From Saccharopolyspora phatthalungensis (lineage in GTDB: Bacteria > Actinomycetota > Actinomycetes > Mycobacteriales > Pseudonocardiaceae), in the NCBI RefSeq assembly GCF_014203395.1, contig NZ_JACHIW010000001.1, positions 5,067,501 through 5,131,500 of the forward strand: a stretch of 64,000 nucleotides of DNA. The letters run 5' to 3'. Of the stretch, positions 1-64,000 are shown in pieces. Made by a program: the position numbers and the translations under genes. Position 1 is the first letter of the stretch. Every line of letters begins with the position of its first letter. Under the pieces are notes generated by a model. It ran no database searches. It worked only from the letters and a program-made list of their open reading frames with translations, and was not told where the DNA came from.

Positions 1-3000
1 GCTCGTCGTGCTCATGCCGGGGGTGCGCCTTACACCGGTGCCGCGTTGGGGAAGAAGTTCGGAAAGAGCCGGGCGTGGGGTCATGCCCGGCTTGCGGAGA
101 CCAATGATGAGGGTGGTGCGACCAGGAAGGTCCCGCGGGAACAGGAGGGAGAGCGGTTGCGGGAGACGGCGCGGGTGGAGGCGCGTCGCGCTCGTGCCGG
201 GGGTGCGCCCTACACCGCTGCGGCGTTGGGACTGAAGTTCGGAATGAGCATGGCGTGGGGTAAGGCGCGGCTTGCGGAGATCAGCGGTGAGGGTGGCGCG
301 ACGATTGCGTCATTGCAGGAGGAGGAGCGGGAGGCGGCGCGTGCGGAGGCGCGTGGGGAGGCGCGTCGTGCCCGGGATGCGGGCGAGCCCTACACCGCCG
401 CAGCGCTGGGCAAGAGGTTTGGAAAGGGCCAGGTATGGGGTTGGCGGCGGCTTGCGGAGATCAGTGGTGAGGGTGGTGGGCACCGGTCGGCTGCGCAGGT
501 GCAGGAGGAGGCGCGTGTGGAGGCGCGTCGTGCTCGGGATGCTGGCGAGCCCTACACGGCTGTGACGTTGGGGAAGAAGTTCGGAAAGAGCAGGGGGTGG
601 GGTGGGGAGCGGCTTAAGGAGATCAGGAGTGAGGGTGGCGCGAATCGGCGGGCTGTGCTGGCGCAGGAGCGGGCGCAGGAGCTGGAGGAAGCGCGTGCGG
701 AGGCGCGTCGTGCCCGTGACGCGGGCGAGCCCCACACGGGTGTGACGTTGGGCAAGGAGTTCGGAAAGGGCGCCGTCTGGGGTGCGCAGCGGCTTCGTGA
801 GATAGCGGATGAGGTGGGGGGTGGTTCGGGGCCCGGGGATGGTGTGCCGGCGGAAGGTATCCCTTCAGCGGGTGCGGCAGCGGCCCCTTCGGGGCTTTCC
901 CGGGAGTTGGCGTCCAGGCCGGATTCGCAAGGGACCGGGCTGGGCATTCGTGCTGGTGCGGGGCCGGATGCGCGGGCGGAGGACCCGGTGTCCGAGGTGG
1001 CTGCACCCACTGAGTCGGCGGGTGTTCCGATAACGCGGGATTTTTATCCGGACGTCGATGCTGCGTTTGATTCGATGGATTTTCGGGGATGGCCCTCGAA
1101 TGTCAGGCGAAAGGCTTCGGCCGGTGCGAGCCGTGGCCGTAAGCGACGTCGTGGCGATGCCTCTGATTCGGTCGATGAGGGTGCGGCGCGTCGGCCTGCG
1201 GGGCCGCAGCCGAATTTCCCGATTTCGCCGGAAATTGGGGCAACCAGTGCAGCCGAAGGGGGCTTGGCGGGGGCGTACGAGCAAGCGCGGGTGGAGGCGC
1301 GGCGTGCTCGGGATGCGGGTGAGCCTTACACGGGTGCTGCGTTGGGGGCGAAGTTCGGGAAGAGCGCGGCGTGGGGTAAGGCCCGGCTTGCGGAAATCAA
1401 GGCTGAGGGTGGTGCGACTCGGTCGGCTCTGCGCGGGCAGGAGGTGGAGCGGTTGCGGGAGGCGGCGCGGGTGGAGGCGCGTCGTGCTCGGGATGCGGGT
1501 GAGCCTTACACGGGTGCTGCGTTGGGGGCGAAGTTCGGAAAGAGCACGACGTGGGGTGCGGCCCGGCTTGCGGAGATCAGTGCTGAAGATGGGACCGCGC
1601 GGGTCTTGCGGGAAAAAGATCAGGAGCGGGCGAAGTTGCAGGAGGACGCGCGGGTGGAGGCGCGTCGTGCTCGGGATGTCGGCGACCCTTACACCGCCGC
1701 GGTACTGGGGGAGAGGTTCGGAATGAGCGCGGCGTGGGGGCAGCGGCGGCTTGCGGAGATCAGAGGGGAGGGAGGTGTGACCTCGTCGGCTTTGCGAGTG
1801 CAGGAGGGGGAGCAGTTGCGGGAGGAGGCACGTGCGGAGGCGCGTCGTGCTCGTAACGCCGGCGAGCCCCACAGCGGTGCGGCGTTGGGGGAGAAGTTCG
1901 GAATGAGCGCAAGGTGGGGGGAGCGGCGGCTTGCGGAGATCAATGCCGAGGGTGGCGCGGGACGGCCGGATCCGCGGGCGGAGGCACCGGGTTTCGAGGA
2001 GTCTGCGGACAGCGGTCAAGTCGGCGGTGCGGTGGTCGAGTCGGCGGACGATCTGTCGTCGTTGGATTTTGATGCGGCTCTCGAGTCTTGGTTTGACTCG
2101 CCGGACGGTGCGGGATGGCCGTGGGGTGATGATGTGCTGGGGGCGGGGCCGGAGGACGCGGGGTATTTGGCGGTTGCTGAGAGCAGTGGCCGTAACCGGG
2201 ATCGTCGCGATGATTCGGGTGACGAGACTGCAGAGCGTCGGCCTGAGGAACCCGCCGACGGCGCGGTGGATCCGGTGCCCGAAGCGGTATATGCGCACGA
2301 AATGCCTGATATCACGGGTCTGGATGGTGCGGAGCTGTTGAATGAGGCGGCGCGTACCGAGGCGTGGTGGGGTCGCGATGATGTGCCGACCGAGGGTGTC
2401 CCATCGGCAGATTTGGGCGGTGGGGAGCGGACGGAGTCGGGCCCGGAGGAAGGTTTCCCGATTTTGCCGGAAGTTGTGGGTACCGGTGTCGCGGATGGGG
2501 GCCGGTCGGGAGTGGAGTCCTGGCCGTGGGGGGTTGATGAGGCGCCGGATGTGGCGGCTCTGGATCTGGGGTCGGGCGTTGCGTATGTGAATGTGGCGGA
2601 ATTGGGGTTGTTGGACTTCGGGGCGGACGCGGCTGAATTTGGTGCCGGAGGATTGGGTTCGACCGCTGACGATGCTGCATGGTCGCCGGTGGAGCCTGGT
2701 GACGGGGTGGTGGATTTGGCACCGGGAGCTGTGGACGCGGTTGAGCGGCCTGAAAGTGCCGAGTTGCCGAACGAGGCGACGCGGGCGAAGGCGCGTCGTG
2801 CTCGTAATGCGGGTGAGCCTTACTCCGGCTCTAAGCGGCTTGCGGAAATCAGGGGTGGGAGCGGTGTGACTCGGTCGGCTGTGCGCGGGCAGGAGGGGGA
2901 GCGGTTGCGGGAGGAGGCGCGGGTGGAGGCGCGTCGTGCTCGGGATGCGGGTGAGCCTTACTCTTGCTCGGCGTTGGGGGAGAAGTTCGGAAAGAGTGCG

Positions 3001-3237
3001 ATGTGGGGGCAGCGGCGGCTTGCGGAAATCAGGGGTGGGAGCGGTGTGGCTCGGTCGGCCAGGGAGCAGTTGTCTGCGCAGAGGGAGCGGTTGCGGGAGG
3101 AGGCGCGGGTGGAGGCGCGTCGTGCTCGTGACGCGGGCGAGCCCCACACCAGTGAGACGTTGGGGAAAAGATTTGGAAAGAGTGTGACATGGGGGTGGCA
3201 GCGCCTTGTGGAACTCAGGAATGAGGGTGGTGCAGCA
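1..3237 (+). repeat. Tandem ~180-bp coding repeat, 12 copies in three blocks
   Basis: Repeat units, counted from the codon before ARRAR, begin near bases 1, 178, 358, 520 and 700 (block A); 1294, 1474, 1657 and 1837 (block B); and 2788, 2926 and 3112 (block C). The usual period is 180 bp, or 60 codons. The unit at 2788 is shortened to about 138 bp by an in-frame loss of the central helix. The linkers between blocks also repeat each other weakly: a FPISPE-like motif near 1220 recurs as FPILPE near 2456. The nucleotide similarity suggests expansion by unequal recombination. Confidence 0.85.
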
Positions 3238-3648
3238 CCATCGGTTTCGCGGCGTCGGAAGCGGGGGCGGGATCGGATTGCTGAGATCAATGAGGTGGGT
3301 GGTCCTGCCGGTGAGGCATCGGGTTCCGCGGGTGGTGTGTTGGCGGGGGGTTTCTCGGATGGGGTTGGTGGTGAGTGGCCGCAGTTGGAGGTTGAGTCGG
3401 TCGGTGTGGCGGGGTGGACGGAGTCGGTTCCGCGGACGGAGATTGAGTGGGCTCGGTCGGTGGGCGGGCCGCGTGATGTGGCGGTGCGGATTGTGCAAGG
3501 TACGCATGATGTGGTGGCGTTGGCGCGGGAGGACGCGGATGTGTCGTTGGATGATGTGGTGGCTTTGGTGGCGGCGAAGGTTGGTGAGGTGGGTCGTGAT
3601 GAGGCAGTGCTGTTTTCCCGGGAGTTGGCGGCCAGGCTGGAGACGTGA
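1..3648 (+). CDS. Repetitive multi-HTH-module protein, 5' end outside window
   Basis: The frame is open from base 1 to a TGA at 3646, so the start lies upstream and at least 1215 residues are visible. The protein is built from twelve copies of a ~60-residue unit of the form EARRARDAGEPYT-GAALG-KFGKS-WG-RLAEI-EGGA, spaced about 180 bp apart. The core ALGxKFGKSxxWGxxRLxEI looks like a helix-turn-helix: a first helix, a GKS/GMS turn and a recognition-type helix with Trp and Arg. Copies fall in blocks of five, four and three, separated by acidic Gly/Pro-rich linkers, one with a basic RGRKRRR patch. Copy 10 lacks the central helix. The C-terminal ~60 residues form a non-repeated, probably helical tail. 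No enzyme motif, signal peptide or membrane segment is visible. A multivalent DNA-binding or scaffold role is inference; I do not recognise a named family. Confidence 0.75.
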   Translation, partial: ARRAHAGGAPYTGAALGKKFGKSRAWGHARLAETNDEGGATRKVPREQEGERLRETARVEARRARAGGAPYTAAALGLKFGMSMAWGKARLAEISGEGGATIASLQEEEREAARAEARGEARRARDAGEPYTAAALGKRFGKGQVWGWRRLAEISGEGGGHRSAAQVQEEARVEARRARDAGEPYTAVTLGKKFGKSRGWGGERLKEIRSEGGANRRAVLAQERAQELEEARAEARRARDAGEPHTGVTLGKEFGKGAVWGAQRLREIADEVGGGSGPGDGVPAEGIPSAGAAAAPSGLSRELASRPDSQGTGLGIRAGAGPDARAEDPVSEVAAPTESAGVPITRDFYPDVDAAFDSMDFRGWPSNVRRKASAGASRGRKRRRGDASDSVDEGAARRPAGPQPNFPISPEIGATSAAEGGLAGAYEQARVEARRARDAGEPYTGAALGAKFGKSAAWGKARLAEIKAEGGATRSALRGQEVERLREAARVEARRARDAGEPYTGAALGAKFGKSTTWGAARLAEISAEDGTARVLREKDQERAKLQEDARVEARRARDVGDPYTAAVLGERFGMSAAWGQRRLAEIRGEGGVTSSALRVQEGEQLREEARAEARRARNAGEPHSGAALGEKFGMSARWGERRLAEINAEGGAGRPDPRAEAPGFEESADSGQVGGAVVESADDLSSLDFDAALESWFDSPDGAGWPWGDDVLGAGPEDAGYLAVAESSGRNRDRRDDSGDETAERRPEEPADGAVDPVPEAVYAHEMPDITGLDGAELLNEAARTEAWWGRDDVPTEGVPSADLGGGERTESGPEEGFPILPEVVGTGVADGGRSGVESWPWGVDEAPDVAALDLGSGVAYVNVAELGLLDFGADAAEFGAGGLGSTADDAAWSPVEPGDGVVDLAPGAVDAVERPESAELPNEATRAKARRARNAGEPYSGSKRLAEIRGGSGVTRSAVRGQEGERLREEARVEARRARDAGEPYSCSALGEKFGKSAMWGQRRLAEIRGGSGVARSAREQLSAQRERLREEARVEARRARDAGEPHTSETLGKRFGKSVTWGWQRLVELRNEGGAAPSVSRRRKRGRDRIAEINEVGGPAGEASGSAGGVLAGGFSDGVGGEWPQLEVESVGVAGWTESVPRTEIEWARSVGGPRDVAVRIVQGTHDVVALAREDADVSLDDVVALVAAKVGEVGRDEAVLFSRELAARLET

Positions 3649-3789
3649 GGGACGGGGCTGGGCGTTCGTGCCGGAGCGGGTCCGGACCCGCGGGAAGACG
3701 TCCCGGTGTCTGCGGAACCTGCGGCCGTTGAGCCGGCGGGTGTTCCGATGACGAGGGGTTTGCTTCGGCCGTTGAGTCAGCGTTGGTAG
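3649..3789 (+). pseudogene. In-frame tail after the stop of the repeat gene
   Basis: Reading on past the TGA at 3646-3648 in the same frame gives GTGLGVRAGAGPDPRE followed by a PAGVPMTRG segment, to a TAG at 3787. This matches the first internal linker of the same protein (near 940-1045), which reads GTGLGIRAGAGPDAR and SAGVPITRD after the same SRELA sequence. The two segments are paralogous and the second is cut off by a stop codon. The gene probably once continued, or was formed by fusion of two tandem copies, and the tail is now untranslated unless the stop is read through. Confidence 0.6.
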
Positions 3790-3895
3790 CCGGACGTTCT
3801 GGGGCGCGCAGCCGGTCGAGGACGACGAGTTGGATGCGATCATCGTGGCCGGTGTCCGGGTTTTCCGGTGCGCGCTTACCGTCCTCAGTAGACGG

Positions 3896-4138
3896 TCATG
3901 GGGTCAGTGGGCTGGCCAGTACTTCCAGTGCGGTCTTGTGGTCTCCTCTCCAGGAGAACCGGTCGTCGGCGGGTGTCCGCTTCCAGAGCAGCAGTAGGAG
4001 CTCCTGTGCGGTGGCGCTGACCGTGGCGATCGGGTCGCCGGGGCCCAGCAGCCATGACGCCCCGGTGTCGGTCGCGGCGAGGTGGATCCCCGGACCGTTC
4101 GTCCCGGGTCTGGGAGGGTATGTGAAGGCCTCGGCGCT
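3896..4138 (-). pseudogene. C-terminal remnant of mycothiol-dependent maleylpyruvate isomerase-like protein
   Basis: On the minus strand an 81-codon frame ends at a TGA (3896-3898). It reads like the C-terminal domain of the MDMPI / TIGR03083 family: IHLAATDTGASWLLGPG, then TAQELLLLLWKRTPADD and a closing LEVLASPLTP. An in-frame stop precedes it (4139-4141) and no N-terminal DinB-like domain is found upstream, so only the last third of the gene survives. Intact family members are mycothiol-dependent actinobacterial enzymes of about 200-270 residues. The stub lies between the repeat gene and the MarR locus and suggests an old deletion here. Confidence 0.6.
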
Positions 4139-4213
4139 TCAAAGACATGAGCGCCCCTATCGCAATCCGACGCCAACCACATCCAAAACGGCGGCCGTAG
4201 CAGCCCAACGCGC

Positions 4214-4654
4214 TCACGGGTTGGGAAGGGCGGAAGCGTTCTCTCGTAGTTGGGCGAGCGTTCGCTTGAACTCGGATACTTCCGTGTTGGCGAGGTCGCC
4301 GTGCAGCTGTTTGTCGAACGCGGTGGCCGCCTTGCGCAGCCGGTGGAACATGGCTTCGCCCTCGTCGGTCAGCTCCACCAGGTGGACCCGGCGGTTCGAC
4401 GGGTCGCGGCGCCTGCTGAGCAGGCCGTCGGATTCCATCGCGTTGAGGTGGTGCGTCAGGGTCGCGCCCTGGATTCCCACGGCTTCGGCGAGTTCGCGCT
4501 GGTTGCTCACGGCGCGGGTCTTCAGTGAGAGCAGCACCAGCCAGACGGGCGTCGAGCCGCCTGCGGCGGCGAGCGCGTCGTCGAAGGCGCGGCTGATGGC
4601 CTTGGCGGTCTGCGTGAGGTACAGCCCCAGCGGCTGGCGAACGGGTCCTGGCAC
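4214..4654 (-). CDS. MarR-family regulator
   Basis: A 146-residue protein with a GTG start. It has the MarR winged-helix layout: N-terminal helices, a helix-turn-helix around residues 55-80 (SNQRELAEAVGIQGATLTHH), a wing with the RRRDPSNRR basic motif, and a C-terminal dimerisation helix. It is divergent from the MFS exporter at 4756, and a near-perfect inverted repeat lies between them. This is the usual arrangement of a ligand-released repressor controlling an efflux pump and itself. The ligand cannot be told from sequence. Confidence 0.9.
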   Translation of the reverse strand: MPGPVRQPLGLYLTQTAKAISRAFDDALAAAGGSTPVWLVLLSLKTRAVSNQRELAEAVGIQGATLTHHLNAMESDGLLSRRRDPSNRRVHLVELTDEGEAMFHRLRKAATAFDKQLHGDLANTEVSEFKRTLAQLRENASALPNP

Positions 4655-4671
4655 ATGCGCAGTCTAGCAAA

Positions 4672-4708
4672 AACGAATCGACAACTAAGTATTTGACGTC
4701 GAATCGTT
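4672..4708. promoter_or_regulatory. Probable MarR operator in divergent promoter
   Basis: AACGAATCGAC (4672-4682) and GTCGAATCGTT (4698-4708) form an inverted repeat matching at 10 of 11 positions, with a 15-bp spacer. It lies between the marR start (4654) and the MFS start (4756), so one bound MarR dimer could cover both promoters. Confidence 0.6.
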
Positions 4709-4755
4709 AGATGCCTATCGTTAGCCGCAGTCGCCGCACAGGACTGGGGCATCTC

Positions 4756-6180
4756 ATGACCGAGAAGGAATCGCCTGCACGTTCCGCCGAGCCGATCGCG
4801 GCCACGGGAGCCGCGGACAGCCGCCGCTGGATCGCGCTCGCCTTCATCGCCGTGGCGCAGCTGATGATCGCGCTCGACGCCACCGTCACCAACATCGCAT
4901 TGCCATCCGCGCAGGCGGACCTCGGTTTCTCCGACGAGCACCGGCAGTGGGTGATCATCGCTTACACGCTGGCGTTCGGAGGCCTGCTGCTGCTGGGTGG
5001 CCGCCTCGCCGATCACCTCGGACGGGCTCGTGCGCTGCCCGTCGGCCTGCTCGGCTTCGCCGCGGCCTCGATGCTGGGCGGCTTCGCGACGAACTTCGGA
5101 GTGCTGGTTGCGGCCCGCGGGCTGCAAGGCGCATTCGCCGCGCTCCTGGCTCCGACGGTGCTGTCGCTGATCGCGACCACCTTCACGGAGCCGAAGGAGC
5201 GGTCCAAGGCGTTCGCGATCTTCGGTGCGATCGCGGGCAGTGGTGGGGCCCTGGGACTGGTGCTGGGAGGCGTTCTGGCCGAAGACCTCACGTGGCGGGC
5301 GTGCATGTACGTCAACGCGCCGATCGCCGTGGTCGCCGCCGTCGGCGTCCGGTACGTGCTCGGCGGTTCGGGGCCGACTCGCCGGACGCGGCTGGACCTC
5401 CCGGGCGGGCTGCTCGCGATCGGCGGCATGACCTCGATTGTCTTCGGATGCACGCAGAACACTGTGCTGCTCGGTGTCGGGCTTGTGCTCCTCGCCGCGT
5501 TCGCGGTTTGGGAGGCGCGCGTGCCGGAGCCGTTGCTACCGCTGCGAATCCTCCGCAGCCGCAACCGTGTCGGCGCTTATCTGGCCGTCGCCTTCAGCGT
5601 AGCCGGAATGCTCGGCATGTTCTTGTTCCTGACGTACTACCTGCAGACGGTGCTCGGCTACCTGCCGGTCCAGGCCGGCCTCGCGTTCCTGCCGCTGTCG
5701 GCCGCGGTGCTCGCAAGTTCGCAACTCGCCGCCCGGCTGCAAGCCCACCTGCCCCCTCGGGCTCTGATCGCCTCCGGCTTGCTGGTTGCCGCCGCGGCGC
5801 TCGGACTGCTGACCGGTCTGAGCTCGACCGGTGCCTACGCCACTGACGTGCTGCCCGCCGAAATCCTGCTGGGTCTCGGGATGGGGTGCGTGTTCCCGTC
5901 CGCGATGAGCGTGGCGACCCAACAGGTCAATCCGCGTGACGCGGGGGTCGCTGCCGCCGTCGTCAACACGGCGCAGCAGGTCGGCGGGTCGATCGGGGTG
6001 GCCGTCCTGAACGCCATCGCTACCGGGGTCGCGGCCGTGGCGCATGCCGACGCGCTCGTTGCCGGCTACACCGCTGCCGCCTTCTGGGCGGCGCTGGCCT
6101 TCGCCACCGGCGCGCTGGTCACCGCCGTCCTCATCAACGCCAAAGCACCCAAGCGGCAGCAAGGGAGATTGTCGAAATGA
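4756..6180 (+). CDS. DHA2-family (14-TM) MFS drug/H+ antiporter
   Basis: A 474-residue integral membrane exporter of the drug:H+ antiporter-2 family. The first membrane helix carries LDATVTNIALPSAQADLGF, the family's D1-type motif. The loop 2-3 motif A appears as GGRLADHLGRAR, and the antiporter motif C region reads ALGLVLGGVLAE. Fourteen hydrophobic segments can be traced, ending in a basic tail. I start at ATG 4756 (MTEKE) because the upstream in-frame ATG (4711) would run into the operator-proximal promoter region. It is controlled by the divergent MarR and overlaps the next gene by 4 bases. The substrate is unknown. Confidence 0.88.
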   Translation: MTEKESPARSAEPIAATGAADSRRWIALAFIAVAQLMIALDATVTNIALPSAQADLGFSDEHRQWVIIAYTLAFGGLLLLGGRLADHLGRARALPVGLLGFAAASMLGGFATNFGVLVAARGLQGAFAALLAPTVLSLIATTFTEPKERSKAFAIFGAIAGSGGALGLVLGGVLAEDLTWRACMYVNAPIAVVAAVGVRYVLGGSGPTRRTRLDLPGGLLAIGGMTSIVFGCTQNTVLLGVGLVLLAAFAVWEARVPEPLLPLRILRSRNRVGAYLAVAFSVAGMLGMFLFLTYYLQTVLGYLPVQAGLAFLPLSAAVLASSQLAARLQAHLPPRALIASGLLVAAAALGLLTGLSSTGAYATDVLPAEILLGLGMGCVFPSAMSVATQQVNPRDAGVAAAVVNTAQQVGGSIGVAVLNAIATGVAAVAHADALVAGYTAAAFWAALAFATGALVTAVLINAKAPKRQQGRLSK

Positions 6181-7061
6181 TCTTGGTAACCGGCGCGAAC
6201 GGCAATGTCGGTGCGGAGGTGGTCGCCATGCTGGCGGCTTCCGGGCACCCGGTACGCGCGATGACCCGCCGACCTCGTGAAGCGCGCATGCCAGACGGCG
6301 TCGAGGTGGTTTACGGCGATGCCGCCGACCCCGCCAGCCTCGACGACGCGTTCCACGGCGCAGACCGCGCTTTCCTCATGACCGCGCAGCAAACCGGCTC
6401 TGCGCCGCGCCCGACGCACGACATCAACCTCGCCGAGGCCGCACGCCGCGCCGGTGCCGCGAAGGTCGTGAAGCTTTCGGTCTACGGCGCCGGTGGCGGT
6501 GGCGGCGACAACGCGATCTACCGCTGGCACTCCGAGGCCGAAGATGCCGTGATCGGCACCGGGATCGACTACACGATCCTGCGGCCGGGGCGGTTCATGT
6601 CCAACGCGCTGCACTGGGCGCCCATGATCCGGCGCGGTGACGAGGTGCGCATCCCGTTCGCGACCAGGCCGGCGGCGTCGATCGACCCCGCCGACATCGC
6701 CGCGATCGCCGTCACCGCGCTCACCACCGATGAGCACCGCAACGCCGCCTACCAGCTCTCCGGGCCACAGGTGCTGACGCCGGTCGAGGAACTCGAAATC
6801 CTAGGGGAAATGCTCGGGCGGCGGTTCCGGCCGATCGAGCTCTCCACGGAGGAGGCGAAGGCCGGACTGCTCGCCTCCGCAATGCCGTCGGCGGTTGTCG
6901 ACGAGGTCATCGAGCAAACCCTCAAGACCGACATAGGTGCCCATGTTCTGCCGGACATGCCAAGGCTTCTCGGTCGGCAGCCGAACACCTTCGCGCAATG
7001 GGTCCGCACCCACACCAGTGCTTTCGCCTCAATGCCTGTTTCTGAACCTGGTCATCCATGA
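6177..7061 (+). CDS. NmrA-like NAD(P)-binding oxidoreductase
   Basis: 294 residues, ATG overlapping the MFS stop. An N-terminal Rossmann motif GANGNVGAEV is followed by an RR pair (MTRRP) of the kind that binds NADP phosphate. The rest follows the atypical-SDR NmrA/NAD(P)H-binding family, with a typical ILRPGRFMSNAL segment mid-protein and an AHVLPDMPRLLGR tail. Members act as quinone or azo reductases or as redox sensors. Translational coupling to the exporter suggests modification or sensing of the exported compound. Confidence 0.85.
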   Translation: MILVTGANGNVGAEVVAMLAASGHPVRAMTRRPREARMPDGVEVVYGDAADPASLDDAFHGADRAFLMTAQQTGSAPRPTHDINLAEAARRAGAAKVVKLSVYGAGGGGGDNAIYRWHSEAEDAVIGTGIDYTILRPGRFMSNALHWAPMIRRGDEVRIPFATRPAASIDPADIAAIAVTALTTDEHRNAAYQLSGPQVLTPVEELEILGEMLGRRFRPIELSTEEAKAGLLASAMPSAVVDEVIEQTLKTDIGAHVLPDMPRLLGRQPNTFAQWVRTHTSAFASMPVSEPGHP

Positions 7062-7167
7062 GTCGGGGATCCCAGAGTCCAGACGGCGACCGTAACTCCC
7101 GCAGGGGGCCGCTACTTGCACGGCCACGCAAAACGAGTTCAGAGAATAAGAACCACGAGGAGGAGAA

Positions 7168-7593
7168 ATGTCCACTGAGGATCAGGTGCGTCAGCTCGAA
7201 CAGCGTTGGGTGGAGGCCGAGGAGCGCGGTGACGCCGACGCCCTGGCCGCGCTGGCCACCGAAGATTTCGTGCTGGTCGGGCCGCTGGGATTCGTGCTGA
7301 ACAGGCCGCAGTGGGTGGAGCGCTACCGCACGGGAGATCTCGTCACGGAGTCGCTCGACTGGCACGACGCCGAGGTGCGCGACTACGGCGACTGCGCGGT
7401 CGTCGTCGGCGTGCACGCGCAGAAGGCGTCGTACCAGGGGAATCGCGTCGACGGCGAGTTCCGCTCCACCCACGTCGCGATCCGCCGCGACGGCCGGTGG
7501 CTGCTGGCCGGAATCCAGCTGAGTCCGATCGGAGCGCCGCCGGCGTTCGCCCGGAATCCAGCGGCACCACAGGAAAACCCGGAAGGATGGTAA
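7168..7593 (+). CDS. SnoaL/DUF4440-like (NTF2-fold) protein
   Basis: 141 residues, preceded by a good ribosome site (GAGGAG just before ATG 7168). The pattern QRWVEAEERGDADALAALATEDFVLVGPLG at the start and the RRDGRWLLAGIQLSPI strand near the end fit the NTF2-like SnoaL/DUF4440 fold, a small cone-shaped domain with a ligand pocket. The catalytic role, if any, cannot be assigned. It follows the reductase by 106 bases and probably belongs to the same MarR-controlled unit. Confidence 0.75.
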   Translation: MSTEDQVRQLEQRWVEAEERGDADALAALATEDFVLVGPLGFVLNRPQWVERYRTGDLVTESLDWHDAEVRDYGDCAVVVGVHAQKASYQGNRVDGEFRSTHVAIRRDGRWLLAGIQLSPIGAPPAFARNPAAPQENPEGW

Positions 7594-7595
7594 CG

Positions 7596-7739
7596 ATGAG
7601 CGTCGAACTCAACCACACCATCATCGGGGCCCGCGACAAGCACAAGTCCGCCCGATTTCTGTGCGGGGTTTCTCGCCGTTACGCTTCGGATCTGGAGCGC
7701 GACCCGGTCGACAGCCTGGGGCCCGGCCGAGTTGGCTGA
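7596..7739 (+). pseudogene. Truncated glyoxalase/VOC-family protein
   Basis: Starting at ATG 7596, two bases after the previous stop, the first 22 residues (MSVELNHTIIGARDKHKSAR and on) match the N-terminus of small VOC/glyoxalase proteins. The sequence then diverges into unrelated Arg-rich residues and stops after 47 codons, whereas intact family members have about 120-130. It is a stub whose remaining coding sequence has been lost by deletion. Confidence 0.6.
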
Positions 7740-7793
7740 GAACCAGGAACAACCGGTGCACGGGAACAGCCACGACGCCGAGAATTTCCTCGG

Positions 7794-8711
7794 TCAGTGT
7801 TGTGGCATCTGATCAGTAGGCTTGTCGACCTCGGCGACGATGACGTCGGACTTCGTCCGCGAGGTGAGCCCGATGAGCAGGCCGACCAGGACCACTATGG
7901 CGCCAGCCACGTGCCCCCAGGTGGGGGTGCCGGTGCCGAGCAGGGCGGTCACTGCGACGGCGCTGATCGGCACGACACTGGGGAACAGGCCTGCCCGCTC
8001 CGCTCCGATGGTGCCGACGGCGGTGAACCACAGTACGTAGGCGCAGGCGGTGACGACCGCCCCGAGCCATGCCAGGGCAAGCAACTGCTCGGTGTCCGGC
8101 AGCCGGAACTCGCCGGTAATCAGCATGCCGAGCAGACACAGCGGCACGGCCAGGACGCAGGCGTAGGTAGACACCCGCAACGCGCCTAGATCGCTCAGGA
8201 TCGGGGCAGCCACCAGCGCGAACACGACCTCACCGGCCATGGCGCCGATGGATAGCAGGATGCCTGTGGCGCTTCCCGTTGATCCCAGGCCCTGCGCGGA
8301 CGCCGCTCCGGCGGCGACCACGATGCCAGCCAGGATCATCCGGTAGCTGGGTGGCCTGCGCGCCATCAGTGGCGTGATCAGCGCGATCACGATCGGGGCG
8401 CAGCCGACGATCACCCCCACCAGTGCCGGATCGGTGTCTTGTTCGGCCGCGGCGATGGCCACGTTGAAGCCGACCATACCGATCGCGGCGAGCAGCCCGA
8501 TCCGCACCCACTGCCGGGGTGTCACGGTGCTGGCCGTCGACGCGGAACGCTGGGTGCGCACCCGCAGCACGACCAGCAGCAGGGCGGCCGCCAAAGTGAA
8601 CCGGAACGCCTGGCCGGCATACACCGGGAAGTCGCGGAGCATTCCCATGACCGCGACCGAGCTGCCCACCATGATCATCGCCAGGAAGGCGCAGACACTG
8701 CCCTTAACCAT
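7794..8711 (-). CDS. EamA/DMT-family transporter
   Basis: 305 residues with ten predicted membrane segments in two EamA repeats (about residues 5-135 and 150-285), as in the drug/metabolite transporter superfamily. I chose ATG 8711 (MVKGSV): it puts the first helix at the N-terminus and leaves only 22 bases to the divergent MocR start at 8734, so the two genes must share overlapping promoters. MocR-type regulators often control an adjacent exporter. It is likely a metabolite exporter for the neighbouring biosynthetic operon (inference). Confidence 0.85.
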   Translation of the reverse strand: MVKGSVCAFLAMIMVGSSVAVMGMLRDFPVYAGQAFRFTLAAALLLVVLRVRTQRSASTASTVTPRQWVRIGLLAAIGMVGFNVAIAAAEQDTDPALVGVIVGCAPIVIALITPLMARRPPSYRMILAGIVVAAGAASAQGLGSTGSATGILLSIGAMAGEVVFALVAAPILSDLGALRVSTYACVLAVPLCLLGMLITGEFRLPDTEQLLALAWLGAVVTACAYVLWFTAVGTIGAERAGLFPSVVPISAVAVTALLGTGTPTWGHVAGAIVVLVGLLIGLTSRTKSDVIVAEVDKPTDQMPQH

Positions 8712-8733
8712 GCTGGCAACGTATGGTGCGTAA

Positions 8734-10188
8734 ATGGCTCGCAACAAGGACCAATCACCACCCCGGTTTCGTGGGCCAATCGGGCACTGCTCGGCCGAGG
8801 AACTGCGTGCCGCCCTGACGTGGCCGCCGCCCGGTACTGGGCGGTTGAGTACCCGGCTGGCGGGCAGCCTGCGCGAGTTGATCCGCGGTGGTGGGTTGCC
8901 CTCGGGCACCGGCCTGCCCCCTAGTCGGTCGGTCGCCGCGGCCCTGCGAGTCTCCCGGGGTGTGGTGGTCACCGCGTACGACCAGTTGATCACCGAGGGC
9001 TTCCTGGACGCCAGACAGGGGGCGGGGACCTGGGTCGGCACTGCGATCGAGACACCGCCGGGCCCGCCGCCCTCGGCGCCCGCGCCCGTGGCCCGGCCGG
9101 GCCTGCCGGATCTGGGGGACTTCCCGCGGAGCCGGTGGCTCGCCGCCTATCGGCACGCGCTGAGCTCCATGGGCTCCGCGGACCTTGGCTACGGCGACCC
9201 CCGCGGGCACAGTGGGCTGCGGACCGAACTAGCCGGGCACCTGCGGCGCACCCGGAGTGCTGTCGCCGAGGCCGACGGAATACTGATCATCAACGGGGTG
9301 GCCGAAGGGCTGGCCCTGCTGGCGGACGTCCTGCTGGACTCCGGTCGGGCCACCGTGGCGGTGGAGGACCCGGCCAGCCCGGGTGCCCGTGACCTGCTCG
9401 CCCGGCGCGGCTTGGAGGTGGTGGGCATCCCGGTGGACGAGGCGGGCATGGACGTGGCCCGGATCAAGTCCCCAGAGCGACTCGGTGCCATTTTCCTCAC
9501 CCCGGCACACCAGTATCCGACGGGGGTGGTGCTGAGCCCGGAACGCCGCAGGGCCTTGATCGAGCTCGCCCGGCGGCACGATCTGGTGCTGATCGAGGAT
9601 GACTACGACGGTTCGTTCCGGTTCGACCGGGAGCCGGTGGGGTGCCTTCAGGGACTCGCCTCGGACGTCACCGTTCTGCTCGGCTCGGTGAGCAAGACCC
9701 TCGCCCCGGCGCTGCGGCTGGGCTGGCTGATCGGTCCGCGGGCGCTGCAGGAACGCCTCGTCGAACGGCGGGTGATCACCAATCTCGCAGGGCAGACGGT
9801 CGACCAATTGGCGCTCGCTCATTTGCTGCGTAGTGGAACGTACGACAAGCATGTCAGGCAGATGCGTCGCACTTACCATGCCCGACGTAGAGAACTGATA
9901 GTTGAATTGGCGAACAAAGCGCCAAATGTTGTGGTATGCGGTGACAGCAGTGGTTTGCACCTGCTTGCGGAGGTGCCGTCACCGGCACACGAACGTGTAG
10001 TTCTGTCGGTGCTGCGGGCCGACGGATTCGCGGTCCAAGGCCTAGCTGAATGCCGTCTGGGTGGCGTGTCGGGGCGGACAAGTGGCCTGGTCATCGGCTT
10101 CGCCTCGCTCAAATCCGCTGCACTGACGCGGCTGGCTGACTTGGTGGGCCAGGTATGTTCCGGAACTGGTCCGGTCGCGGACTTCTAA
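8734..10188 (+). CDS. MocR-family regulator (GntR wHTH fused to aminotransferase domain)
   Basis: 484 residues. The N-terminal GntR winged helix spans about residues 40-110 (LPPSRSVAAALRVSRGVVVT as the helix-turn-helix) and a fold-type-I aminotransferase-like domain fills the rest. The PLP-binding lysine is Lys321 in SVSKTLAPAL, and the DDYDGSFRFD motif upstream supplies the Asp that contacts the pyridine ring. Such proteins bind PLP and an amino acid or amine as effector rather than catalyse transamination. It sits between the EamA exporter (divergent) and the 13-gene operon (same strand), and is a likely regulator of both. Confidence 0.92.
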   Translation: MARNKDQSPPRFRGPIGHCSAEELRAALTWPPPGTGRLSTRLAGSLRELIRGGGLPSGTGLPPSRSVAAALRVSRGVVVTAYDQLITEGFLDARQGAGTWVGTAIETPPGPPPSAPAPVARPGLPDLGDFPRSRWLAAYRHALSSMGSADLGYGDPRGHSGLRTELAGHLRRTRSAVAEADGILIINGVAEGLALLADVLLDSGRATVAVEDPASPGARDLLARRGLEVVGIPVDEAGMDVARIKSPERLGAIFLTPAHQYPTGVVLSPERRRALIELARRHDLVLIEDDYDGSFRFDREPVGCLQGLASDVTVLLGSVSKTLAPALRLGWLIGPRALQERLVERRVITNLAGQTVDQLALAHLLRSGTYDKHVRQMRRTYHARRRELIVELANKAPNVVVCGDSSGLHLLAEVPSPAHERVVLSVLRADGFAVQGLAECRLGGVSGRTSGLVIGFASLKSAALTRLADLVGQVCSGTGPVADF

Positions 10189-10230
10189 ACTGGTCTGGTG
10201 CGAAGGACACCGAGGCGGTAATCCTAGTCG

Positions 10231-10256
10231 TGTCACCGATAAATGGGGTGGTGACA
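10231..10256. promoter_or_regulatory. Inverted repeat ahead of the 13-gene operon
   Basis: TGTCACC (10231-10237) pairs perfectly with GGTGACA (10250-10256) across a 12-bp spacer, in the only intergenic gap between the first MocR gene and the operon. It could be a regulator site or an mRNA stem; it has no T-run, so it is not an obvious terminator. Confidence 0.4.
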
Positions 10257-10324
10257 ACAATTAGGTGCTCCGGCGCAAGACGTGGGCTGTCCGGGGCATC
10301 ATCCGCATGGGGGAATTACCGTTG

Positions 10325-11614
10325 ATGCGCACTAATTCCGTACGTCATGCTCAATCGCAGGCACGAGTTGCCGTGGTCGGCGTCGGCTACACCGGGTTGC
10401 CCTTGGCGCTCGGTTTCGCTCGCACCGGTCTGTCAGTGATCTGTCTGGACAATGATCCGGACAAGATCGCTGCCATCACTTCAGCACAGTCCTATTTGCC
10501 CGACGTCACCGACGCTGAACTGGCCGCGGCCAGTGATCGGCTCCACGCCACCACCGACCCGGACAAGCTGAGCATGTCCGATTCGGTCGTGATCTGTGTT
10601 CCGACGCCGTTGGACGCTCACGGGGCTCCAGATCTTTCCGCGGTGTTCTCGGTGATCGACACCGTCGGGCCCCGGATGAAGCCCCGCTGCCTGATCGTCT
10701 TGCAGTCGACCGTCCCGCCGGGAACCACCAGGGCCCTCGCGCAACGACTGGCCGACCGCTCCGGTCTGCTGCCCGGCAAGGACTTCCATCTGGCCCACGC
10801 GCCGGAACGGATCGACCCAGCCAACAAGGCCGGGTGGAACTTGGCGAACACACCCAAGCTCGTCGGTGGCCTGACGCCGGCCTGCACCTCCGCGGCCACA
10901 GAGTTGTTCGCCCAGGTCATCGAACATGTGGTGCCGGTGTCCACGTTGGAGGTCGCCGAGACGGCGAAGGTCTTCGAGAACACCTTCCGCATGGTCAACA
11001 TCGCGCTGACCTACGAATTGGCCGATCTCTGCGCAAGCATGTCCATTCCGGTCAACGAGGTGATCGACGCGGCGTCGACCAAGCCGTACAGCTTCCTGGC
11101 CCACCGGGCCGGACCGGGAGTTGGCGGCGAGTGCATCGCCGTGGACCCGATGTTCCTCACCTCGGTCGCCGACAAGGCCGGCGTGGACCTACCGATGATC
11201 TGCTCGGCCTACCGGCGCATCCGGGCCCGGCCGTTGACCGTGGCGGAACGACTCAATGAACTGCTGCGTGCACGGGGCACCGACTTGGCGGGCAGCCATG
11301 TCCTCGTGGTGGGTGTGGCCTACAAGCCGGGTGTCGCCGACACTCGCAACGCGCCCGCAATCGACCTCATCCGGGCGTTGCGGGCTGCGGACGCAAAGGT
11401 GTCCTACACCGACCCGATGGTGCCGGAACTGCAAGTGGATAACGAGGTGGTGCCCTACGTCGACTGGAGCCGGGAATCGGTCTCGGCCGCCGACTGCCTG
11501 GTGCTGACCACTCCGCACGAGGAAATTATGCGGCGACCGCTGTGGTACGCCGCGCCGATGCTGCTGGACTGCTGGCACATCGTGCAGGCCGGTGACGGGG
11601 TCGTGCACCTGTGA
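10325..11614 (+). CDS. Nucleotide-sugar 6-dehydrogenase (UDP-HexNAc dehydrogenase-like)
   Basis: 429 residues from ATG 10325, which has GGGGGAA at a suitable distance; an in-frame GTG at 10265 is less likely. It has the three-domain UDP-glucose/UDP-N-acetylmannosamine dehydrogenase layout: NAD-binding GVGYTGLPLALGFARTG, STVPPGTT, APERIDPAN, the ETAKVFENTFR helix with the catalytic Lys, and the active-site Cys270. Around that Cys the text is GPGVGGECIAVDP, with Glu where the family normally has His (GGHCIPVDP). The expected reaction is NAD-dependent two-step oxidation of C6 to a uronate. It is the first gene of the operon and overlaps trpD by 4 bases. Confidence 0.85.
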   Translation: MRTNSVRHAQSQARVAVVGVGYTGLPLALGFARTGLSVICLDNDPDKIAAITSAQSYLPDVTDAELAAASDRLHATTDPDKLSMSDSVVICVPTPLDAHGAPDLSAVFSVIDTVGPRMKPRCLIVLQSTVPPGTTRALAQRLADRSGLLPGKDFHLAHAPERIDPANKAGWNLANTPKLVGGLTPACTSAATELFAQVIEHVVPVSTLEVAETAKVFENTFRMVNIALTYELADLCASMSIPVNEVIDAASTKPYSFLAHRAGPGVGGECIAVDPMFLTSVADKAGVDLPMICSAYRRIRARPLTVAERLNELLRARGTDLAGSHVLVVGVAYKPGVADTRNAPAIDLIRALRAADAKVSYTDPMVPELQVDNEVVPYVDWSRESVSAADCLVLTTPHEEIMRRPLWYAAPMLLDCWHIVQAGDGVVHL

Positions 11615-12657
11615 CCGAGCTGGCCAAACTGACCAGGGAGGTGGCGGCCGGCAGGGCGGGAGACCCGGTCACAGCCGCCACCCTGCTCCTCGACCCGGAG
11701 GCCGAACAGGTCGATGTGGCGGCGTACCTGACCGCCAAGGCACAGGCCGGGGCGACCGCCGAGGATGTCGAAGCGCTCGCCAGGGCTGTGCTCTCGGCTG
11801 CCGTCCGTGTGCCGTACGACGGCCGGGCCTGCGACCTCGTCGGCACCGGAGGTGACGGATCCGCGTCGGTCAACATCTCCACGCTGGCGGCACTTCTGGC
11901 CGTGGCCTCTGGCGCGACGGTTGCCAAGGCGGGCAACCGCGCGGCCACCAGCCGGTGCGGCAGTGCCGACCTGCTGGAGGCCCTCGGGGTGCCGGTGGAT
12001 CCCGGGCCGCAGGGCATCGCCCACGCGCTGCGAGACCCCGGGTTCGCCTTCGTGCTGACCTCCGCAGTGAATCCTGCGGTGACCAGGCTCGCCGCGCTGC
12101 GCAGGCGGCTCGGGTTCCCGACTCTGTTCAACCTGTCCGGCCCGCTGACCAACCCGGTGGCCACCGGTGCCCGGATCATCGGCGTGGCCAAGGAACGTGA
12201 CCAGGAGGTCATGGCCGAGGCTGCGGCCAGGCTCGGGATGTGCCCGGCCTGGCTGGTCCGGGCCCACAACGGGATGGACGAGCTGAGCACCTTGGTCCCG
12301 ACGAAGGTCATCGTGGTGGCTGAGGACGCCACCGAGACCTTCACGCTGGACCCGGCGGACCTGGGGGTGCGCCGCGCCCTGCCGGAGGAACTGGCGGGTG
12401 GCGGACCCGAGGACAACGCGGCGATCGCTCGCGCGGTCCTGCGCGGGACGGCCGCGCCGGGACTGGTGGAAACCTGCGCACTGAACGCGGCGGCCCTGCT
12501 GGCCGCCGAGTTGAACACCGTGGACCGGGTGGGGGAGATCGCCCGGCAACTCGACCGCGTCCGCGAAGCCGTCATCGGCGGTGCGGCAGCGCGGCTGCTG
12601 GCCGACCTGACCACGGCCCTCACGAATCGGAAGGTCAAGGCTGATGTACCTGGATGA
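11611..12657 (+). CDS. trpD: Anthranilate phosphoribosyltransferase
   Basis: 348 residues, GTG start overlapping the previous stop. It transfers anthranilate to PRPP, the second step of tryptophan synthesis. The PRPP loop GTGGDG, the NISTL segment and a GNRAATSRCGSADLLEALGV helix are present. Two family motifs differ: the usual KHGNR reads KAGNR, and the DDGLDE-type metal loop reads HNGMDE and is shorter. These could alter the substrate pocket. The next gene starts 14 bases before this stop, so translation is coupled. No trpE or trpG is nearby, so anthranilate must come from elsewhere. Confidence 0.93.
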   Translation: MTELAKLTREVAAGRAGDPVTAATLLLDPEAEQVDVAAYLTAKAQAGATAEDVEALARAVLSAAVRVPYDGRACDLVGTGGDGSASVNISTLAALLAVASGATVAKAGNRAATSRCGSADLLEALGVPVDPGPQGIAHALRDPGFAFVLTSAVNPAVTRLAALRRRLGFPTLFNLSGPLTNPVATGARIIGVAKERDQEVMAEAAARLGMCPAWLVRAHNGMDELSTLVPTKVIVVAEDATETFTLDPADLGVRRALPEELAGGGPEDNAAIARAVLRGTAAPGLVETCALNAAALLAAELNTVDRVGEIARQLDRVREAVIGGAAARLLADLTTALTNRKVKADVPG

Positions 12658-13423
12658 GATCCTCGTTCACAAACGGGCGGTGTGGCACAACGACACCGCG
12701 CTGACGGCCGGGGTGCCGCAGCGGCGACCCGTGCCGGTGCGCCCGGGCGCGCTGCGCGAGGCCCTGCGCAAAGACACCGTCACGGTGATCGCCGAGGTCA
12801 AGCCCAAGTCTCCGTCCAAGGGAGCGCTGTGGAGTGCGGAGCGGGGCCTGGCGTTGGCGCGTGACTACGCCGCGTTCGGTGCCGGGGCGATCTCTGTGCT
12901 GGCCGACGACCGGTTCTTCGGTGGATCACCGGCGCTGGTATCGCAGATCGCAACCGACGAACAGGTCACGGTTCCGGTGATGTACAAGGACTTCCTGGTC
13001 GATCCACGGCAGGCCGAACTGGCCGCGCGCAGTGGCGCCGACGCCGTGCTGATCATCGTTAGGGCGCTGGATGACGCCGGGTTCCGCGAGCTGTTCCAGA
13101 CGGCAACCGAGCTTGGGCTGGACGTGCTTGTGGAGACCTTCACCGAGGAGGAGATCGGCCGGGCATTGGAGGTCGGTGCCCGGATCGTCGGCATCAACAA
13201 CCGCGACCTACGTACCTTCCAGGTCGACCTGGAGAACTCGGTGCGGCTGCGGCGCTTGCTGCCCGAGGAGGTCGTGACGGTCAGCGAGAGTGGCATCGGG
13301 TCCGCCGACGACGTGAAGCTGCTGGCGGAGGCCGGTTTCGACGCGATCCTGGTCGGTGAGACGCTGCTGGCCAGCGCCGACCTGGCACAGACCCTCGGTG
13401 AGTTGGCGGGGGTGCGCCGATGA
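12644..13423 (+). CDS. trpC: Indole-3-glycerol-phosphate synthase
   Basis: 259 residues, a single TIM barrel. The catalytic lysine strand [11 protein letters not shown], the YKDFLVDP loop, the NNRDLRTF strand and the phosphate-binding SESGI and ILVGE motifs are all present. It decarboxylates and cyclises CdRP to indole-3-glycerol phosphate. The LVETF segment replaces the more usual LVEVH/LVEVN but keeps the Glu. It starts inside trpD and its stop overlaps trpB by 4 bases. Confidence 0.95.
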
Positions 13424-14619
13424 CCGGCATGTTCGGTGAGTACGGGGGCCAGTTCGTCCCGGAGACCCTGGTCGGCCCGCTGGACCAGGTCGAGGCCGAA
13501 TACCAGGCGGCGAAACAGGATCCTGCGTATCAGGCGGAGATCGACGATCTGCTGCGCGGGTTCGTCGGACGGTCCACGCCGATCACGCGGCTGCGCCGCC
13601 TGCACCGCGAGCGCGAGGCCACGGTGTGGCTTAAGCGGGAGGACCTGATCCACACCGGCGCTCACAAGATCAACAATGTCATCGGGCAGGCCTTGCTGGC
13701 CCAGCGGATGGGCAAGCGCCGGATCATCGCGGAGACCGGAGCCGGGCAACACGGGGTGGCCGTGGCCGCCGTCTGTGCGCACCTGGGCCTGGACTGCACG
13801 ATCTTCCAGGGCAGTGTGGACGCCAAACGTCAGGAACCGAATCTGCAGCGCATGCGGCTGCTGGGGGCCAATGTCGTGCTGGTCGACGCGGGTAGCGCCA
13901 CCCTCAAAGACGCTGTCAGCGAAGCGATCCGGGACTGGCTGGCCCATCCCGCCGACACTCACTACCTACTCGGCTCGGTCATCGGCCCGCACCCGTATCC
14001 GACGATCGTGCGGGACTTCCAGTCTGTGATCGGCCGCGAAGCCAGGGCCCAGATTCTGGCGGAGATCGGGCGGCTGCCCGACGCGGTGGTGGCCTGCGTG
14101 GGCGGTGGCAGCAACTCGCTCGGCATCTTCAGCGCGTTCCTCGACGATCCTGTGCCACTGTACGGAGTCCAGGCCGCCGGCGAAGGCACGACCTGGCTGG
14201 GCAGGCATGCAGCGCCACTGCTGTACGGGGAGCCCGGCGTGCTGCATGGCACTCGCACCGACCTGATCCAGGACGAGGACGGCCAGATCCAGCCCACCCA
14301 CAGCATCGCGCCAGGCCTGGACTACGCGGGAGCGGGACCCGAACACTGCCACCTGCGTGACCTCGGCCGGGTGTCCTACCTCGTCGTCACCGACGCGCAG
14401 GCCCTCGACGCCTTCGCGGCACTGAGCGCGACTGAGGGCATCATCCCCGCGCTGGAATCGGCTCACGCGATCGCCGCGCTGCCCACGATCCTGGCAGATC
14501 TGCCCGCCGACGCGCAGGTGCTGGTGAACCTGTCCGGCCGTGGAGACAAGGATCTGAGCAGCGCGTTCGAGGCCCTGGCGGCCAGGAAAGACGGAGAGCC
14601 CCATGTCCAGGATCGCTGA
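13420..14619 (+). CDS. trpB: Tryptophan synthase beta chain
   Basis: 399 residues. The PLP lysine is Lys83 in HTGAHKINN; the catalytic Glu lies in AETGAGQHG, the PLP-phosphate loop is [10 protein letters not shown], and the C-terminal LSGRGDKD motif is intact. It condenses indole with serine in complex with TrpA. Nothing in the motifs suggests loss of activity. It overlaps trpC by 4 bases and trpA by 17, so both subunits should be made in step. Confidence 0.96.
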
Positions 14620-15409
14620 AGCGTTCGCCACCGCCCGCAGCCGGGGCGAACTCGCGCTGGTGCCGTACCTGACCTCGGGTTACCCGAACACGACAGAGAC
14701 GGTCGACCTGGTCCGGGCGGCGGTGGACGGCGGTGCCGATGTCATCGAGTTCGGCGTGCCCTTCTCCGACCCGATGGGCGATGGCCGGGTCATCCAGGAG
14801 GCGAGCCAGGTCGCACTGGCCGGGGGTATGACCCTGACGGGCACCCTGGAGCAGGTCTCGGCAACCAGGGCGGCGGGGGTGACCACTCCGATCGCGCTGA
14901 TGGGGTATCTCAACCCGTTCCTGCGTTATGGGGTGAAACAGCTGTTCGCCGACGCCGCCGAGGCGGGAGTGGACGGCTTCATCGTGCCGGACCTGCCGCC
15001 CGACGCCGCCGGGTTTACCGAGAAGTGGATCGAGCAGGCGACCGCCTCAGGCGTCGACCTGGTGTTTTTCGCGGCCCCGGGCAGCAGCCCACAGCGGCTT
15101 GCCGCAGCCGGGGCGGCGACCGGCGGATTCCTGTACTGCCTGGCCACCGACGGGGTGACCGGGGCACGCGAGGACCTCGACGAGCGGCTACCCGCCTATC
15201 TCGCGAGGGTGCGCGCGGCCACCGACGCCGCGTTGGCCGTGGGCTTCGGTATCTCCCACCCACGGCATGTGGCGGCGCTGCGGGGACTCACCGACGGCGT
15301 CATCGTCGGCAGTGCGCTATTGCGGGAGATCGCGGCCACTGGGAACGCCGAAGGGCGGCGCGCGGCGGTGACCCGGCTGGTCGGTGAGCTGAAGGCAGCG
15401 GGCCTATGA
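14603..15409 (+). CDS. trpA: Tryptophan synthase alpha chain
   Basis: 268 residues, TIM barrel. The two catalytic acids appear in the conserved context: Glu in IEFGVPFSD and Asp in DPMGDG. The phosphate site GFGIS and an IVGSALL strand follow near the end. It releases indole from indole-3-glycerol phosphate and channels it to TrpB. It starts 17 bases inside trpB and overlaps the following oxidoreductase by 4 bases, which ties the tryptophan genes to the amino-sugar genes in one transcript. Confidence 0.95.
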
Positions 15410-16368
15410 GTGTGTTGCGACCGGTCCTGATCGGATACGGGCACGCGGGCCGGGACCTGCACCACCGCAGTCTGCGCACCCTCGGCCTGGCTGAGAACGT
15501 GCTGGTGGTCGACCCCCTGCGCCCGGACCGGCTGGCGCCCGGCACGCGCTGGCTGCCGGACCTGCCCAGTGCCCTGGCGGAGCTGTCGGATGCAAGCGCG
15601 GGGATCTTCCACGTGCTGACCCCGGTCGACCAGCACCTGCCGGTCACCAGGGCGCTGCTCACGGCCGGGGCCAGCCGGGTGATCTTGGAGAAACCCATCA
15701 CCGCAACCTTCGACGAGGCGGTGGAGCTCGCCCAGCTGACCAGCAGAGCCGATGTCGCGCCTGTCAGCGTGTGGCCGGCCAGCCGCATCACCGAGCGGGT
15801 GCGGGAGCTGCTCGCCGCAGGCCGGATCGGCGAGCTGACCGAGCTGCACTTCGAGCAGAGCAAGCCAAGGTTCCGGCGCAGTATGCGCCACTGCGGCCAC
15901 CGCAGCGCGTTCGAGGTCGAGCTGCCGCACCAGGTGTTACTCGCGCTGCACCTCGCGGGCGCGGTGGAGGAGCTGGTGGAGGCCCGAGCCTGGGACAGTC
16001 CACTGTGCAGCCCGCTGGGCGGGGCGGTGATGGTGCTGCGCCACGCCAGCGGGGCGACCAGCACCCTGGTCAGCGACCTGACCTCGCCCGTGCGGATCCG
16101 CAGACTGCGGCTGACCGGCACGGCCGGGGAGATCGTCGCCGACTATCCGGTGGGTTCCGAGGATGACTTCGGGCAGGTCCGCGTGGTGGGGGAGGACCGC
16201 GAAGTGCTTGTGGACGCCCCGCTGACCCAGTTCATCGAGCGTGTTTACGCGCACGCCGCCGGGGTGGGGCCACCGCCACTGGCCCCGCTATCCGATCACG
16301 TCAGCGTAATCGCCCTGCTGGAACGGGCAGCGGCCATGTCGAGCTCAAGGAGAACCGTGGCGTGTTGA
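15406..16368 (+). CDS. Gfo/Idh/MocA-family NAD(P) oxidoreductase (first copy)
   Basis: 320 residues. The N-terminal Rossmann domain starts GYGHAGRDLHH, and the ILEKPITATFDEA motif carries the family's EKP lysine; the C-terminal alpha/beta domain binds a sugar or cyclitol in known members. The typical reaction is oxidation of a ring hydroxyl to a ketone, feeding a PLP aminotransferase. The next gene is such an aminotransferase, and the pair with the upstream nucleotide-sugar dehydrogenase recalls the WbpA-WbpB-WbpE order of 2,3-diamino-uronate synthesis. The substrate here is not known. Confidence 0.85.
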   Translation: MSVLRPVLIGYGHAGRDLHHRSLRTLGLAENVLVVDPLRPDRLAPGTRWLPDLPSALAELSDASAGIFHVLTPVDQHLPVTRALLTAGASRVILEKPITATFDEAVELAQLTSRADVAPVSVWPASRITERVRELLAAGRIGELTELHFEQSKPRFRRSMRHCGHRSAFEVELPHQVLLALHLAGAVEELVEARAWDSPLCSPLGGAVMVLRHASGATSTLVSDLTSPVRIRRLRLTGTAGEIVADYPVGSEDDFGQVRVVGEDREVLVDAPLTQFIERVYAHAAGVGPPPLAPLSDHVSVIALLERAAAMSSSRRTVAC

Positions 16369-17492
16369 TACCGATCCCTTTCTATTCCTGCGCCGATTCG
16401 GTGCGCCGCAATTGGGAATCGCTTGAGCGGCGAGTGCGGGCGGTGGCCGACAGCGGGCGGTTCACCTCCGGTCCGATGGTCGCGGAGCTGGAGACGGCCA
16501 TCGCCGCCTACACCGGTGCCAAGCATGCCGTGGCCTGCAACAACGGCACCGACGCGCTGATACTCATGCTGAAGGCGGCCGGCATAGGCCCCGGCGACGA
16601 GGTGATCGTGCCCGCCTACACCTTCTTTGCCACCGTGTCCTCGGTGCTGCGGGTCGGCGCCGAGCCGGTGATCGTGGACGTGCTGCCCGGGTCCTACGCG
16701 ATGGATCCGGAACGGGCGGCTGCCGCGATCGGCCCGCGTACCAAGGCGATCATGCCCGCGCACATGTTCAGCCAGACCGCCGACCTGGTCGCGTTGACTG
16801 AACTGGCCGCCCAGCACGGCCTTCGGCTACTGGAGGACAGCGCGGAAGCGATCGGGATGTGGGTCAACGGCAGGCACGCGGGCCTGTGGGGCCGGGCAGG
16901 CGTGCTGTCCTTCTTCCCGACGAAGACCCTTGGCGGCATCGGGGATGCCGGCATGCTGATCACCGATGATGCCGAGCTGGCCGCCGAGGTACGCCGGAGG
17001 CGGTGCCACGGCCAGGCCACCGACGGGGCGTATGTCTACGAGGTGCTGGGCTGGAACAGCCGGTGCGACGAGTTGCAGGCCGCGGTGTTGCTCAGCCGCC
17101 TGGAAACTCTGGACGCGGAGATCGAACGCCGGGCCGCGCTCGCTGCCCGCTACACCGAGCGGCTGGCGGCAGTGGTGGACACTCCGTGGCTGGCTCCGGC
17201 GAAGTCGCCCAGCAACCAGGTCTGGTACGTGTACCTGATCGAGTCTGACCGGCGTGACGCGTTGGTCGAGCACCTCGACGCGCATGGGGTCGGCACCGAG
17301 GTGTACTACCCGCGGTCGCTGTCCGAGCAGCCCGCGTTGCGGGATTTGCCGGGAGCGAGCCTGCCCACACCTGTCGCGACCGTCGCCAGCAGGCGTGCGG
17401 TGGGTCTGCCGTTGTATCCGGACCTCACCGACGCTCAGGTCGACCGTGTCTGCGCGCTGATCACCGATTTTCACCAGGGGGGCACGCGATGA
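16362..17492 (+). CDS. DegT/DnrJ/EryC1/StrS aminotransferase (first copy)
   Basis: 376 residues, fold-type-I PLP enzyme. It contains GTDALILMLKAAGIGPGDEV, PAYTFFATVSS, the EDSAEAIG motif and the PLP lysine Lys188 in FFPTKTLGGIGDAG. Members transfer an amino group to keto-sugars or keto-cyclitols. It overlaps the first Gfo/Idh gene by 7 bases and the second aminotransferase by 4, so the two aminotransferases probably act on different carbons or in sequence. Confidence 0.92.
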   Translation: MLIPIPFYSCADSVRRNWESLERRVRAVADSGRFTSGPMVAELETAIAAYTGAKHAVACNNGTDALILMLKAAGIGPGDEVIVPAYTFFATVSSVLRVGAEPVIVDVLPGSYAMDPERAAAAIGPRTKAIMPAHMFSQTADLVALTELAAQHGLRLLEDSAEAIGMWVNGRHAGLWGRAGVLSFFPTKTLGGIGDAGMLITDDAELAAEVRRRRCHGQATDGAYVYEVLGWNSRCDELQAAVLLSRLETLDAEIERRAALAARYTERLAAVVDTPWLAPAKSPSNQVWYVYLIESDRRDALVEHLDAHGVGTEVYYPRSLSEQPALRDLPGASLPTPVATVASRRAVGLPLYPDLTDAQVDRVCALITDFHQGGTR

Positions 17493-18610
17493 GTGCGGTG
17501 TCGTTTCACGGCTGGCCGCAGCGCTACGCCGCAGAGGCTGACCTCGTCGTCGATCTCGTGCGGGAGGTCGGCGAGTCCGGCGAGTTCATCCTGAAGTCCA
17601 AGGTCGCCGCGCTGGAGCAGGAGATCGCCGCCGCACTGGGGGCGCGGCACGCAGTGGCCTGTGCTAGCGGGACGGGTGCGCTGACGTTGATCCTGGCCGC
17701 ACTGGGGATCGGCAACGGCGATGAGGTGGTGACGCCCGCGTTCTCCTTCATCTCCTCGGCGAGCACCATCGCCCTGGCCGGTGCCCGGCCGGCGTTCGCC
17801 GATGTGGACGAACGCACTTTCACCCTGGACCCGGCTGCCGCGCGCGCGGCGATCAGCCCGTCCACGGCCGCGCTGCTGCCCGCGCACCTGTTCTCCTGCA
17901 TGGCCGACATGCCCACGCTGCGGGAGATCGCGGACGGCCGGGGGTTGCGGCTCATTGAGGACAGCGCGGTCAGTTTCGGTGCCGTCGTCGGCGGTGTTCC
18001 GGCTGGGAAACACGGCGACGCCGGGGTGTTCTCCTTCTTCCCCGGCAAGCCACTCGGCGGGATCGGGGACGCGGGCATGGTCGTCACCGACGACGATGAC
18101 CTGGCACTGAGGGCGCGGGTGCTGCGCAACCACGGTCAGCGACCCGGCCAGCGATTCCTGCACGAGCTGGTCGGCTTCAACTGCAGGATGGATGAGCTCA
18201 GTGCCGGGTACCTGCTGCACGTTCTTCCTCGGCATCAGCAGGTGCTGGAAGCCCGGCGGGAACGGGCGGGCTGGTATACCGAACGGCTCAACTCGCTGGC
18301 CCCGGATCTGGTGCTGCCGCCGCAGGACTACACCGGACGGGCTGTCTACACGTTCGTGGTCCGTGCCCGGTCGCGTACCGCGTTGCGGGAGCACCTTGCT
18401 GAGCGGGGCATCGAGACGATGATCTACTACCCGATGCCGCTGCACCTACAGCCGGTATTCGGGGGCCTGGGGCACCGGCAGGGCGAGTTCCCGGTGGCCG
18501 AACGGCTGGCGCAGGAGGTTCTCGCGCTGCCGTTGCGGCCGGACCTGGGCCGCGACGACATCGATCGGGTCTGCGACGCGATCCAGGCGTTTTACGGCGG
18601 TGGCGCGTGA
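17489..18610 (+). CDS. DegT/DnrJ/EryC1/StrS aminotransferase (second copy)
   Basis: 373 residues, same fold as the preceding gene but clearly diverged. Key parts are GTGALTLILAALGIGNGDEV, the EDSAVSFG motif and PLP Lys187 in FFPGKPLGGIGDAG. In the EDSAxxxG motif the residues after Ser-Ala differ from the first copy. With the lysine kept, it should be an active PLP enzyme rather than a dehydratase-type variant. Four-base overlaps on both sides place it within the operon. Confidence 0.92.
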   Translation: MSAVSFHGWPQRYAAEADLVVDLVREVGESGEFILKSKVAALEQEIAAALGARHAVACASGTGALTLILAALGIGNGDEVVTPAFSFISSASTIALAGARPAFADVDERTFTLDPAAARAAISPSTAALLPAHLFSCMADMPTLREIADGRGLRLIEDSAVSFGAVVGGVPAGKHGDAGVFSFFPGKPLGGIGDAGMVVTDDDDLALRARVLRNHGQRPGQRFLHELVGFNCRMDELSAGYLLHVLPRHQQVLEARRERAGWYTERLNSLAPDLVLPPQDYTGRAVYTFVVRARSRTALREHLAERGIETMIYYPMPLHLQPVFGGLGHRQGEFPVAERLAQEVLALPLRPDLGRDDIDRVCDAIQAFYGGGA

Positions 18611-19431
18611 TCGAACGTCTCTGTGGCATCGGGGACGAGGCGGCGCCGGGCCTGCTGCGGCAAATCGCGGTGCACCGTGAGCTCGGGCTGACCGGCCTGG
18701 AACTGCGCACCATCGACGGAGTGGGGATCCACGAACTGAGCGACGCCCAGGCGGATGCCGCCGCGGAGGCGGTGGAGGCGGCCGGTCTTACGGTGCCCGT
18801 GGTGGCCACTCCGCTGGGCAGCTGGGCGGTCACCGTCGGCGTGTCCGACGAGTCCGAGGCCGACGTACTACGCCGGGCAGCCCGCAACGCCGCCCGATTC
18901 GACTGCCGCAGGCTGCGGATCATGTCCTACCCGAACGACGGTCGCGGTGCGGCGCAGTGGCGGGCGGAGGCCATCCGCAAGGTGCGTCTGCTCGCCGAGT
19001 TGGCCGCCGAGCTGAATGTGACGCTGCTGCACGAGAACTGCAACGGGTGGGCGGGGAGCAGCGCGGCACGCTCCCTAGAACTTTTGTCCGAAGTGGACGG
19101 TCTGCGGCTGTTGTTCGACATCGGCAACGGGATCGCCTACGGCTACCCCTCGCTGCCCTTCCTACGAGACGTGCTGCCCTACGTCGACCACGTGCACGTC
19201 AAGGACGGCCACACCGAGCAGGGCAGGGCGGTGTTCGGCTGGCCTGGCCAGGGCCAGGCGCAACTGACCGACTGCCTGCGGGTGCTGCGCGAGTCCGGCT
19301 ATCAGGGCTGGTACAGCGTGGAACCGCACATCGCGAAGATCCCGCACCTGGGTGTCACCGGGGATCCGGAGCTGATGACGGCGGGGTACATCGACTACGT
19401 CCGCCGCCTGGAAAAGGTGGCGACGGCATGA
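18607..19431 (+). CDS. Sugar-phosphate isomerase/epimerase-like TIM barrel
   Basis: 274 residues of the AP-endonuclease-2 / xylose-isomerase-like TIM barrel family. Likely metal ligands are visible in order: Glu in LLHENCNGW, Asp in LLFDIGNGI, His in DHVHVKDGH and Glu in WYSVEPHI. Members isomerise or epimerise sugars, inosose or hydroxypyruvate, or dehydrate related polyols. Here it probably shapes the sugar or cyclitol intermediate (inference). 4-base overlaps on both sides. Confidence 0.85.
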   Translation: MIERLCGIGDEAAPGLLRQIAVHRELGLTGLELRTIDGVGIHELSDAQADAAAEAVEAAGLTVPVVATPLGSWAVTVGVSDESEADVLRRAARNAARFDCRRLRIMSYPNDGRGAAQWRAEAIRKVRLLAELAAELNVTLLHENCNGWAGSSAARSLELLSEVDGLRLLFDIGNGIAYGYPSLPFLRDVLPYVDHVHVKDGHTEQGRAVFGWPGQGQAQLTDCLRVLRESGYQGWYSVEPHIAKIPHLGVTGDPELMTAGYIDYVRRLEKVATA

Positions 19432-20711
19432 ATGGCAAGGATCTGGACTGGTTGCTCGAGTTGATGGCGATCCCGACGGTTAGCCCGTTGGAAGGCGGTG
19501 ACCTCAGCGGGTTCGTCACCGCGCAGCAGTCGTTCATCGAGGGGGCGCTGGCCCGGGGATGGCAGGTCCGGCGCCACGATCACCCACCGCTGGCCGATGT
19601 GCTGCGCGCGGATCTGCCGCAGCAGGTACGCGCGGTGGCCACGGCGGAGTTGCTGGCCGCGCAGCCGTCGGTGGTGGTGGGGTTCGGCGGTCCGCAACCG
19701 GTGGCGCGGCGGATCGTCCTCAACTTCCATATGGACACCGTGGGCCCGCATGTGCCACCTCGCCTGGACGGGGAGGTGCTTCGGGGGCGCGGCGCCGTCG
19801 ATGACAAGGGCCCCGGGGTGGCCGCGCTGGCCGGGATCACCGCCGCCTTCGACCGGGCGCCGTGGCTGGCCGAGCACATCGAGGTGCAGGTGGCCAGCGT
19901 GCCCGGCGAGGAAGGCGGCGCGATGGGGGTCTACGGTACCCGCTGGCTCGTCGAATCCGGGTGTGTGGGCCGGCTGATGCTATTCGCCGAACCCACCGGC
20001 GGCCGGGTCTTCGACGCCTGTAGCGCCGCGATGACCCCCATGCTGTCGGTGCACGGTGAGGACAGCACCGATGACCATCCTGCGCGCGGGCACAACGCCA
20101 CCGTCGCCCTGGGGTTCCTGGCCTGCCGGCTGGCCGAGGAGTTGGGGCCGCTCGCGGAGAAGCTCGGCGCGAAGGTCTGTGTGGCCGGGGTACACAGCGG
20201 CACCGAACACAACCGGGTCTATGGCAGCGGCGAGTTGCGGCTGAACATCGCCTACTACGACGAGCAGTCGGCCACCGCGCTGGCCGCCGAGGTGCAGCGA
20301 GTAGCCGACAACGCCGGGGAAGAGTTCGCCGCTCGCTTCCGGGACAACCCGGTGACATGCAGGCTGCTCGCCGACTGGTCGACGACTGTGCGGCTGACCT
20401 GGCTCAAGCGCGGTCTGCCCGCCCTGGCCAACCGGGACCCGGAGATGGAGGCATTGCTGGGCACGGCCGGCTTCCCGCGCCACGACGCCATCGCCGACGG
20501 GTCGGCCTTCACCTGCGACGCCATCTGGGCGCCGGCCCCGGGGCGCTACGTCGCGGCCTGCGGTCCTGGTGACCTGGACGCCAACGGGGCGCACACCCCC
20601 GACGAACACGTTGCACTCGGCGAACTCAGTCGGTATGCGGATCACTGCCGTGATCTGGTGCTGGCTTTCGGCGCGCACGTACGTAACACCGAACTGGAGG
20701 GAACCACATGA
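19428..20711 (+). CDS. M20-family metallohydrolase
   Basis: 427 residues from ATG 19428, which overlaps the previous stop by 4 bases; longer in-frame starts would lie deep inside the isomerase gene. All M20 di-zinc residues are visible: HMDTVGPH, the bridging Asp in GRGAVDDKG, PGEEGG with the catalytic Glu, FAEPTGG, and a C-terminal His in NGAHTPDEH. The family cleaves, or occasionally forms, amide bonds (deacetylases, dipeptidases, amidohydrolases). In this setting it may deacetylate an N-acetyl amino sugar or process a sugar-amino-acid amide; both are inferences. Confidence 0.88.
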   Translation: MNGKDLDWLLELMAIPTVSPLEGGDLSGFVTAQQSFIEGALARGWQVRRHDHPPLADVLRADLPQQVRAVATAELLAAQPSVVVGFGGPQPVARRIVLNFHMDTVGPHVPPRLDGEVLRGRGAVDDKGPGVAALAGITAAFDRAPWLAEHIEVQVASVPGEEGGAMGVYGTRWLVESGCVGRLMLFAEPTGGRVFDACSAAMTPMLSVHGEDSTDDHPARGHNATVALGFLACRLAEELGPLAEKLGAKVCVAGVHSGTEHNRVYGSGELRLNIAYYDEQSATALAAEVQRVADNAGEEFAARFRDNPVTCRLLADWSTTVRLTWLKRGLPALANRDPEMEALLGTAGFPRHDAIADGSAFTCDAIWAPAPGRYVAACGPGDLDANGAHTPDEHVALGELSRYADHCRDLVLAFGAHVRNTELEGTT

Positions 20712-21814
20712 CCGTCCACATCAAGGCAGCGAGCCTGCGCGGGTTCGTGGTGGAGGTGTTCCGGGCCTGCGGCTTGGACCCGGAATCGGCGCGGACCGCA
20801 GCGGACGTGGTCTGTTATGCCGACGAGCACGGCTTCACCACGCACGGAACCAACGCGCTGGCCAACATCTACGCACCCCGGCTGCGCGACGGCCGGATCG
20901 CCGCGGCCGCCCGGCCCGAGGTGGTCAGTGACACCGGCGCGGTCGCCGTGGTCGACGGCAATGGGGGACTGGGGCTGCTCGCCATGACCGCGGCCACCGA
21001 CCTCGCCGGGCGCAAGGCCAGGACCCAGGGCATCGGCATGGTCGCTGTGCGCGGCAGCAACCACTTCGGCAGCGCGGGGTTCTACGCGCAGCGGCTCACC
21101 GAGCAGGGCCTGATCGGTATGGCCCTGACCAACTGCGGCCCGCAGGGGGTGGCCCCGCCGCTGGGGGGCGCGCTGCGGATGCTGGGCACTAACCCGCTGT
21201 CGGCCGCCGTTCCCTCCGGTGAGCACCCGCCGTTCGTGCTGGACATGAGCACCACGGTGGTGGCCACGGGCAAGATCCAGGCCGCCCAGCTGCGCGGGGA
21301 AGACGTGCCGCCCGGCTGGCTCTACAGCCGGAACGGGGCGGTGGTCACCAACCCGGCCCGCTACTACGAAGGCACCGCCGACGTGGCCTGGCTGGGCGGT
21401 CCGCTGGCCACCGGCGGGGCCAAGGGATTCGGGCTGGGGCTGCTGGTGGACATCCTGTGCGGCCCGCTGGCCGGTGCCGCCTTCGGGCCGAACCGTCAGG
21501 TTTTGGGGGGCGGAATGCCGCAGGCCGACAGCAATGTCGGGCATGTGGCCATCGCCATCGACCCGGCCGCGTTCGGCACCGCATCCGCCTTCACCTCCGG
21601 GATGGACGAACTGCTGAGCACCGTCCGCGCCTGCCCGCCAGCGGTGGACGGCCGGCCGGTCACCTACCCCGGTGCCCCGGAAGCCGCGCGGGCGGCCCGG
21701 TCGCTGGCCGAGGGCGTCGAACTGCCGGACGCCGTGGCCACCAGGCTGCGGGCCCTCGCCGCAGAGCTGTCCGTCGCCGAGCCGGCCGGGCTCGTCTCGG
21801 TGGCGGCGGCATGA
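20708..21814 (+). CDS. Ldh_2 (malate/L-sulfolactate/ureidoglycolate dehydrogenase) family oxidoreductase
   Basis: 368 residues. It begins with the family's helical N-terminus (ADEHGFTTHGTNAL, carrying the conserved HG pair) and contains the catalytic GSNHFGSAGFYA, LGTNPLSAA, LDMSTTVVATGKI and GAKGFGLGLLVDIL motifs. Members use NAD(P) in a non-Rossmann fold and act on 2-hydroxy acids or cyclic imino acids. In the operon it could reduce a keto or imino acid; the substrate is not known. Confidence 0.9.
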   Translation: MTVHIKAASLRGFVVEVFRACGLDPESARTAADVVCYADEHGFTTHGTNALANIYAPRLRDGRIAAAARPEVVSDTGAVAVVDGNGGLGLLAMTAATDLAGRKARTQGIGMVAVRGSNHFGSAGFYAQRLTEQGLIGMALTNCGPQGVAPPLGGALRMLGTNPLSAAVPSGEHPPFVLDMSTTVVATGKIQAAQLRGEDVPPGWLYSRNGAVVTNPARYYEGTADVAWLGGPLATGGAKGFGLGLLVDILCGPLAGAAFGPNRQVLGGGMPQADSNVGHVAIAIDPAAFGTASAFTSGMDELLSTVRACPPAVDGRPVTYPGAPEAARAARSLAEGVELPDAVATRLRALAAELSVAEPAGLVSVAAA

Positions 21815-23133
21815 AACTCGCCGTTATCGGACTCGGCGCCATCGCGCCGTATTTCGTATCCGCCATCGACCGGGACCCGACCCTGACCCTGGCGGCCGTC
21901 TGCGACCTGGATGACATGAAACTCATGTCGTGGCGCCAAAATGGGGTGGCGACCTTCACCGACTACCGCGAGCTGCTCGACTCCGGGCTCATCGACGGAG
22001 TCGTGATCACACTGCCGAACGACCTGCACGCCGAGGTCGCCTGCGCGGCACTGGCCAAGGGCGTGGCCGTGTGCTGCGAGAAACCGATGGCCGTCACCGT
22101 CGAAGAGGCGGCCAGGATGGTGGACGTCGCAAACCGGTCAGAGACAGTGCTTTTCACCGCCTTCCACCGGCGCTACAACCGGCATCTGCTCGACTTGGCC
22201 GCGAGGTTGCCCGCCGACCACAGCCGGATCGCCCATGTCGTACATCGATACCAGGAGAACATCGAGGAACACACCGGCGGCGACGCCTGGTACCTCGACC
22301 TCGCCCGCTGTGGTGGGGGATGTGTGATCGACAACGGGCCCAACGCCTTGGACGCCGTCCGGTACTTGTTGGGCGACCTGCGGTTGGTGGACGCCACCAT
22401 CGGGGACGTGCGATCCGGCAACGAGTTCTACGCCGAACTGGATCTGCGTAGCGCCAGCGGGGTCGCGGTCCGGGTGGAACTGGACTGGGCGCTGCCAACC
22501 GGTGAGGTCAAAGACATCGAGGTGCACCTGCACGACGGCACCGTGCTCGGCGCGGACCTGCTCGCCGGGTACACAGAGTTCAAATCCTCGCTGGAACACG
22601 AGTACAGCGGCATCCTGACCGCGTTCCGAGAGGCCGTCGCCGAGGGCCGGACCTACCGGGACCCAGGGCCGGACGTGGTAGCCCTGGTCGCCCACGCCTA
22701 CAAGGTAGCCAGGACAAAAGAGACCCGGCAGCGGATGGTCGCCAAGAAGGACTGCTCCGCGGCAATGGTCAAGTTGCTCTTCCACACCCGGGACGACCGG
22801 GGCATGAAGCTGTCGCCCTGGGGTTCCCGCTGCGTGTCCGCTGGGGAGATCCACGAGCTAGTCACCACCACGGATCGGCCGGTCCGGGAGGGCGAGCGGG
22901 TGGACAACGTCGGATTCTTGGGGTTCGCCGAGTTCCTCCAGGCGACGGTGCTGGAACGCGGGGACGAAGTGTGGTTGGGAGGTGATCAACGACTCGGTAA
23001 GATCATCGGTTTTGACGAATGCCATTTCCCCAATCACTACAACGTTCTCATCGAGGTGCCGGCACTGGTCACCGCCGCCGACCTAGACCTGCGGCCAGGT
23101 GACGCAATCCATGTCCAAAGGGGTAGCCAATGA
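21811..23133 (+). CDS. Gfo/Idh/MocA oxidoreductase with an extra C-terminal domain
   Basis: 440 residues. Residues 1-315 are a Gfo/Idh/MocA enzyme: GLGAIAPYF nucleotide motif, CCEKPMAVTVEEA with the catalytic-site lysine, FHRRYNR and a GGGCVIDNGPNALD segment with the active-site Asp. About 120 further residues, beginning near KKDCSAAMVKLL, form a separate domain with a GFLGFAEFLQATVLERGDEV helix and an ECHFPNHYNVLI segment. The family is normally 320-380 residues, so this is a fusion. The extra domain is one I do not recognise with certainty. Four-base overlaps with both neighbours. Confidence 0.85.
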   Translation: MKLAVIGLGAIAPYFVSAIDRDPTLTLAAVCDLDDMKLMSWRQNGVATFTDYRELLDSGLIDGVVITLPNDLHAEVACAALAKGVAVCCEKPMAVTVEEAARMVDVANRSETVLFTAFHRRYNRHLLDLAARLPADHSRIAHVVHRYQENIEEHTGGDAWYLDLARCGGGCVIDNGPNALDAVRYLLGDLRLVDATIGDVRSGNEFYAELDLRSASGVAVRVELDWALPTGEVKDIEVHLHDGTVLGADLLAGYTEFKSSLEHEYSGILTAFREAVAEGRTYRDPGPDVVALVAHAYKVARTKETRQRMVAKKDCSAAMVKLLFHTRDDRGMKLSPWGSRCVSAGEIHELVTTTDRPVREGERVDNVGFLGFAEFLQATVLERGDEVWLGGDQRLGKIIGFDECHFPNHYNVLIEVPALVTAADLDLRPGDAIHVQRGSQ

Positions 23134-23783
23134 TCGAACCCATCCACGTCGCGCCCGAGGTGGCGGCACGCTTCCCGGATGTCCGGGTGCTGTGCGCCGC
23201 CACCACCGCCAGCCCGCCCGAGGAGATCCAGGCGGCGGCCGACCAGCTCTGGGCCACCGAACACGAACGCTGGTCCGGCGTCAGTCGCGGTGAAATCCGC
23301 AGGCATCCGAACGTGTCGGCCTACCGTCAGTTCAGCACCCGGCTCGGCATCGACCCGGATCGCCAGGCGCCCTCCATCCAGGCGTTGATCGACCGGGGCC
23401 TGCGGAACAAGCCGCTCGGCGGCTGGCTGCGGATCAATCCCATTGTGGACCTACTCAACGCCACCGCGGTGGCCACCATGATCGCCCTGGGGGTCTTCGA
23501 CGCCGATCAGGTACACGGACCGGTGCGGCTGCGCCTCACCGGCGAGCGAGAGCCGTTCCATGCCCTGGGTGCGGAGCAGGCCGAAAACCTCGAGCCGGGA
23601 AGGCTGGTGCTGGCCGATGACGAGCGGGTGTTGTCGCTGTTCAGCTACCGGGACGGGGTGCAACAGGCGGTCGGGAAGGAGACCACCAACGTACTTGTGC
23701 TCGGCTGCCTTGTGACGGGCATCGAGGAAGGTGAGGTGACGCAGGCGGTCGAACGTGCGGTTCGGGGCATCCACGGAAGTTAG
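23130..23783 (+). CDS. B3/4-domain protein (PheT-like tRNA-editing domain)
   Basis: 217 residues. The sequence RFPDVRVLCA near the start, VSAYRQFSTRLGIDP, LGGWLRINPIVDLLNATAV and the FSYRDGVQQAVGKETTNVLVLG stretch are characteristic of free-standing B3/4 proteins. These resemble the phenylalanyl-tRNA synthetase beta-subunit domain that hydrolyses mis-acylated tRNA. As last gene of an operon that makes tryptophan and amino-sugar precursors, it may clear tRNA mischarged with a non-protein amino acid, or be recruited as a hydrolase. The role is inference; the domain call is firm. Confidence 0.82.
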   Translation: MIEPIHVAPEVAARFPDVRVLCAATTASPPEEIQAAADQLWATEHERWSGVSRGEIRRHPNVSAYRQFSTRLGIDPDRQAPSIQALIDRGLRNKPLGGWLRINPIVDLLNATAVATMIALGVFDADQVHGPVRLRLTGEREPFHALGAEQAENLEPGRLVLADDERVLSLFSYRDGVQQAVGKETTNVLVLGCLVTGIEEGEVTQAVERAVRGIHGS

Positions 23784-23846
23784 TCCCCGCAGCCGCACAG
23801 AGTTCAATCCGCTCGCGAAAGCTTCATCCACCTGGGGAGCGCAGTA

Positions 23847-25298
23847 GTGTCCGTCGTCCTGACTCTGGATGTCGATCGACGCACCAACCTCGCACTGAAT
23901 GAGCAGATTCGGCAGCGGATCATCCATCTGATCAACGACGGGGCGTTACCGCCGGGCACGAAAATGCCGTCAAGCAGACAGCTCGCCCGGGACCTGGGTG
24001 TATCCCGCTCCGTCGTTGTCGAGGCCTACCAGCAGCTCACCTCGGAAGGCTGGCTGCTGTCGCGGAACAGGTCGGGCACGACGGTGTCCCAGCACTCGGC
24101 AAACGAGCCGCGGACCCTGGTGACCACAGCCACCGCCAAGGCTCCAAGGACACGCTGGAACCTGGTACCGGGCAGCGCGGATGTCCGCAGCTTCCCGCGC
24201 CGGGAGTGGATGAGCTGCATGAACACCGTGATTCGCCGCATGTCCGACAGGGACATGGACTATCCGCCACCCGCCGGGGTGCCGTCGGCCCGGGCGGCTC
24301 TGGCGAACTATCTCGGCCGGGTCCGGTTGGTGCGCACCAATCCAGAGCAGGTGATGATGACCGCGGGCTTTGCCCAGGGCCTCACCCTGGTCTGCCGGTT
24401 GCTGTTGCGCCGGGGCATCGACCAGATCGGGCTGGAGGACCCAGGACATCCTGGTCAGCGCCTGTACCTGGAGAACCTGGGCATGCGCACGGTGGCGATC
24501 AACGTCGACGAGCAGGGCCTGAATGTCGCGGCATTGGCCCGGAGCGGAGTCCGCGCCGTGCTCGTCACACCGGCCCACCAGTTCCCCACCGGTGTGGTGC
24601 TAACCGCCGAACGCAGGCAGGCACTGGTGGAGTGGGCCGAGCACGTCGACGGCTGGATCATCGAGGACGACTACGACGGCGAATTCTGGTACGACCACTC
24701 CAGCAGGCCGCACAGCCTGCAGTGTCTGTCACCGGAGCGGGTCGTCTACGGCGGCACGGCCAGCAAGTCCCTCGCTCCCGGGCTGCGGATGGGCTGGCTG
24801 GCCGCTCCCAAGACAATCTCCGGGGAGCTCCAGGTTGTCCGGGAGACCTTCGACCTGGGCAGCGGAACCGTGGAACAGCTGGCCTACGCCGAATTCGTTC
24901 AGTCGGGCTTGCAGGACAAGCACCTGCGGCGCGTCCGTGAATCCTACCGACAGCGCTGGAACCTGATCCGCGAGTACTTGATCGACGGCCACAGCGACAA
25001 GCTGCCCGAAATCCAGCTGACCGGGGTCGCCGCCGGACTGCATGCACACCTGCGGTTCCCTGAGGATCTGTGCGAGGAGGAGTTCCTGCACCAAGCGGAG
25101 CTGCGGGGGATCGCGCTGCACGGGGCCAGCCGGTTCCGGCTGAAGCGGGCGGACAGCCCGCCCGGCATCGTGCTGGGCTACGCCAAGGAATCAGGTGCCT
25201 GGCTGGCGGAGGCCCTCGGCGTGCTGCGCCATCTGGCGATCAGCCTGCGCAGAACCGTGCCGCGGCGAGAAACTCGCGAATCCGGCCGGTGTCCTTGA
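23847..25298 (+). CDS. MocR-family regulator (second copy)
   Basis: 483 residues, GntR winged helix (PPGTKMPSSRQLARDLGVSR, about residues 30-75) fused to an aminotransferase-like domain. PLP Lys307 lies in GGTASKSLAPGL and the ring Asp in EDDYDGEFWYD. It follows the operon after a 63-base gap on the same strand and converges with trpF; the two 3' ends overlap by 59 bases. With the first MocR at 8734 it brackets the biosynthetic operon, so one may respond to the product and the other to a precursor (inference). Confidence 0.92.
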   Translation: MSVVLTLDVDRRTNLALNEQIRQRIIHLINDGALPPGTKMPSSRQLARDLGVSRSVVVEAYQQLTSEGWLLSRNRSGTTVSQHSANEPRTLVTTATAKAPRTRWNLVPGSADVRSFPRREWMSCMNTVIRRMSDRDMDYPPPAGVPSARAALANYLGRVRLVRTNPEQVMMTAGFAQGLTLVCRLLLRRGIDQIGLEDPGHPGQRLYLENLGMRTVAINVDEQGLNVAALARSGVRAVLVTPAHQFPTGVVLTAERRQALVEWAEHVDGWIIEDDYDGEFWYDHSSRPHSLQCLSPERVVYGGTASKSLAPGLRMGWLAAPKTISGELQVVRETFDLGSGTVEQLAYAEFVQSGLQDKHLRRVRESYRQRWNLIREYLIDGHSDKLPEIQLTGVAAGLHAHLRFPEDLCEEEFLHQAELRGIALHGASRFRLKRADSPPGIVLGYAKESGAWLAEALGVLRHLAISLRRTVPRRETRESGRCP

Positions 25299-25845
25299 CA
25301 CCCCGGGTGGATTCGACTCCGCTGGACACGTCCACTCCCCACGGACGCGTCGCGGCGATCGCTTCGGCCACGTTCTCGGGCGTCAAGCCCCCGGCGAGCA
25401 TCCACTGGCCGGCCACCGTAGTGCGGGCCAGCGGAGACCAGTCCCAGGTCTGTCCGGAACCAGCGTGCTTGGAGTCCAGGATCAGGTAGTCCTCGCCGTG
25501 GCTGCCCACCTGGGCCTGCTCGCCGTCGTCGAACGAGGTCGCCCGGATCAACTGGACCGGCAGGTCCTTCAGTTCGGCAAAGTCCGCTTGGGCGTATCCG
25601 CCGTGCAGCTGGACGGCCTGAATCCGCGAGCCCGCTACGATCGCCCGTACCTGTGCGATCGGCATCCCCTGGAAGACACCCACCACCAGAACGCCGGGCG
25701 GGACGAGGTCCACCAGCAGATCGACATCGGCCACCCTGACCTGGCGTGGACTCTCGGTCAGCACGAACCCCACGGCATTGGCCCCCGCCTCGACCGCACA
25801 CTCGACATCTTCTGCCTGCTTCAAGCCGCAGATCTTCACGAACAT
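25240..25845 (-). CDS. trpF: Phosphoribosylanthranilate isomerase
   Basis: 201 residues, TIM barrel. Catalytic Cys6 in FVKICGLK, VQLHGG, the Asp-bearing LILDSKHAGSGQTWDW and the LAGGLTPENV phosphate site are all intact. It performs the Amadori rearrangement between TrpD and TrpC, the only step missing from the operon. Many actinobacteria lack trpF because PriA serves both histidine and tryptophan synthesis, so a dedicated copy here points to a self-contained branch. Its 3' end overlaps the second mocR by 59 bases. Confidence 0.93.
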   Translation of the reverse strand: MFVKICGLKQAEDVECAVEAGANAVGFVLTESPRQVRVADVDLLVDLVPPGVLVVGVFQGMPIAQVRAIVAGSRIQAVQLHGGYAQADFAELKDLPVQLIRATSFDDGEQAQVGSHGEDYLILDSKHAGSGQTWDWSPLARTTVAGQWMLAGGLTPENVAEAIAATRPWGVDVSSGVESTRGVKDTGRIREFLAAARFCAG

Positions 25846-26039
25846 TAATTGGCCCCCGTGTCGTCATCCCGGTAATCCCGACACTCGCGATCTTACTGGG
25901 CTACGGAGGGAGTCATTGCCATGCACGCCGCGATGGGGTTCCGGGACTGTCCATCACCGAACCCAGGGCGTTCATTGCGGCGGCGCATCAGCACTTCGTG
26001 TCGATGCAGGATGTTGCCGACGGCGTATTCAGTTGCCGC

Positions 26040-27371
26040 TCAGGCATTTTCCAGGTCGATGTGCCGGAGATCGCTGCTCAGCCAGGAACCGACCATGAGG
26101 AACAGTCCGCCGGCAGACAGGAGCACGACCGGGGTGTAGCCGTAGGGCATAATCCCGGATAGCCAGATCATGTAGTACGGGTAGAGCGCGGGGATCACGC
26201 TGGGCAGGCTGTAAGCGATGCCGTAGCCGGAAGAACGGACCTCGGTGGGGAAGAGCTCCATAAGGTATGCGGAGATCACTGACCACACGGCCAGGGTCGA
26301 GAGCAGCACGATGCACCCGCAGAGCAGGACCATCGTGGTCGACTTGGCTCCGCTGACGGCCAGGCCCAGCAAAGTCGGCGCCACGACAAGATTGACCGCG
26401 CCGAGTACAAGGAAGACCTGGCGACGGCCATAGCGCTGACCGGCCGCTCCGATCCACGGGAACATTCCGATGCCGACGAGCGCTGAGATCAGGATGGCGG
26501 TGTTGACTACGGAAGGGTTCGCCCCAAGGCTCTTGAAGTGACTTGCGAAGATGCCGACCGTGGCATCGAGGGTGAGCCAGGCGCCCGATCCTACGAGGAA
26601 GGCGAAGCCAAGGCGTCGTAGATTGCGTCCGGCGAACAAGATACGCAATGGTTTCTTTGGCTTCTCCGCTTTCGTCCAGATCTCGGATTCCGGTACGGAG
26701 CGCAGGTAGTAGAGGAAGATCGCGCCCGACAGTACGAACCCGATAACGAATGGGATGCGCCAACCCCAGACGGCGTAGGCCGAATCGGCGCCATCAGAGG
26801 GCAGGATTTGAAGCAGCACGATCGTCAGGACGGTGATGGAGCCGAGCGCGGCTGGATAGCCGACGTTCAGCAGTGAGCCGTAGACGCCGCGCTTCTCGCG
26901 GGGCGCGTACTCCATCGCGAGCGGGTTCGCGGCCGTGTACTCGCCGCCGAGGAAGATCCCGTCGAGTAACCGCAACGCCACAAGCGACACGGGTGCGAGT
27001 AGGCCGATGGTCGAGTACCCGGGCAGGAGCGCGATGAGCCCAGTGCAGATCGTGAAACCGGCGGCCACCAATACTGTGGTCTTTCGGCGACCGACCCGAT
27101 CGCCGAGCACGCCGAACACGATGGCGCCGATGGGCCTGCCGATGAGGGACACCGCGAAGATGGCGGCGGTCAGGGTTGCCATCTCGACTGTACTGGCTCC
27201 GGCGGGCGCGAAGTAGCCGGCAGCTGGTGCGAGTGCGACGACCGGCAGGTAGACGTCGTACATGTCAACGAAGAAGCCGAACATTGCCGCTCGCAGCGTG
27301 CGCCGACCGGGGTCGGCGTGCTTGGCGTCGCCATGCCGGAGATCCGTAACGCTTGCGACCATCTCATTCAT
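26040..27371 (-). CDS. MFS transporter, metabolite:H+ symporter / sugar-porter-like
   Basis: 443 residues from ATG 27371 (MNEMVAS); an in-frame ATG at 27395 would extend it into the nitrilase gene. It has twelve hydrophobic segments, FGVLGDRVGRRKT between helices 2 and 3, and a LRLLDGIFLGGEYTAANPLAMEYAP segment typical of the MHS/aromatic-acid and shikimate porters. It overlaps the nitrilase by 8 bases, so it probably imports the nitrilase substrate or moves its acid product. Confidence 0.85.
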   Translation of the reverse strand: MNEMVASVTDLRHGDAKHADPGRRTLRAAMFGFFVDMYDVYLPVVALAPAAGYFAPAGASTVEMATLTAAIFAVSLIGRPIGAIVFGVLGDRVGRRKTTVLVAAGFTICTGLIALLPGYSTIGLLAPVSLVALRLLDGIFLGGEYTAANPLAMEYAPREKRGVYGSLLNVGYPAALGSITVLTIVLLQILPSDGADSAYAVWGWRIPFVIGFVLSGAIFLYYLRSVPESEIWTKAEKPKKPLRILFAGRNLRRLGFAFLVGSGAWLTLDATVGIFASHFKSLGANPSVVNTAILISALVGIGMFPWIGAAGQRYGRRQVFLVLGAVNLVVAPTLLGLAVSGAKSTTMVLLCGCIVLLSTLAVWSVISAYLMELFPTEVRSSGYGIAYSLPSVIPALYPYYMIWLSGIMPYGYTPVVLLSAGGLFLMVGSWLSSDLRHIDLENA

Positions 27372-28422
27372 TGTGGCCACCGTCCTTCGCGGCATCGTCG
27401 TGGTTGCTGGTGCTGCCGCGCATAACGTCTGGCGTCGGATGCGCGTTGTGCTGCAGGAAGGGCGTGTGGCGGCGAGTGTCTACTGTCAGCTGGAAGATGT
27501 CGGCGCGGTTGTAGGTGCCGACGATGTCGTGTGCCTGCTTGGCGACGATCTCGTCGCGCAGGTCGATCTCCGCATAGAGGATGCCTTCGGTGCCCAGCAG
27601 CGGCCCTGCGATGGCACGGCCATGTGGGTCAACGATCATGGATGCCGTCGGATGTGCGGTCAGCATCCTCTCCACTCTGGTGTCGCCGTTGGCGACGGCA
27701 TCGACGGCGTCCTCGCTTAGCGCCGTCGCGGCGACCACGCTGAACACCTTGCCTTCGAAGGCATGTGCGGCACTGCGCAGGCGGATGCTGTCCTCCAGGT
27801 CGTATTCGACGCCATCGGCACGCGGGTCAAAAGGCCAACTCGGCGGGTAGGTGGCGATGTGCAGCCGTTCTCCCTGCGCGAGCAACGTGAAACGGGCCAG
27901 GGTGTTGGTGTTCTCGCCGCAGATGAGCGCCCCAAGGTAGAGCCCGTCGAGCGGCACCGGAGCGAGGTCGTGGGCGTCGCCGTGGGACCAGGTCAACCTC
28001 TCGTACCAGGTGGCCACCAGCTTGCGCCGATGGTTCACGAGTTGCCCGTCCTGGTTGAAGATCAGGTTGCTGTTCCAGAGCTGGCCGAGGCTCACTGGGT
28101 TGCGCTCGTTCACGCCGACGGATAGCACGACGCCATGCCGCGCGGCGAGGCGCCCCAGATGATCGGTTTCGGGGCCTGGCACCACGATCGACTCTTCGGT
28201 CAGTCGTTGGTGCAGGCTGTGCTGGTCAACTGGAGGTAGCACCCCGTTCCAGATCGGAAAGCCCGGGATGAACGTCTCCCCGAATACCACGACCTGCGCC
28301 CCGTGGCTTGCCGCTTCGTGCACGAGGGAATCCAGCTTGTCGAGAGTCGCGCGACGGTCGAGAAATACGGGTGCCGCCTGGACGGCAGCCACGGAGACCC
28401 TCGGCAGGTCGATCGCGGACAT
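27364..28422 (-). CDS. Nitrilase
   Basis: 352 residues, the usual nitrilase length. The Glu-Lys-Cys triad is present: Glu in VVFGETFIPG, Lys in HRRKLVATWYE and Cys in LGALICGENTN. The WSHGDAHDL and SSWPFDP-like surroundings (YPPSWPFD) favour a true nitrilase, which converts nitriles to carboxylic acids, over amidase branches. It is the first gene of a two-gene operon with the MFS transporter and faces a TrmB-like regulator. The preferred nitrile cannot be read from sequence. Confidence 0.9.
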   Translation of the reverse strand: MSAIDLPRVSVAAVQAAPVFLDRRATLDKLDSLVHEAASHGAQVVVFGETFIPGFPIWNGVLPPVDQHSLHQRLTEESIVVPGPETDHLGRLAARHGVVLSVGVNERNPVSLGQLWNSNLIFNQDGQLVNHRRKLVATWYERLTWSHGDAHDLAPVPLDGLYLGALICGENTNTLARFTLLAQGERLHIATYPPSWPFDPRADGVEYDLEDSIRLRSAAHAFEGKVFSVVAATALSEDAVDAVANGDTRVERMLTAHPTASMIVDPHGRAIAGPLLGTEGILYAEIDLRDEIVAKQAHDIVGTYNRADIFQLTVDTRRHTPFLQHNAHPTPDVMRGSTSNHDDAAKDGGHNE

Positions 28423-28479
28423 GAAAACTCCTCGGTCTCGGGCGAGCCGGCTGTCGCCTACCCTCGCGGAACGCGTGAT

Positions 28480-28497
28480 CGTCGACTGAGCTCGACA
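28480..28497. promoter_or_regulatory. Operator site 1, yGTCGA-N6-TCGACA
   Basis: CGTCGA, a 6-bp spacer, then TCGACA, 58 bp upstream of the nitrilase start. The same half-sites with the same spacing occur at 28602-28619, so one protein, presumably the TrmB-like regulator, may bind both. Confidence 0.5.
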
Positions 28498-28601
28498 ACA
28501 ATGACCAAACCTGAACTAGAGTGTGGCGAAGATACAGCCGCTCGTTAACCGAGTAAATAGGCTCGCGAGAAGATTCGCGACCCGTGGCGCGGACAGGTTA
28601 G

Positions 28602-28619
28602 TGTCGACTATTTTCGACA
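28602..28619. promoter_or_regulatory. Operator site 2, TGTCGA-N6-TCGACA
   Basis: A perfect 6-bp inverted repeat with a 6-bp spacer, 44 bases before the regulator's ATG at 28664. Placement suits autoregulation, and the match with site 1 suits joint control of the nitrilase operon. Confidence 0.55.
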
Positions 28620-28663
28620 ACACAAGAGTCGAATGATAGGCAGCAGGACGGAGTGGAGTGCTG

Positions 28664-29437
28664 ATGTGGAACGAACTCGTCGATGCAGGTCTCGAGCCCA
28701 AGGACGCCAAGTTCTATCTCGCAGTCCTGACCATGGACGCACCGACCGTCGCGCAGGCCGCCGAGGCTGCTGAAGTCAGCCGGACCAACGCCTACGACAT
28801 CGCCAAGCGGCTTGCCCACAAGGGAATGCTGTCCCTGATCGAAAGCGGTCCTGCCGTGCCCGGCGGGGGCGGAGGCCGAGGTCGGACAGTGTTGCGGGCC
28901 GCTGATCCGCAATATTTGCTGGATGACTGGAATCAGCGCCGCCAAGTGCTGGAGCGTCTCGTTCCGCAGCTTCGGGCCATGCACGCCAAGGGGGGCGCCG
29001 CGCCTCGATCGCGCTACCTCGAGGGCGCCGTCGGCATCCGCACCGCCCTCTTCGAGACACTTGACTGGCCCTCGCCGCTGCGTGGTGTGCTGTCGATGCG
29101 TGATCTGATGACAGTGCCTGGGGCCGCAGCGATGCGCGACTACATCGCGGGCCGCCGCGAGCGGCGGCTCTGGCTCCATGTGGTGCGGTCGCCCGGGAAG
29201 GACTATCCGCACGGGTGGCCGTCCAGCGACGAGGATTTCCGGCGAACCCGGTACGCACCTGACGGCTACATCTTCACGATGACCATGATCATCGGGAGAG
29301 ACGCGGTGGCGATGCTCTCGTCGAAACAGGAGAACTTCGCCCTCATAATCGAGAGCTCGGAGTACGCGGAGATGCAGGGCAACCTGTTCGACGTCCTGTG
29401 GTCGGCCAGCAACACCGACCCGATCGCGCCAGCGTGA
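28664..29437 (+). CDS. TrmB-like winged-helix transcriptional regulator
   Basis: 257 residues from ATG 28664 (a GTG two codons earlier is possible). The N-terminal TrmB-type winged helix (AGLEPKDAKFYLAVLTMDAP, then AEAAEVSRTNAYDIAKRL as the helix-turn-helix) is followed by a Gly-rich wing (GGGGGRGR) and a C-terminal domain of the phospholipase-D-like/TrmB effector type. It is divergent from the nitrilase operon with two matching palindromes between them, and so is its probable regulator. Confidence 0.8.
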   Translation: MWNELVDAGLEPKDAKFYLAVLTMDAPTVAQAAEAAEVSRTNAYDIAKRLAHKGMLSLIESGPAVPGGGGGRGRTVLRAADPQYLLDDWNQRRQVLERLVPQLRAMHAKGGAAPRSRYLEGAVGIRTALFETLDWPSPLRGVLSMRDLMTVPGAAAMRDYIAGRRERRLWLHVVRSPGKDYPHGWPSSDEDFRRTRYAPDGYIFTMTMIIGRDAVAMLSSKQENFALIIESSEYAEMQGNLFDVLWSASNTDPIAPA

Positions 29438-29467
29438 CAGACGGGATCGGACACCTCAGCGACGGGG

Positions 29468-29620
29468 ATGCTGAACGGAGTGCCGGCGCTTGGTGTCTTC
29501 GCCCAGTTCAAACAGATCGTGCTGGTGGCCTACGACCGCATCGTCGGGTTATTGCTGGAAGACATCTCCGTCGATGGGTGCATCACCAAAGCCATCGGCG
29601 AGATCGCTTCGTCGCCGAGG
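29468..29620 (+). pseudogene. IS5-type transposase fragment
   Basis: The translated stretch FKQIVLVAYDRIVGLLLEDI followed by VDGCITKA matches the middle of IS5-family (IS112-like) transposases. After about fifty codons the match ends, and neither the DDE-bearing C-terminus nor terminal repeats can be found. Only this internal piece remains. Confidence 0.5.
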
Positions 29621-29706
29621 AACAGACCACAGTGGAGTCTGCTCCTGCTCCAATTCGATCTGATGCGGTTCGGAATCATCCGAAAGCTGACCGGCGGCGA
29701 CTTCGG

Positions 29707-30435
29707 TCAGCGGGTCAACCCCGGGACGCAGATGGAGTGCCAGTTGCGGTCGGCCAGTGCTTGGACACTGAGCCTTTCCGAGTAATGGGTTGTTGCAGGG
29801 GTGATCACGTGGTGCGGGCGTGGTCGATCTGCAGGAGGACGAGGGCTGCGGCGACGATCGTACCGATTTTCCAGGGGCAGGCTGATGTTACGGAGGGCTT
29901 TGAATGTGGTCTTGAGCAGGGAGTTTCCGCGTTTAGCGATAGCCGGTTTGCTGTTGTGGACCTTGTTGTGGTCCCTCTGTTCGTCGGCGAGTTCGCCTCC
30001 TTTGGGTTTCTTGAAGGCCACGGTGACGGTGTCGGCTTCTCTTTCGTAGCCGAGATCGCCGAACACGGGTAGATCCGCGTCGTTCAGGCGGCCAGTGCGG
30101 GCAGGACCTCGGTGTGCCTGCGCAGCGCGGTGGTGTCATGCTCGCGGCCGGGACGCACCTCGGAAGTCCAGAGTGGCCAGCCGTCGGGTGCGGTGATGAC
30201 CTGGATATTCCCTCCGTGGTTGCCGTGTTTTCCTGGCCACCACAGACCCACCTCGGCGGTGGGTCCTGGGGGTGCGGCAGCGGTCGGTTTCGATCAGCGT
30301 GCTGTCGATGCTGATATGGCCGTGTCCGGCCATTTTCGCGGCCAGCAGTGCGGATTCCAGCTTCGGCGCGCGAGCAGCCAGGACCGTGATGCCCCGTGCA
30401 GGTAGTCATACGCCGTGGATTTGCCGATCTCGTTG
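29707..30435 (-). pseudogene. Broken DDE transposase (IS5/HARBI-like)
   Basis: Pieces of one transposase lie on the minus strand in more than one frame. Upstream comes GHGHISIDSTLIETDRC (first Asp region, near 30290-30330), and downstream FGDLGYEREADTVTVAFKKP with LADEQRDHNKVHNSK and ERGNSLLKTTFKALR-like text (about 29880-30066). Frameshifts separate the parts, and the N-terminus is cut near 30435, where a LysR copy begins shortly afterwards. It is inactive. Confidence 0.65.
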
Positions 30436-30496
30436 TCGGTGGCCACTTCTCACGGTGGGTCGACCGGGGCGAGTGGGAGAGCCTCATCCCGACGAT

Positions 30497-31028
30497 GGTG
30501 ACCACGGCAACCATGCACAGCCTGCTGGGATCCGGCGACTTCGATGTGGCCGTCACCCTGGAACGACCAGCCTCGCGAAGCGTCGCGATCAGACGGCTGA
30601 CCGGATACTCACTGAAGCTGTATGCGACGCACGAGTACTGCGCCGAAAACGAGCCGGTCACCTCCATTCGCGAGCTGAGCAACCACACACTCATCTGGTA
30701 CATCGACTCGATTCTCGATGTGCAACCGCTGAAGACGCTGAGCCAACTGCTGCCAGACTGCAAAGCGACAATTCAGACGAACAACATCAGCGGCCACCTG
30801 ACAGCCACGAAGGCCGGTCTTGGAATCGGGCTGCTACCCACCTACATCGCCGCCGACGAGCCCACCCTCCGTGAGCTACTACCGGGGGACTTCTCGGCAC
30901 AACGCACGTACTGGCTGGTCGTCCCCAAGGAACTGGCCCGCCTCAGGCGCGTCCAAGTCGTCAACGAGCTATTGACCTCGATCGTCACCGCGAACCCGGA
31001 ACTGCACAACTCAGCGACACAAAAGTGA
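30497..31028 (+). pseudogene. Truncated LysR regulator, duplicate of the gene at 60.6 kb
   Basis: From 30497 on, the sequence encodes the effector domain of a LysR regulator (LLGSGDFDVAVTLERPASRS, YIAADEPTLRE, then a run to a stop at 31026). It matches the complete gene at 60569-61462 almost base for base over about 515 bp, in the opposite orientation. The DNA-binding N-terminus is missing: the text upstream is transposase remnant and unrelated sequence. A few substitutions (MHS/VHG, H/R, I/V, L/V) show the copies have begun to diverge. Confidence 0.85.
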
Positions 31029-31096
31029 ACTCCCAAACAGCCGGAGAGCGCGGAATTTGACCAGCATCCAGGAGAAGTCCAGCCTTGACGTGGTGG

Positions 31097-31597
31097 TCAA
31101 GCGCTGCGCGCTGCCTTTCGTTGCTGGACGGTGGTGGGGCCGGTGCCGAATTCTTCCTCGGCTTCCCGCAGTTTTCTGGTGAGGAGTGTGTAGTAGGCGC
31201 GCATGTCCGCGAAGCGGCCCTTCGCGTGTTTGGCTTTCGCTTCGGGGGTACGGCTGGATGATTCGGCCAGGTGCAGCAGTTGCGTGGTGATCGCGATCTG
31301 GTGTTGGAGGCAGCCCAGCCACGCGTCGTGGCGGTATTCGTAGCCGGTCTGGCGGGTGTTGGGGATCTTGACGCGGGTGACGACTCCGTTGCGGTCGAGG
31401 AGACGCGCCATCTCGGAGATCGTGCCGGCGCTCGCGTCGAGGGCCTCTCGGAGTTGTTTCATTGACATCGGTCCGTCGTGGAGCATCAGCGTGGCGAGGA
31501 CACGCCCGGCCATGGGTGGCCAGCCCATCGCGTTGCCGATCTCGATGCCGAAGTTCTCGACGGTGCCTGGTAGCCCCACGGCCGTCGCGTCGCCCAC
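31097..31597 (-). CDS. GbsR/MarR-type winged-helix regulator
   Basis: 166 residues from GTG 31597, preceded by an AGGGCAGG-like ribosome site. The region NAMGWPPMAGRVLATLMLHD is the N-terminal signature of the GbsR/MarR family. A helix-turn-helix follows (MSMKQLREALDASAGTISEM) with a wing RVKIPNTRQTGYEY, and a C-terminal helix rich in charged residues. A large palindrome lies just upstream. Its neighbours are remnants, so its target may be itself or a lost divergent gene. Confidence 0.8.
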   Translation of the reverse strand: MGDATAVGLPGTVENFGIEIGNAMGWPPMAGRVLATLMLHDGPMSMKQLREALDASAGTISEMARLLDRNGVVTRVKIPNTRQTGYEYRHDAWLGCLQHQIAITTQLLHLAESSSRTPEAKAKHAKGRFADMRAYYTLLTRKLREAEEEFGTGPTTVQQRKAARSA

Positions 31598-31620
31598 AAT
31601 CCACCTGCCCTCGTTGTAAC

Positions 31621-31656
31621 GTTCAGATAAAGGTGAATATTCACTGTTGACTGAAC
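31621..31656. promoter_or_regulatory. Large palindromic operator upstream of the GbsR-type gene
   Basis: The centre GTGAATATTCAC (31633-31644) is a perfect 12-bp palindrome, and GTTCAG (31621-31626) and CTGAAC (31651-31656) sit symmetrically 6 bp outside it. The whole 36-bp element is centred 41 bases before the GTG start, as expected for autorepression. Confidence 0.6.
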
Positions 31657-31672
31657 TTTCACTGTCCGGTGA

Positions 31673-32215
31673 GTATACAGACCACTTCGCGCCGGTGTTC
31701 GCTCGATCGAACACGGCATCTACGCCGACGACGAATGCTTCGAGCTCATGCGCGCCACCGGCGCTTGGCTCGTTCCGACCCTGGTCGCACCACACGGTGT
31801 GCTTGCCACGCCGGGCCTTCCCGACACGGTTGTGGCCAAGGCGCGCCAAGTCGTCACCGGCCACGAAGAGATGCTTCGACGGGCAGTCCGCGCCGGGGTA
31901 CGCATCGCCTTCGGCACCGACGCCGGCATCGTCCCGCACGGCACCAACCCACGCGAACTCGCCCTGATGCAGCGTGCCTGGATGACACCCCAGCAGGTCC
32001 TGGTCGCCGCCACGAGCAGCGCGGCTGAGCTCCTGGGGCTCGCCGACCGCGGCCGCATCGCACCCGGGCGGCTCGCCGACCTCATTGCGGTTGCCGGCGA
32101 TCCCTTCGACCTCAGCACCCACCACGACCGGCTGCGCCTGGTCCTCAAAGGGGGCCGGATCGCCCGCCGGTTCCACACATCGATCGAGCCTGTTCCGCTC
32201 GCCGGCGCCGACTGA
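31673..32215 (+). pseudogene. 5'-truncated amidohydrolase (imidazolonepropionase-like)
   Basis: The open frame follows a TGA at 31670 and begins at once with conserved interior sequence, RAGVRSIEHGIYADDE, in which the His is a metal ligand of the family. It continues with GTDAGIVPHG (the catalytic Asp) and ends in the usual GRIAPGRLADLIAV strand and LVLKGGR closing motif. The N-terminal HxH half is absent. ATG 31748 could serve as a start but would give only the C-terminal 155 residues, which cannot be active alone. Confidence 0.7.
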
Positions 32216-32275
32216 CGGGCGGACACCCGGAGCGGTCCGAGCATCCCCGCGAGCGGCGATCCGGCCACCGTGGGT

Positions 32276-32303
32276 GGCGGCGATTTCGCGCGAAATCGCC
32301 GCC
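32276..32303. terminator. 28-bp perfect palindrome at convergent gene ends
   Basis: The core CGATTTCGCGCGAAATCG (32281-32298) is extended by GGCGG and CCGCC to a perfect 28-bp palindrome. It lies between the ends of the amidohydrolase remnant (plus) and the MarR gene (minus). The same 18-bp core occurs at 43171-43188, also between convergent genes, which fits a bidirectional terminator. Partial ATTTCGCGC copies follow at 32327 and 32371. Confidence 0.55.
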
Positions 32304-32577
32304 AGTCCCGCACGAGGACAGTTCATTTCGCGCAGTGATGATGTGGGTGGCGATCGTCCGGGTGTCTGGCTCGATTTCGCGCTGACGCTCGTGGGTTGTC
32401 TTGGTTTCGATCTGTCGGCATCCGGATGGTCACTGTTCGGGGCGCGGGGGCTGGCGTACTCCACCGGAAGCAGCGGCGCACCCTTCCTGCGGCTCATGAC
32501 CTGCACCTCCGGCAGCTTCATTGAGGACGCTGCCGCGTGCGATGTTCGTCCGCATATCGACAGCGCGCCTGCTGTGT

Positions 32578-33066
32578 TCAGGCGCGGCGTTTGCGGGTGG
32601 CTGCAGAGCGGGGCGGCCGGGCACGCATGTGATCGCGGACCCTGGCCATGATGTCGCCGAGCGCGTGTAGGTCCTGATCGGACAATGGCGCGAACAGCAG
32701 GCTGCGTGCGACCTGGATGTGGCCGGGCAGGATCTCGGCGAGCCGGGCGAGACCGGCCTGCGTGATCGCGACGAGGGTGGCGCGCTGGTCGTCGGGGCTG
32801 GGGCAACGCGTGATGAGGCCGGCCTTCTCCAGCAGTCCGGCCTGATGGGTCAGCCCGCTGCGGCTGTAGACCACGCCGTCGGCCAACTCGGTCATCGTCA
32901 GCTGCCGTTCCGGGGCGTCAGCGAGGCGGGCCAGGAGCTGGAACTGGACATAGCTGAGATCGCCCGCTTCCCGCACCTGCTGCTCGACGGCATGGTGCAG
33001 GAGGCTCACGGACTCCATGAGCGCGAAGTACGTGTTCAGCTGCTCGGGTTCCAGGGCGTCGGCCAT
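32578..33066 (-). CDS. MarR-family regulator
   Basis: 162 residues from ATG 33066 (MADALE). MarR fold: N-terminal dimer helices, helix-turn-helix around MTELADGVVYSRSGLTHQAG, wing with the CPSPDDQRATLV motif, and a C-terminal helix ending in a basic RPPRSAATRKRRA tail. It is divergent from the quinone-oxidoreductase gene at 33199, and three copies of one palindrome lie between them, so it should control both. Confidence 0.9.
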   Translation of the reverse strand: MADALEPEQLNTYFALMESVSLLHHAVEQQVREAGDLSYVQFQLLARLADAPERQLTMTELADGVVYSRSGLTHQAGLLEKAGLITRCPSPDDQRATLVAITQAGLARLAEILPGHIQVARSLLFAPLSDQDLHALGDIMARVRDHMRARPPRSAATRKRRA

Positions 33067-33082
33067 CCGCACATCTTAGTTG

Positions 33083-33178
33083 CTTCGACTTCGAAGCGTT
33101 GTGGCGAGGCTCACCGCTCGGGCAACTTGCTTCGATGTCGAAGTACGCTCTAGCCTCAAAATCACTTCGATATCGAAG
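33083..33178. promoter_or_regulatory. Three CTTCGA-N2-TCGAAG operators
   Basis: Sites at 33083-33096, 33130-33143 and 33165-33178 all read CTTCGAnnTCGAAG (spacers CT, TG, TA; the last is fully palindromic). They fill the divergent promoter region between the MarR gene and the oxidoreductase, spaced 47 and 35 bp apart. Confidence 0.75.
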
Positions 33179-33198
33179 CACCTTTCGAGGAGGCAGGC

Positions 33199-34149
33199 AT
33201 GAAAGCAGTGCGTTTTCACCGGTACGGCAACAGTGACGTGCTGACCTACGAGGAGGCCGGGCGGCCGGCGCCAGACGCGGGACAGGTGCTGGTGAAGGTG
33301 GCGGCCACCTCGTTCAACCCGGTAGACATGGGGATCCGTAGCGGTGCCCTGAGCGGGGTGTTCCCGCTGGAGTTCCCGCATATCCCCGGAATCGACGTGG
33401 CCGGGACGGTCGCGGAGCTCGGCGCCGGGGTCGGGGTCGGGGTCGGGGGCTGGCAGGTCGGCGACGCGGTCGTGGCGTTCCTGCCGATGAACTCCGACGG
33501 CGCCGCAGCCGAGTACGCGATCGCGCCCGCCGAGGCACTGGCCGCCGCGCCGCGAACGGTCGAACTGACAGACGCCGCGGCGCTGCCCGCGGTCGGGCTC
33601 ACCGCCTGGCAGGCGCTGTTCGAGCTTGCCGAGCTTCGGGCGGGGCAGGCGATCCTGATCAACGGTGCCGCGGGCGCGGTCGGCGGCTACGCGGTCCAGC
33701 TCGCCAAGCAGGCCGGAGCCGTCGTCACCGCCACCGCGAAAGGCCATCGCGCGGATCGCCTCCGCGGTTACGGAGCTGACCGGATCATCGGCTACCTCGA
33801 CTACACGACCACTCCTTTCACGGCGGAGGCGGCGCCGTTCGACGTCGTGTTCAACCTCGTGACCACCACGCCGGACGAGACCGCGGCCCTCGCCGGACTC
33901 GTCCGCGACGGCGGAGCACTGGTCAGCACTACGACCCCGCCTCCGGAGAACCCCGGCCGCGGGATCCGCGCCGCACGCGTGTTCGTCCTCAGCAAGGCCG
34001 ACCAGCTCGCCGAACTCGTTTCCCGCGTCGACGCCGGACAACTGCGGATCGACGTCGCCGACCGCCGCCCGCTGGCCGACCTCCCAGCCGTTCACGAGGA
34101 AGCCGCAACGGGCCGCCTGGCAGGCAAGACCGTCCTACTCCCCGCCTGA
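33199..34149 (+). CDS. Quinone-oxidoreductase-like MDR enzyme
   Basis: 316 residues of the zinc-free medium-chain dehydrogenase/quinone oxidoreductase branch. It has the N-terminal MKAVRFHRYGNSDVLTYEE, the SFNPVDMGIRSG and PGIDVAGTVAELG segments, and the NADPH motif INGAAGAVGGYAVQLAK. No zinc-ligand cysteines are present. There is a short GVGVGVGG insertion near residue 77 from a GTCGGG-type repeat. It is strongly expected to be repressed by the divergent MarR and to reduce quinones or enones, as in redox or electrophile stress loci. Confidence 0.9.
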   Translation: MKAVRFHRYGNSDVLTYEEAGRPAPDAGQVLVKVAATSFNPVDMGIRSGALSGVFPLEFPHIPGIDVAGTVAELGAGVGVGVGGWQVGDAVVAFLPMNSDGAAAEYAIAPAEALAAAPRTVELTDAAALPAVGLTAWQALFELAELRAGQAILINGAAGAVGGYAVQLAKQAGAVVTATAKGHRADRLRGYGADRIIGYLDYTTTPFTAEAAPFDVVFNLVTTTPDETAALAGLVRDGGALVSTTTPPPENPGRGIRAARVFVLSKADQLAELVSRVDAGQLRIDVADRRPLADLPAVHEEAATGRLAGKTVLLPA

Positions 34150-34176
34150 TTCCCCCACACAGGAAAGGAAACCGAG

Positions 34177-34323
34177 ATGACGACCGCGTTCGACCACATC
34201 GATCTGGGCGGCAAGCCTGCCCAACCGCATCGCCATGCCGCGTTGCTCACCCAGCGGATTTTTCACCGGTTCGCCGACGCCGCGCGGGACTGCCACTGCG
34301 GATCTCCGGTGGTTGCGGGCTGA
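34177..34323 (+). pseudogene. N-terminal stub of an old-yellow-enzyme-type reductase
   Basis: After a clear ribosome site (AGGAAAGGAA) the frame reads MTTAFDHIDLGGKP, the start of NADH:flavin oxidoreductases. A one-base shift then separates it from the next conserved text, LPNRIAMPR. The frame ends after 48 codons where about 360 are expected, so only the first ~18 residues are recognisable. It was probably co-transcribed with the quinone oxidoreductase before it decayed. Confidence 0.55.
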
Positions 34324-34389
34324 CCTGCGATGGGAACTCCGCTTGGGCCAACCTCGGTCATTTCTCGGAAGTATCCGTGCCGATGGAGC

Positions 34390-34562
34390 GTTGATCGTTT
34401 CTAGGTGATCCGGGCGCGGTTCACCTAGAAGCGGCTTGGCGTGGAAGCACACGGCAAACTGCTGGCGCAGCTCGCCATCTGCGTACATCATGACGTGGCC
34501 GGGGTCGGAATAGATGCCCGCTAATCCGGTCAACGCACAGCTCGGGACCGCCACCCGGCGGG
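34390..34562 (-). pseudogene. NUDIX hydrolase C-terminal remnant
   Basis: On the minus strand the stretch LTGLAGIYSDPGHVMMYADG followed by ELRQQFAVCFHAKPL matches the part of NUDIX hydrolases just after the REXXEEXGU box. The box itself is not readable upstream in this frame. The remnant lies between two other gene fragments. Confidence 0.5.
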
Positions 34563-34759
34563 GATGGCGGTCCCGAGCTTGCGCGGAGCCGGCGTGCATC
34601 CGCTGACCCACGGCACCGGCACTGACCACTTCACACGGGTTAGCCACGATCACTCCGCGCTCATCGACGCCTACCAGGACCACGGCCCGGAGACGGCAGA
34701 AACCGTTGCTGTGAGCCATGTTCGCCTGTTCCGCGAGCGCATCCTCACCTATATCGGAT

Positions 34760-35493
<734 letters not shown>

Positions 35494-35561
35494 CCGCTGA
35501 AGGCGCGAACGGACCCTGGCATCGATCGGTCCGTAGTCCCATCGTGTGCTCGACTGCGGAA

Positions 35562-35604
35562 GGCCCGGGGTGGTGGCCACGGAATGTGGGCACCACCCCG
35601 GGCC
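35562..35604. terminator. Strong 19-bp stem-loop
   Basis: Positions 35562-35580 and 35586-35604 pair over 19 bp with one mismatch around a 5-base GGAAT loop; the arms begin GGCCCGGGGTGGTG and end CACCACCCCGGGCC. It follows the aldo/keto reductase remnant by 69 bases. No T-run follows, so this is a GC-rich actinobacterial-type terminator or a mobile-element hairpin. Confidence 0.5.
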
Positions 35605-35921
35605 GGTGCCCTTGGTCCGCAAGCGAACCAGGCATTCGTCTCGGGTGGGAAGCCCCCGGTCGCGACGGCTATCTGGTCATTTTCGCGCCCGAATGTGGAC
35701 CACAAATGATTGTCCACTGTGGTCGATGGACTAAATGATCAGCCAACCTGCGGGAGATCATCCCATATGTCTACCGGGGCAGCGTCGATGCTGTGAAGCC
35801 CTGGAATGCATGCGAACGTCGCCGGAATGTACGTGGAGAGTGCTGCCGTTCGTCGACTCGCGTTCACTTGGGCGGCCTAGTTTCGGTCGACTGTTAGAAC
35901 CGTGTCGGCAGAGAAGGTCAC
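35605..35921. other. Non-coding interval upstream of the secreted protein
   Basis: No convincing reading frame. A short inverted repeat GACCACA / TGTGGTC lies near 35697-35725, and the last 60 bases should hold the promoter of the following gene. Nothing else was recognised. Confidence 0.4.
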
Positions 35922-36917
35922 ATGAAGAACACGACTCGACGCGCGGTGATCGCGGCAGCAGCCATCGCCGCCCTCCTGGGCGGTGCAGCCACGGCCAACG
36001 CACTCGACGACCGCGATTCCTCCGAGAAGTCCGCCGAAAACCCGGACCTGGTCGCCCACGACTTCCAAGCCGTCAATGGCAGCATCAAGTGGCAACTCAC
36101 CGGCAAGCTGAAGCTGAACTTCCCTACCTACCACACCGAGGGGATCGCCTTCGCCGGTGACCGCGTCTTCCTATCCGCGGTTCAGGTCACCGAACCGACG
36201 ACGAAGTACCCGAGCCCGCAGGGCAGGTACGACCGCACCCCTGGCAAGGGCATCGGTCACGTCTTCGTCATGGACCGCCAGGGCAACCTGCAGAAGGACG
36301 TCGTGCTCGGTGAAGGGGACATGTACCACCCCGCGGGCATGGACTTCGACGGCAAGAACATCTGGGTTCCCGTTGCCGAGTACCGCCCCAACAGCAGCGC
36401 CATCATCTACAGCATCGACGCCACCACGCTGGAGGTGCACAAGCAGTTCGAGGTCGCCGACCACATCGGCGGCATCATCCGCGATGCACAGACCGGCCAC
36501 CTGATCGGCAACAACTGGGGCTCCAGGCGCTTCTATGAATGGGATCTGGCAGGGCACCAGATCGCGGCCTGGGACAACCCCAGTTTCTTCGGTGACTACC
36601 AGGACTGCCAGCACCTGAGCGACCGCAAGATGATCTGCGGCGGCACCACCAACCTGCCGCAGACCCCGGCCGCCGGTGGCACCAAGGCCACCTACGAGCT
36701 CGGCGGCATCGGCCTGACCGATCTCCGCAGCCACGACATCGTGCACGAGGTTCCGTTCCAGCAGTGGTCTACGGCTGGTCACGTGGCCACCCGTAACCCG
36801 TTCAAGATCGCGGCCAACGGCAACACCCTCACCCTGTGGGTCGCCCCGGACAACGGCGACGAGGGCAACGGCACCGAAATCCTGACCTACCAAGCCACGG
36901 TCAACCCCACCTACTGA
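35922..36917 (+). CDS. Secreted protein, DUF6454-like, probably beta-propeller
   Basis: 331 residues with a clear Sec signal peptide: a positive start (MKNTTRRAVIAAAAIAALL) and AxA-type cleavage near residue 27 (TANA). The mature part has repeated aromatic/Asp strands typical of a propeller-like fold (HTEGIAFAGDRVFLSAV, MYHPAGMDFDGKNIWVPVAE, GHLIGNNWGSRRFYEWDL), resembling the family I recall as DUF6454. No catalytic motif can be named. It stands alone and is followed by a strong terminator, so it is its own transcript. Confidence 0.7.
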   Translation: MKNTTRRAVIAAAAIAALLGGAATANALDDRDSSEKSAENPDLVAHDFQAVNGSIKWQLTGKLKLNFPTYHTEGIAFAGDRVFLSAVQVTEPTTKYPSPQGRYDRTPGKGIGHVFVMDRQGNLQKDVVLGEGDMYHPAGMDFDGKNIWVPVAEYRPNSSAIIYSIDATTLEVHKQFEVADHIGGIIRDAQTGHLIGNNWGSRRFYEWDLAGHQIAAWDNPSFFGDYQDCQHLSDRKMICGGTTNLPQTPAAGGTKATYELGGIGLTDLRSHDIVHEVPFQQWSTAGHVATRNPFKIAANGNTLTLWVAPDNGDEGNGTEILTYQATVNPTY

Positions 36918-36950
36918 CCCCACGCGGTTCCGGCAACTCGCCAAGAGCCG

Positions 36951-36994
36951 CCGGAAGCCCGATCACCTGGCAGGCCGGGTGATCGGGCTTCCGG
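36951..36994. terminator. Perfect 17-bp stem terminator
   Basis: CCGGAAGCCCGATCACC (36951-36967) and its exact complement (36978-36994) surround a 10-base loop, 33 bases after the stop of the secreted-protein gene. Confidence 0.75.
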
Positions 36995-37087
36995 CCGGGG
37001 CCGCAATAGCCTCTACTAAGGACCGTCGATCTTCTCTCCGCGTCCACGGCAGGGTCAAGAAGCTTGACATACCATATCCGCGGGCGG

Positions 37088-37260
37088 GCCGAGATGTACG
37101 GGATGATCGACTTACTCGGCAATATCGCGGCCACGCTGACTGAACGGAAACCGGACCGGCTCGGCTAGCTGTACGACACGCTCGGGATCGAACTCCGGTA
37201 CGAACACGAAGAAGCGGCCGCCCAGGTGACGACCGCTCCGCGTGTAGCTAGTAAGTGTGC
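37088..37260 (+). pseudogene. C-terminal remnant of a serine recombinase/integrase
   Basis: The frame AEMYGMIDLLGNIAATLTER, an in-frame TAG (37166), then LYDTLGIELRYEHEEAAAQV and a closing CARGG resembles the coiled-coil C-terminal end of large serine recombinases, which typically reads like LYxxLGLxLTYHP then VRGG. Only about 60 codons are recognisable, so this is a low-confidence relic of an integrated element. Confidence 0.35.
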
Positions 37261-37280
37261 CCGAGGGGGACTTGCACGCC
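37255..37280 (-). other. Possible attachment-site relic with tRNA 3'-end-like sequence
   Basis: Read on the minus strand, GCAAGTCCCCCTCGGGCAC resembles the T-arm and acceptor end of a tRNA of the Leu/Ser type (TTCAAGTCCCCCCTCGGGCACCA). It lies exactly at the end of the recombinase remnant, where integrated elements often carry an att site. No complete tRNA surrounds it. Confidence 0.3.
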
Positions 37281-37739
37281 AACTACACGCCTTCGCCTTC
37301 CCGGCATCGGGTGAGGTAGGGAGCTGCTTGCTGTTCCGCCTGTCCAGTCGGGAGTCCATCTGGGGCGTCTTGGTGGGACAGGCATCGCCTTGGCCGCTTG
37401 GTCTTGAGCCCATGTCAGCGTGGAGGCGTAGGTCTCCAACGCCCTACTCGATGCGTGGAAACAGTCGCCGGTCTCCGGCTACTTGGTCGACTCGCCGTCG
37501 AAGGCCGATCGAAATTGGTAGGCGGCTTCTCCGCTCCACATCCCGAGTTTGGATTCGCCTTCCTCAGTGACGGCTTTAGTCAAGATTTGCTGTCTGTTGA
37601 GGTGTGGCCGTTGTCGTGGTAACTGTCGCGATCGTGGCTGGCTAAATTTCACCATTTCGGAGGTTCGCGGTCGCGCGGGTTTCCGGTGATCGTTATCCTG
37701 CCCTGTATTCGGAAAGATCCACTGGAGAGGTCTGCACTA
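37281..37739. other. Non-coding or decayed interval
   Basis: No supported gene. Only short frames with irregular codon use are seen; the base composition falls somewhat towards 37.6 kb. A good ribosome site (GGAGAGG) for the next gene ends the interval. Confidence 0.4.
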
Positions 37740-38330
37740 ATGTTGAAGAAACTCCGCGCGCGTGTGCTCGGGGCAGTTCTTGCTTTTAGCGCACTGTCGA
37801 CAGCGGGCGTGGCTGCACCAGCAACTGCCTCTAGATCGCAGTCGGCGTCGAGCTTGGCGGTGAGCCAGGATCAACTAGAGACGTACACCATCGACGTTGC
37901 TGGCGTTCGCTTCACTGGTGCCAGCGCTAGGGAGATCTGGGGTGCGTGCGGCACGAATTCCCCAGCGGACAAGCTGGTTCGCGCCTTCCCGCGCAGTGGG
38001 GCTCCTGGTGCGGGGGGAACATCGAACCTGCTCTGCGGAACCGCTGGTTTCGGTTACCGGCACATCAAGGACCGCCACATGGCGGACTGGCAGAACCTGG
38101 CTGCGCGTGTAGGCAGCGACTGGCGGTCGTTTACCGACTTCGCTATCGCAGAGATCCTCAAGGTTCCCGAGCCGGGATTCCCGGCCTACAACAAGAACAA
38201 CGACACCTGGACGTATCGAGCGCCAGTCCAGATTCGTGATTCCCATGGTAATGTCGTAGACACCTACCGTCCCTTCGTGTCGGTAGCAAGTGGGGACCAG
38301 AAAATCATCACAGCATTCCCCGCGCGCTGA
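37740..38330 (+). CDS. Secreted toxin-like protein (candidate BECR-type RNase)
   Basis: 196 residues from ATG 37740, with GGAGAGG nine bases upstream. It has a Sec signal peptide (MLKKLRARVLGAVLAFSALS, cleavage near APATAS at residue ~31). The C-terminal ~110 residues carry GFGYRHIKDRHMADWQNLAA, then a DWRSFTDFAIAEIL helix and a final SGDQKIITAFPAR strand. Spaced RHI/DRH histidines with a terminal ITAFP strand are features I associate with Barnase/EndoU/ColicinE5-like (BECR) toxin domains; the exact family is uncertain. Two cysteines may form a disulfide. A small acidic protein follows 13 bases later, as in toxin-immunity pairs. Confidence 0.6.
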   Translation: MLKKLRARVLGAVLAFSALSTAGVAAPATASRSQSASSLAVSQDQLETYTIDVAGVRFTGASAREIWGACGTNSPADKLVRAFPRSGAPGAGGTSNLLCGTAGFGYRHIKDRHMADWQNLAARVGSDWRSFTDFAIAEILKVPEPGFPAYNKNNDTWTYRAPVQIRDSHGNVVDTYRPFVSVASGDQKIITAFPAR

Positions 38331-38343
38331 GAGACGGATCATC

Positions 38344-38688
38344 ATGAATTTGGACCGAACGGATGACCAGAGTATCTTCGAGGAATTCTTGTTCAGGCTC
38401 AGTGATGAGCAAGTGCGAAGCTCGCCTGAAGGTTACGTCGAGATTCGGTCTTGGCAGGATGTCGATCTCGATACCCCGCTCCGGCTTCAGGTGAGTCCGC
38501 GGTCGTTGGCGGAACATTTGCGGATGATGGAGCGCGACGGGAAGCTGACGTTCCCGGATGAGCAGCCGATAGTTGGGGCGCTTCAACTTTTCTTGGTGCA
38601 CCTCGATGAAGCGATCCGAATGAGGCGTTCCGGTGAAACTGAACTTGTTCCGTATCGCGCGGGAGTCAAGTCGCTTGTATCCAGCTAG
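38344..38688 (+). CDS. Small acidic protein, probable immunity partner
   Basis: 114 residues from ATG 38344, thirteen bases after the preceding stop. It has no signal peptide, so it is cytosolic, and is rich in Asp/Glu at the N-terminus (DRTDDQSIFEEFLFRLSDEQ). I do not recognise a family. Size, acidity, lack of a signal and tight coupling to a secreted nuclease-like protein fit an immunity protein, but the role is inferred from position. A terminator follows. Confidence 0.6.
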   Translation: MNLDRTDDQSIFEEFLFRLSDEQVRSSPEGYVEIRSWQDVDLDTPLRLQVSPRSLAEHLRMMERDGKLTFPDEQPIVGALQLFLVHLDEAIRMRRSGETELVPYRAGVKSLVSS

Positions 38689-38720
38689 TTAGCGGCGGAA
38701 GATGAAAGAATAAGCTATTT

Positions 38721-38760
38721 CGACCCGAGTGGATTTGATCTGCTCGGGTCGATTTCTGTT
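38721..38760 (+). terminator. Rho-independent terminator
   Basis: CGACCCGAG (38721-38729) pairs perfectly with CTCGGGTCG (38743-38751) and is followed by ATTTCTGTTT. It ends the toxin-like/partner unit and faces the convergent gene that stops at 38766. Confidence 0.7.
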
Positions 38761-38765
38761 TCACG

Positions 38766-40116
38766 TCAGGAGAGCAGGCGAATGGCGAGCACGGTTCCAT
38801 CCGGGTGGACCGACACCGGGCCGTTCCACGAGTGGTCCCAGGAATCGCTGGGCCAGGAGGAGCGGCACTCGTAAATCTTGCGGCGGTACTGCTCCACTTG
38901 GCCGCGCGCCAGGAGGTCTAACAGGGCGGTGTCTGCGCCAGAGAAGGCCTCAACACGGGTCCCGTTGAGCCGGAAGACGTGGTCCGTGCCGGCGAAGGGA
39001 ATGTCGAGGAGAGTGTGATCAGCATCCTGCACGCTACCGGCGGCCGCATGCGCGAAGCCGGTGAAGTGCTTCTGCCCTTGGCGTTTGGTCAGGTACTGGG
39101 TGGTCGCTTCGCCGTCGCCGGCGAAGGCCGTCACGCCAGCGGCGGCCGTGCGCGCGAGCATCCGCCCGAACCATTCGTACCGCTCCGGCGTGACGTGGAA
39201 TCCGGTGACCGAGGAAAGAGGCTTGTCGCCCTCGGCGGGCACTCGGATTTCGGGGTAGTGGTGCATCTCGTTGGACTTGATGTCCAGAGCACCACCCTCG
39301 GCGTTGGCCTCGCTCAGCCGGCCGCCGCGTCCCTCGGCGTGGAGCGCGTGGACGGTGACGTGGCCGTCCGGGGGTAGTTCGGTGCTGAAGATCAGGGCAG
39401 GGGTCTCGTTCCAGGGCCCGATGTGCACCGCTTCCACGTGAGCTGACGCGGAGGCGAGTTGGCCGTGGGAGTACTTGGCGTTGCTGTGGTTGCCCTTGCA
39501 GGCGATCGGGAGTGTCAGGGAAGGTTCTCCCGGCTTCCACAGTTCGGCGAAGAACTGCGGGTGGTAGGTACCTCGTGCGCTCCAGCCGGCGAGCAGCGTC
39601 GTGTCCGCGGGCACGATCGAGACGACGTGGTCCGGATGGTGCTGCGCCAAGATCCGCTGGGCCGCCGCCAAGGCGAAGCCGATGCCGAGCTCGCCCGACT
39701 GGAGGGTCTTGTAGTGCTTCGCCGTCACCTTGCCCTGAGCGGACAGCTTCATGAAGGAACTGGTGTCGCCGGTCAGCGCCTGACTGTACTTCAGCGCTCC
39801 CCAGTGCTCAGCGAGTCCGCGTGCGGCTCCTTGTCTTGATAGCGCGATGGCCTGGCCGAGCGCATGCAGCACGGCCCACGGAGTCAGCTGGACGGTTCGC
39901 TCGCCTCGGGCGGGTATGGGCTTGTAGCTCGGGCTTCCGCCGCAAGGCGGTGTCCTTGTCCTTCGTGTCTTTATCGGCTTGCTTCTTCGCGCGCTTCTCG
40001 TCGTACTTCGCTGCGGCGCGGTCTACGGCGCTGACCAGACCGGAATCCGAGTGGAGAGAGATGTTCGAGCGTTGAACGAGATCTCCCAGCACGTCTTCTG
40101 CCGGCTTCAACACCAT
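38766..40116 (-). pseudogene. Unknown ~450-residue protein split by a frameshift
   Basis: The main frame (38766-39872 from its first Met) encodes 368 residues of unknown family and reads well further upstream as YKPIPARGERTVQLTPWAV. The probable N-terminus is in another frame from ATG 40116 (MVLKPAEDVLGDLVQRSNIS, then the Lys-rich coiled stretch KKQADKDTKDKDTALRRKP). The frames join by a +1 shift near 39943, in a GCGGCGGAAG stretch. Restored, the protein would be about 450 residues with no signal peptide. The PIACKGNHSNAKYSHGQLAS segment has Lys/His spacing that might be catalytic, but no function can be given. It may be a pseudogene, a recoded gene or a sequencing error. Confidence 0.55.
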
Positions 40117-40363
40117 TGCTCCTATGGGGCACTAGACGGACTGCAACCAGTACTGCGTGATCGACACCGACGTGCGACGCTACGTTTTCGATCACATGCG
40201 CGCTTCCGCGCAACGAGTGATGTGGGGCGAGGATCTTGGTTGGTCCACGGTGATGTGGTGGTGGCTGGCTCGTGCGACAGAGCGGTGAGGTTCAGGCGGT
40301 TTTGCGAGACCTCTGCTCACTAGCCATTTTTCCACCTCAGTCGGTATCAACCAGTCCAAGATC
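40117..40363. other. Short non-coding interval
   Basis: No gene recognised. The interval separates the frameshifted gene from the fbiC fragment and has the look of a deletion junction. Confidence 0.35.
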
Positions 40364-40640
40364 ATAAAAAGGCGGTTGGACGAACTGCGCCGGCAACTGC
40401 CCGCCGACGCCGCTCCGGAGCGGTTGGACGCCGACGTGCGCGAGGGGTTACGGCTGGCCGAGTCCGACCCGGCCGCGTTGCTCGACGAGGGCCGCACCGC
40501 GGCGGCGATGGCCTTGATGACCTGCGACGGGGCCGCGCTGGACGGGCTTGCCGGGATCGCCGACGCGCGACGCGGGGAGGTGGTCGGCGAGGACATCACC
40601 TATGTGGTCAACCGCGATATCAACTTCTCGAACATTGATA
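40364..40640 (+). pseudogene. fbiC: Internal fragment of FO synthase
   Basis: The translated text GRTAAAMALMTCDGAALDGL, then IADARRGEVVGEDITYVVNR and DINFSNI, matches the start of the CofH half of actinobacterial FO synthase (F420 precursor synthesis). There the Asn-rich stretch is normally followed by the radical-SAM cysteine motif. The homology ends before those cysteines and the frame closes at 40724-40726, so this is a captured or left-over fragment, not an enzyme. Confidence 0.65.
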
Positions 40641-40722
40641 CCGCGGGGCCACCGGCGAGCCTGCGATTCCAGTGCCCGCCAGTGCCCGCGCGTGCGGTTC
40701 GCGCCGACGATGATTTCCTCGA

Positions 40723-42084
40723 TTAGCTCGCTTCGGCTACCGCCTCGGGCCTTTTCCGGTCCCGCGACAGCATCGATGGGGAGCCGTCGACAAGATCGTT
40801 GCCCAGCGTCTCCGGCAGGAAGCGCAGCAGCACCACGGTCGAGATCAGAGCCACCGCCGTCATGTAGAAAGCCGGTGCCACGGCGGTGTCGAAACTCGCC
40901 GCGAGCGCGGCGGCGACCAGCGGCCCAGGCCCGCCGATGATGGCCTGCGCGAGATTGAAGCCGACCGCACTCCCGCTGACGCGGGTATTGGCCGGGAACA
41001 GCTCCACGAGCAAGACACCGAGCATGACGTTGACCAGGGCCTCGAACAGCGCAAAGACCGCCAAACCGCCCAGGGACAGCCAAATACCGCCCGAACTGAG
41101 CATGGCGAATGCGGGCACCGCCACCGCTGCCAGCCCGAGACCTCCCACGATCATGGTCCGCCGCCGACCGATCCGATCACCGATGAGACCTGCCACCGGG
41201 CACAGCACCGAGTAGATGGCCAGTCCCACGATCGCGATCAGCAGCGCCGTCGTCCGATCCAGCCCCACCACGACGGTGAGGTGCGTGATCACATACGTCG
41301 CCAGGTAGTAGAAACCCAGTCCGGCGACCGCGGTACAAGCGAAGACCATCGCGACATTGGCCAGCGCCTTCTTCCCGACCTGCTTGAGCGGATCCGCAAC
41401 CAGGTGGTTGTGCCGTTCGAGCTCGCGGTATACGGGGGTGTCATCCAGCTTGAACCGGACGTAGAGGCCGGCGAGCGACAGCGGAGCGGCCAGCAGAAAC
41501 GGCACCCGCCAGCCCCAGGACGTGAGTTCGGCTTCGGACAGCCAGGCGGACAGCAACAAGGCGGTCAGGCCGGCTACCAGGACCCCCAGGGCAGCGGTCG
41601 CCGAGATGACACTGCTCCACAAACCTCGGCGATTTCGTGGCGCGTACTCGATGAGGTAGGTCGCCGCACCCGCGTACTCTCCACCGGCGGAGAATCCCTG
41701 AACGCAGCGCAGGAACACCAGCAGCACTGGAGCCAACAGCCCCACTCCGGCGTACGTGGGCAAGCACGCGATCAAGGTCGTGGAAACGCCCATCATCAAC
41801 ACCGACAGTGTCAGTGCCGGGCGGCGTCCCGCTCGGTCTGCAAACCGCCCCAGCACGAAACCGCCTGCGGGACGCATTACGAAGGCAACCCCGAAAACGG
41901 CCAGCGCCGCGAGTAGCGACGTGGTGGCGTTACCCGATGGGAAGTACAGTTTCCCGATGATCGCGGCGAAAAAGCCGTACGCCGCAAAATCGTACCACTC
42001 AAGTAGATTCCCGGCCGCCGCCGCAACTACCACGGTGCGCCTCGACTTCGCTGACACCATTTCCTCACCCGGTGTGGAATTCAT
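40723..42084 (-). CDS. MFS transporter, MHS family (ProP/ShiA-like)
   Basis: 453 residues from ATG 42084, with GGAAGGG upstream. It has the MHS signature GNLLEWYDFAAYGFFAA at helix 1, GRFADRAGRRPALT between helices 2 and 3, and GGEYAGAATYLIEYAPRNRR at helix 4-5. Members are proton symporters for organic acids, aromatic acids or betaines. It is divergent from the GntR gene, and a regulator-type palindrome lies in its promoter at 42165, so it is the likely importer for the catabolic island that follows. Confidence 0.88.
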   Translation of the reverse strand: MNSTPGEEMVSAKSRRTVVVAAAAGNLLEWYDFAAYGFFAAIIGKLYFPSGNATTSLLAALAVFGVAFVMRPAGGFVLGRFADRAGRRPALTLSVLMMGVSTTLIACLPTYAGVGLLAPVLLVFLRCVQGFSAGGEYAGAATYLIEYAPRNRRGLWSSVISATAALGVLVAGLTALLLSAWLSEAELTSWGWRVPFLLAAPLSLAGLYVRFKLDDTPVYRELERHNHLVADPLKQVGKKALANVAMVFACTAVAGLGFYYLATYVITHLTVVVGLDRTTALLIAIVGLAIYSVLCPVAGLIGDRIGRRRTMIVGGLGLAAVAVPAFAMLSSGGIWLSLGGLAVFALFEALVNVMLGVLLVELFPANTRVSGSAVGFNLAQAIIGGPGPLVAAALAASFDTAVAPAFYMTAVALISTVVLLRFLPETLGNDLVDGSPSMLSRDRKRPEAVAEAS

Positions 42085-42164
42085 CGTTGAATACCCTTCC
42101 GCAAGGTAGCCAAAGAGCGCACTCGCGCTCCGGCGGCCTCGTCGCCGACCTGATTCGTCGGCGG

Positions 42165-42180
42165 ATTTGTACGTACGTAT
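42165..42180. promoter_or_regulatory. GntR-type operator before the MFS gene
   Basis: ATTTGTACGTACGTAT, 81 bp upstream of the transporter start. Its GTACGKAC centre recurs at 42299, 48834 (minus strand) and 50635, each time ahead of a gene of the same island. Confidence 0.6.
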
Positions 42181-42298
42181 TTGTGAAAGATAGGACACCT
42201 TGAGCACCGTGTCAACGGTCACTTTTGCTGCCCAGAAAGAACGAAGCGCCGGCCGAGCAGGCAGCGCCGACCATTGTTTGATCTACCGCAGGTTGCCC

Positions 42299-42314
42299 AA
42301 AGGTACGGACAAGC
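42299..42314. promoter_or_regulatory. GntR-type operator before the regulator's own gene
   Basis: AAAGGTACGGACAAGC, 57 bp before the GTG start of the HutC-type regulator, aligned over its GTACGGAC core with the other three sites. It suggests autoregulation. Confidence 0.55.
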
Positions 42315-42370
42315 AGTACGATACAGCGAATCCATCCGCACGATGACCGTGGCGAGCCTGAGGGAAAGCA

Positions 42371-43129
42371 GTGACCGACAAACCGACAGTGAAGCCTCGA
42401 ACCTCAGGGAACATGCCCGCCTACCGACTGCTGGCCGACGCGTTCCGGCGGGACATCGAAGCCGGCGCCTACACCGCAGGCCAGAAAATGCCCACCGAGA
42501 CGGTACTGCAAGCGCAGTACAAGGTCAGCAGGCACACCGTTCGGCAGGCTCTCCAAAAGCTTCTCGAAGAGGGCTTGATCTACCGCGTCCAGGGGAGCGG
42601 CACCTACGTCAGCGGACATCAGGCCACCGGACGCTACCTGCGTTCGGTCGCCTCGCTGGACGAAATCGTCTTCTGGCCGGACACCCAGACCGAAGTCATC
42701 GAGCCGTTCGGCACGCACGTGAACCCGCCGATAGCGGCGCGGCTGAAACTGCCTTATATCGAGGTGAGTCGCGCCGTGGTCCGCCGCTCGTTCAAGGGCG
42801 TGCCATTCGTGCTCACCCGCCATTACGTCGATCCGGAACTCGGGGAGCGCCTGAAAGCCCACGGTATTCCCTCCCGCGGCCCGGGAACCGTGATAGGTTT
42901 GGCCGAGCCTTTTCTGCCTCGCGCCGTGGCCGGTGCGAGGCAAGAAATCACGGCCATGAATGCGCCTCCGGAGGAAGCGGCAATGATCGGGTGCGCCCCC
43001 GGCGATGCGATTCTTCTGATCGAGCGCCTCTACTACGACACGGCCGGCGAGTTCGTCGAGTTCACCGAATCGCATTTCAACCCACGCCGCTACGGTTACC
43101 GGATGGAGCTGCGCCGGAGGAACGACTAG
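42371..43129 (+). CDS. GntR/HutC-family regulator (UTRA domain)
   Basis: 252 residues, GTG start. The GntR winged helix lies at about residues 15-80 (MPTETVLQAQYKVSRHTVRQ as the helix-turn-helix, then YRVQGSGTYVS as the wing). A UTRA ligand domain follows, ending VEFTESHFNPRRYGYRMEL as in HutC/FarR proteins. It sits between the transporter and the thiolase operon; the four shared sites indicate that it controls the whole island, released by a pathway intermediate. Confidence 0.92.
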   Translation: MTDKPTVKPRTSGNMPAYRLLADAFRRDIEAGAYTAGQKMPTETVLQAQYKVSRHTVRQALQKLLEEGLIYRVQGSGTYVSGHQATGRYLRSVASLDEIVFWPDTQTEVIEPFGTHVNPPIAARLKLPYIEVSRAVVRRSFKGVPFVLTRHYVDPELGERLKAHGIPSRGPGTVIGLAEPFLPRAVAGARQEITAMNAPPEEAAMIGCAPGDAILLIERLYYDTAGEFVEFTESHFNPRRYGYRMELRRRND

Positions 43130-43166
43130 CACCTTGTCCGCGAACATGGCGGCCCCGGTGCCGGAA

Positions 43167-43194
43167 GGGGCGATTTCGCGCGAAATCGCACCCC
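43167..43194. terminator. Palindrome CGATTTCGCGCGAAATCG at convergent gene ends
   Basis: The 18-bp perfect core (43171-43188), flanked by GGGG and CCCC with one bulged A, lies between the GntR gene (plus, ends 43129) and the thiolase (minus, ends 43204). The core is identical to the one at 32281-32298 and is again between convergent genes. Confidence 0.6.
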
Positions 43195-43203
43195 ATGGAC
43201 CGG

Positions 43204-44349
43204 TCACCGCGTCATGATCACTGTGGTGACCGAAGCGCCATCGGTCCCGCTCACCGAACCGCCCTTGCAGTACGCGAGTCCGACGTTGGCGCCTTCCACC
43301 TGACGGCCGCCCGCTCGCTCCGTGAGTTGCCAGAACATCTCGCAGATCTGAGCGACGCCCGTAGCACCGACGGGGTGTCCGCGTGACAGCAGACCGCCGC
43401 TCGGATTCACCGGGAGCTTACCCCCGAGACTGGTGTGCTCGGCTGCCGTCAACCTGGCCCCTTCGCCACGCGGCAGCACCCCGAGACCCTCCAGGCGAAC
43501 GATCTCGGCGATGGTGAAGCAGTCGTGCATCTCCACGAAGTCGATTTCGTCGGCGCCGATGCCCGCGATCCGGTACACCTCCGCGCCGGCGCGGCGAGAG
43601 ACATCCTCCTCGTTCAGGTCACCAAGTCCATATTGCACGGTCCCGCTCACGAGACCGCAGCCGGCTATTCGAGGCGCCGAGTCGATGCCAAGCCGGCGCA
43701 GCCCCGCCCGACTGGCCACCACGACGGCCGCCGCACCATCGCTGATGGGTGAGCAGTCGAGCAGACCGAGCGGGTCCGCGATCGGGCGGGCGCGTAATAC
43801 CTCCTCCAGCGACACCGGTTTCTGGTAATGGGCGTAGGGGTTCATGACCGAATGCGCGTGGTTCTTGACCGCCACGGCGGCGATCTGCTCGCGGGTGGCG
43901 CCGTAGTCGGCCATGTATCTGCGGGCACTGATCGCATGACCGGCCGCGAAGAGGAATCCCACCGCCGCGTCGAGATCGCCGGGATCGGGCTGTACACCGC
44001 CCTTGATGCGGTCGGTCATCTTCTCGACGCCGACGACCAGGACCACGTCGTAGATCCCCGCGGACACGGCGATCCACGCTTCCCGCAAGGCCGTCGCGCC
44101 GCTGGAGCAGTAGTTCTCGTGATTGCTGATCGGCTTACCCGCGAGGCCGATCCGCGCGCCGATCCGCTGGCCCGCGACGGGCCCGCCGAACACGTGACCG
44201 GCGTACATCGCCTCGACCTCGGCCGGGTTCACACCCGCGTCGCGCATCGCCTCGCGCGCCGCCCTTGCGCCCATCAATTCCAGGGTGGTCTCCGGCGGAT
44301 GCTTGCCGAAGCGGATCATTCCCGCGCCGGCAACAAAGGCGTCGGCCAT
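43204..44349 (-). CDS. Thiolase-superfamily acetyl-CoA acetyltransferase (SCP2/lipid-transfer type)
   Basis: 381 residues. The nucleophile Cys81 lies in NHENYCSSGATALREA, the MHDCFTIAEI and LSRGHPVGATG motifs carry the catalytic histidines, and AYCKGGSVSG closes the fold. SCP2-type thiolases commonly pair with a small DUF35 protein, as here: the next gene upstream overlaps by 1 base. It should cleave a beta-ketoacyl-CoA late in the pathway. Confidence 0.88.
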   Translation of the reverse strand: MADAFVAGAGMIRFGKHPPETTLELMGARAAREAMRDAGVNPAEVEAMYAGHVFGGPVAGQRIGARIGLAGKPISNHENYCSSGATALREAWIAVSAGIYDVVLVVGVEKMTDRIKGGVQPDPGDLDAAVGFLFAAGHAISARRYMADYGATREQIAAVAVKNHAHSVMNPYAHYQKPVSLEEVLRARPIADPLGLLDCSPISDGAAAVVVASRAGLRRLGIDSAPRIAGCGLVSGTVQYGLGDLNEEDVSRRAGAEVYRIAGIGADEIDFVEMHDCFTIAEIVRLEGLGVLPRGEGARLTAAEHTSLGGKLPVNPSGGLLSRGHPVGATGVAQICEMFWQLTERAGGRQVEGANVGLAYCKGGSVSGTDGASVTTVIMTR

Positions 44350-44750
44350 CAGTTAGCCTCCTCGACAGGATTGAACACGAACATGAGGTGCCCGCCGTCC
44401 GAGCCCTCCACCGGGCGAGCGCCCAACCGCACGGGAAGGCCGATCGCCACGGCGGCGGGGTCGCCCCCCTCAATGCGGGACAACACGCGGACCTCGTCGT
44501 CCGGCAGGTCAACGCAGGCGAGGACGTAGGGCGTGGTCAGCCCGGGCGGTGCTTGCCGAACGACGGTGTAGGAATAAACGGTGCCCTGCCGCGACAACTC
44601 GACCGGGTGCTCCTCGTTGGCCTCGCCACACCTCGGACAGACATCGCGCGGTGGAAACACCTTTCCGGCACACATCGGGCACCGCGAGCCGAGCAGCGTG
44701 GGCGGATCCGGGTGGAAAACGTCCGGTCGAAACGAAACGTCGTGCATCAT
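44349..44750 (-). CDS. Zn-ribbon/OB-fold DUF35 acyl-CoA-associated protein
   Basis: 133 residues. A rubredoxin-like zinc ribbon near the start (Cys24, Cys27, Cys38 and Cys41, in RCPMCAGK and VCPRCGE) precedes an OB fold (GTVYSYTVVRQAPPGL, YVLACVDLPD). Such proteins partner SCP2-type thiolases and acyl-CoA enzymes such as ChsH2. Its stop touches the thiolase start, which supports a complex. Confidence 0.88.
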   Translation of the reverse strand: MMHDVSFRPDVFHPDPPTLLGSRCPMCAGKVFPPRDVCPRCGEANEEHPVELSRQGTVYSYTVVRQAPPGLTTPYVLACVDLPDDEVRVLSRIEGGDPAAVAIGLPVRLGARPVEGSDGGHLMFVFNPVEEAN

Positions 44751-44762
44751 GAAACCCTTCGG

Positions 44763-45965
44763 TCAGATCGCGTTGGCCTCGCGCCATCGCGCCAGGTCGT
44801 CGCTGGTCGCCCCGGCCAGGTCCCGCAGCACGCGCTCGCTGTCGGAGCCGAGTTGAGGTGCCGAGCCCTGCGCCGGCGGGTCGTATCCGGTGAGCATCGC
44901 CGGAGTCCGGATCATCCGCCGCCTTCCGGCGACCGGGTCGTCGATGTCGAGGAACATCTCGCGTGCGGACAGGTGGGGGCATTCGTAGACCTCTTGCACC
45001 GTCTGGACCTCGCCTGCCGGTAGACCGAATCCCGAAAACCTGGACACGATTTCGGCTCGGCTCCGGCAACGGGTCCACTTCTCCGCCTCGGGACGGATCA
45101 CGTGCGAGAAGTTCTCCGCCCGGGCCAGCACGCTGTCGAGCTTCGGATGGTCGAGCAGGTCTTCGCGCTCGATCGCCAGGCACATCCGCCGCCACATCTC
45201 ATCGGTCGGGATGATCAGCGCGACATGCCCGTCGCGGGCCTGTAGCGTCCCAAGCGCGGCGTACCGATCGACACCCGTTCGACGCGGCTGGCGGGTGAAG
45301 TCCCACAGCATCAGCTCCCGTTCCAGCAGCGACGCCGTGGAGTCATACATGCTCTGGTCCACGAAGCACCCTCGCCCGGTTAGCTGCCGGCCGTGCAGTG
45401 CCGCCAGGATCGAGGCGACCGCATGTACGGCGGTGAAGACATCGGCGAACCCGGTCACGGTCGGCAGTGGTGGTCCGTCGGGCTCTCCCGAGACCGCCAT
45501 GAGCCCGCTCATCGCTTGGATCGCCGTGTCGAAGGCGGGGCGGTCGGAATACTGGCCGCGACGCTGCGGCCAACGACCATATCCACTGATCGCACAGTAG
45601 ATCAGCTGATCATTGTCGCGACGGAGGACGTCCTGCCCGATGCCGAGGCGATCAACGGCGCCCGGGCGGAGGTTTTCGACGATGACGTCCGCCCGGGCAG
45701 CGATCGTACGGTAGATCTCCCGGCCTTCTTCCGCGGCGAGGTTCAGCGTCACCGACCGCTTGTTGCGGTTGTAGCTCAAGAATCCGCCGCTGAGGCGACC
45801 GCCGTCTGCCTCGATGAGCGGATCGTAGGAGCGGCGGGGATCACCGATACCAGGCCGTTCAATCTTGATCACGTCGGCGCCCAGGTCGGCGAGCATCATG
45901 GCGCAGTACGGTGCGGCGATGTACTGCCCCAGCTCCACGACCGTCAGCCCTTCGAGTGGCCTCAT
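44763..45965 (-). CDS. CaiB/BaiF family III CoA-transferase
   Basis: 400 residues from ATG 45965, which overlaps the stop of the alcohol dehydrogenase by 4 bases. Characteristic parts are LEGLTVVELGQYIAAPYCAM, LADLGADVIKIERPG, SYNRNKRSVTLNL, VENLRPGAVDRLG and the catalytic Asp in CFVDQSMYDS. It moves CoA from a donor thioester to a free carboxylate, probably the acid formed by the aldehyde dehydrogenase of the same operon. Confidence 0.92.
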   Translation of the reverse strand: MRPLEGLTVVELGQYIAAPYCAMMLADLGADVIKIERPGIGDPRRSYDPLIEADGGRLSGGFLSYNRNKRSVTLNLAAEEGREIYRTIAARADVIVENLRPGAVDRLGIGQDVLRRDNDQLIYCAISGYGRWPQRRGQYSDRPAFDTAIQAMSGLMAVSGEPDGPPLPTVTGFADVFTAVHAVASILAALHGRQLTGRGCFVDQSMYDSTASLLERELMLWDFTRQPRRTGVDRYAALGTLQARDGHVALIIPTDEMWRRMCLAIEREDLLDHPKLDSVLARAENFSHVIRPEAEKWTRCRSRAEIVSRFSGFGLPAGEVQTVQEVYECPHLSAREMFLDIDDPVAGRRRMIRTPAMLTGYDPPAQGSAPQLGSDSERVLRDLAGATSDDLARWREANAI

Positions 45966-47110
45966 GCCGGCGCCTTCGGCTGCTTGGCGTGCGGCACGAG
46001 CACCGGCTTGATGTCCAGCTGGGCACGCATCCGCGTCAGCGCCTCGGTCGCTTCCTCCAGCGAGTACCGATTCGGCACCAGTGCGCCGAAATCGTAGCGA
46101 TCCCGGGTGACGCGCATGAACTGCAGCGCCTTGTGGTACTCGGCGATGTGCCCGGACCAGGTGCCCATGATCGTCAGCTGCTGACGGGTGATGAATCCGG
46201 GCCGGACTGGGACTTCCTTGCCCGGTCCGTCGATCTGCCCGGTCACCATGTACCTGCCGCCCTCCTTGATCATTCCGAGTCCCTCGGTGAATGCGCTGCG
46301 AGCACCGGAGAACTCGAAGACCAGATCGGCACCGCGGCCGCCGAGCCGCTCCCGAACGGCGTCGACCCGGTCCTGCGGGTTCGGCACCTGCTCGATGGAG
46401 ATGACGTCCGTCGCGCCGAACTTCGTCGCGATCTTGAGCCGGTCCTCCGGCGCCCCGATCGTGATGATCCGGCCCGCCCCCAGGTGATCGGCCAAGGCGG
46501 TCGCGAACAAGCCAAGCGGGCCCGATCCCTGGATCACGACCGTCTCCCACGGATTCAGGCGGCCGATGCGGTCGAAGGAATGCACGACGGTGCGCAGCGC
46601 GCAGCTGGCCGCGGACGCCCATTCCGTCGGCACCTCGTCCGGCACCTTCACTCGCCCCGAGTTCGGAAACACGTAGCAGTACTCCGCGAAGCCTCCCACT
46701 AGATACGGCGGCCTGGCACAGGTGGTGAACATGTAGTACTGCCGGTTGGTGCACAACGTCGGCTGGTTGTCCAGCCGGCAATGATCGCACTGGTTGCAGG
46801 ACGCATGCGTGAAGCAGATGCGATCACCTTCGACGAGCGGTCGGCCGAAGGTGTCCCGGTCCGCGTCCGGGCCGATCGCGACCACGCTGCCGACCATCTC
46901 GTGGCCGGGGATCACGGGCAGGTTCAGCGCCTGGCTACCAGCCAAGGAACCGTCCCACAGGTGCAGATCGGAGCCGCACACGGTGGCGGCCTCGATCTTG
47001 ACCAGCAACGCACCCGGCTCCAGCTCTTGCGGGACCGGCAGCTCCTGCACCTCAAGCGGCGCACCGTGCTCGGTCAGCACGGCCGCGCGGCTCACTTTCG
47101 GAATGCTCAT
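45962..47110 (-). CDS. Zinc-dependent MDR alcohol dehydrogenase
   Basis: 382 residues. Catalytic zinc ligands are Cys in TVCGSDLHLW and the His-Glu pair in PGHEMVG; the structural zinc loop has four Cys in CNQCDHCRLDNQPTLC. The NAD motif QGSGPLGLFATALAD is followed by SFDR-type helices. It oxidises an alcohol to the aldehyde used by the neighbouring dehydrogenase at 47125, from which it is 14 bases away. Confidence 0.9.
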   Translation of the reverse strand: MSIPKVSRAAVLTEHGAPLEVQELPVPQELEPGALLVKIEAATVCGSDLHLWDGSLAGSQALNLPVIPGHEMVGSVVAIGPDADRDTFGRPLVEGDRICFTHASCNQCDHCRLDNQPTLCTNRQYYMFTTCARPPYLVGGFAEYCYVFPNSGRVKVPDEVPTEWASAASCALRTVVHSFDRIGRLNPWETVVIQGSGPLGLFATALADHLGAGRIITIGAPEDRLKIATKFGATDVISIEQVPNPQDRVDAVRERLGGRGADLVFEFSGARSAFTEGLGMIKEGGRYMVTGQIDGPGKEVPVRPGFITRQQLTIMGTWSGHIAEYHKALQFMRVTRDRYDFGALVPNRYSLEEATEALTRMRAQLDIKPVLVPHAKQPKAPA

Positions 47111-47124
47111 GTCAGGTTATCTCC

Positions 47125-48618
47125 TCAGCCGAGCTTGAACGGATCGCGACTGGCGCCGGTCAGTTCGACCCACACCGATTTCGTTTGCAGATACGCATCC
47201 AGGCCTTCGATCCCGTTCTCCCGGCCGATGCCGCTCTGCCGGAACCCGCCGTAGGGAACGTTGTAGGCGAGGACGCGGTAGGAGTTGATCCAGATCGACC
47301 CGGCGTGGATCTGGTGTGCCATCCGGTGGGCACGCTGGATATCGCGAGTCCAGACGGCGGCCGCCAGCCCGTAGCTGGTGTCATTGGCGATGCGAACGGC
47401 CTCGTCTTCGGTGTCGAATGGAATTACCGACAGTACGGGGCCGAAGATCTCTTCCCGCGCCACGCGCATGTCGTTGTGCACCTCGGTGAGGATGGTCGGC
47501 TCGAAGAAGTAGCCATCCCGCAGGTTCGCGGAGTTCGGCCGCTTGCCCCCGCATACCAGCGAGGCACCCTCGGTACGAGCGATGTCCACATAGGAGCATA
47601 CTTTGTCCAGCTGCTCGGCGAACGCGATCGGGCCGACCTCGGTCTCCATCAGCAGCGGATCTCCCAGCTTGATGCTTTGTATCCGGCGGACGAGACGATC
47701 GACGAGTTCGTCGTGCAATTCGCGGGCCACCAGCAACCGGCTGCCCGCGATGCAGGTCTGCCCGGTCGCCGCGAAGATGCCCGCCAGCACGCCGTTCATC
47801 GCGGCGTCGAGGTCCGCGTCCGCACACACGATGTTCGGCGACTTCCCGCCGAGTTCCAGGGTCACATCGGCGATGTGATCGGCAGCGGACTTCATCACCG
47901 CAGTGCCGGTCGCGGTCGACCCGGTGAAAGTCACCTTCGCGACGCCGGGATCGGCCGCCAGCGCGGCTCCGGTTTCGCCCCCGCCGGTGACCACGTTGAA
48001 CACCCCGTCCGGAAAGCCCGCCTCGGCAACGAGTTCCGCGAACCGCAGGGTCGACATGGGGGTCTGTTCCGCAGGCTTGGCCACGAAGGTGCATCCGGCG
48101 GCTAGGGCCGGCGCGAGCTTGCTCGCCAGCAGGTACAGCGGGCTGTTCCACGGCAGAATGGCCGCGACGACCCCGATCGGCTCTCGCCGGGTGTAGGTGA
48201 AGAAGTTGGTGTGCGGCGACGGGATTGTCGCGCCGTGGATCTTGTCGGCCGCACCCGCGAAGTAATCGTAGGTTGCGGGCATCCCCTGCAGCTGACCGCG
48301 AGTCTCGCGAATAACCTTGCCGTTGTCGGTCGTTTCGATGGTCGCCAGCTCTTCGGCGTGCTCGCCGATCAGGTCCGCCAGCCTTCGGATGAGGTCACCG
48401 CGCTGGGTGGCGGACATCTTTGCCCACGGTCCTTCAAGCGCGCGTTCGGCGGCCTGCACCGCCTTGCGCACGTCGGCAGGTCCGGCCAGCGGAGCACTAG
48501 CCCACGGCCGCCCCGTGAACGGGTTGACGGTTTCGAACCTCTCCCCCGTCTCGGCTTCCATCCAGGTGTTGCCGATGTACATCTGGCAATGGCGCAGTTC
48601 GGTGCTTGGCACGACCAT
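47125..48618 (-). CDS. NAD(P)-dependent aldehyde dehydrogenase
   Basis: 497 residues, first gene of the minus-strand operon 48618-43204. The catalytic Glu is in TLELGGKSPNIV and the nucleophile Cys in GQTCIAGSR; AAILPWNSPLYLLASKLAPA and FTGSTATGTAVM complete the fold. The residue after the cysteine and the length fit the betaine/hydroxymuconic-semialdehyde type group. A GntR-type operator lies 216 bp upstream. Confidence 0.93.
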   Translation of the reverse strand: MVVPSTELRHCQMYIGNTWMEAETGERFETVNPFTGRPWASAPLAGPADVRKAVQAAERALEGPWAKMSATQRGDLIRRLADLIGEHAEELATIETTDNGKVIRETRGQLQGMPATYDYFAGAADKIHGATIPSPHTNFFTYTRREPIGVVAAILPWNSPLYLLASKLAPALAAGCTFVAKPAEQTPMSTLRFAELVAEAGFPDGVFNVVTGGGETGAALAADPGVAKVTFTGSTATGTAVMKSAADHIADVTLELGGKSPNIVCADADLDAAMNGVLAGIFAATGQTCIAGSRLLVARELHDELVDRLVRRIQSIKLGDPLLMETEVGPIAFAEQLDKVCSYVDIARTEGASLVCGGKRPNSANLRDGYFFEPTILTEVHNDMRVAREEIFGPVLSVIPFDTEDEAVRIANDTSYGLAAAVWTRDIQRAHRMAHQIHAGSIWINSYRVLAYNVPYGGFRQSGIGRENGIEGLDAYLQTKSVWVELTGASRDPFKLG

Positions 48619-48833
48619 ATGTCCTCATCACTCGTTTCCGCGACGCCGTCGCGTCACGCTCCTCGTCCGTCCAGCCGCATGCCGGTCGCCCCTGGATGCG
48701 GGGCGCTCCGTAGCTGGCGCGGTCCGGTACGGCTTCGTTCTTTCCGGGTGGTCGCCGCACACCGATGCGCGTCGCGGGGTGTCCGCTTGCGCGGTATCGG
48801 GTGGCCATGCCGACCGGTCGACAGCGAATGATA

Positions 48834-48849
48834 ATTCGTCCGTACAAAT
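48834..48849. promoter_or_regulatory. GntR-type operator upstream of the aldehyde-dehydrogenase operon
   Basis: On the minus strand it reads ATTTGTACGGACGAAT, differing from the site at 42165 in two bases. It lies in the 318-base interval before the operon, which otherwise has no gene. Confidence 0.6.
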
Positions 48850-48936
48850 TTACTTTAGACACCCGGCACAGGACAAGTCAAGCCCAGTAAATCCCACTAG
48901 AAATACTGTTTTCCCACGTCCTGAGCAGGCTGCCCG

Positions 48937-50322
48937 CTACGGCGCTGGGATGGATTCATCCGCATGTATCTTCACTGGACGGCAGGACGGCAGGACGGCG
49001 GCCAGCAGGACCGAAAGGTCGGCAGCGTTAGGGAGGGCGTCGACGGCCGCGAAAAGCCGGTTCAACTGCTCGGCGGTGAGATCCATTTCGGGCAGCAGCC
49101 GCTGGGCGTTTTCGCGCACCCCGTCGCGGCTCCACGACAGTTCCTTGGCCGCGTCATCGATGACGATGCGGACCTGCCTGCCGTCCACCAGCGTCGCCGT
49201 CGCCGCCACAGACTTCGGCGGCTGCGCCGGGTCGGGGATGACAGTGATCCGCCGCATCAGCGACAACACGTCGGGGTCGGCGAAACGCTGCAACGCGGCG
49301 TAGTCAACCTGACCGTGCACCAACGCCGTCGCGACTCCGAAGCTGACGCTCATGAGCGTTTGTGCGACTTCGGTGAATGGCCCGTCATAGCCGACACCCG
49401 GGTAGGTGCCTTCTCGCTCGTTGACCTTGAGGTCCAGCGTCACCACGTCCTGCGCACGAATGCCCTCTTCGCACGCCAGCTTCGCGGCCCCCAGCGCCGG
49501 GATCTGGTTGAAGGCGCAGACGGGGAAGGGCTTGAACGTTACGTCCAGGATCCGCCACTCGGCCCCGAGCCGATCCGCGAGGCAGCCGGGTTTCTCGGCC
49601 CCGCGCGCGAAGGAGTCGATGAAGCCGGCCCGGCCCTCCAGCGCGTGCACGGAGCCACGGGCGCCCTGGCGTGCCAGCAGGGCCGCCATCAGCCCGTTGG
49701 CTGCCGCCACGCCACCCTGGTAGTGCCATTCGTCAGTGCCGGCCGCGAAGGTTTCGCTCGTTCCTCCTGCGAAGGCGGCTGCCAACGCCAGCGCCGAGGT
49801 TGTTTTCGGCCGGTCGAGTCCGAAGACACGTGCGGCCGCCGCCGCGGCAGCCAGCGGCCCGTAGAGGCCCGTGGCCCGGAACGGTGGCGTCGTTAGCTCC
49901 GTCAGCGGATCGGAGACCGCCGTTGCGACCTCGTACCCCGCGATCATCCCGGCCAAGAAGGTAGCGCCATCCGCTTCCGCGTTTTCCGCCGCCGCTAGCG
50001 CGGCCGGAATCGTGACGATCCCTGGGTGGAACGTGCCGTGCGTGTCCTCCTGGGCGCGCGCATGAAGTAGTGCGCTGTTGGCGAAGGCGGCCGGGACGGC
50101 ACCAGCGCGCCCGCCTGTGGTGAGCAGGTGTGCCGAGCCGCCCGCGCCTCCGTCGTACACCGCCGCCTCTGCCGTTTCGCCGAACCCGATGTCCCGGCCC
50201 GCGATTCCGACGACGAGGCCGTGGAGCAGGCAGTCTTGTGCTCGCGCCACCACTGCCGCCGGTACCGACGCGAGGTCGAGCCCCGCCGTGAACTCCGCCA
50301 TCCGCTGGATTGCTGTGCTCAT
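48937..50322 (-). CDS. MmgE/PrpD-family protein
   Basis: 461 residues from ATG 50322, which has a strong AGGAGGG site; longer in-frame starts lack one. The sequence follows the 2-methylcitrate dehydratase / aconitate decarboxylase family: HARAQEDTHGTFHPGIVTIP carries the conserved active-site Asp-His pair, then ATGLYGPLAAAAAAARVFGL and KPFPVCAFNQIPALGAA. Members dehydrate or decarboxylate tricarboxylic acids or related hydroxy acids. It is transcribed separately but carries the same operator upstream. Confidence 0.9.
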   Translation of the reverse strand: MSTAIQRMAEFTAGLDLASVPAAVVARAQDCLLHGLVVGIAGRDIGFGETAEAAVYDGGAGGSAHLLTTGGRAGAVPAAFANSALLHARAQEDTHGTFHPGIVTIPAALAAAENAEADGATFLAGMIAGYEVATAVSDPLTELTTPPFRATGLYGPLAAAAAAARVFGLDRPKTTSALALAAAFAGGTSETFAAGTDEWHYQGGVAAANGLMAALLARQGARGSVHALEGRAGFIDSFARGAEKPGCLADRLGAEWRILDVTFKPFPVCAFNQIPALGAAKLACEEGIRAQDVVTLDLKVNEREGTYPGVGYDGPFTEVAQTLMSVSFGVATALVHGQVDYAALQRFADPDVLSLMRRITVIPDPAQPPKSVAATATLVDGRQVRIVIDDAAKELSWSRDGVRENAQRLLPEMDLTAEQLNRLFAAVDALPNAADLSVLLAAVLPSCRPVKIHADESIPAP

Positions 50323-50634
50323 TCGATAACCCTCCTGCCGCCGAGCGCTCGACTCGGCCGCCCGCACGCAATGACAATCGTGGAATTGCCGTCGCTGACC
50401 GCCGATCGGGCTCCCACGAGCTCGATCAGAGCTGCGTGGTGGTAGGTGGTCCACGGTCGTCGTCCTGGTGGCACGTCCGCGGCGAATGATCAACGCCAGG
50501 CCACGACCGCCGCTGGGCTCGTGGCCCCGCAGGCTCCAGACCACCACCTCACCAAGCGGAAAGCATCGATTTGTACGGCTGTTTCGAGGGACACTAGGGC
50601 AGACAATCCGCCTAGTCAACGCTACTATCGCCCG

Positions 50635-50650
50635 ATAGGTACGGACAAAT
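50635..50650. promoter_or_regulatory. GntR-type operator upstream of the MmgE/PrpD gene
   Basis: ATAGGTACGGACAAAT. Its core GTACGGACAA is identical to that at 42299 and shares GTACGGAC with the site at 48834. It lies about 313 bp before the ATG at 50322, so a long 5' leader or a more distal promoter is implied. Confidence 0.55.
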
Positions 50651-51137
50651 CTAGCTTGTCGAGCCCGGGAGTGCCGGTAGGACTCGGTAGGTCTTCGCTG
50701 CCGTCGGTATCGAACACCGCGACCGCATCGTCACCCGCAGCTTCGTAGGCCATCCCTGCGATCGAGGCCCCCACCATGCCGACGCCGGTGGCAACTCCAG
50801 CGGCCGCATATGCCACCCTGGCCCAAACCGGTTCTTCGCGCTTTACCGGTGGGGCCGCAGGATGGCTGTTGTCAGCGGCAACGCACTCGATCACGCTGAC
50901 GACTACGACGTGTAATCCGCCGGCCTCGGCGAGGTCATCGATAAGCTCGGAGACTTCGCCGAGCAGTACGCTCGGGACAACTGAGCCAGTGACCGCACAG
51001 CGAAGGGGATCGGCCGGGCTACCAAAGTGAGTGCCCGGGTGGCGCTGGCAGCAGGTGGTGTCGCTTTGGCCTCAACGGTAGATTCGACTGGTTTGCTCCA
51101 AGCGAAGACACTGGCGGTCGCCCTGGGTACCGACACT
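50651..51137. other. Gene-poor interval with a possible coding relic
   Basis: No supported gene. On the plus strand, ALDHADDYDV, a TAA stop at 50911, then SAGLGEVIDKLGDFAEQYAR and a TGA near 50980 looks like a small helical (ESX-like) coding relic broken by a stop. The interval separates the catabolic island from the nickel-cofactor operon. Confidence 0.35.
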
Positions 51138-52298
51138 TTAGGATTCCCCTCCCTCCGCGGTGGCCACAGGAACCACGCCGAGCGCATCAGCCGCGACCTG
51201 GCGAGCGGGCATGTTAAGAGCGCGCGCGACGGCCACGACGTCGTCGTGCTCGGGTTTGGCATGCCACGGGCCCTGGTTGACCCGCACCGCGTGGCCGTGT
51301 ACGTCGACGGTTGTCCTCCAGCGCGGGAGAGCGAGGCGGTCAACGGGGTAATGGCGAAGGCCGAGACTTCCGGTCTCCGCAAGCAGAACGCACCCCAGGC
51401 TCTCAATTTGCCTGTCCGCGCACAGTACATGAACCACATGTGCGGGCCGTCCCTTCTTCATCACGGCCGGGGTGATCCAGGCATCGGCTGCCCCGGCTTC
51501 GAGCAGCCTGGTGACTACGTGCCCGAGCACCTCGCCAGTGACGTCGTCAACGTTGGTCTCAATAACCACGTGACTTGCGTCTGGACGCGTTCGCCTGCCC
51601 AGCGTCGCCGGAAGGATGTTGGGGCGGTTCGCGAACACCCGTGTGCCAGCGCCGTAGCCCGTTCCGCACACCTCCATGGCGGGGACCGGACCATAGGTCG
51701 TGCCGAGCGCACCAAGCAGGGCCGCTCCGGTCGGGGTCACGGTCTCACCCTGCACGTCGATGCCTCTCACTTGGGCGCCGCGGAGCAGAGCAAGGGTGGC
51801 GGGAGCCGGTGCCGGCAGGGTCCCGTGAGCGCAGCGGACGGTACCGGCCCCCAGAGAGAGGGGCGCCGACACCACGTCCGTGATGCCGAGGAGGTGGACC
51901 GCGGCGGCGACGCCGACGGTGTCCACGACGGTGTCCAGGCCGCCGATCTCGTGCAAATGGACGTCCTCGGGGCGGCTGTTGTGCAAGGCGGCCTCCACCT
52001 CGGCGATGCCGCGTACCGCGGCGGCGGCGACGTCGGCGACCGGGGCGGGTTGCGCACGGCGCACATGTTCCAGCAACTCGGAGGCGCGGCGTTCGGTCGC
52101 GGTGTCGTCGATCGTCACCACGGCACGAGTACTGACGATCCCGTTGGCCTGGACGTGCTCCACATCGAGTTGCCACCCGCGAAGTCCGGTGCCGGCCACG
52201 GCCTCGCGGATTTCGCCGAGCGGTGCGCCGAGATCGAGCAGTGTGGCCAGCAGCATGTCGCCGGACAGCCCGGAGATCGGGTTGAGCCAGAGAATCAC
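51138..52298 (-). CDS. larC: Nickel insertion protein for the NPN cofactor
   Basis: 386 residues from GTG 52298, overlapping the larB stop by 4 bases. It begins with LNPISGLSGDMLLATLLDLG, the LarC signature, and contains RPEDVHLHEIGGLDTVVD, LPAPAPATLALLRG and, in the C-terminal part, ETNVDDVTGEVLGHV and PAVMKKGRPAHVV. LarC uses CTP to insert nickel into the pincer nucleotide. In Lactiplantibacillus plantarum it is made from two frames by ribosomal frameshifting; here it is one continuous frame. Confidence 0.93.
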   Translation of the reverse strand: MILWLNPISGLSGDMLLATLLDLGAPLGEIREAVAGTGLRGWQLDVEHVQANGIVSTRAVVTIDDTATERRASELLEHVRRAQPAPVADVAAAAVRGIAEVEAALHNSRPEDVHLHEIGGLDTVVDTVGVAAAVHLLGITDVVSAPLSLGAGTVRCAHGTLPAPAPATLALLRGAQVRGIDVQGETVTPTGAALLGALGTTYGPVPAMEVCGTGYGAGTRVFANRPNILPATLGRRTRPDASHVVIETNVDDVTGEVLGHVVTRLLEAGAADAWITPAVMKKGRPAHVVHVLCADRQIESLGCVLLAETGSLGLRHYPVDRLALPRWRTTVDVHGHAVRVNQGPWHAKPEHDDVVAVARALNMPARQVAADALGVVPVATAEGGES

Positions 52299-52978
52299 GG
52301 GCGCTCCCTGGTCGCAGCGTGCGCGAGCCGGTGGGCCGCCATGGCGGCGCCGAAGCCGGAGTCGATGTTGACCACAGTGAGTCCGGCAGCGCATGACGTG
52401 AGCATGGCGAGCAGTGCGGTCAGGCCCTCAAGCGCGGCACCGTAGCCGGTTGAGGTGGGCACCGCGATGACCGGGCAGGCGACCAGCCCCCCGACAGCGC
52501 TGGCCAGCGCCCCCTCCATGCCCGCCACGACGATGACGGTGTCGGCTTCGGCGATGGCATCGGCCTCGGCGAGCAGTCGGTGGATACCGGCTACTCCGAC
52601 GTCGCGGTACAGCCGGACGTCGAGCCCGATCGCCTTGGCGACCGCAGCGGCTTCATGTGCCACCCGCCCGTCAGAAGTGCCGGCGGTGACGATGGCGACG
52701 CGGAACGGTCTTGGTTCAGCCGGTCGCCAGAACAGGATCCCGGCGTCCGCATCGGTGTGGGCTCCGGTCACCCGGTTCCGGATTGCCTCGGCGACGTCCG
52801 GCTCGATCCTCGTCACCAGTACCGGACCGTTGCTCCGGTCGAGCAGGACCTGCACGATCCCGACGATCTCCTCGACGGCCTTTCCCGGTGCGTACACGAC
52901 TTCCGGAAGCCCTTGTCGCCGTTCGCGGTGGGTATCCACCCTGGCGTAGCCGAGATCCGAGAATCCTCTTCCTGGCAT
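52295..52978 (-). CDS. larB: NPN biosynthesis carboxylase/hydrolase
   Basis: 227 residues from ATG 52978, which overlaps the larE stop by 1 base. It has the PurE-like C-terminal domain of LarB: VAIVTAGTSDGRVAHEAAAV, YRDVGVAGIHRLL, VIVVAGMEGALASAVGGLV and VPTSTGYGAALEG. The short N-terminal region carries the DTHRERRQGLPEVVYAPGK motif. LarB carboxylates the pyridine ring of nicotinic acid adenine dinucleotide and cleaves the phosphoanhydride, the first step to the cofactor. Confidence 0.94.
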   Translation of the reverse strand: MPGRGFSDLGYARVDTHRERRQGLPEVVYAPGKAVEEIVGIVQVLLDRSNGPVLVTRIEPDVAEAIRNRVTGAHTDADAGILFWRPAEPRPFRVAIVTAGTSDGRVAHEAAAVAKAIGLDVRLYRDVGVAGIHRLLAEADAIAEADTVIVVAGMEGALASAVGGLVACPVIAVPTSTGYGAALEGLTALLAMLTSCAAGLTVVNIDSGFGAAMAAHRLAHAATRERP

Positions 52979-53820
52979 CACGCGCCTCGCCTCGCGATAG
53001 TCTGCTGCAACACGGTGGGGGCGGACAACAAGACGTTCATTCGCCCCGTGGCGAACCCGCTGAGATCGAGCGAGCAGAACGGGAATCCGGCTGCGCGCAC
53101 GGCGCTGTCGATCTTGTCTCGCTCGCCGATCGCCCGATCGAGTTCCGCAGCTGGCAGCTCGATGCGGGCGACCTGGCCCCCGGCGTGGGCGCGCACTCGG
53201 CAGACCGGGAAGCCCAGATCGTGCAGCGCACGTTCGGCTGTCTCGATGCGGGACAGCAGAGCCGGGGTTACCGGGTCCCCGTAGGCGACTCGGGACGCGA
53301 GGCACGCCGCCGCCGGTTTGGCCGCCGTGCGCAGTCCGAGCCGTTCGCTGGCCTCTCGTACCTGCTGCTTGGTGAACCCGGCGTCGACAAGCGGCGCGAT
53401 CGAACCGCGTTCGGCGGCCGCACGCTGTCCGGGCCGATGGTCGCCGAGGTCGTCGAGATTCGTGCCCAGCGCGATGCGCGCGTCCAGCGCCGTCGCCAGC
53501 GGACGCAGGGCGTCGAACAGCGCCGATTTGCAGTGGTAGCAGCGGTTCTCGCCATTCGCGATGTAGTCAGGGCGCTCGGCTTCATCGGTGCACACTTCGA
53601 GGTGGGCGATGTCGTGGTCGACGGCGAAAGCCCTTGCGGCACGGCGCTCGGCAGCCGGAAGACTTGGCGAGACGGCTGTGACGGCCAGCGCTGCGGGGCC
53701 CAGCACATCGCGTGCGACAGCGGCCAGCAGCGCCGAGTCGACTCCCCCCGAGTAGGCGACGATGAGGCGCCGCTCCTGGGCCAGTCGACTGCGCAAGGCC
53801 GACAGCAGGCTTTTGATCAT
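52978..53820 (-). CDS. larE: Sacrificial sulfur transferase for the NPN cofactor
   Basis: 280 residues. The PP-loop SGGVDS (residues 24-29) activates the substrate carboxylates as AMP esters, ENRCYHCKSALF follows, and Cys173 in AAACLASRVAYG corresponds to the sacrificial cysteine that gives up its sulfur and becomes dehydroalanine. Because that Cys is present, this is the sacrificial type rather than a cluster-dependent type (inference). It overlaps the glycerate kinase by 4 bases. Confidence 0.94.
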   Translation of the reverse strand: MIKSLLSALRSRLAQERRLIVAYSGGVDSALLAAVARDVLGPAALAVTAVSPSLPAAERRAARAFAVDHDIAHLEVCTDEAERPDYIANGENRCYHCKSALFDALRPLATALDARIALGTNLDDLGDHRPGQRAAAERGSIAPLVDAGFTKQQVREASERLGLRTAAKPAAACLASRVAYGDPVTPALLSRIETAERALHDLGFPVCRVRAHAGGQVARIELPAAELDRAIGERDKIDSAVRAAGFPFCSLDLSGFATGRMNVLLSAPTVLQQTIARRGA

Positions 53821-54830
53821 GGCAGATCCATCCTGTCCGTGAGGTGTTTCGCAACGGCGAGCCGGATGCAGTCCGTTGTGGACTGCATGGCCGCGGTTTC
53901 GCCGAACTGCTCTAGCAGGGACACCGCGCGGATGCGGTCCCGGGCGTCGGCGTCGATGGCTCCGACGACCGCCAGAACCGGGACCCCGAACTCCGCGGCG
54001 TTGGCGGCCACGCCACCGACCACTTTTCCGTCGAACGAACCGGCGTCGAGCAACCCCTCGCCGGTGACGACGAGATCGGCATGGGCAAGCGCGTCCCGGA
54101 GGCCAGCCTCCTCGGCGATGACCGAGAAGCCCGGGACCAGCTGTGCTCCGAGCGCGGCCAGCCCTCCGGCGAGTCCGCCTGCCGCTCCCGCCCCGGGCAG
54201 CTGCGCAAGATCGACGCCGAACCGATCCAGGTATGCCCCCTGCAGCCGCTCCAGCCGGCGGGTGAGCTCCTCCACCTGACTGGGGGTCGCCCCCTTCTGC
54301 GGACCGAACACCCTCGACGCTTCGGTGAACGGGGTCAGGACATCGCAGCAGACGACGACTTCCGCGACGGCGCCGGGACCGTTCAGCGGTGCCAGGTCGG
54401 CCAGTACCTCCAGGGCGCCGGCACCGCCGTCGGTGGTGGCCGACCCGCCGAGACCGACGATGACCCGTCGGGCACCGGATCGGATCGCCGCTGCGATCAG
54501 TTCCCCGCTACCTCGTGTGGTGGCCGCGAGAGGGTCGTTGCCCTCCCGGCCCCCGGCCAGGGCCAGACCCGAGGCACGCGCCATCTCGACCACGGCTCGG
54601 CCGCCGGCGTCCAGCCGCCAGTCCGCCTGAACTGGAAGGCCGAGCGGGCCGGTTACCTCCGTGCTGCGATTGGGCCCGCCGAATGCTTCGAGCGTGCCCT
54701 CACCGCCGTCGGCGAGCGGAAGCTGGGTGCAGGTTCCCCCAAGTGCATCGACCGCCTCGGCGATGACCGCCGCGACCTCGGGGGCCGTGGCGGTCCCGCG
54801 GAACTTGTCGGGCGCAGCAACGACGTGCAT
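53817..54830 (-). CDS. Glycerate kinase (GarK/GlxK family)
   Basis: 337 residues. Family motifs: APDKFRGTATAPEVA at the start, LPLADGGEGTLEAFGG, GLGGSATTDGGAGALEVLAD, CCDVLTPF, VFGPQKGATPSQV and VTGEGLLDAGSFDGKVV. It phosphorylates D-glycerate, giving a 2- or 3-phosphoglycerate for central metabolism. Its position inside the lar operon, between larA and larE, is unusual and suggests that glycerate is the racemised or imported compound. Confidence 0.93.
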   Translation of the reverse strand: MHVVAAPDKFRGTATAPEVAAVIAEAVDALGGTCTQLPLADGGEGTLEAFGGPNRSTEVTGPLGLPVQADWRLDAGGRAVVEMARASGLALAGGREGNDPLAATTRGSGELIAAAIRSGARRVIVGLGGSATTDGGAGALEVLADLAPLNGPGAVAEVVVCCDVLTPFTEASRVFGPQKGATPSQVEELTRRLERLQGAYLDRFGVDLAQLPGAGAAGGLAGGLAALGAQLVPGFSVIAEEAGLRDALAHADLVVTGEGLLDAGSFDGKVVGGVAANAAEFGVPVLAVVGAIDADARDRIRAVSLLEQFGETAAMQSTTDCIRLAVAKHLTDRMDLP

Positions 54831-56129
54831 TCACCCCACCTCGCCTGCGACGTAGGGGATGGTCTGCGGACCTTCCGGCAGAACGCACACGCGCGCATCG
54901 GGTCCGGCCTCGTTGAGTGCCTCGTACACGGCATCGGCAACGTCGGGGGCCGACTCCAGATGGGCCGCCCGCAGATCGTCGGCTGCGAGGTAAGTGCTGT
55001 GCACCAGCACCCTGGCCTTGCGTTGGATCTGGGCCTGTACCTGTACCTGCCACTGGTCAGGCATGGTGCGTTCGCGCGCCGCGATGTCCTCCAGCAAGGC
55101 TTGCGGTGATGGCGCGGAGGCCAGCACGTCGTGGTAGGAGCCGTGGTTGGGGAAGCCGTCCCGGCACTCCGCCGCGCAAATGATCACCCCGCCCTCCTTG
55201 ACCACCTTCGCTGCTGCGGACATGCCTTTCACCGCTTGGTAGAGGTTCTGGTCAAGGGGATAGCCGGAGTTGGTCGTCACGACCACGTCGAACGGGCTTG
55301 GTACCTCCCGCATGGCGATCCGCTTCGCCTCGGCACGGGCCGCCCGGTGCATACTCTCCAACTCCCCACCGAAGGCCCGGACCACCTCGTGGTTGCGGTT
55401 GAGGATCACATCGAACGCGAAGTCCACTCCGGTGCCTGCTGCGATCGCCCGGATGTCGTCGTGCACGGGGTTGCCCTCGCACCGGCCCCAGGTGGCGTTC
55501 GGGTGTCCGATGCGACCGGCGTCGTGCAGCGTCAGCACCGTCGCCAGTCCGGCCAGGCCGGGTGCGACAAGCTTGGGCCCACCGGAGAAGCCTGCGAAGA
55601 AGTGCGGCTCGACGAACCCCGTCGTGATCCGGACGTCGGCATTGAGCCACTCCCGGTTCAACCAGACCGGGACCGCATCGCCATGGTGCCCGCACCAGGC
55701 CAGCGAAGCGTCGTCCCGGGCATCGTGATTGACGATCCGTACCGTGTCGACGACCTCGTCGCCGAGCATCTCTCGAAGCTCGGCATCGCTGTTCGCACGA
55801 TGCGTACCGGTGGCGACCAGCAGCACTACGTCTTCCAGGCGCACCACACCCTCAAGTTCGGTCAGCAGCGCCGGGATCATCAGGTGGCGCGGTTGCGGAC
55901 GGGTGCTGTCGCACAGTGACACGGCCACCGTCTGTCCCTTGTGGACCAGTTCACGGAGTGGCGGGCCGGCGAGCGGCTGACGCAGTGCCTGCCGAAGAGC
56001 CCCCATCGGGTCCGGGACACCCGGAAGGAACCGGGGCTGCACCACAGTGAGCCGATCCCTGGGCAGGTCGACTAGCAAGCCGGTCCGGCCGTAGGCCAAC
56101 CGGACGGAGGTCGTCTGGAGCTCAACCAT
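54831..56129 (-). CDS. larA: Lactate-racemase-family enzyme (nickel pincer)
   Basis: 432 residues, the usual length for LarA. The four residues that hold the cofactor and do acid-base chemistry in the characterised enzyme are present at constant offset: His110 in ATGTHRANSD, His176 and Lys186 in VEPHFFAGFSGGPKLVAPG, and His202 in LHDAGRIGHP. It should interconvert the enantiomers of a 2-hydroxy acid. The family covers lactate, malate and other hydroxy acids; the kinase beside it suggests glycerate. The gene ends one base before the kinase start. Confidence 0.92.
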   Translation of the reverse strand: MVELQTTSVRLAYGRTGLLVDLPRDRLTVVQPRFLPGVPDPMGALRQALRQPLAGPPLRELVHKGQTVAVSLCDSTRPQPRHLMIPALLTELEGVVRLEDVVLLVATGTHRANSDAELREMLGDEVVDTVRIVNHDARDDASLAWCGHHGDAVPVWLNREWLNADVRITTGFVEPHFFAGFSGGPKLVAPGLAGLATVLTLHDAGRIGHPNATWGRCEGNPVHDDIRAIAAGTGVDFAFDVILNRNHEVVRAFGGELESMHRAARAEAKRIAMREVPSPFDVVVTTNSGYPLDQNLYQAVKGMSAAAKVVKEGGVIICAAECRDGFPNHGSYHDVLASAPSPQALLEDIAARERTMPDQWQVQVQAQIQRKARVLVHSTYLAADDLRAAHLESAPDVADAVYEALNEAGPDARVCVLPEGPQTIPYVAGEVG

Positions 56130-56168
56130 TGCGGTCCTCGAGTTCGCGGGAGGCTGGGGGCAGTGTGG

Positions 56169-57863
56169 TCACGGCACCATCCAGCCCAGCACCTGAGTGG
56201 ATTGGAGATAGATCAGGACCGATGAGACGGCGAGCAGTCCGAGACTCCAGCCGATCACCTTCCGGAAGATCTCCGGCTCGGCTCCGGGCCTGTCGATTGC
56301 GGCGGCTGCCACCGCGAGGTTCTGAGCGGAGATCATCTTGCCCAGCACACCTGCCGACGAGTTGGCGGCGGCGAGCAGCACCGGGCTCAGCCCCGTCTTC
56401 TGAGCTGCGGCGACCTGCAGGGCACCGAAGAGCGAATTGGATGAGGTGTCAGAGCCGGTGACCGCGACACCAAACCAGCCGACGACGGGAGAGAGGAGCG
56501 CGAACAGCCCTCCTGCCGAGGCCATTGCGGCGCCGAGGCTGGCGGTCTGACCGGAGAAGTTCATCACGAAGGCCAGGCCGAGTACCGAGGTGACGGTCAC
56601 GATGGTCCACCTCAACTGGACAAGAGTGTCCGCGTAGCAGCGCACCGCCCGGCTCAGCCCCACGCGATACACCAGCATGGTGAGCAGGCCCGCGAACAGG
56701 AGGAAGGTTCCGGTGCCGTTGATGTGCTCGAGCGTGAACTCCGTGGCGATCGGCTGTCCGCCGGCGGAGACGAGGTGCAGGCCGGGCCAGTTGAACTTGA
56801 ACGTACCGATGTCGATGAGCCATTGCTTGACCGGGCCGGACTGCTTGATCGCGAACAGTCCGATGATGATGAGGTAGGGAGCGGTGGCCATTATGGTCGA
56901 GCCACTGGTGTCGCTGGTCCCGCTGCCCCGCTCCGGTTTTTCCGGCGCTTCGTCGAAGGTTGTGTCCCCGTCGCTGGTACCCCGGGTGTCCGCTGACGCG
57001 CTGCCCACAACGGACGGAACCCTGGGGGCGTGTGTGGCCAACGTGTCCTCCGCGGGCTGCCACATGCGAAGGAACCCGAGCACGACGGCGATGGTGACGG
57101 TTCCCGCGACGATGTCGGTGATCTCCACGCTGACGTAGTTGGCGGTGATGAACTGGCTGGCAGCGAAGGCGAACCCGGCGACCAGCGCGACCGGCCAGGT
57201 CTGCCGCACACCACGGCGGCCGTCGACCAGGTACACCAGGACCAGCGGGATGAACGCGGCGATCAACGGGGTCTGGCGTCCGGCCATCTGTCCGAGCGTC
57301 TCCAGGGGCAGTCCCGTGACGGAGGCCAGGGTGGTGATCGGTACGCCCATGCTCCCGAAGGCGACTGGAGCGGTATTGGCGACCAGCGCCACGACCGCGG
57401 CCTTGACCGGGCGCAGGCCCACTGCCATGAGCATCACAGCCGATATCGCCACCGGGGCACCGAATCCTGCCAGCGCCTCCATCAGCGCTCCGAAGCAGAA
57501 CGCGATCAGGATCGCCTGGACCCGGGTGTCGTCCGACACAGCACGGATCTTGCGTCCCAGCACCGGGAACCAGCCGGTCACCTCGGTCATCTTGTAAATC
57601 CATACCGCGTTGATCAGGATCCACAAGATCGGGAACAACCCGTACAACGCACCGTAGAAGGCTGCACTCGCGGCCTGTCCGAGCGGCATCTGCCAGCCGA
57701 GCACGGCCAGCGCCATCGAGAGTCCGAGGGTGGCTACGGCAGCGACCGGCGCTTTGACCCGAAACACGCCCAGCAGGACGAACAAGGTCACCGGGGGAAG
57801 AGCGGCGCAGAGGGCTGTCAGTGGAAGTGAGCCGGCAATCGGATCAAGCACTTGCTGAAACAC
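56169..57863 (-). CDS. L-lactate permease (LctP/LldP family)
   Basis: 564 residues, GTG start with AGGAGG six bases upstream. It has about fourteen membrane segments with the family texts AFCFGALMEALAGFGAPVAI, VALVANTAPVAFGSMGVPI, the central soluble loop (residues ~290-325, acidic) and GVAVTGSDTSSNSLFGALQV near the end. These symporters carry lactate, glycolate and related 2-hydroxy acids with protons. As first gene of the operon it supplies the LarA substrate. The divergent GntR gene lies 142 bases upstream. Confidence 0.93.
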   Translation of the reverse strand: MFQQVLDPIAGSLPLTALCAALPPVTLFVLLGVFRVKAPVAAVATLGLSMALAVLGWQMPLGQAASAAFYGALYGLFPILWILINAVWIYKMTEVTGWFPVLGRKIRAVSDDTRVQAILIAFCFGALMEALAGFGAPVAISAVMLMAVGLRPVKAAVVALVANTAPVAFGSMGVPITTLASVTGLPLETLGQMAGRQTPLIAAFIPLVLVYLVDGRRGVRQTWPVALVAGFAFAASQFITANYVSVEITDIVAGTVTIAVVLGFLRMWQPAEDTLATHAPRVPSVVGSASADTRGTSDGDTTFDEAPEKPERGSGTSDTSGSTIMATAPYLIIIGLFAIKQSGPVKQWLIDIGTFKFNWPGLHLVSAGGQPIATEFTLEHINGTGTFLLFAGLLTMLVYRVGLSRAVRCYADTLVQLRWTIVTVTSVLGLAFVMNFSGQTASLGAAMASAGGLFALLSPVVGWFGVAVTGSDTSSNSLFGALQVAAAQKTGLSPVLLAAANSSAGVLGKMISAQNLAVAAAAIDRPGAEPEIFRKVIGWSLGLLAVSSVLIYLQSTQVLGWMVP

Positions 57864-57907
57864 GCAACCTCCTCATTGAGGAAAACCCGGAAGCAAGACC
57901 GGTATAC

Positions 57908-57918
57908 TTGTAAGACAA
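57908..57918. promoter_or_regulatory. Probable GntR/FadR-type operator
   Basis: TTGTAAGACAA, an inverted repeat with a 3-bp centre, fits the TNGT-N(0-3)-ACNA form bound by FCD-type GntR regulators. It lies between the permease start (57863) and the regulator start (58006), next to a GTATAC palindrome at 57902. Confidence 0.55.
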
Positions 57919-58005
57919 TCCACCTGTCAGGGTCAAGAGCCTGGTCTGAAATACTCGGATCCGGGACCGCTCGACCGAGCGGCGAGACCGAGAGATGGGG
58001 ACGGT

Positions 58006-58683
58006 ATGTCGCTCAGGCTTCAGGCGCTGTCGATCATCGACGCGCTCGCTGAGGACCTGCGCACGCGGATCTTCCGCGGCGAACTGGCTGGAGGTACTCG
58101 GCTCACCGAGACAGAACTCGCCACCAAGTACGACGTGGCGCGACCGACGGCCAAGGCGGCGATCGAGAAGCTGGTGACGGAAGGTCTGCTCCGCCGAGAC
58201 GTGCACAAGACGGCTCGGATCCCGCACTTGGACGTGGGGGACATCGAGGATCTGTACCTCAGCAGGGCCTGCATCGAGAAAGAGGTCGCCCGCCGGTTGG
58301 CGCCGGGTCGGATCGTGCCGGAGGCTGCGCGAAAGGCGCAAGCTGACATCGTTGCCGCAGGGGACACGTGGACTATTGACATCGTCGAACCCGACGTGCG
58401 GTTTCATCAGTCGCTCGTCGACGCGGTCGGCAGCTCCCGGACCAGCAGGCTCTATCAGGTGCTGATGGGAGAGATGCGGTTGTGCATGGCCCAGATCCAG
58501 TCCTATGGCGTGACGCGAGCGTCAGTGATCTCCGCTGAGCACCAGGCCATTCTGGACCAGATTGAGGCCGCCGATGCCGACGCTGCGGCCCGCACCGTCG
58601 CCAACCACCTCGAGCGCGCCTGCCGCGACCTGACCCGTTCACTGCGGGCAACCACGACGTACGGCGAGGCCGAGAGCTCCTGA
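58006..58683 (+). CDS. GntR-family regulator, FCD type
   Basis: 225 residues, ATG 58006. The N-terminal winged helix (GTRLTETELATKYDVARPTA) is followed by an all-helical FCD domain with the metal/ligand residues Asp and His in EPDVRFHQSLVDAVG, His in SAEHQAIL and His in ANHLERAC. FCD regulators commonly sense small carboxylates such as lactate, gluconate or glycolate. It is divergent from the lar operon, which it probably represses in the absence of the hydroxy acid. Confidence 0.92.
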   Translation: MSLRLQALSIIDALAEDLRTRIFRGELAGGTRLTETELATKYDVARPTAKAAIEKLVTEGLLRRDVHKTARIPHLDVGDIEDLYLSRACIEKEVARRLAPGRIVPEAARKAQADIVAAGDTWTIDIVEPDVRFHQSLVDAVGSSRTSRLYQVLMGEMRLCMAQIQSYGVTRASVISAEHQAILDQIEAADADAAARTVANHLERACRDLTRSLRATTTYGEAESS

Positions 58684-58947
58684 CACTGTCGCTCACCCGC
58701 ATCCACCGACCCGACCGCAGCGGACGCGAAGCCGGCCCTACAGGCAGCCCGCTCGTCGCCTCACCGGGATCCCGGGCCGGTTGATACGCAGTCGGGAGTC
58801 AGGTCTTCTTTTGTTTGTTGGGAGTTGGGGGAATTCCATGGTCAGTTCTAGGGAGCGCGCCGATCCACAGTGGACGACTGGATCGTCGCTCGCCAGAGTG
58901 TCGGGGTGGCGCGCCGCACGGTTGACCGGTTGACCGGCGCGATCCGG

Positions 58948-59394
58948 TCAGCGACTCTCTTGAACCGCCACGTCCGAACCGTTCAAACTGGACACAATCT
59001 CTTGGGACAGTGATCCCACTTGGTGGAGCTTGTGCACGACGTGCTCGGGAAGGGTGAGCTCTGCTCGGTCGAGCAGCTCACTGAGCTGGCGGTGCACGTT
59101 GCGGCCTCTGGGCGTCAGCAGGAGCTTTACGCGTCGTCGATCGGCGTCGTCGATCCGGCGGTACACAAGGTTGTTGACGACCAGACGGTCGACCAGCTTG
59201 CTGAGATGGGGAAGTGTCAGTCCGGTGTCGCCACTGAGCTTCGTCATCGAGATGCCGGACGTTTTCGCGAGGCTGTCCAGGACATGCCATTGCCCGACGC
59301 TGGCACCCTCGACGGACAGGAGGTGGTCGAACCGGTCGGTCAGCAGGCGGTCGAGACGAGCGAGCTCTTGCGCGGCCGTAGCGATCACGCCCAT
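58948..59394 (-). CDS. MarR-family regulator
   Basis: 148 residues. MarR fold with HTH ISMTKLSGDTGLTLPHLSKL and wing RRIDDADRRRVKLLLT. It is divergent from the AmiC-like gene with about 100 bases between them, so it may control that gene. No strong palindrome is visible, apart from a short AACGTT-centred repeat at about 59450. Confidence 0.88.
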   Translation of the reverse strand: MGVIATAAQELARLDRLLTDRFDHLLSVEGASVGQWHVLDSLAKTSGISMTKLSGDTGLTLPHLSKLVDRLVVNNLVYRRIDDADRRRVKLLLTPRGRNVHRQLSELLDRAELTLPEHVVHKLHQVGSLSQEIVSSLNGSDVAVQESR

Positions 59395-59493
59395 GCCTCG
59401 TCCTCCGCGTCGGTAGAGCGACTCGCCCTGAGGTTACAGTGTTCGTCAACGTTGCGTCATACCAGAACGGGGTACAACCGAGAGCCGGGACAG

Positions 59494-60558
59494 ATGGATG
59501 CCGACAGTGTGATGATTGCGGTTGTCAATCCGATGCAAGGGCCACTGGGGATCATTGGCCCGCCTGCCCAGCTGTGTGCTCAACTCGCGCTCGAGGAGAT
59601 CAACGAGCGTGGCGGCATCCTGGGGCGGCAGGTGCATCTCCTGTCGGTAGACGGTGGTGTTGCACCGGCGACTGTGGCAGCTCGGATAGAGTCCTTGGTC
59701 GCCCGAGGTCTCATCGACGCTGTTGTGGGTACGCATACGTCCGCGGTAAGAGAGCGGGTCACGCCTGTTCTTCGTAATCAGTACCCCTATGTCTACACTT
59801 CCCTGTACGAGGGCGGCGAGCGCAATCCTGGGGTTTTCCTCACCGGAGAGACCCCCGACCTTCAAATCGCGCCGGCCATGCGGCTTCTGGCGGAGGACCG
59901 CCGCATCAAGAGATGGGCAGTCGTCGGCAATGACTACATTTGGCCGAGGGCTACCGCGGCATACATTCGTCGTCATCTCGCCCGTGTGGAGCAGGAGCTG
60001 GTTGGAGAATGGTATGAACCTTTGGGGAGGCAAGATTTCTCCGGCAGCCTGGAGTGGCTCTCGTCAACCGGTGTTGAGGGTGTTGTAGTCCTGCTCGTCG
60101 GTCAGGACGGTGTGGAGTTTCATCGCGGGTTCGCCGCCAGGGGTCTATCGCGTCGCATTACGCGCCTCACCCCGCTGATGGACGAGAACATGGTTTACGC
60201 GGCGGGAATTGAAGCCTCGCACGACCTTTTCGTCAGCGCGGCGTATTTCTCGGTGCTGCCGACCGAGGGAAGTCTCGACTTCACGGGTCGCTATGCGAGA
60301 AGGTTCGGCCCAGACGCTCCGGTTGTGGGGACCATGGCTGAGTCGTGCTATGAGGGCATGCACCTGCTGGCCGCGCTTGCGGCGGCCGCGGGAAGCTTGG
60401 ATATTTCCAAGATGTCCCAGGCCGCGGACAGCGTCGTGCTCGACGGGCCGCGGGGGCGGCAAGTGATTCGTGATCGGCACGCTATCGCCACCACGTACCT
60501 GGCTGAAGCCGAGGGCTTGGATTTCCGGATCTTGACCGACCTGTTGCCCAAGCGGTGA
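59494..60558 (+). CDS. AmiC-like cytoplasmic ligand-binding protein
   Basis: 354 residues from ATG 59494 (MDADSVMIAV). It has the type-I periplasmic-binding fold of the AmiC/UrtA group: VVNPMQGPLGIIGPPAQLCA, NERGGILGRQVHLLSVDGG, GTHTSAVRERVTPVL, the hinge AVVGNDYIWPRATAAYI and a closing RGRQVIRDRHAIATTYLAEA. There is no signal peptide or lipobox, unlike transport-binding proteins, so it should act in the cytoplasm as a sensor, as AmiC does for amides. The AmiR-type antiterminator partner is not in the window. Confidence 0.85.
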   Translation: MDADSVMIAVVNPMQGPLGIIGPPAQLCAQLALEEINERGGILGRQVHLLSVDGGVAPATVAARIESLVARGLIDAVVGTHTSAVRERVTPVLRNQYPYVYTSLYEGGERNPGVFLTGETPDLQIAPAMRLLAEDRRIKRWAVVGNDYIWPRATAAYIRRHLARVEQELVGEWYEPLGRQDFSGSLEWLSSTGVEGVVVLLVGQDGVEFHRGFAARGLSRRITRLTPLMDENMVYAAGIEASHDLFVSAAYFSVLPTEGSLDFTGRYARRFGPDAPVVGTMAESCYEGMHLLAALAAAAGSLDISKMSQAADSVVLDGPRGRQVIRDRHAIATTYLAEAEGLDFRILTDLLPKR

Positions 60559-60568
60559 CGATTCGAGT

Positions 60569-61462
60569 TCAACCGGATGAGTCGTGCAGTTCCGGGTTCG
60601 CGGTGACGATCGAGGTCAATAGCTCGTTGACGACTTGGACGCGCCTGAGGCGGGCCAGTTCCTTGGGGACGACCAGCCAGTACGTGCGTTGTGCCGAGAA
60701 GTCCCCAGGTAGCACCTCACGGAGGGTGGGCTCGTCGGCGGCGATGTAGGTGGGTAGCAGCCCGATTCCAAGACCGGCCTTCGTGGCTGTCAGGTGGCCG
60801 CTGATGTTGTTGGTCTGAATTGTCGCTTTGCAGTCCGGCAGCAGCTGACTCAGCGTCTTCAGCGGTTGCACATCGAGAACGGAGTCGATGTACCAGATGA
60901 GTGTGTGGTTGCTCAGTTCGCGGATGGAGGTGACCGGCTCGTTTTCGGCGCAGTACTCGCGCGTCGCATACAGCTTCAGTGAGTATCCGGTCAGTCGTCT
61001 GATCGCGACGCTTCGCGAGGCTGGTCGTTCCAGGGTGACGGCGACATCGAAGTCGCCGGATCCCAGCAGGCCGTGAACAGTTGCCGTGGTCACCTCGACC
61101 ACCAGGTCGGGATGCTGGCGGCGCAGGGGGCCGAGTCCGGGGAGCAGGAGGTAGGCGCCGAAACCGTCGGGAGCGGCGAGCTTGATGGTGCCTGACAGGC
61201 TCTGCGAATCGGAGGTGTCGTCGAAGGCGGCGGCCATGGCCGTCTCGATCGATTCGGCAACGGGGACAAGCTGCCGGCCCCGTTCGGTCAGGCGCCATCC
61301 GGCCGGGTACCGGTCGAAGAGCCGTTGGCCGATCTCCCGCTCGAGGTTGGCGATGCGGCGGGCGACGGTGGTGTGCTCGACACCGAGTCGTCGAGCCGCG
61401 TCGACCAGGCGTCCGGACCGGGCCAGTTCGAGCAGGAACTTCATGTCGTCAGCACTCCGCAT
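60569..61462 (-). CDS. LysR-family regulator
   Basis: 297 residues from ATG 61462; a more upstream in-frame ATG (61477) falls inside a palindrome that should be operator. N-terminal winged helix ARSGRLVDAARRLGVEHTTV, then linker helix and an effector domain. About 515 bp of the effector half are duplicated at 30497-31016. It is divergent from the aldehyde-dehydrogenase gene and convergent with the AmiC-like gene, 10 bases away. It probably activates the dehydrogenase pair. Confidence 0.92.
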   Translation of the reverse strand: MRSADDMKFLLELARSGRLVDAARRLGVEHTTVARRIANLEREIGQRLFDRYPAGWRLTERGRQLVPVAESIETAMAAAFDDTSDSQSLSGTIKLAAPDGFGAYLLLPGLGPLRRQHPDLVVEVTTATVHGLLGSGDFDVAVTLERPASRSVAIRRLTGYSLKLYATREYCAENEPVTSIRELSNHTLIWYIDSVLDVQPLKTLSQLLPDCKATIQTNNISGHLTATKAGLGIGLLPTYIAADEPTLREVLPGDFSAQRTYWLVVPKELARLRRVQVVNELLTSIVTANPELHDSSG

Positions 61463-61470
61463 GCAGCCAT

Positions 61471-61486
61471 TGTGCATCGATGCACA
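61471..61486. promoter_or_regulatory. LysR operator candidate
   Basis: TGTGCATCGATGCACA is a perfect 16-bp palindrome just upstream of the LysR start and about 86 bp before the aldehyde dehydrogenase. Its position between divergent genes is typical of a LysR recognition site. Confidence 0.6.
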
Positions 61487-61571
61487 TCTAGGTGCGACTT
61501 TGCCTTCTTGACCGCATAGAAATTCTCAACGAGAGTCGTCGCTCATAGCCAGGCACGACGGAGGGAAGACA

Positions 61572-63065
61572 GTGAGCGACACGATCGGACATTGGAGCGA
61601 CGGAAAAACTTTCGCGGGATCCAGTACGTCGACCGCCCCCGTGTCCAACCCGGCGACCGGGGTGACGACGGGGCAGGTCGCGTTGGCCAATGGTCAGGAC
61701 GCCCAGGCCGTCATCGACGCGGCCGCGGCGGCGTTGCCCGCCTGGCGCGATTTGTCGCTAACCCGTCGAACCGCCATCTTGTTCCGCTTCCGCGAGTTGC
61801 TCAACGAGCGCAAGGCCGAGCTGGCGCAGATCATCACCCGCGAACACGGCAAGGTGTTGTCTGACGCGCTCGGTGAGATCTCGCGTGGCCAGGAGGTCGT
61901 CGAGTTCGCATGCGGGATCCCGCACCTGGTCAAGGGCGGCTACACCGAGAATGCCTCCACTGGAGTCGACGCGTTCTCCATCCGGCAGCCGCTGGGTGTC
62001 GTCGGCATCATTTCTCCCTTCAATTTCCCGGCGATGGTGCCGATGTGGTTCTTCCCCATCGCGATCGCCGCGGGCAACACGGTCGTGCTGAAGCCCTCGG
62101 AAAAAGATCCGAGTGCGTCGCTGTGGCTTGCCGAACTGTGGAGCGAGGCCGGTCTGCCTCCAGGCGTGTTCAACGTCCTGCAGGGAGACAAGACCGCCGT
62201 TGACGCGCTGCTGGAGAGTCCCATCGTGCGGGCGGTCAGCTTCGTCGGGTCGACACCGATCGCGCGGTATGTCTACTCGCGGGCAGCGGAACATGGCAAG
62301 CGGGTACAGGCGCTCGGGGGCGCGAAGAACCACGCCGTCGTGCTCCCCGACGCGGACCTGGAGCTTGCCGCCGATGCCATGGTCAACGCGGGCTTCGGGT
62401 CCGCGGGACAACGATGCATGTCGATCTCGGTCGTCGTCGCGGTCGGTTCGGTCGCTGACGACCTCGTTGCGAAGATCGCGCAGCGTGCTCAGTCGCTTGA
62501 GGTCGGTGATGGAACGAAGGACGCCGATATGGGGCCGCTGGTCACCCGGCAGCACCGCGACCGGGTCGCGTCCTACATCGATGCAGGCGAGGCGGCCGGA
62601 GCGAAGGTAGTCGTCGATGGCCGGCTCGTGGCGGTGCAGGACCGCACTGATGGGTTCTGGCTTGGGCCGACGCTGCTGGACCACGTCCGCCCAGGCATGT
62701 CCGTCTACGACGACGAGATCTTCGGCCCCGTGCTCTCGGTGGTCCGGGTGGACACCTATGAGCAAGCCCTCGCACTGATCAACGCCAACCCCTACGGCAA
62801 CGGAACGGCGATCTTCACCAGCGACGGTGGTGCGGCGCGACGGTTCCAAACCGAGGTGGAAGTGGGCATGGTCGGCATCAACGTGCCGATCCCGGTCCCG
62901 ATGGCTTACTACAGCTTCGGCGGCTGGAAGAACAGTCTCTTTGGCGATACCCATGCCCACGGCATGGAAGGCGTCCACTTCTTCACCCGCGGGAAGGCGG
63001 TGACGGCACGCTGGGCCGATCCGAGCCGCCGTGGACTCGATCTCGGCTTCCCCAGCAACCACTGA
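61572..63065 (+). CDS. CoA-acylating methylmalonate-semialdehyde-dehydrogenase-like enzyme
   Basis: 497 residues, GTG start. The text follows the MmsA branch of aldehyde dehydrogenases: FSIRQPLGVVGIISPFNFPA, LKPSEKDPSASLWLAELW, VGSTPIARYVYSRAAEHGKR, LGGAKNHAVVLPDAD in place of the usual LGGK, and nucleophile Cys282 in GSAGQRCMSIS. Such enzymes convert malonate or methylmalonate semialdehyde to acetyl- or propionyl-CoA. The iron alcohol dehydrogenase downstream may supply its aldehyde. Confidence 0.9.
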   Translation: MSDTIGHWSDGKTFAGSSTSTAPVSNPATGVTTGQVALANGQDAQAVIDAAAAALPAWRDLSLTRRTAILFRFRELLNERKAELAQIITREHGKVLSDALGEISRGQEVVEFACGIPHLVKGGYTENASTGVDAFSIRQPLGVVGIISPFNFPAMVPMWFFPIAIAAGNTVVLKPSEKDPSASLWLAELWSEAGLPPGVFNVLQGDKTAVDALLESPIVRAVSFVGSTPIARYVYSRAAEHGKRVQALGGAKNHAVVLPDADLELAADAMVNAGFGSAGQRCMSISVVVAVGSVADDLVAKIAQRAQSLEVGDGTKDADMGPLVTRQHRDRVASYIDAGEAAGAKVVVDGRLVAVQDRTDGFWLGPTLLDHVRPGMSVYDDEIFGPVLSVVRVDTYEQALALINANPYGNGTAIFTSDGGAARRFQTEVEVGMVGINVPIPVPMAYYSFGGWKNSLFGDTHAHGMEGVHFFTRGKAVTARWADPSRRGLDLGFPSNH

Positions 63066-63069
63066 CCGG

Positions 63070-64000
63070 ATGAATGGCGCGATGACAACTCAACTTTCTT
63101 TCCCGCGATTCACCCGGATCGGCGCCGGGGCAGTCGACGAGCTGGGCACTGTCCTTACGCACCTGGGCCTGAAGCGGCCTCTGGTGGTGACCGATTCTTA
63201 TCTGACCACGACGGGTACCGCCGAGCGGCTCACGAAGGCCCTGGTCCGTGCGGGGCTCTCGCCACGGCTGTTCTCCGGGACGGTGCCTGACCCGACCACC
63301 GCGTCTCTCGAGGCTGGGCTCGACGTTGCCGGAGCACATGACGCGGACAGCGTGATCGGCTTCGGCGGTGGGAGCCCGATCGACACGGCCAAGGCGCTGG
63401 CGGTGCTGGCTGTCAACGGCGGTCGGATGCGCGACTACAAGGCTCCGCATGTCTACACCGGTCCCGCGCTGCCGATCATCGCGGTACCCACGACTGCCGG
63501 CAGTGGCTCCGAGGCTACGCAGTTCAGCGTGATCAGTGACAGCGAGACCGATGAGAAGATGCTGTGTCCGGGACCATCGTTTCTTCCCATCGCCGCGATC
63601 GTCGACTTCGAACTGACCATGTCGATGCCGGCCCGGCTGACCGCGGACACCGGCGTCGACGCGCTGACCCATGCGATCGAGGCCTACGTCAGCCGTAAGG
63701 CGAACCCGGTCTCCGATGCGCTCGCGTTGTCGGCGATCCGCACGATCGCCGGCAACCTCGAGACGGCCTATCGCGATGGCCAGGACCGGGGCGCCAGGGA
63801 GGCGATGATGGTCGCTTCGACGCAGGCAGGGATGGCGTTCTCCAATTCCAGTGTCGCTCTCGTCCACGGCATGAGCCGCCCGATCGGCGCGCATTTCCAC
63901 GTCGCGCACGGCTTGTCGAATGCCATGCTGCTGCCCGCGGTGACGCGATTCTCGGTCTCGGGCGCTGTCGGCCGCTACGCCGACTGTGCCCGCACGTACG
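63070..64000 (+). CDS. Iron-containing alcohol dehydrogenase (3' end outside window)
   Basis: At least 310 residues; starts at ATG 63070 or 63082. The NAD-binding GFGGGSPIDTAKALAV and VPTTAGSGSEATQF motifs and the metal ligands are visible: Asp and His in GVDALTHAIEAYVS, and two His in LVHGMSRPIGAHFHVAHGLS. It follows the MmsA-like gene by 4 bases and should be co-transcribed, oxidising a 3-hydroxy acid or alcohol to the semialdehyde used by that enzyme. The window ends before the stop. Confidence 0.88.
   Translation, partial: MNGAMTTQLSFPRFTRIGAGAVDELGTVLTHLGLKRPLVVTDSYLTTTGTAERLTKALVRAGLSPRLFSGTVPDPTTASLEAGLDVAGAHDADSVIGFGGGSPIDTAKALAVLAVNGGRMRDYKAPHVYTGPALPIIAVPTTAGSGSEATQFSVISDSETDEKMLCPGPSFLPIAAIVDFELTMSMPARLTADTGVDALTHAIEAYVSRKANPVSDALALSAIRTIAGNLETAYRDGQDRGAREAMMVASTQAGMAFSNSSVALVHGMSRPIGAHFHVAHGLSNAMLLPAVTRFSVSGAVGRYADCARTY

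Follow-up and report, generated by a model that had tools for sequence, protein, structure and literature searches.

The WbpA-WbpB-WbpE enzymes form the route to UDP-2,3-diamino-uronic acid in the Pseudomonas O-antigen. In the congocidine precursor pathway, as Lautru reportedly described in 2012, sugar enzymes build an amino heteroaromatic acid. The canavanyl-tRNA deacylase CtdA is, according to PMC10018355, an editing protein that acts against a foreign antimetabolite.

Here we compare these systems with a gene cluster found within 64,000 nucleotides of Saccharopolyspora phatthalungensis DNA (the window, meaning that whole stretch) and with its relatives. The nucleotide-sugar dehydrogenase, Gfo/Idh/MocA and DegT families resemble WbpA-WbpB-WbpE at family level, WbpE being the best PDB relative of the first DegT protein. 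However, acetyltransferase, epimerase and glycosyltransferase are all absent from the families that the clusters have in common, which add an isomerase, an M20 hydrolase, an Ldh_2 reductase, DUF6917, a second DegT and trp genes. Any likeness to congocidine would be one of working principle: the shared families hold no NRPS, and trp enzymes stand downstream. Some relatives recall bacilysin (BacD) in carrying an MFS protein and an ATP-grasp ligase that matches the model of the alanine-anticapsin ligase, against which the L034 ligase scores 372 bits, under the model cut-off of 850. However, no BacD-like amino-acid ligase was found among the window genes scanned, which sets the window apart from bacilysin-like clusters, and the amino acid of these clusters would come from another pathway. 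A housekeeping trp operon has the same trpD, C, B, A and F families and TrpC residues K115 and E164, whereas here the genes are a second copy, joined to a sugar module, with a TrpC clade of their own and changed residues next to conserved ones. Lastly, the window B3/4 protein is free-standing, as is CtdA, its best PDB match (9f7e, E 1.2e-8). CtdA counters a foreign antimetabolite (PMC10018355), whereas the B3/4 gene lies inside a putative production cluster and, in both Rugamonas and Pseudomonas, occupies the same open frame as TrpB. A first-pass annotation of this DNA knew of no described pathway with such a gene set, and we likewise found none in open-access full text among the matches listed.

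Results and Discussion

Organisation of the cluster

Thirteen plus-strand ORFs run from 10325 to 23783 (Table 1). All 12 junctions overlap, by 4 bases at nine and by 7, 14 and 17 at the remaining three, which bears out the 13-gene overlapping unit of the first-pass annotation. Its inventory of those 13 genes stands, but the locus extends further, as trpF, an EamA exporter and two MocR regulators adjoin it; the second oxidoreductase was rightly called Gfo/Idh/MocA, but its fused DUF6917 domain had been overlooked. Third-position GC is 0.82-0.91 in 11 of the 13 ORFs, the M20 and second oxidoreductase ORFs being left out because their mechanically called frames begin far upstream.

Table 1. Features of the cluster and its immediate surroundings (positions in the window).
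Feature	Position	Strand	Evidence
EamA-family exporter	7794..9041	-	Pfam EamA 81 bits; part matching relatives ~7794-8711, true start uncertain
MocR-type regulator (GntR + aminotransferase-like)	8734..10188	+	family match
Nucleotide-sugar 6-dehydrogenase (UDP-HexNAc type)	10325..11614, open from 10265	+	TIGR03026 362 bits
TrpD, diverged	11611..12657	+	KHGN motif is KAGN; T150, L160 vs A in housekeeping
TrpC with cluster-specific signature	12644..13423	+	A87, Y114, R140, T165, F166, F232
TrpB	13420..14619	+	A297-P298 (HSIAPGLDY) replacing S-A
TrpA, near-standard	14603..15409	+	family match, alignment
Gfo/Idh/MocA oxidoreductase 1 (Gfo1)	15406..16368	+	family match
DegT aminotransferase 1	16362..17492	+	nearest solved relative WbpE
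DegT aminotransferase 2	17489..18610	+	family match
Xylose-isomerase-like TIM barrel, AP_endonuc_2 (sugar isomerase or epimerase)	18607..19431	+	family match
M20-family amidohydrolase	19428..20711	+	distant from solved members
Ldh_2-family reductase (malate/sulfolactate/piperideine-carboxylate type)	20708..21814	+	family match
Gfo/Idh/MocA oxidoreductase 2 fused to DUF6917	21811..23133	+	family match
Free-standing B3/4 protein, candidate trans-editing deacylase	23130..23783	+	Pfam B3_4 80 bits
Second MocR-type regulator	23847..25298	+	family match
TrpF (phosphoribosylanthranilate isomerase)	25240..25845	-	groups with cluster TrpF, weak support 44/66

Distribution across genomes

A neighbourhood survey covered 98 labelled DUF6917 loci, a count that excludes the window itself, eight loci (L037-L044) and a match in G057. 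Twenty hybrid loci carry trpCBA with at least five core genes, 69 carry the core without trp, and the other nine, with fewer than five core genes, were excluded from the comparison of 20 with 69. L028 and L144, both among these nine, were treated as one place; L261, another of them, carries B3/4, trpF and DUF6917 in pieces. As the flanks are mostly ~10 kb, a gene called absent is one missing from the stretch fetched, except where a whole-genome search is named.

With the window there are 21 hybrid clusters (14 Bacillota, 3 Pseudomonadota and 4 Actinomycetota), among which gene order is reshuffled and core content is nearly constant. The unit of trp and amino-sugar enzymes proposed in the first-pass annotation is upheld as real and conserved, and the genome search that it called for places the combination well beyond this one strain. 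In the 20 other hybrid loci trpC, trpB and trpA are universal by definition of the class, and trpD and trpF are optional. The window holds family-level matches to a uronate dehydrogenase, a 3-dehydrogenase and a 3-aminotransferase; the nucleotide-sugar dehydrogenase is present in 13/20 hybrid loci (missing from 7) and Gfo1 in 17/20 (missing from 3). EamA occurs in 13/20, and relatives of a BacD-like ligase together with an MFS protein in 7/20. No glycosyltransferase or ligase is among the gene families common to the clusters in the subset of ORFs scanned. B3/4 is present in 20/20 hybrid loci and in 0/69 trp-less loci within the fetched flanks (Fisher value 2.5e-20, which ignores relatedness of loci). 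A conserved sugar core is linked to specialised trpC and trpB, plus trpA and B3/4, in three phyla.

Frequent neighbours of the 69 trp-less cores are UbiA (26/69), an FAD oxidoreductase (24/69) and an AMP-ligase (14/69), company that would suit a core whose product is an aromatic-type acid. A Longimycelium core stands beside EamA, 52% identical to that of the window, and TrpB2; a search of its contig for TrpC and TrpA found neither.

Housekeeping copies

The host genome (G000) has a second trpC-trpB-trpA set elsewhere, with a TrpE-like gene upstream, and two further TrpDs above the family cut-off outside the cluster. The window genes are therefore not its sole or main trp set, which disposes of the possibility, raised at first pass, of a single trp operon. 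Another TrpB or TrpC is retained in each of 18 genomes tested. Of these 18, all searched whole, nine have no second TrpD above the family cut-off, and four of the nine clusters also lack trpF, so housekeeping enzymes there must accept the early intermediate. Moreover, a TrpE/TrpG-like pair adjoins both the Pseudomonas cluster and locus L259; the TrpE proteins are 52% identical over 270 aa, and TrpG is no clearer, at 49-53% to L259 and 49% to the other Pseudomonas TrpG.

Altered Trp enzymes

TrpC and TrpB both group apart from primary-metabolism sequences. Cluster TrpC copies form one clade (18 cluster versus 20 housekeeping copies, support 97/98), and their signature, at positions chosen post hoc after viewing the alignments, occurs in 21/21 cluster and 0/20 housekeeping copies, counts that are not independent because the cluster sequences are related. 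Both limits apply equally to the TrpB and TrpD counts below. The conserved K115 and E164, which from IGPS structures we take to be catalytic, are kept in 21/21, consistent with the IGP synthase family. For TrpB, A297-P298 is found in 18/18 cluster copies versus 0/9 in a housekeeping sample of 9 rows only; three more cluster copies agree by motif, and the clade (89/82) is less firm than that of TrpC. Rows x_own2 and x_Paen3 were left out of housekeeping counts, and x_Actk2 was dropped from larger alignments.

In TrpD, position 150 carries T/S and position 160 L/W, instead of A, in 9/9 cluster versus 0/20 housekeeping copies; two further cluster TrpDs, read by eye, show the same changes, giving 11 readable copies. 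TrpD is not one clade: on its tree the cluster label must have been gained or lost at least 4 times, and the window copy sits on a long branch, so that its placement is unsure. In published work on TrpD, anthranilate is bound by Arg193 of the Mtb enzyme, and KHGN is described as an anthranilate/PRPP motif; judged by sequence, the two shared changes probably sit near the anthranilate site. The same screen yielded zero fully split positions in TrpA, which forms no cluster clade (2 changes), and cluster TrpF groups weakly (Table 1). Weaker positions that passed are 44 and 270 in TrpD, 156 and 211 in TrpA (neither fully split), 154 in TrpB and several more in TrpC.

Proposed product and alternatives

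We hypothesise, at a probability of about 0.4 and from sequence comparison, that this is a dispersed, undescribed cluster for a toxic, exported, putatively tryptophan-like amino acid, in which an anthranilate mimic made from sugar passes through modified Trp enzymes. Starting from a nucleotide amino-sugar of the UDP-GlcNAc type, the core would oxidise, twice aminate, deacylate, isomerise and reduce its substrate, ending with a small ring compound, an amino-carboxylate that mimics anthranilate; this ring compound is a guess. The mimic would pass through TrpD and TrpF of the cluster or, where it has none, through promiscuous housekeeping counterparts, and then through the modified TrpC, TrpA and TrpB, to give a tryptophan mimic. 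EamA may export this product, B3/4 may strip it from mischarged tRNA and, in some clusters, the BacD-like ligase may cap it as a dipeptide. Slightly more doubtful is the fuller version, in which a heteroaromatic anthranilate mimic, made from a nucleotide sugar, would feed a neofunctionalised trp pathway and emerge as a heterocyclic tryptophan mimic. Tryptophan-like amino acids would then have a second route, fed by sugar, and the proofreading domain would in some species be fused to the releasing enzyme. At first pass the joining step had been left to one of the hydrolase-like proteins or to a gene elsewhere; B3/4 suits putative self-protection against a toxic amino acid better than a joining role. 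Likewise, the simple conjugate of tryptophan and amino sugar is not supported as stated, given altered Trp enzymes, optional trpD and trpF and no shared glycosyltransferase or ligase. Also counted against the mimic are the TrpA and TrpF trees, the dehydrogenase and Gfo1 gaps and the Longimycelium TrpB2 core.

Housekeeping TrpD and TrpF accepting the early intermediate would fit normal anthranilate better than a mimic, and a sugar-derived mimic would not need the TrpE/TrpG-like pair. Both observations favour a rather unlikely two-substrate pathway, closest to the first-pass proposal, in which the cluster Trp enzymes turn anthranilate into real indole or tryptophan and the core supplies an amino-acid-like unit of its own. 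TrpB or another step would join the two; indole might, for instance, be added to a beta-hydroxy amino acid that derives from the sugar and replaces serine. The changes at TrpB 297/298 and TrpB2 beside the Longimycelium core agree with this, and PLP beta-replacement would be an economical joiner where the shared families hold no ligase or glycosyltransferase. However, it leaves unexplained the cluster-specific TrpC and TrpD changes and the constancy of trpC and trpA despite housekeeping copies.

Producer clusters are known to hold second copies of the target, and the trp genes might be insensitive duplicates, the core alone making a toxin that blocks TrpC/tryptophan synthase or competes with tryptophan, with B3/4 clearing the mischarged product. 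The constancy of trpCBA (by class definition) beside optional trpD and trpF, and the other TrpB or TrpC kept in all 18 genomes, would suit such self-resistance, and the Longimycelium TrpB2 could be an insensitive substitute. We consider it unlikely, however: 69 core loci have neither trp nor B3/4 in fetched flanks, there is apparently no need to replace housekeeping TrpD and TrpF and yet cluster TrpD has shared pocket changes, and the B3/4-TrpB fusion suits production better than resistance. Very improbable is that a plain duplicate of the trp operon travels with a surface-sugar cluster without a joint product. Operons can hitch-hike, and the DegT, dehydrogenase and Gfo pieces resemble surface-sugar enzymes, but 21 reshuffled clusters of nearly constant content in three phyla, a shared TrpC clade, strict B3/4 co-occurrence and shared families without a glycosyltransferase argue against it.

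If the mimic pathway is correct, it represents a so far undescribed and widespread kind of amino-acid antimetabolite cluster, probably missed by NRPS/PKS-centred mining, a primary pathway re-aimed at a different substrate and a natural enzyme source for new tryptophan analogues. The altered TrpC, TrpB and TrpD offer ready hypotheses on residues setting ring specificity, and B3/4 predicts tRNA-level self-protection, which is directly testable.

Accessory proteins of the core

The DUF6917 part is predicted to be all-beta (pLDDT 94), and structure comparison of this fold gave no clear match. The best PDB relative of the nucleotide-sugar dehydrogenase is a hypothetical UDP-ManNAcA dehydrogenase (4r16). 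The M20 protein has 851 relatives among 8000 scored candidates, and in some relatives (P0012, P0019, P0082 and P0090) the isomerase-like domain and M20 form a single protein.

Operon structure and genomic context

The 13-gene operon proposed in the first-pass annotation, joining trpDCBA to amino-sugar genes, was confirmed, with an overlap at every junction. Its sugar core comprises a nucleotide-sugar 6-dehydrogenase (NSDH), two DegT proteins, an isomerase, M20 and Ldh_2 proteins and two oxidoreductases, Gfo1 and Gfo2, the C-terminal part of Gfo2 being DUF6917. Around the operon lie an EamA exporter and two MocR-type regulators, with trpF on the opposite strand. The annotation had also considered that this might be the sole tryptophan operon of the genome (8.54 Mb). 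A second trpC-trpB-trpA set was found elsewhere, with a TrpE-like gene upstream, as were two TrpD genes over the cut-off besides the cluster copy; the window operon is not the housekeeping trp operon.

Distribution of the hybrid cluster

With the oxidoreductase-DUF6917 protein as query, 17 loci were found in named genomes; six of these hold trpC, trpB and trpA together with sugar genes (Rugamonas, Halalkalibacter, Algicola, Paenibacillus xylaniclasticus, Bacillus changyiensis and Pseudomonas zanjanensis). A census of sampled genomes, in which every count includes the centre genome, found DUF6917 in 16/61 relatives and 11/394 of the class, in 1/298, 12/295 and 1/245 of the families of the Pseudomonas, Paenibacillus and Rugamonas, in 2/299 of the order of B. 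changyiensis and in 53/355 of the family of a further genome, G365. Of 98 loci whose gene neighbourhoods were retrieved and labelled, 20 are hybrid (trpCBA and at least five core genes), 69 carry a core without trp and 9 fall short of five core genes. Each of the 11 new loci from the Paenibacillus family is hybrid, as are 3/53 in the G365 family, where a fourth is in pieces. Hybrid clusters total 21, counting the window. The union of trp and sugar genes is thus conserved across phyla and, with 20 other hybrid loci, is not strain-specific. Gene order differs among these loci; both DegT genes, the isomerase, Ldh_2, Gfo2, DUF6917 and B3/4 (a candidate trans-editing deacylase) are present in 20/20, M20 in 19, Gfo1 in 17 and NSDH in 13. 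DUF6917 also occurs outside the cluster, since similar genes were found in the betaproteobacterial locus L037 and five further bin or MAG loci (L038-L042).

Divergence of the cluster Trp enzymes

The cluster TrpCs (18 sequences against 20 housekeeping TrpCs) form one clade (support 97/98), and so, with weaker support (89/82), do the cluster TrpBs. TrpF forms a weakly supported cluster clade and TrpA no single one. Six TrpC positions, in window numbering, separate 21/21 clusters from 20/20 housekeeping copies: 87 (A/G in place of T), 114 (Y/F in place of R), 140 (R in the clusters), 165 (T/C in place of V), 166 (F in place of H) and 232 (F in place of A/V). K115 and E164 are retained. In TrpB, S297-A298 is replaced by A-P in 18/18 aligned cluster copies and 0/9 housekeeping copies, and by motif in three more clusters. 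TrpA, screened alike, gave not one fully split position and acts as an internal control. The cluster Trp enzymes are specialised.

TrpD is found in 12/21 clusters. The cluster TrpDs are not one clade; starred tree branches require the cluster label to have been gained or lost at least four times, most simply through more than one recruitment. A150 to T/S and A160 to L/W occur together in 9/9 aligned cluster copies and 0/20 housekeeping copies; two more cluster copies show both when read by eye, and the twelfth (L260) is a piece ending short of these positions. They align with Ala179 and Ala189 of the Mycobacterium tuberculosis enzyme, shortly before its Arg193, which is described as binding anthranilate (PMC5537072). 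The KHGN motif is KAGN in the window and KCGN in two Bacillota copies. The same changes in seemingly separately recruited TrpDs point to a shared unusual demand.

Sugar core, export and candidate self-protection

The nearest relatives of NSDH are UDP-HexNAc dehydrogenases, and that of DegT1 is WbpE. Since the families common to the clusters include no glycosyltransferase, the sugar is probably remodelled and not transferred. Cores without trp often adjoin UbiA (26/69), an FAD amine-oxidase-like protein (24/69) or an AMP-ligase (14/69), and one includes a gene for DXP synthase. Aromatic acids are commonly prenylated by UbiA enzymes, and these neighbours are compatible with a core making an aromatic-type acid. 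Congocidine reportedly provides a precedent for building an amino-heteroaromatic acid from sugar.

B3/4 occurs in 20/20 hybrid loci and 0/69 loci without trp, and shares one open frame with TrpB in Rugamonas and Pseudomonas (617 and 622 aa, respectively). Its best solved relative is CtdA, described as deacylating canavanyl-tRNA(Arg) and so keeping the antimetabolite out of proteins (PMC10018355). An organism making a toxin that resembles tryptophan or phenylalanine would need protection of this kind. An amino acid product is also indicated by EamA exporter genes (13/20 hybrid loci) and by the BacD-like ligase that seven Paenibacillus-family clusters encode alongside an MFS transporter and a second ATP-grasp protein.

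What the cluster may make

We put at roughly three in four the probability that the cluster encodes an undescribed route to a tryptophan-related toxic amino acid. Within this, we tentatively propose a linear route, in which a sugar would become an anthranilate mimic and then a tryptophan mimic, explaining the altered TrpC and TrpD, the absence of a joining enzyme and B3/4. The linear route is strained by clusters without trpD and trpF, by the TrpE/TrpG-like pair adjoining both the Pseudomonas locus and another locus, L259, and by Longimycelium, where the core and EamA are paired with TrpB2. The two TrpE proteins share 52% over 270 aa, against 31-36% with other TrpE-like proteins compared; the TrpG proteins are not clearly closer to each other. 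A two-substrate route, with the cluster Trp enzymes and the sugar core supplying separate units, would accommodate all three observations; we consider it rather unlikely, and it leaves the TrpC and TrpD changes unexplained. That the trp genes serve purely for self-resistance seems less probable still.

Coordinates of additional features in the window and in fetched loci (L)
Locus	Position	Strand	Feature
Window	26040-28422	-	MFS protein resembling metabolite/H+ symporters and a nitrilase of Nit6803 type (score under the model's cut-off), adjoining trpF
L013	G000:C2:938000-957000		Second sugar core of the source genome (G000), lacking trp within the stretch fetched and accompanied by genes for UbiA, FAD-oxidase and AMP-ligase
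L117	7472-8443		Third TrpD-like gene of the source genome; KHGG replaces KHGN
L105	8814-9980		Third TrpB of P. xylaniclasticus, diverged, separate from cluster and housekeeping copies
L122	15811-18213	-	Longimycelium core with EamA; TrpB2-type enzyme (684 bits to PRK12391) replaces the trp operon
L037	9827-10908		DUF6917 relative adjoining CinA, betaproteobacterial MAG
L123	6675-13571		Actinokineospora; strongly diverged TrpD-, TrpA- and TrpC-like genes adjoining AMP-ligase, perhaps another repurposed Trp pathway
L026	965-16374		Possible separate antimetabolite cluster: standalone DUF6917 relative with threonine-synthase-like PLP enzyme, TPP enzyme and BacD-like ATP-grasp ligases
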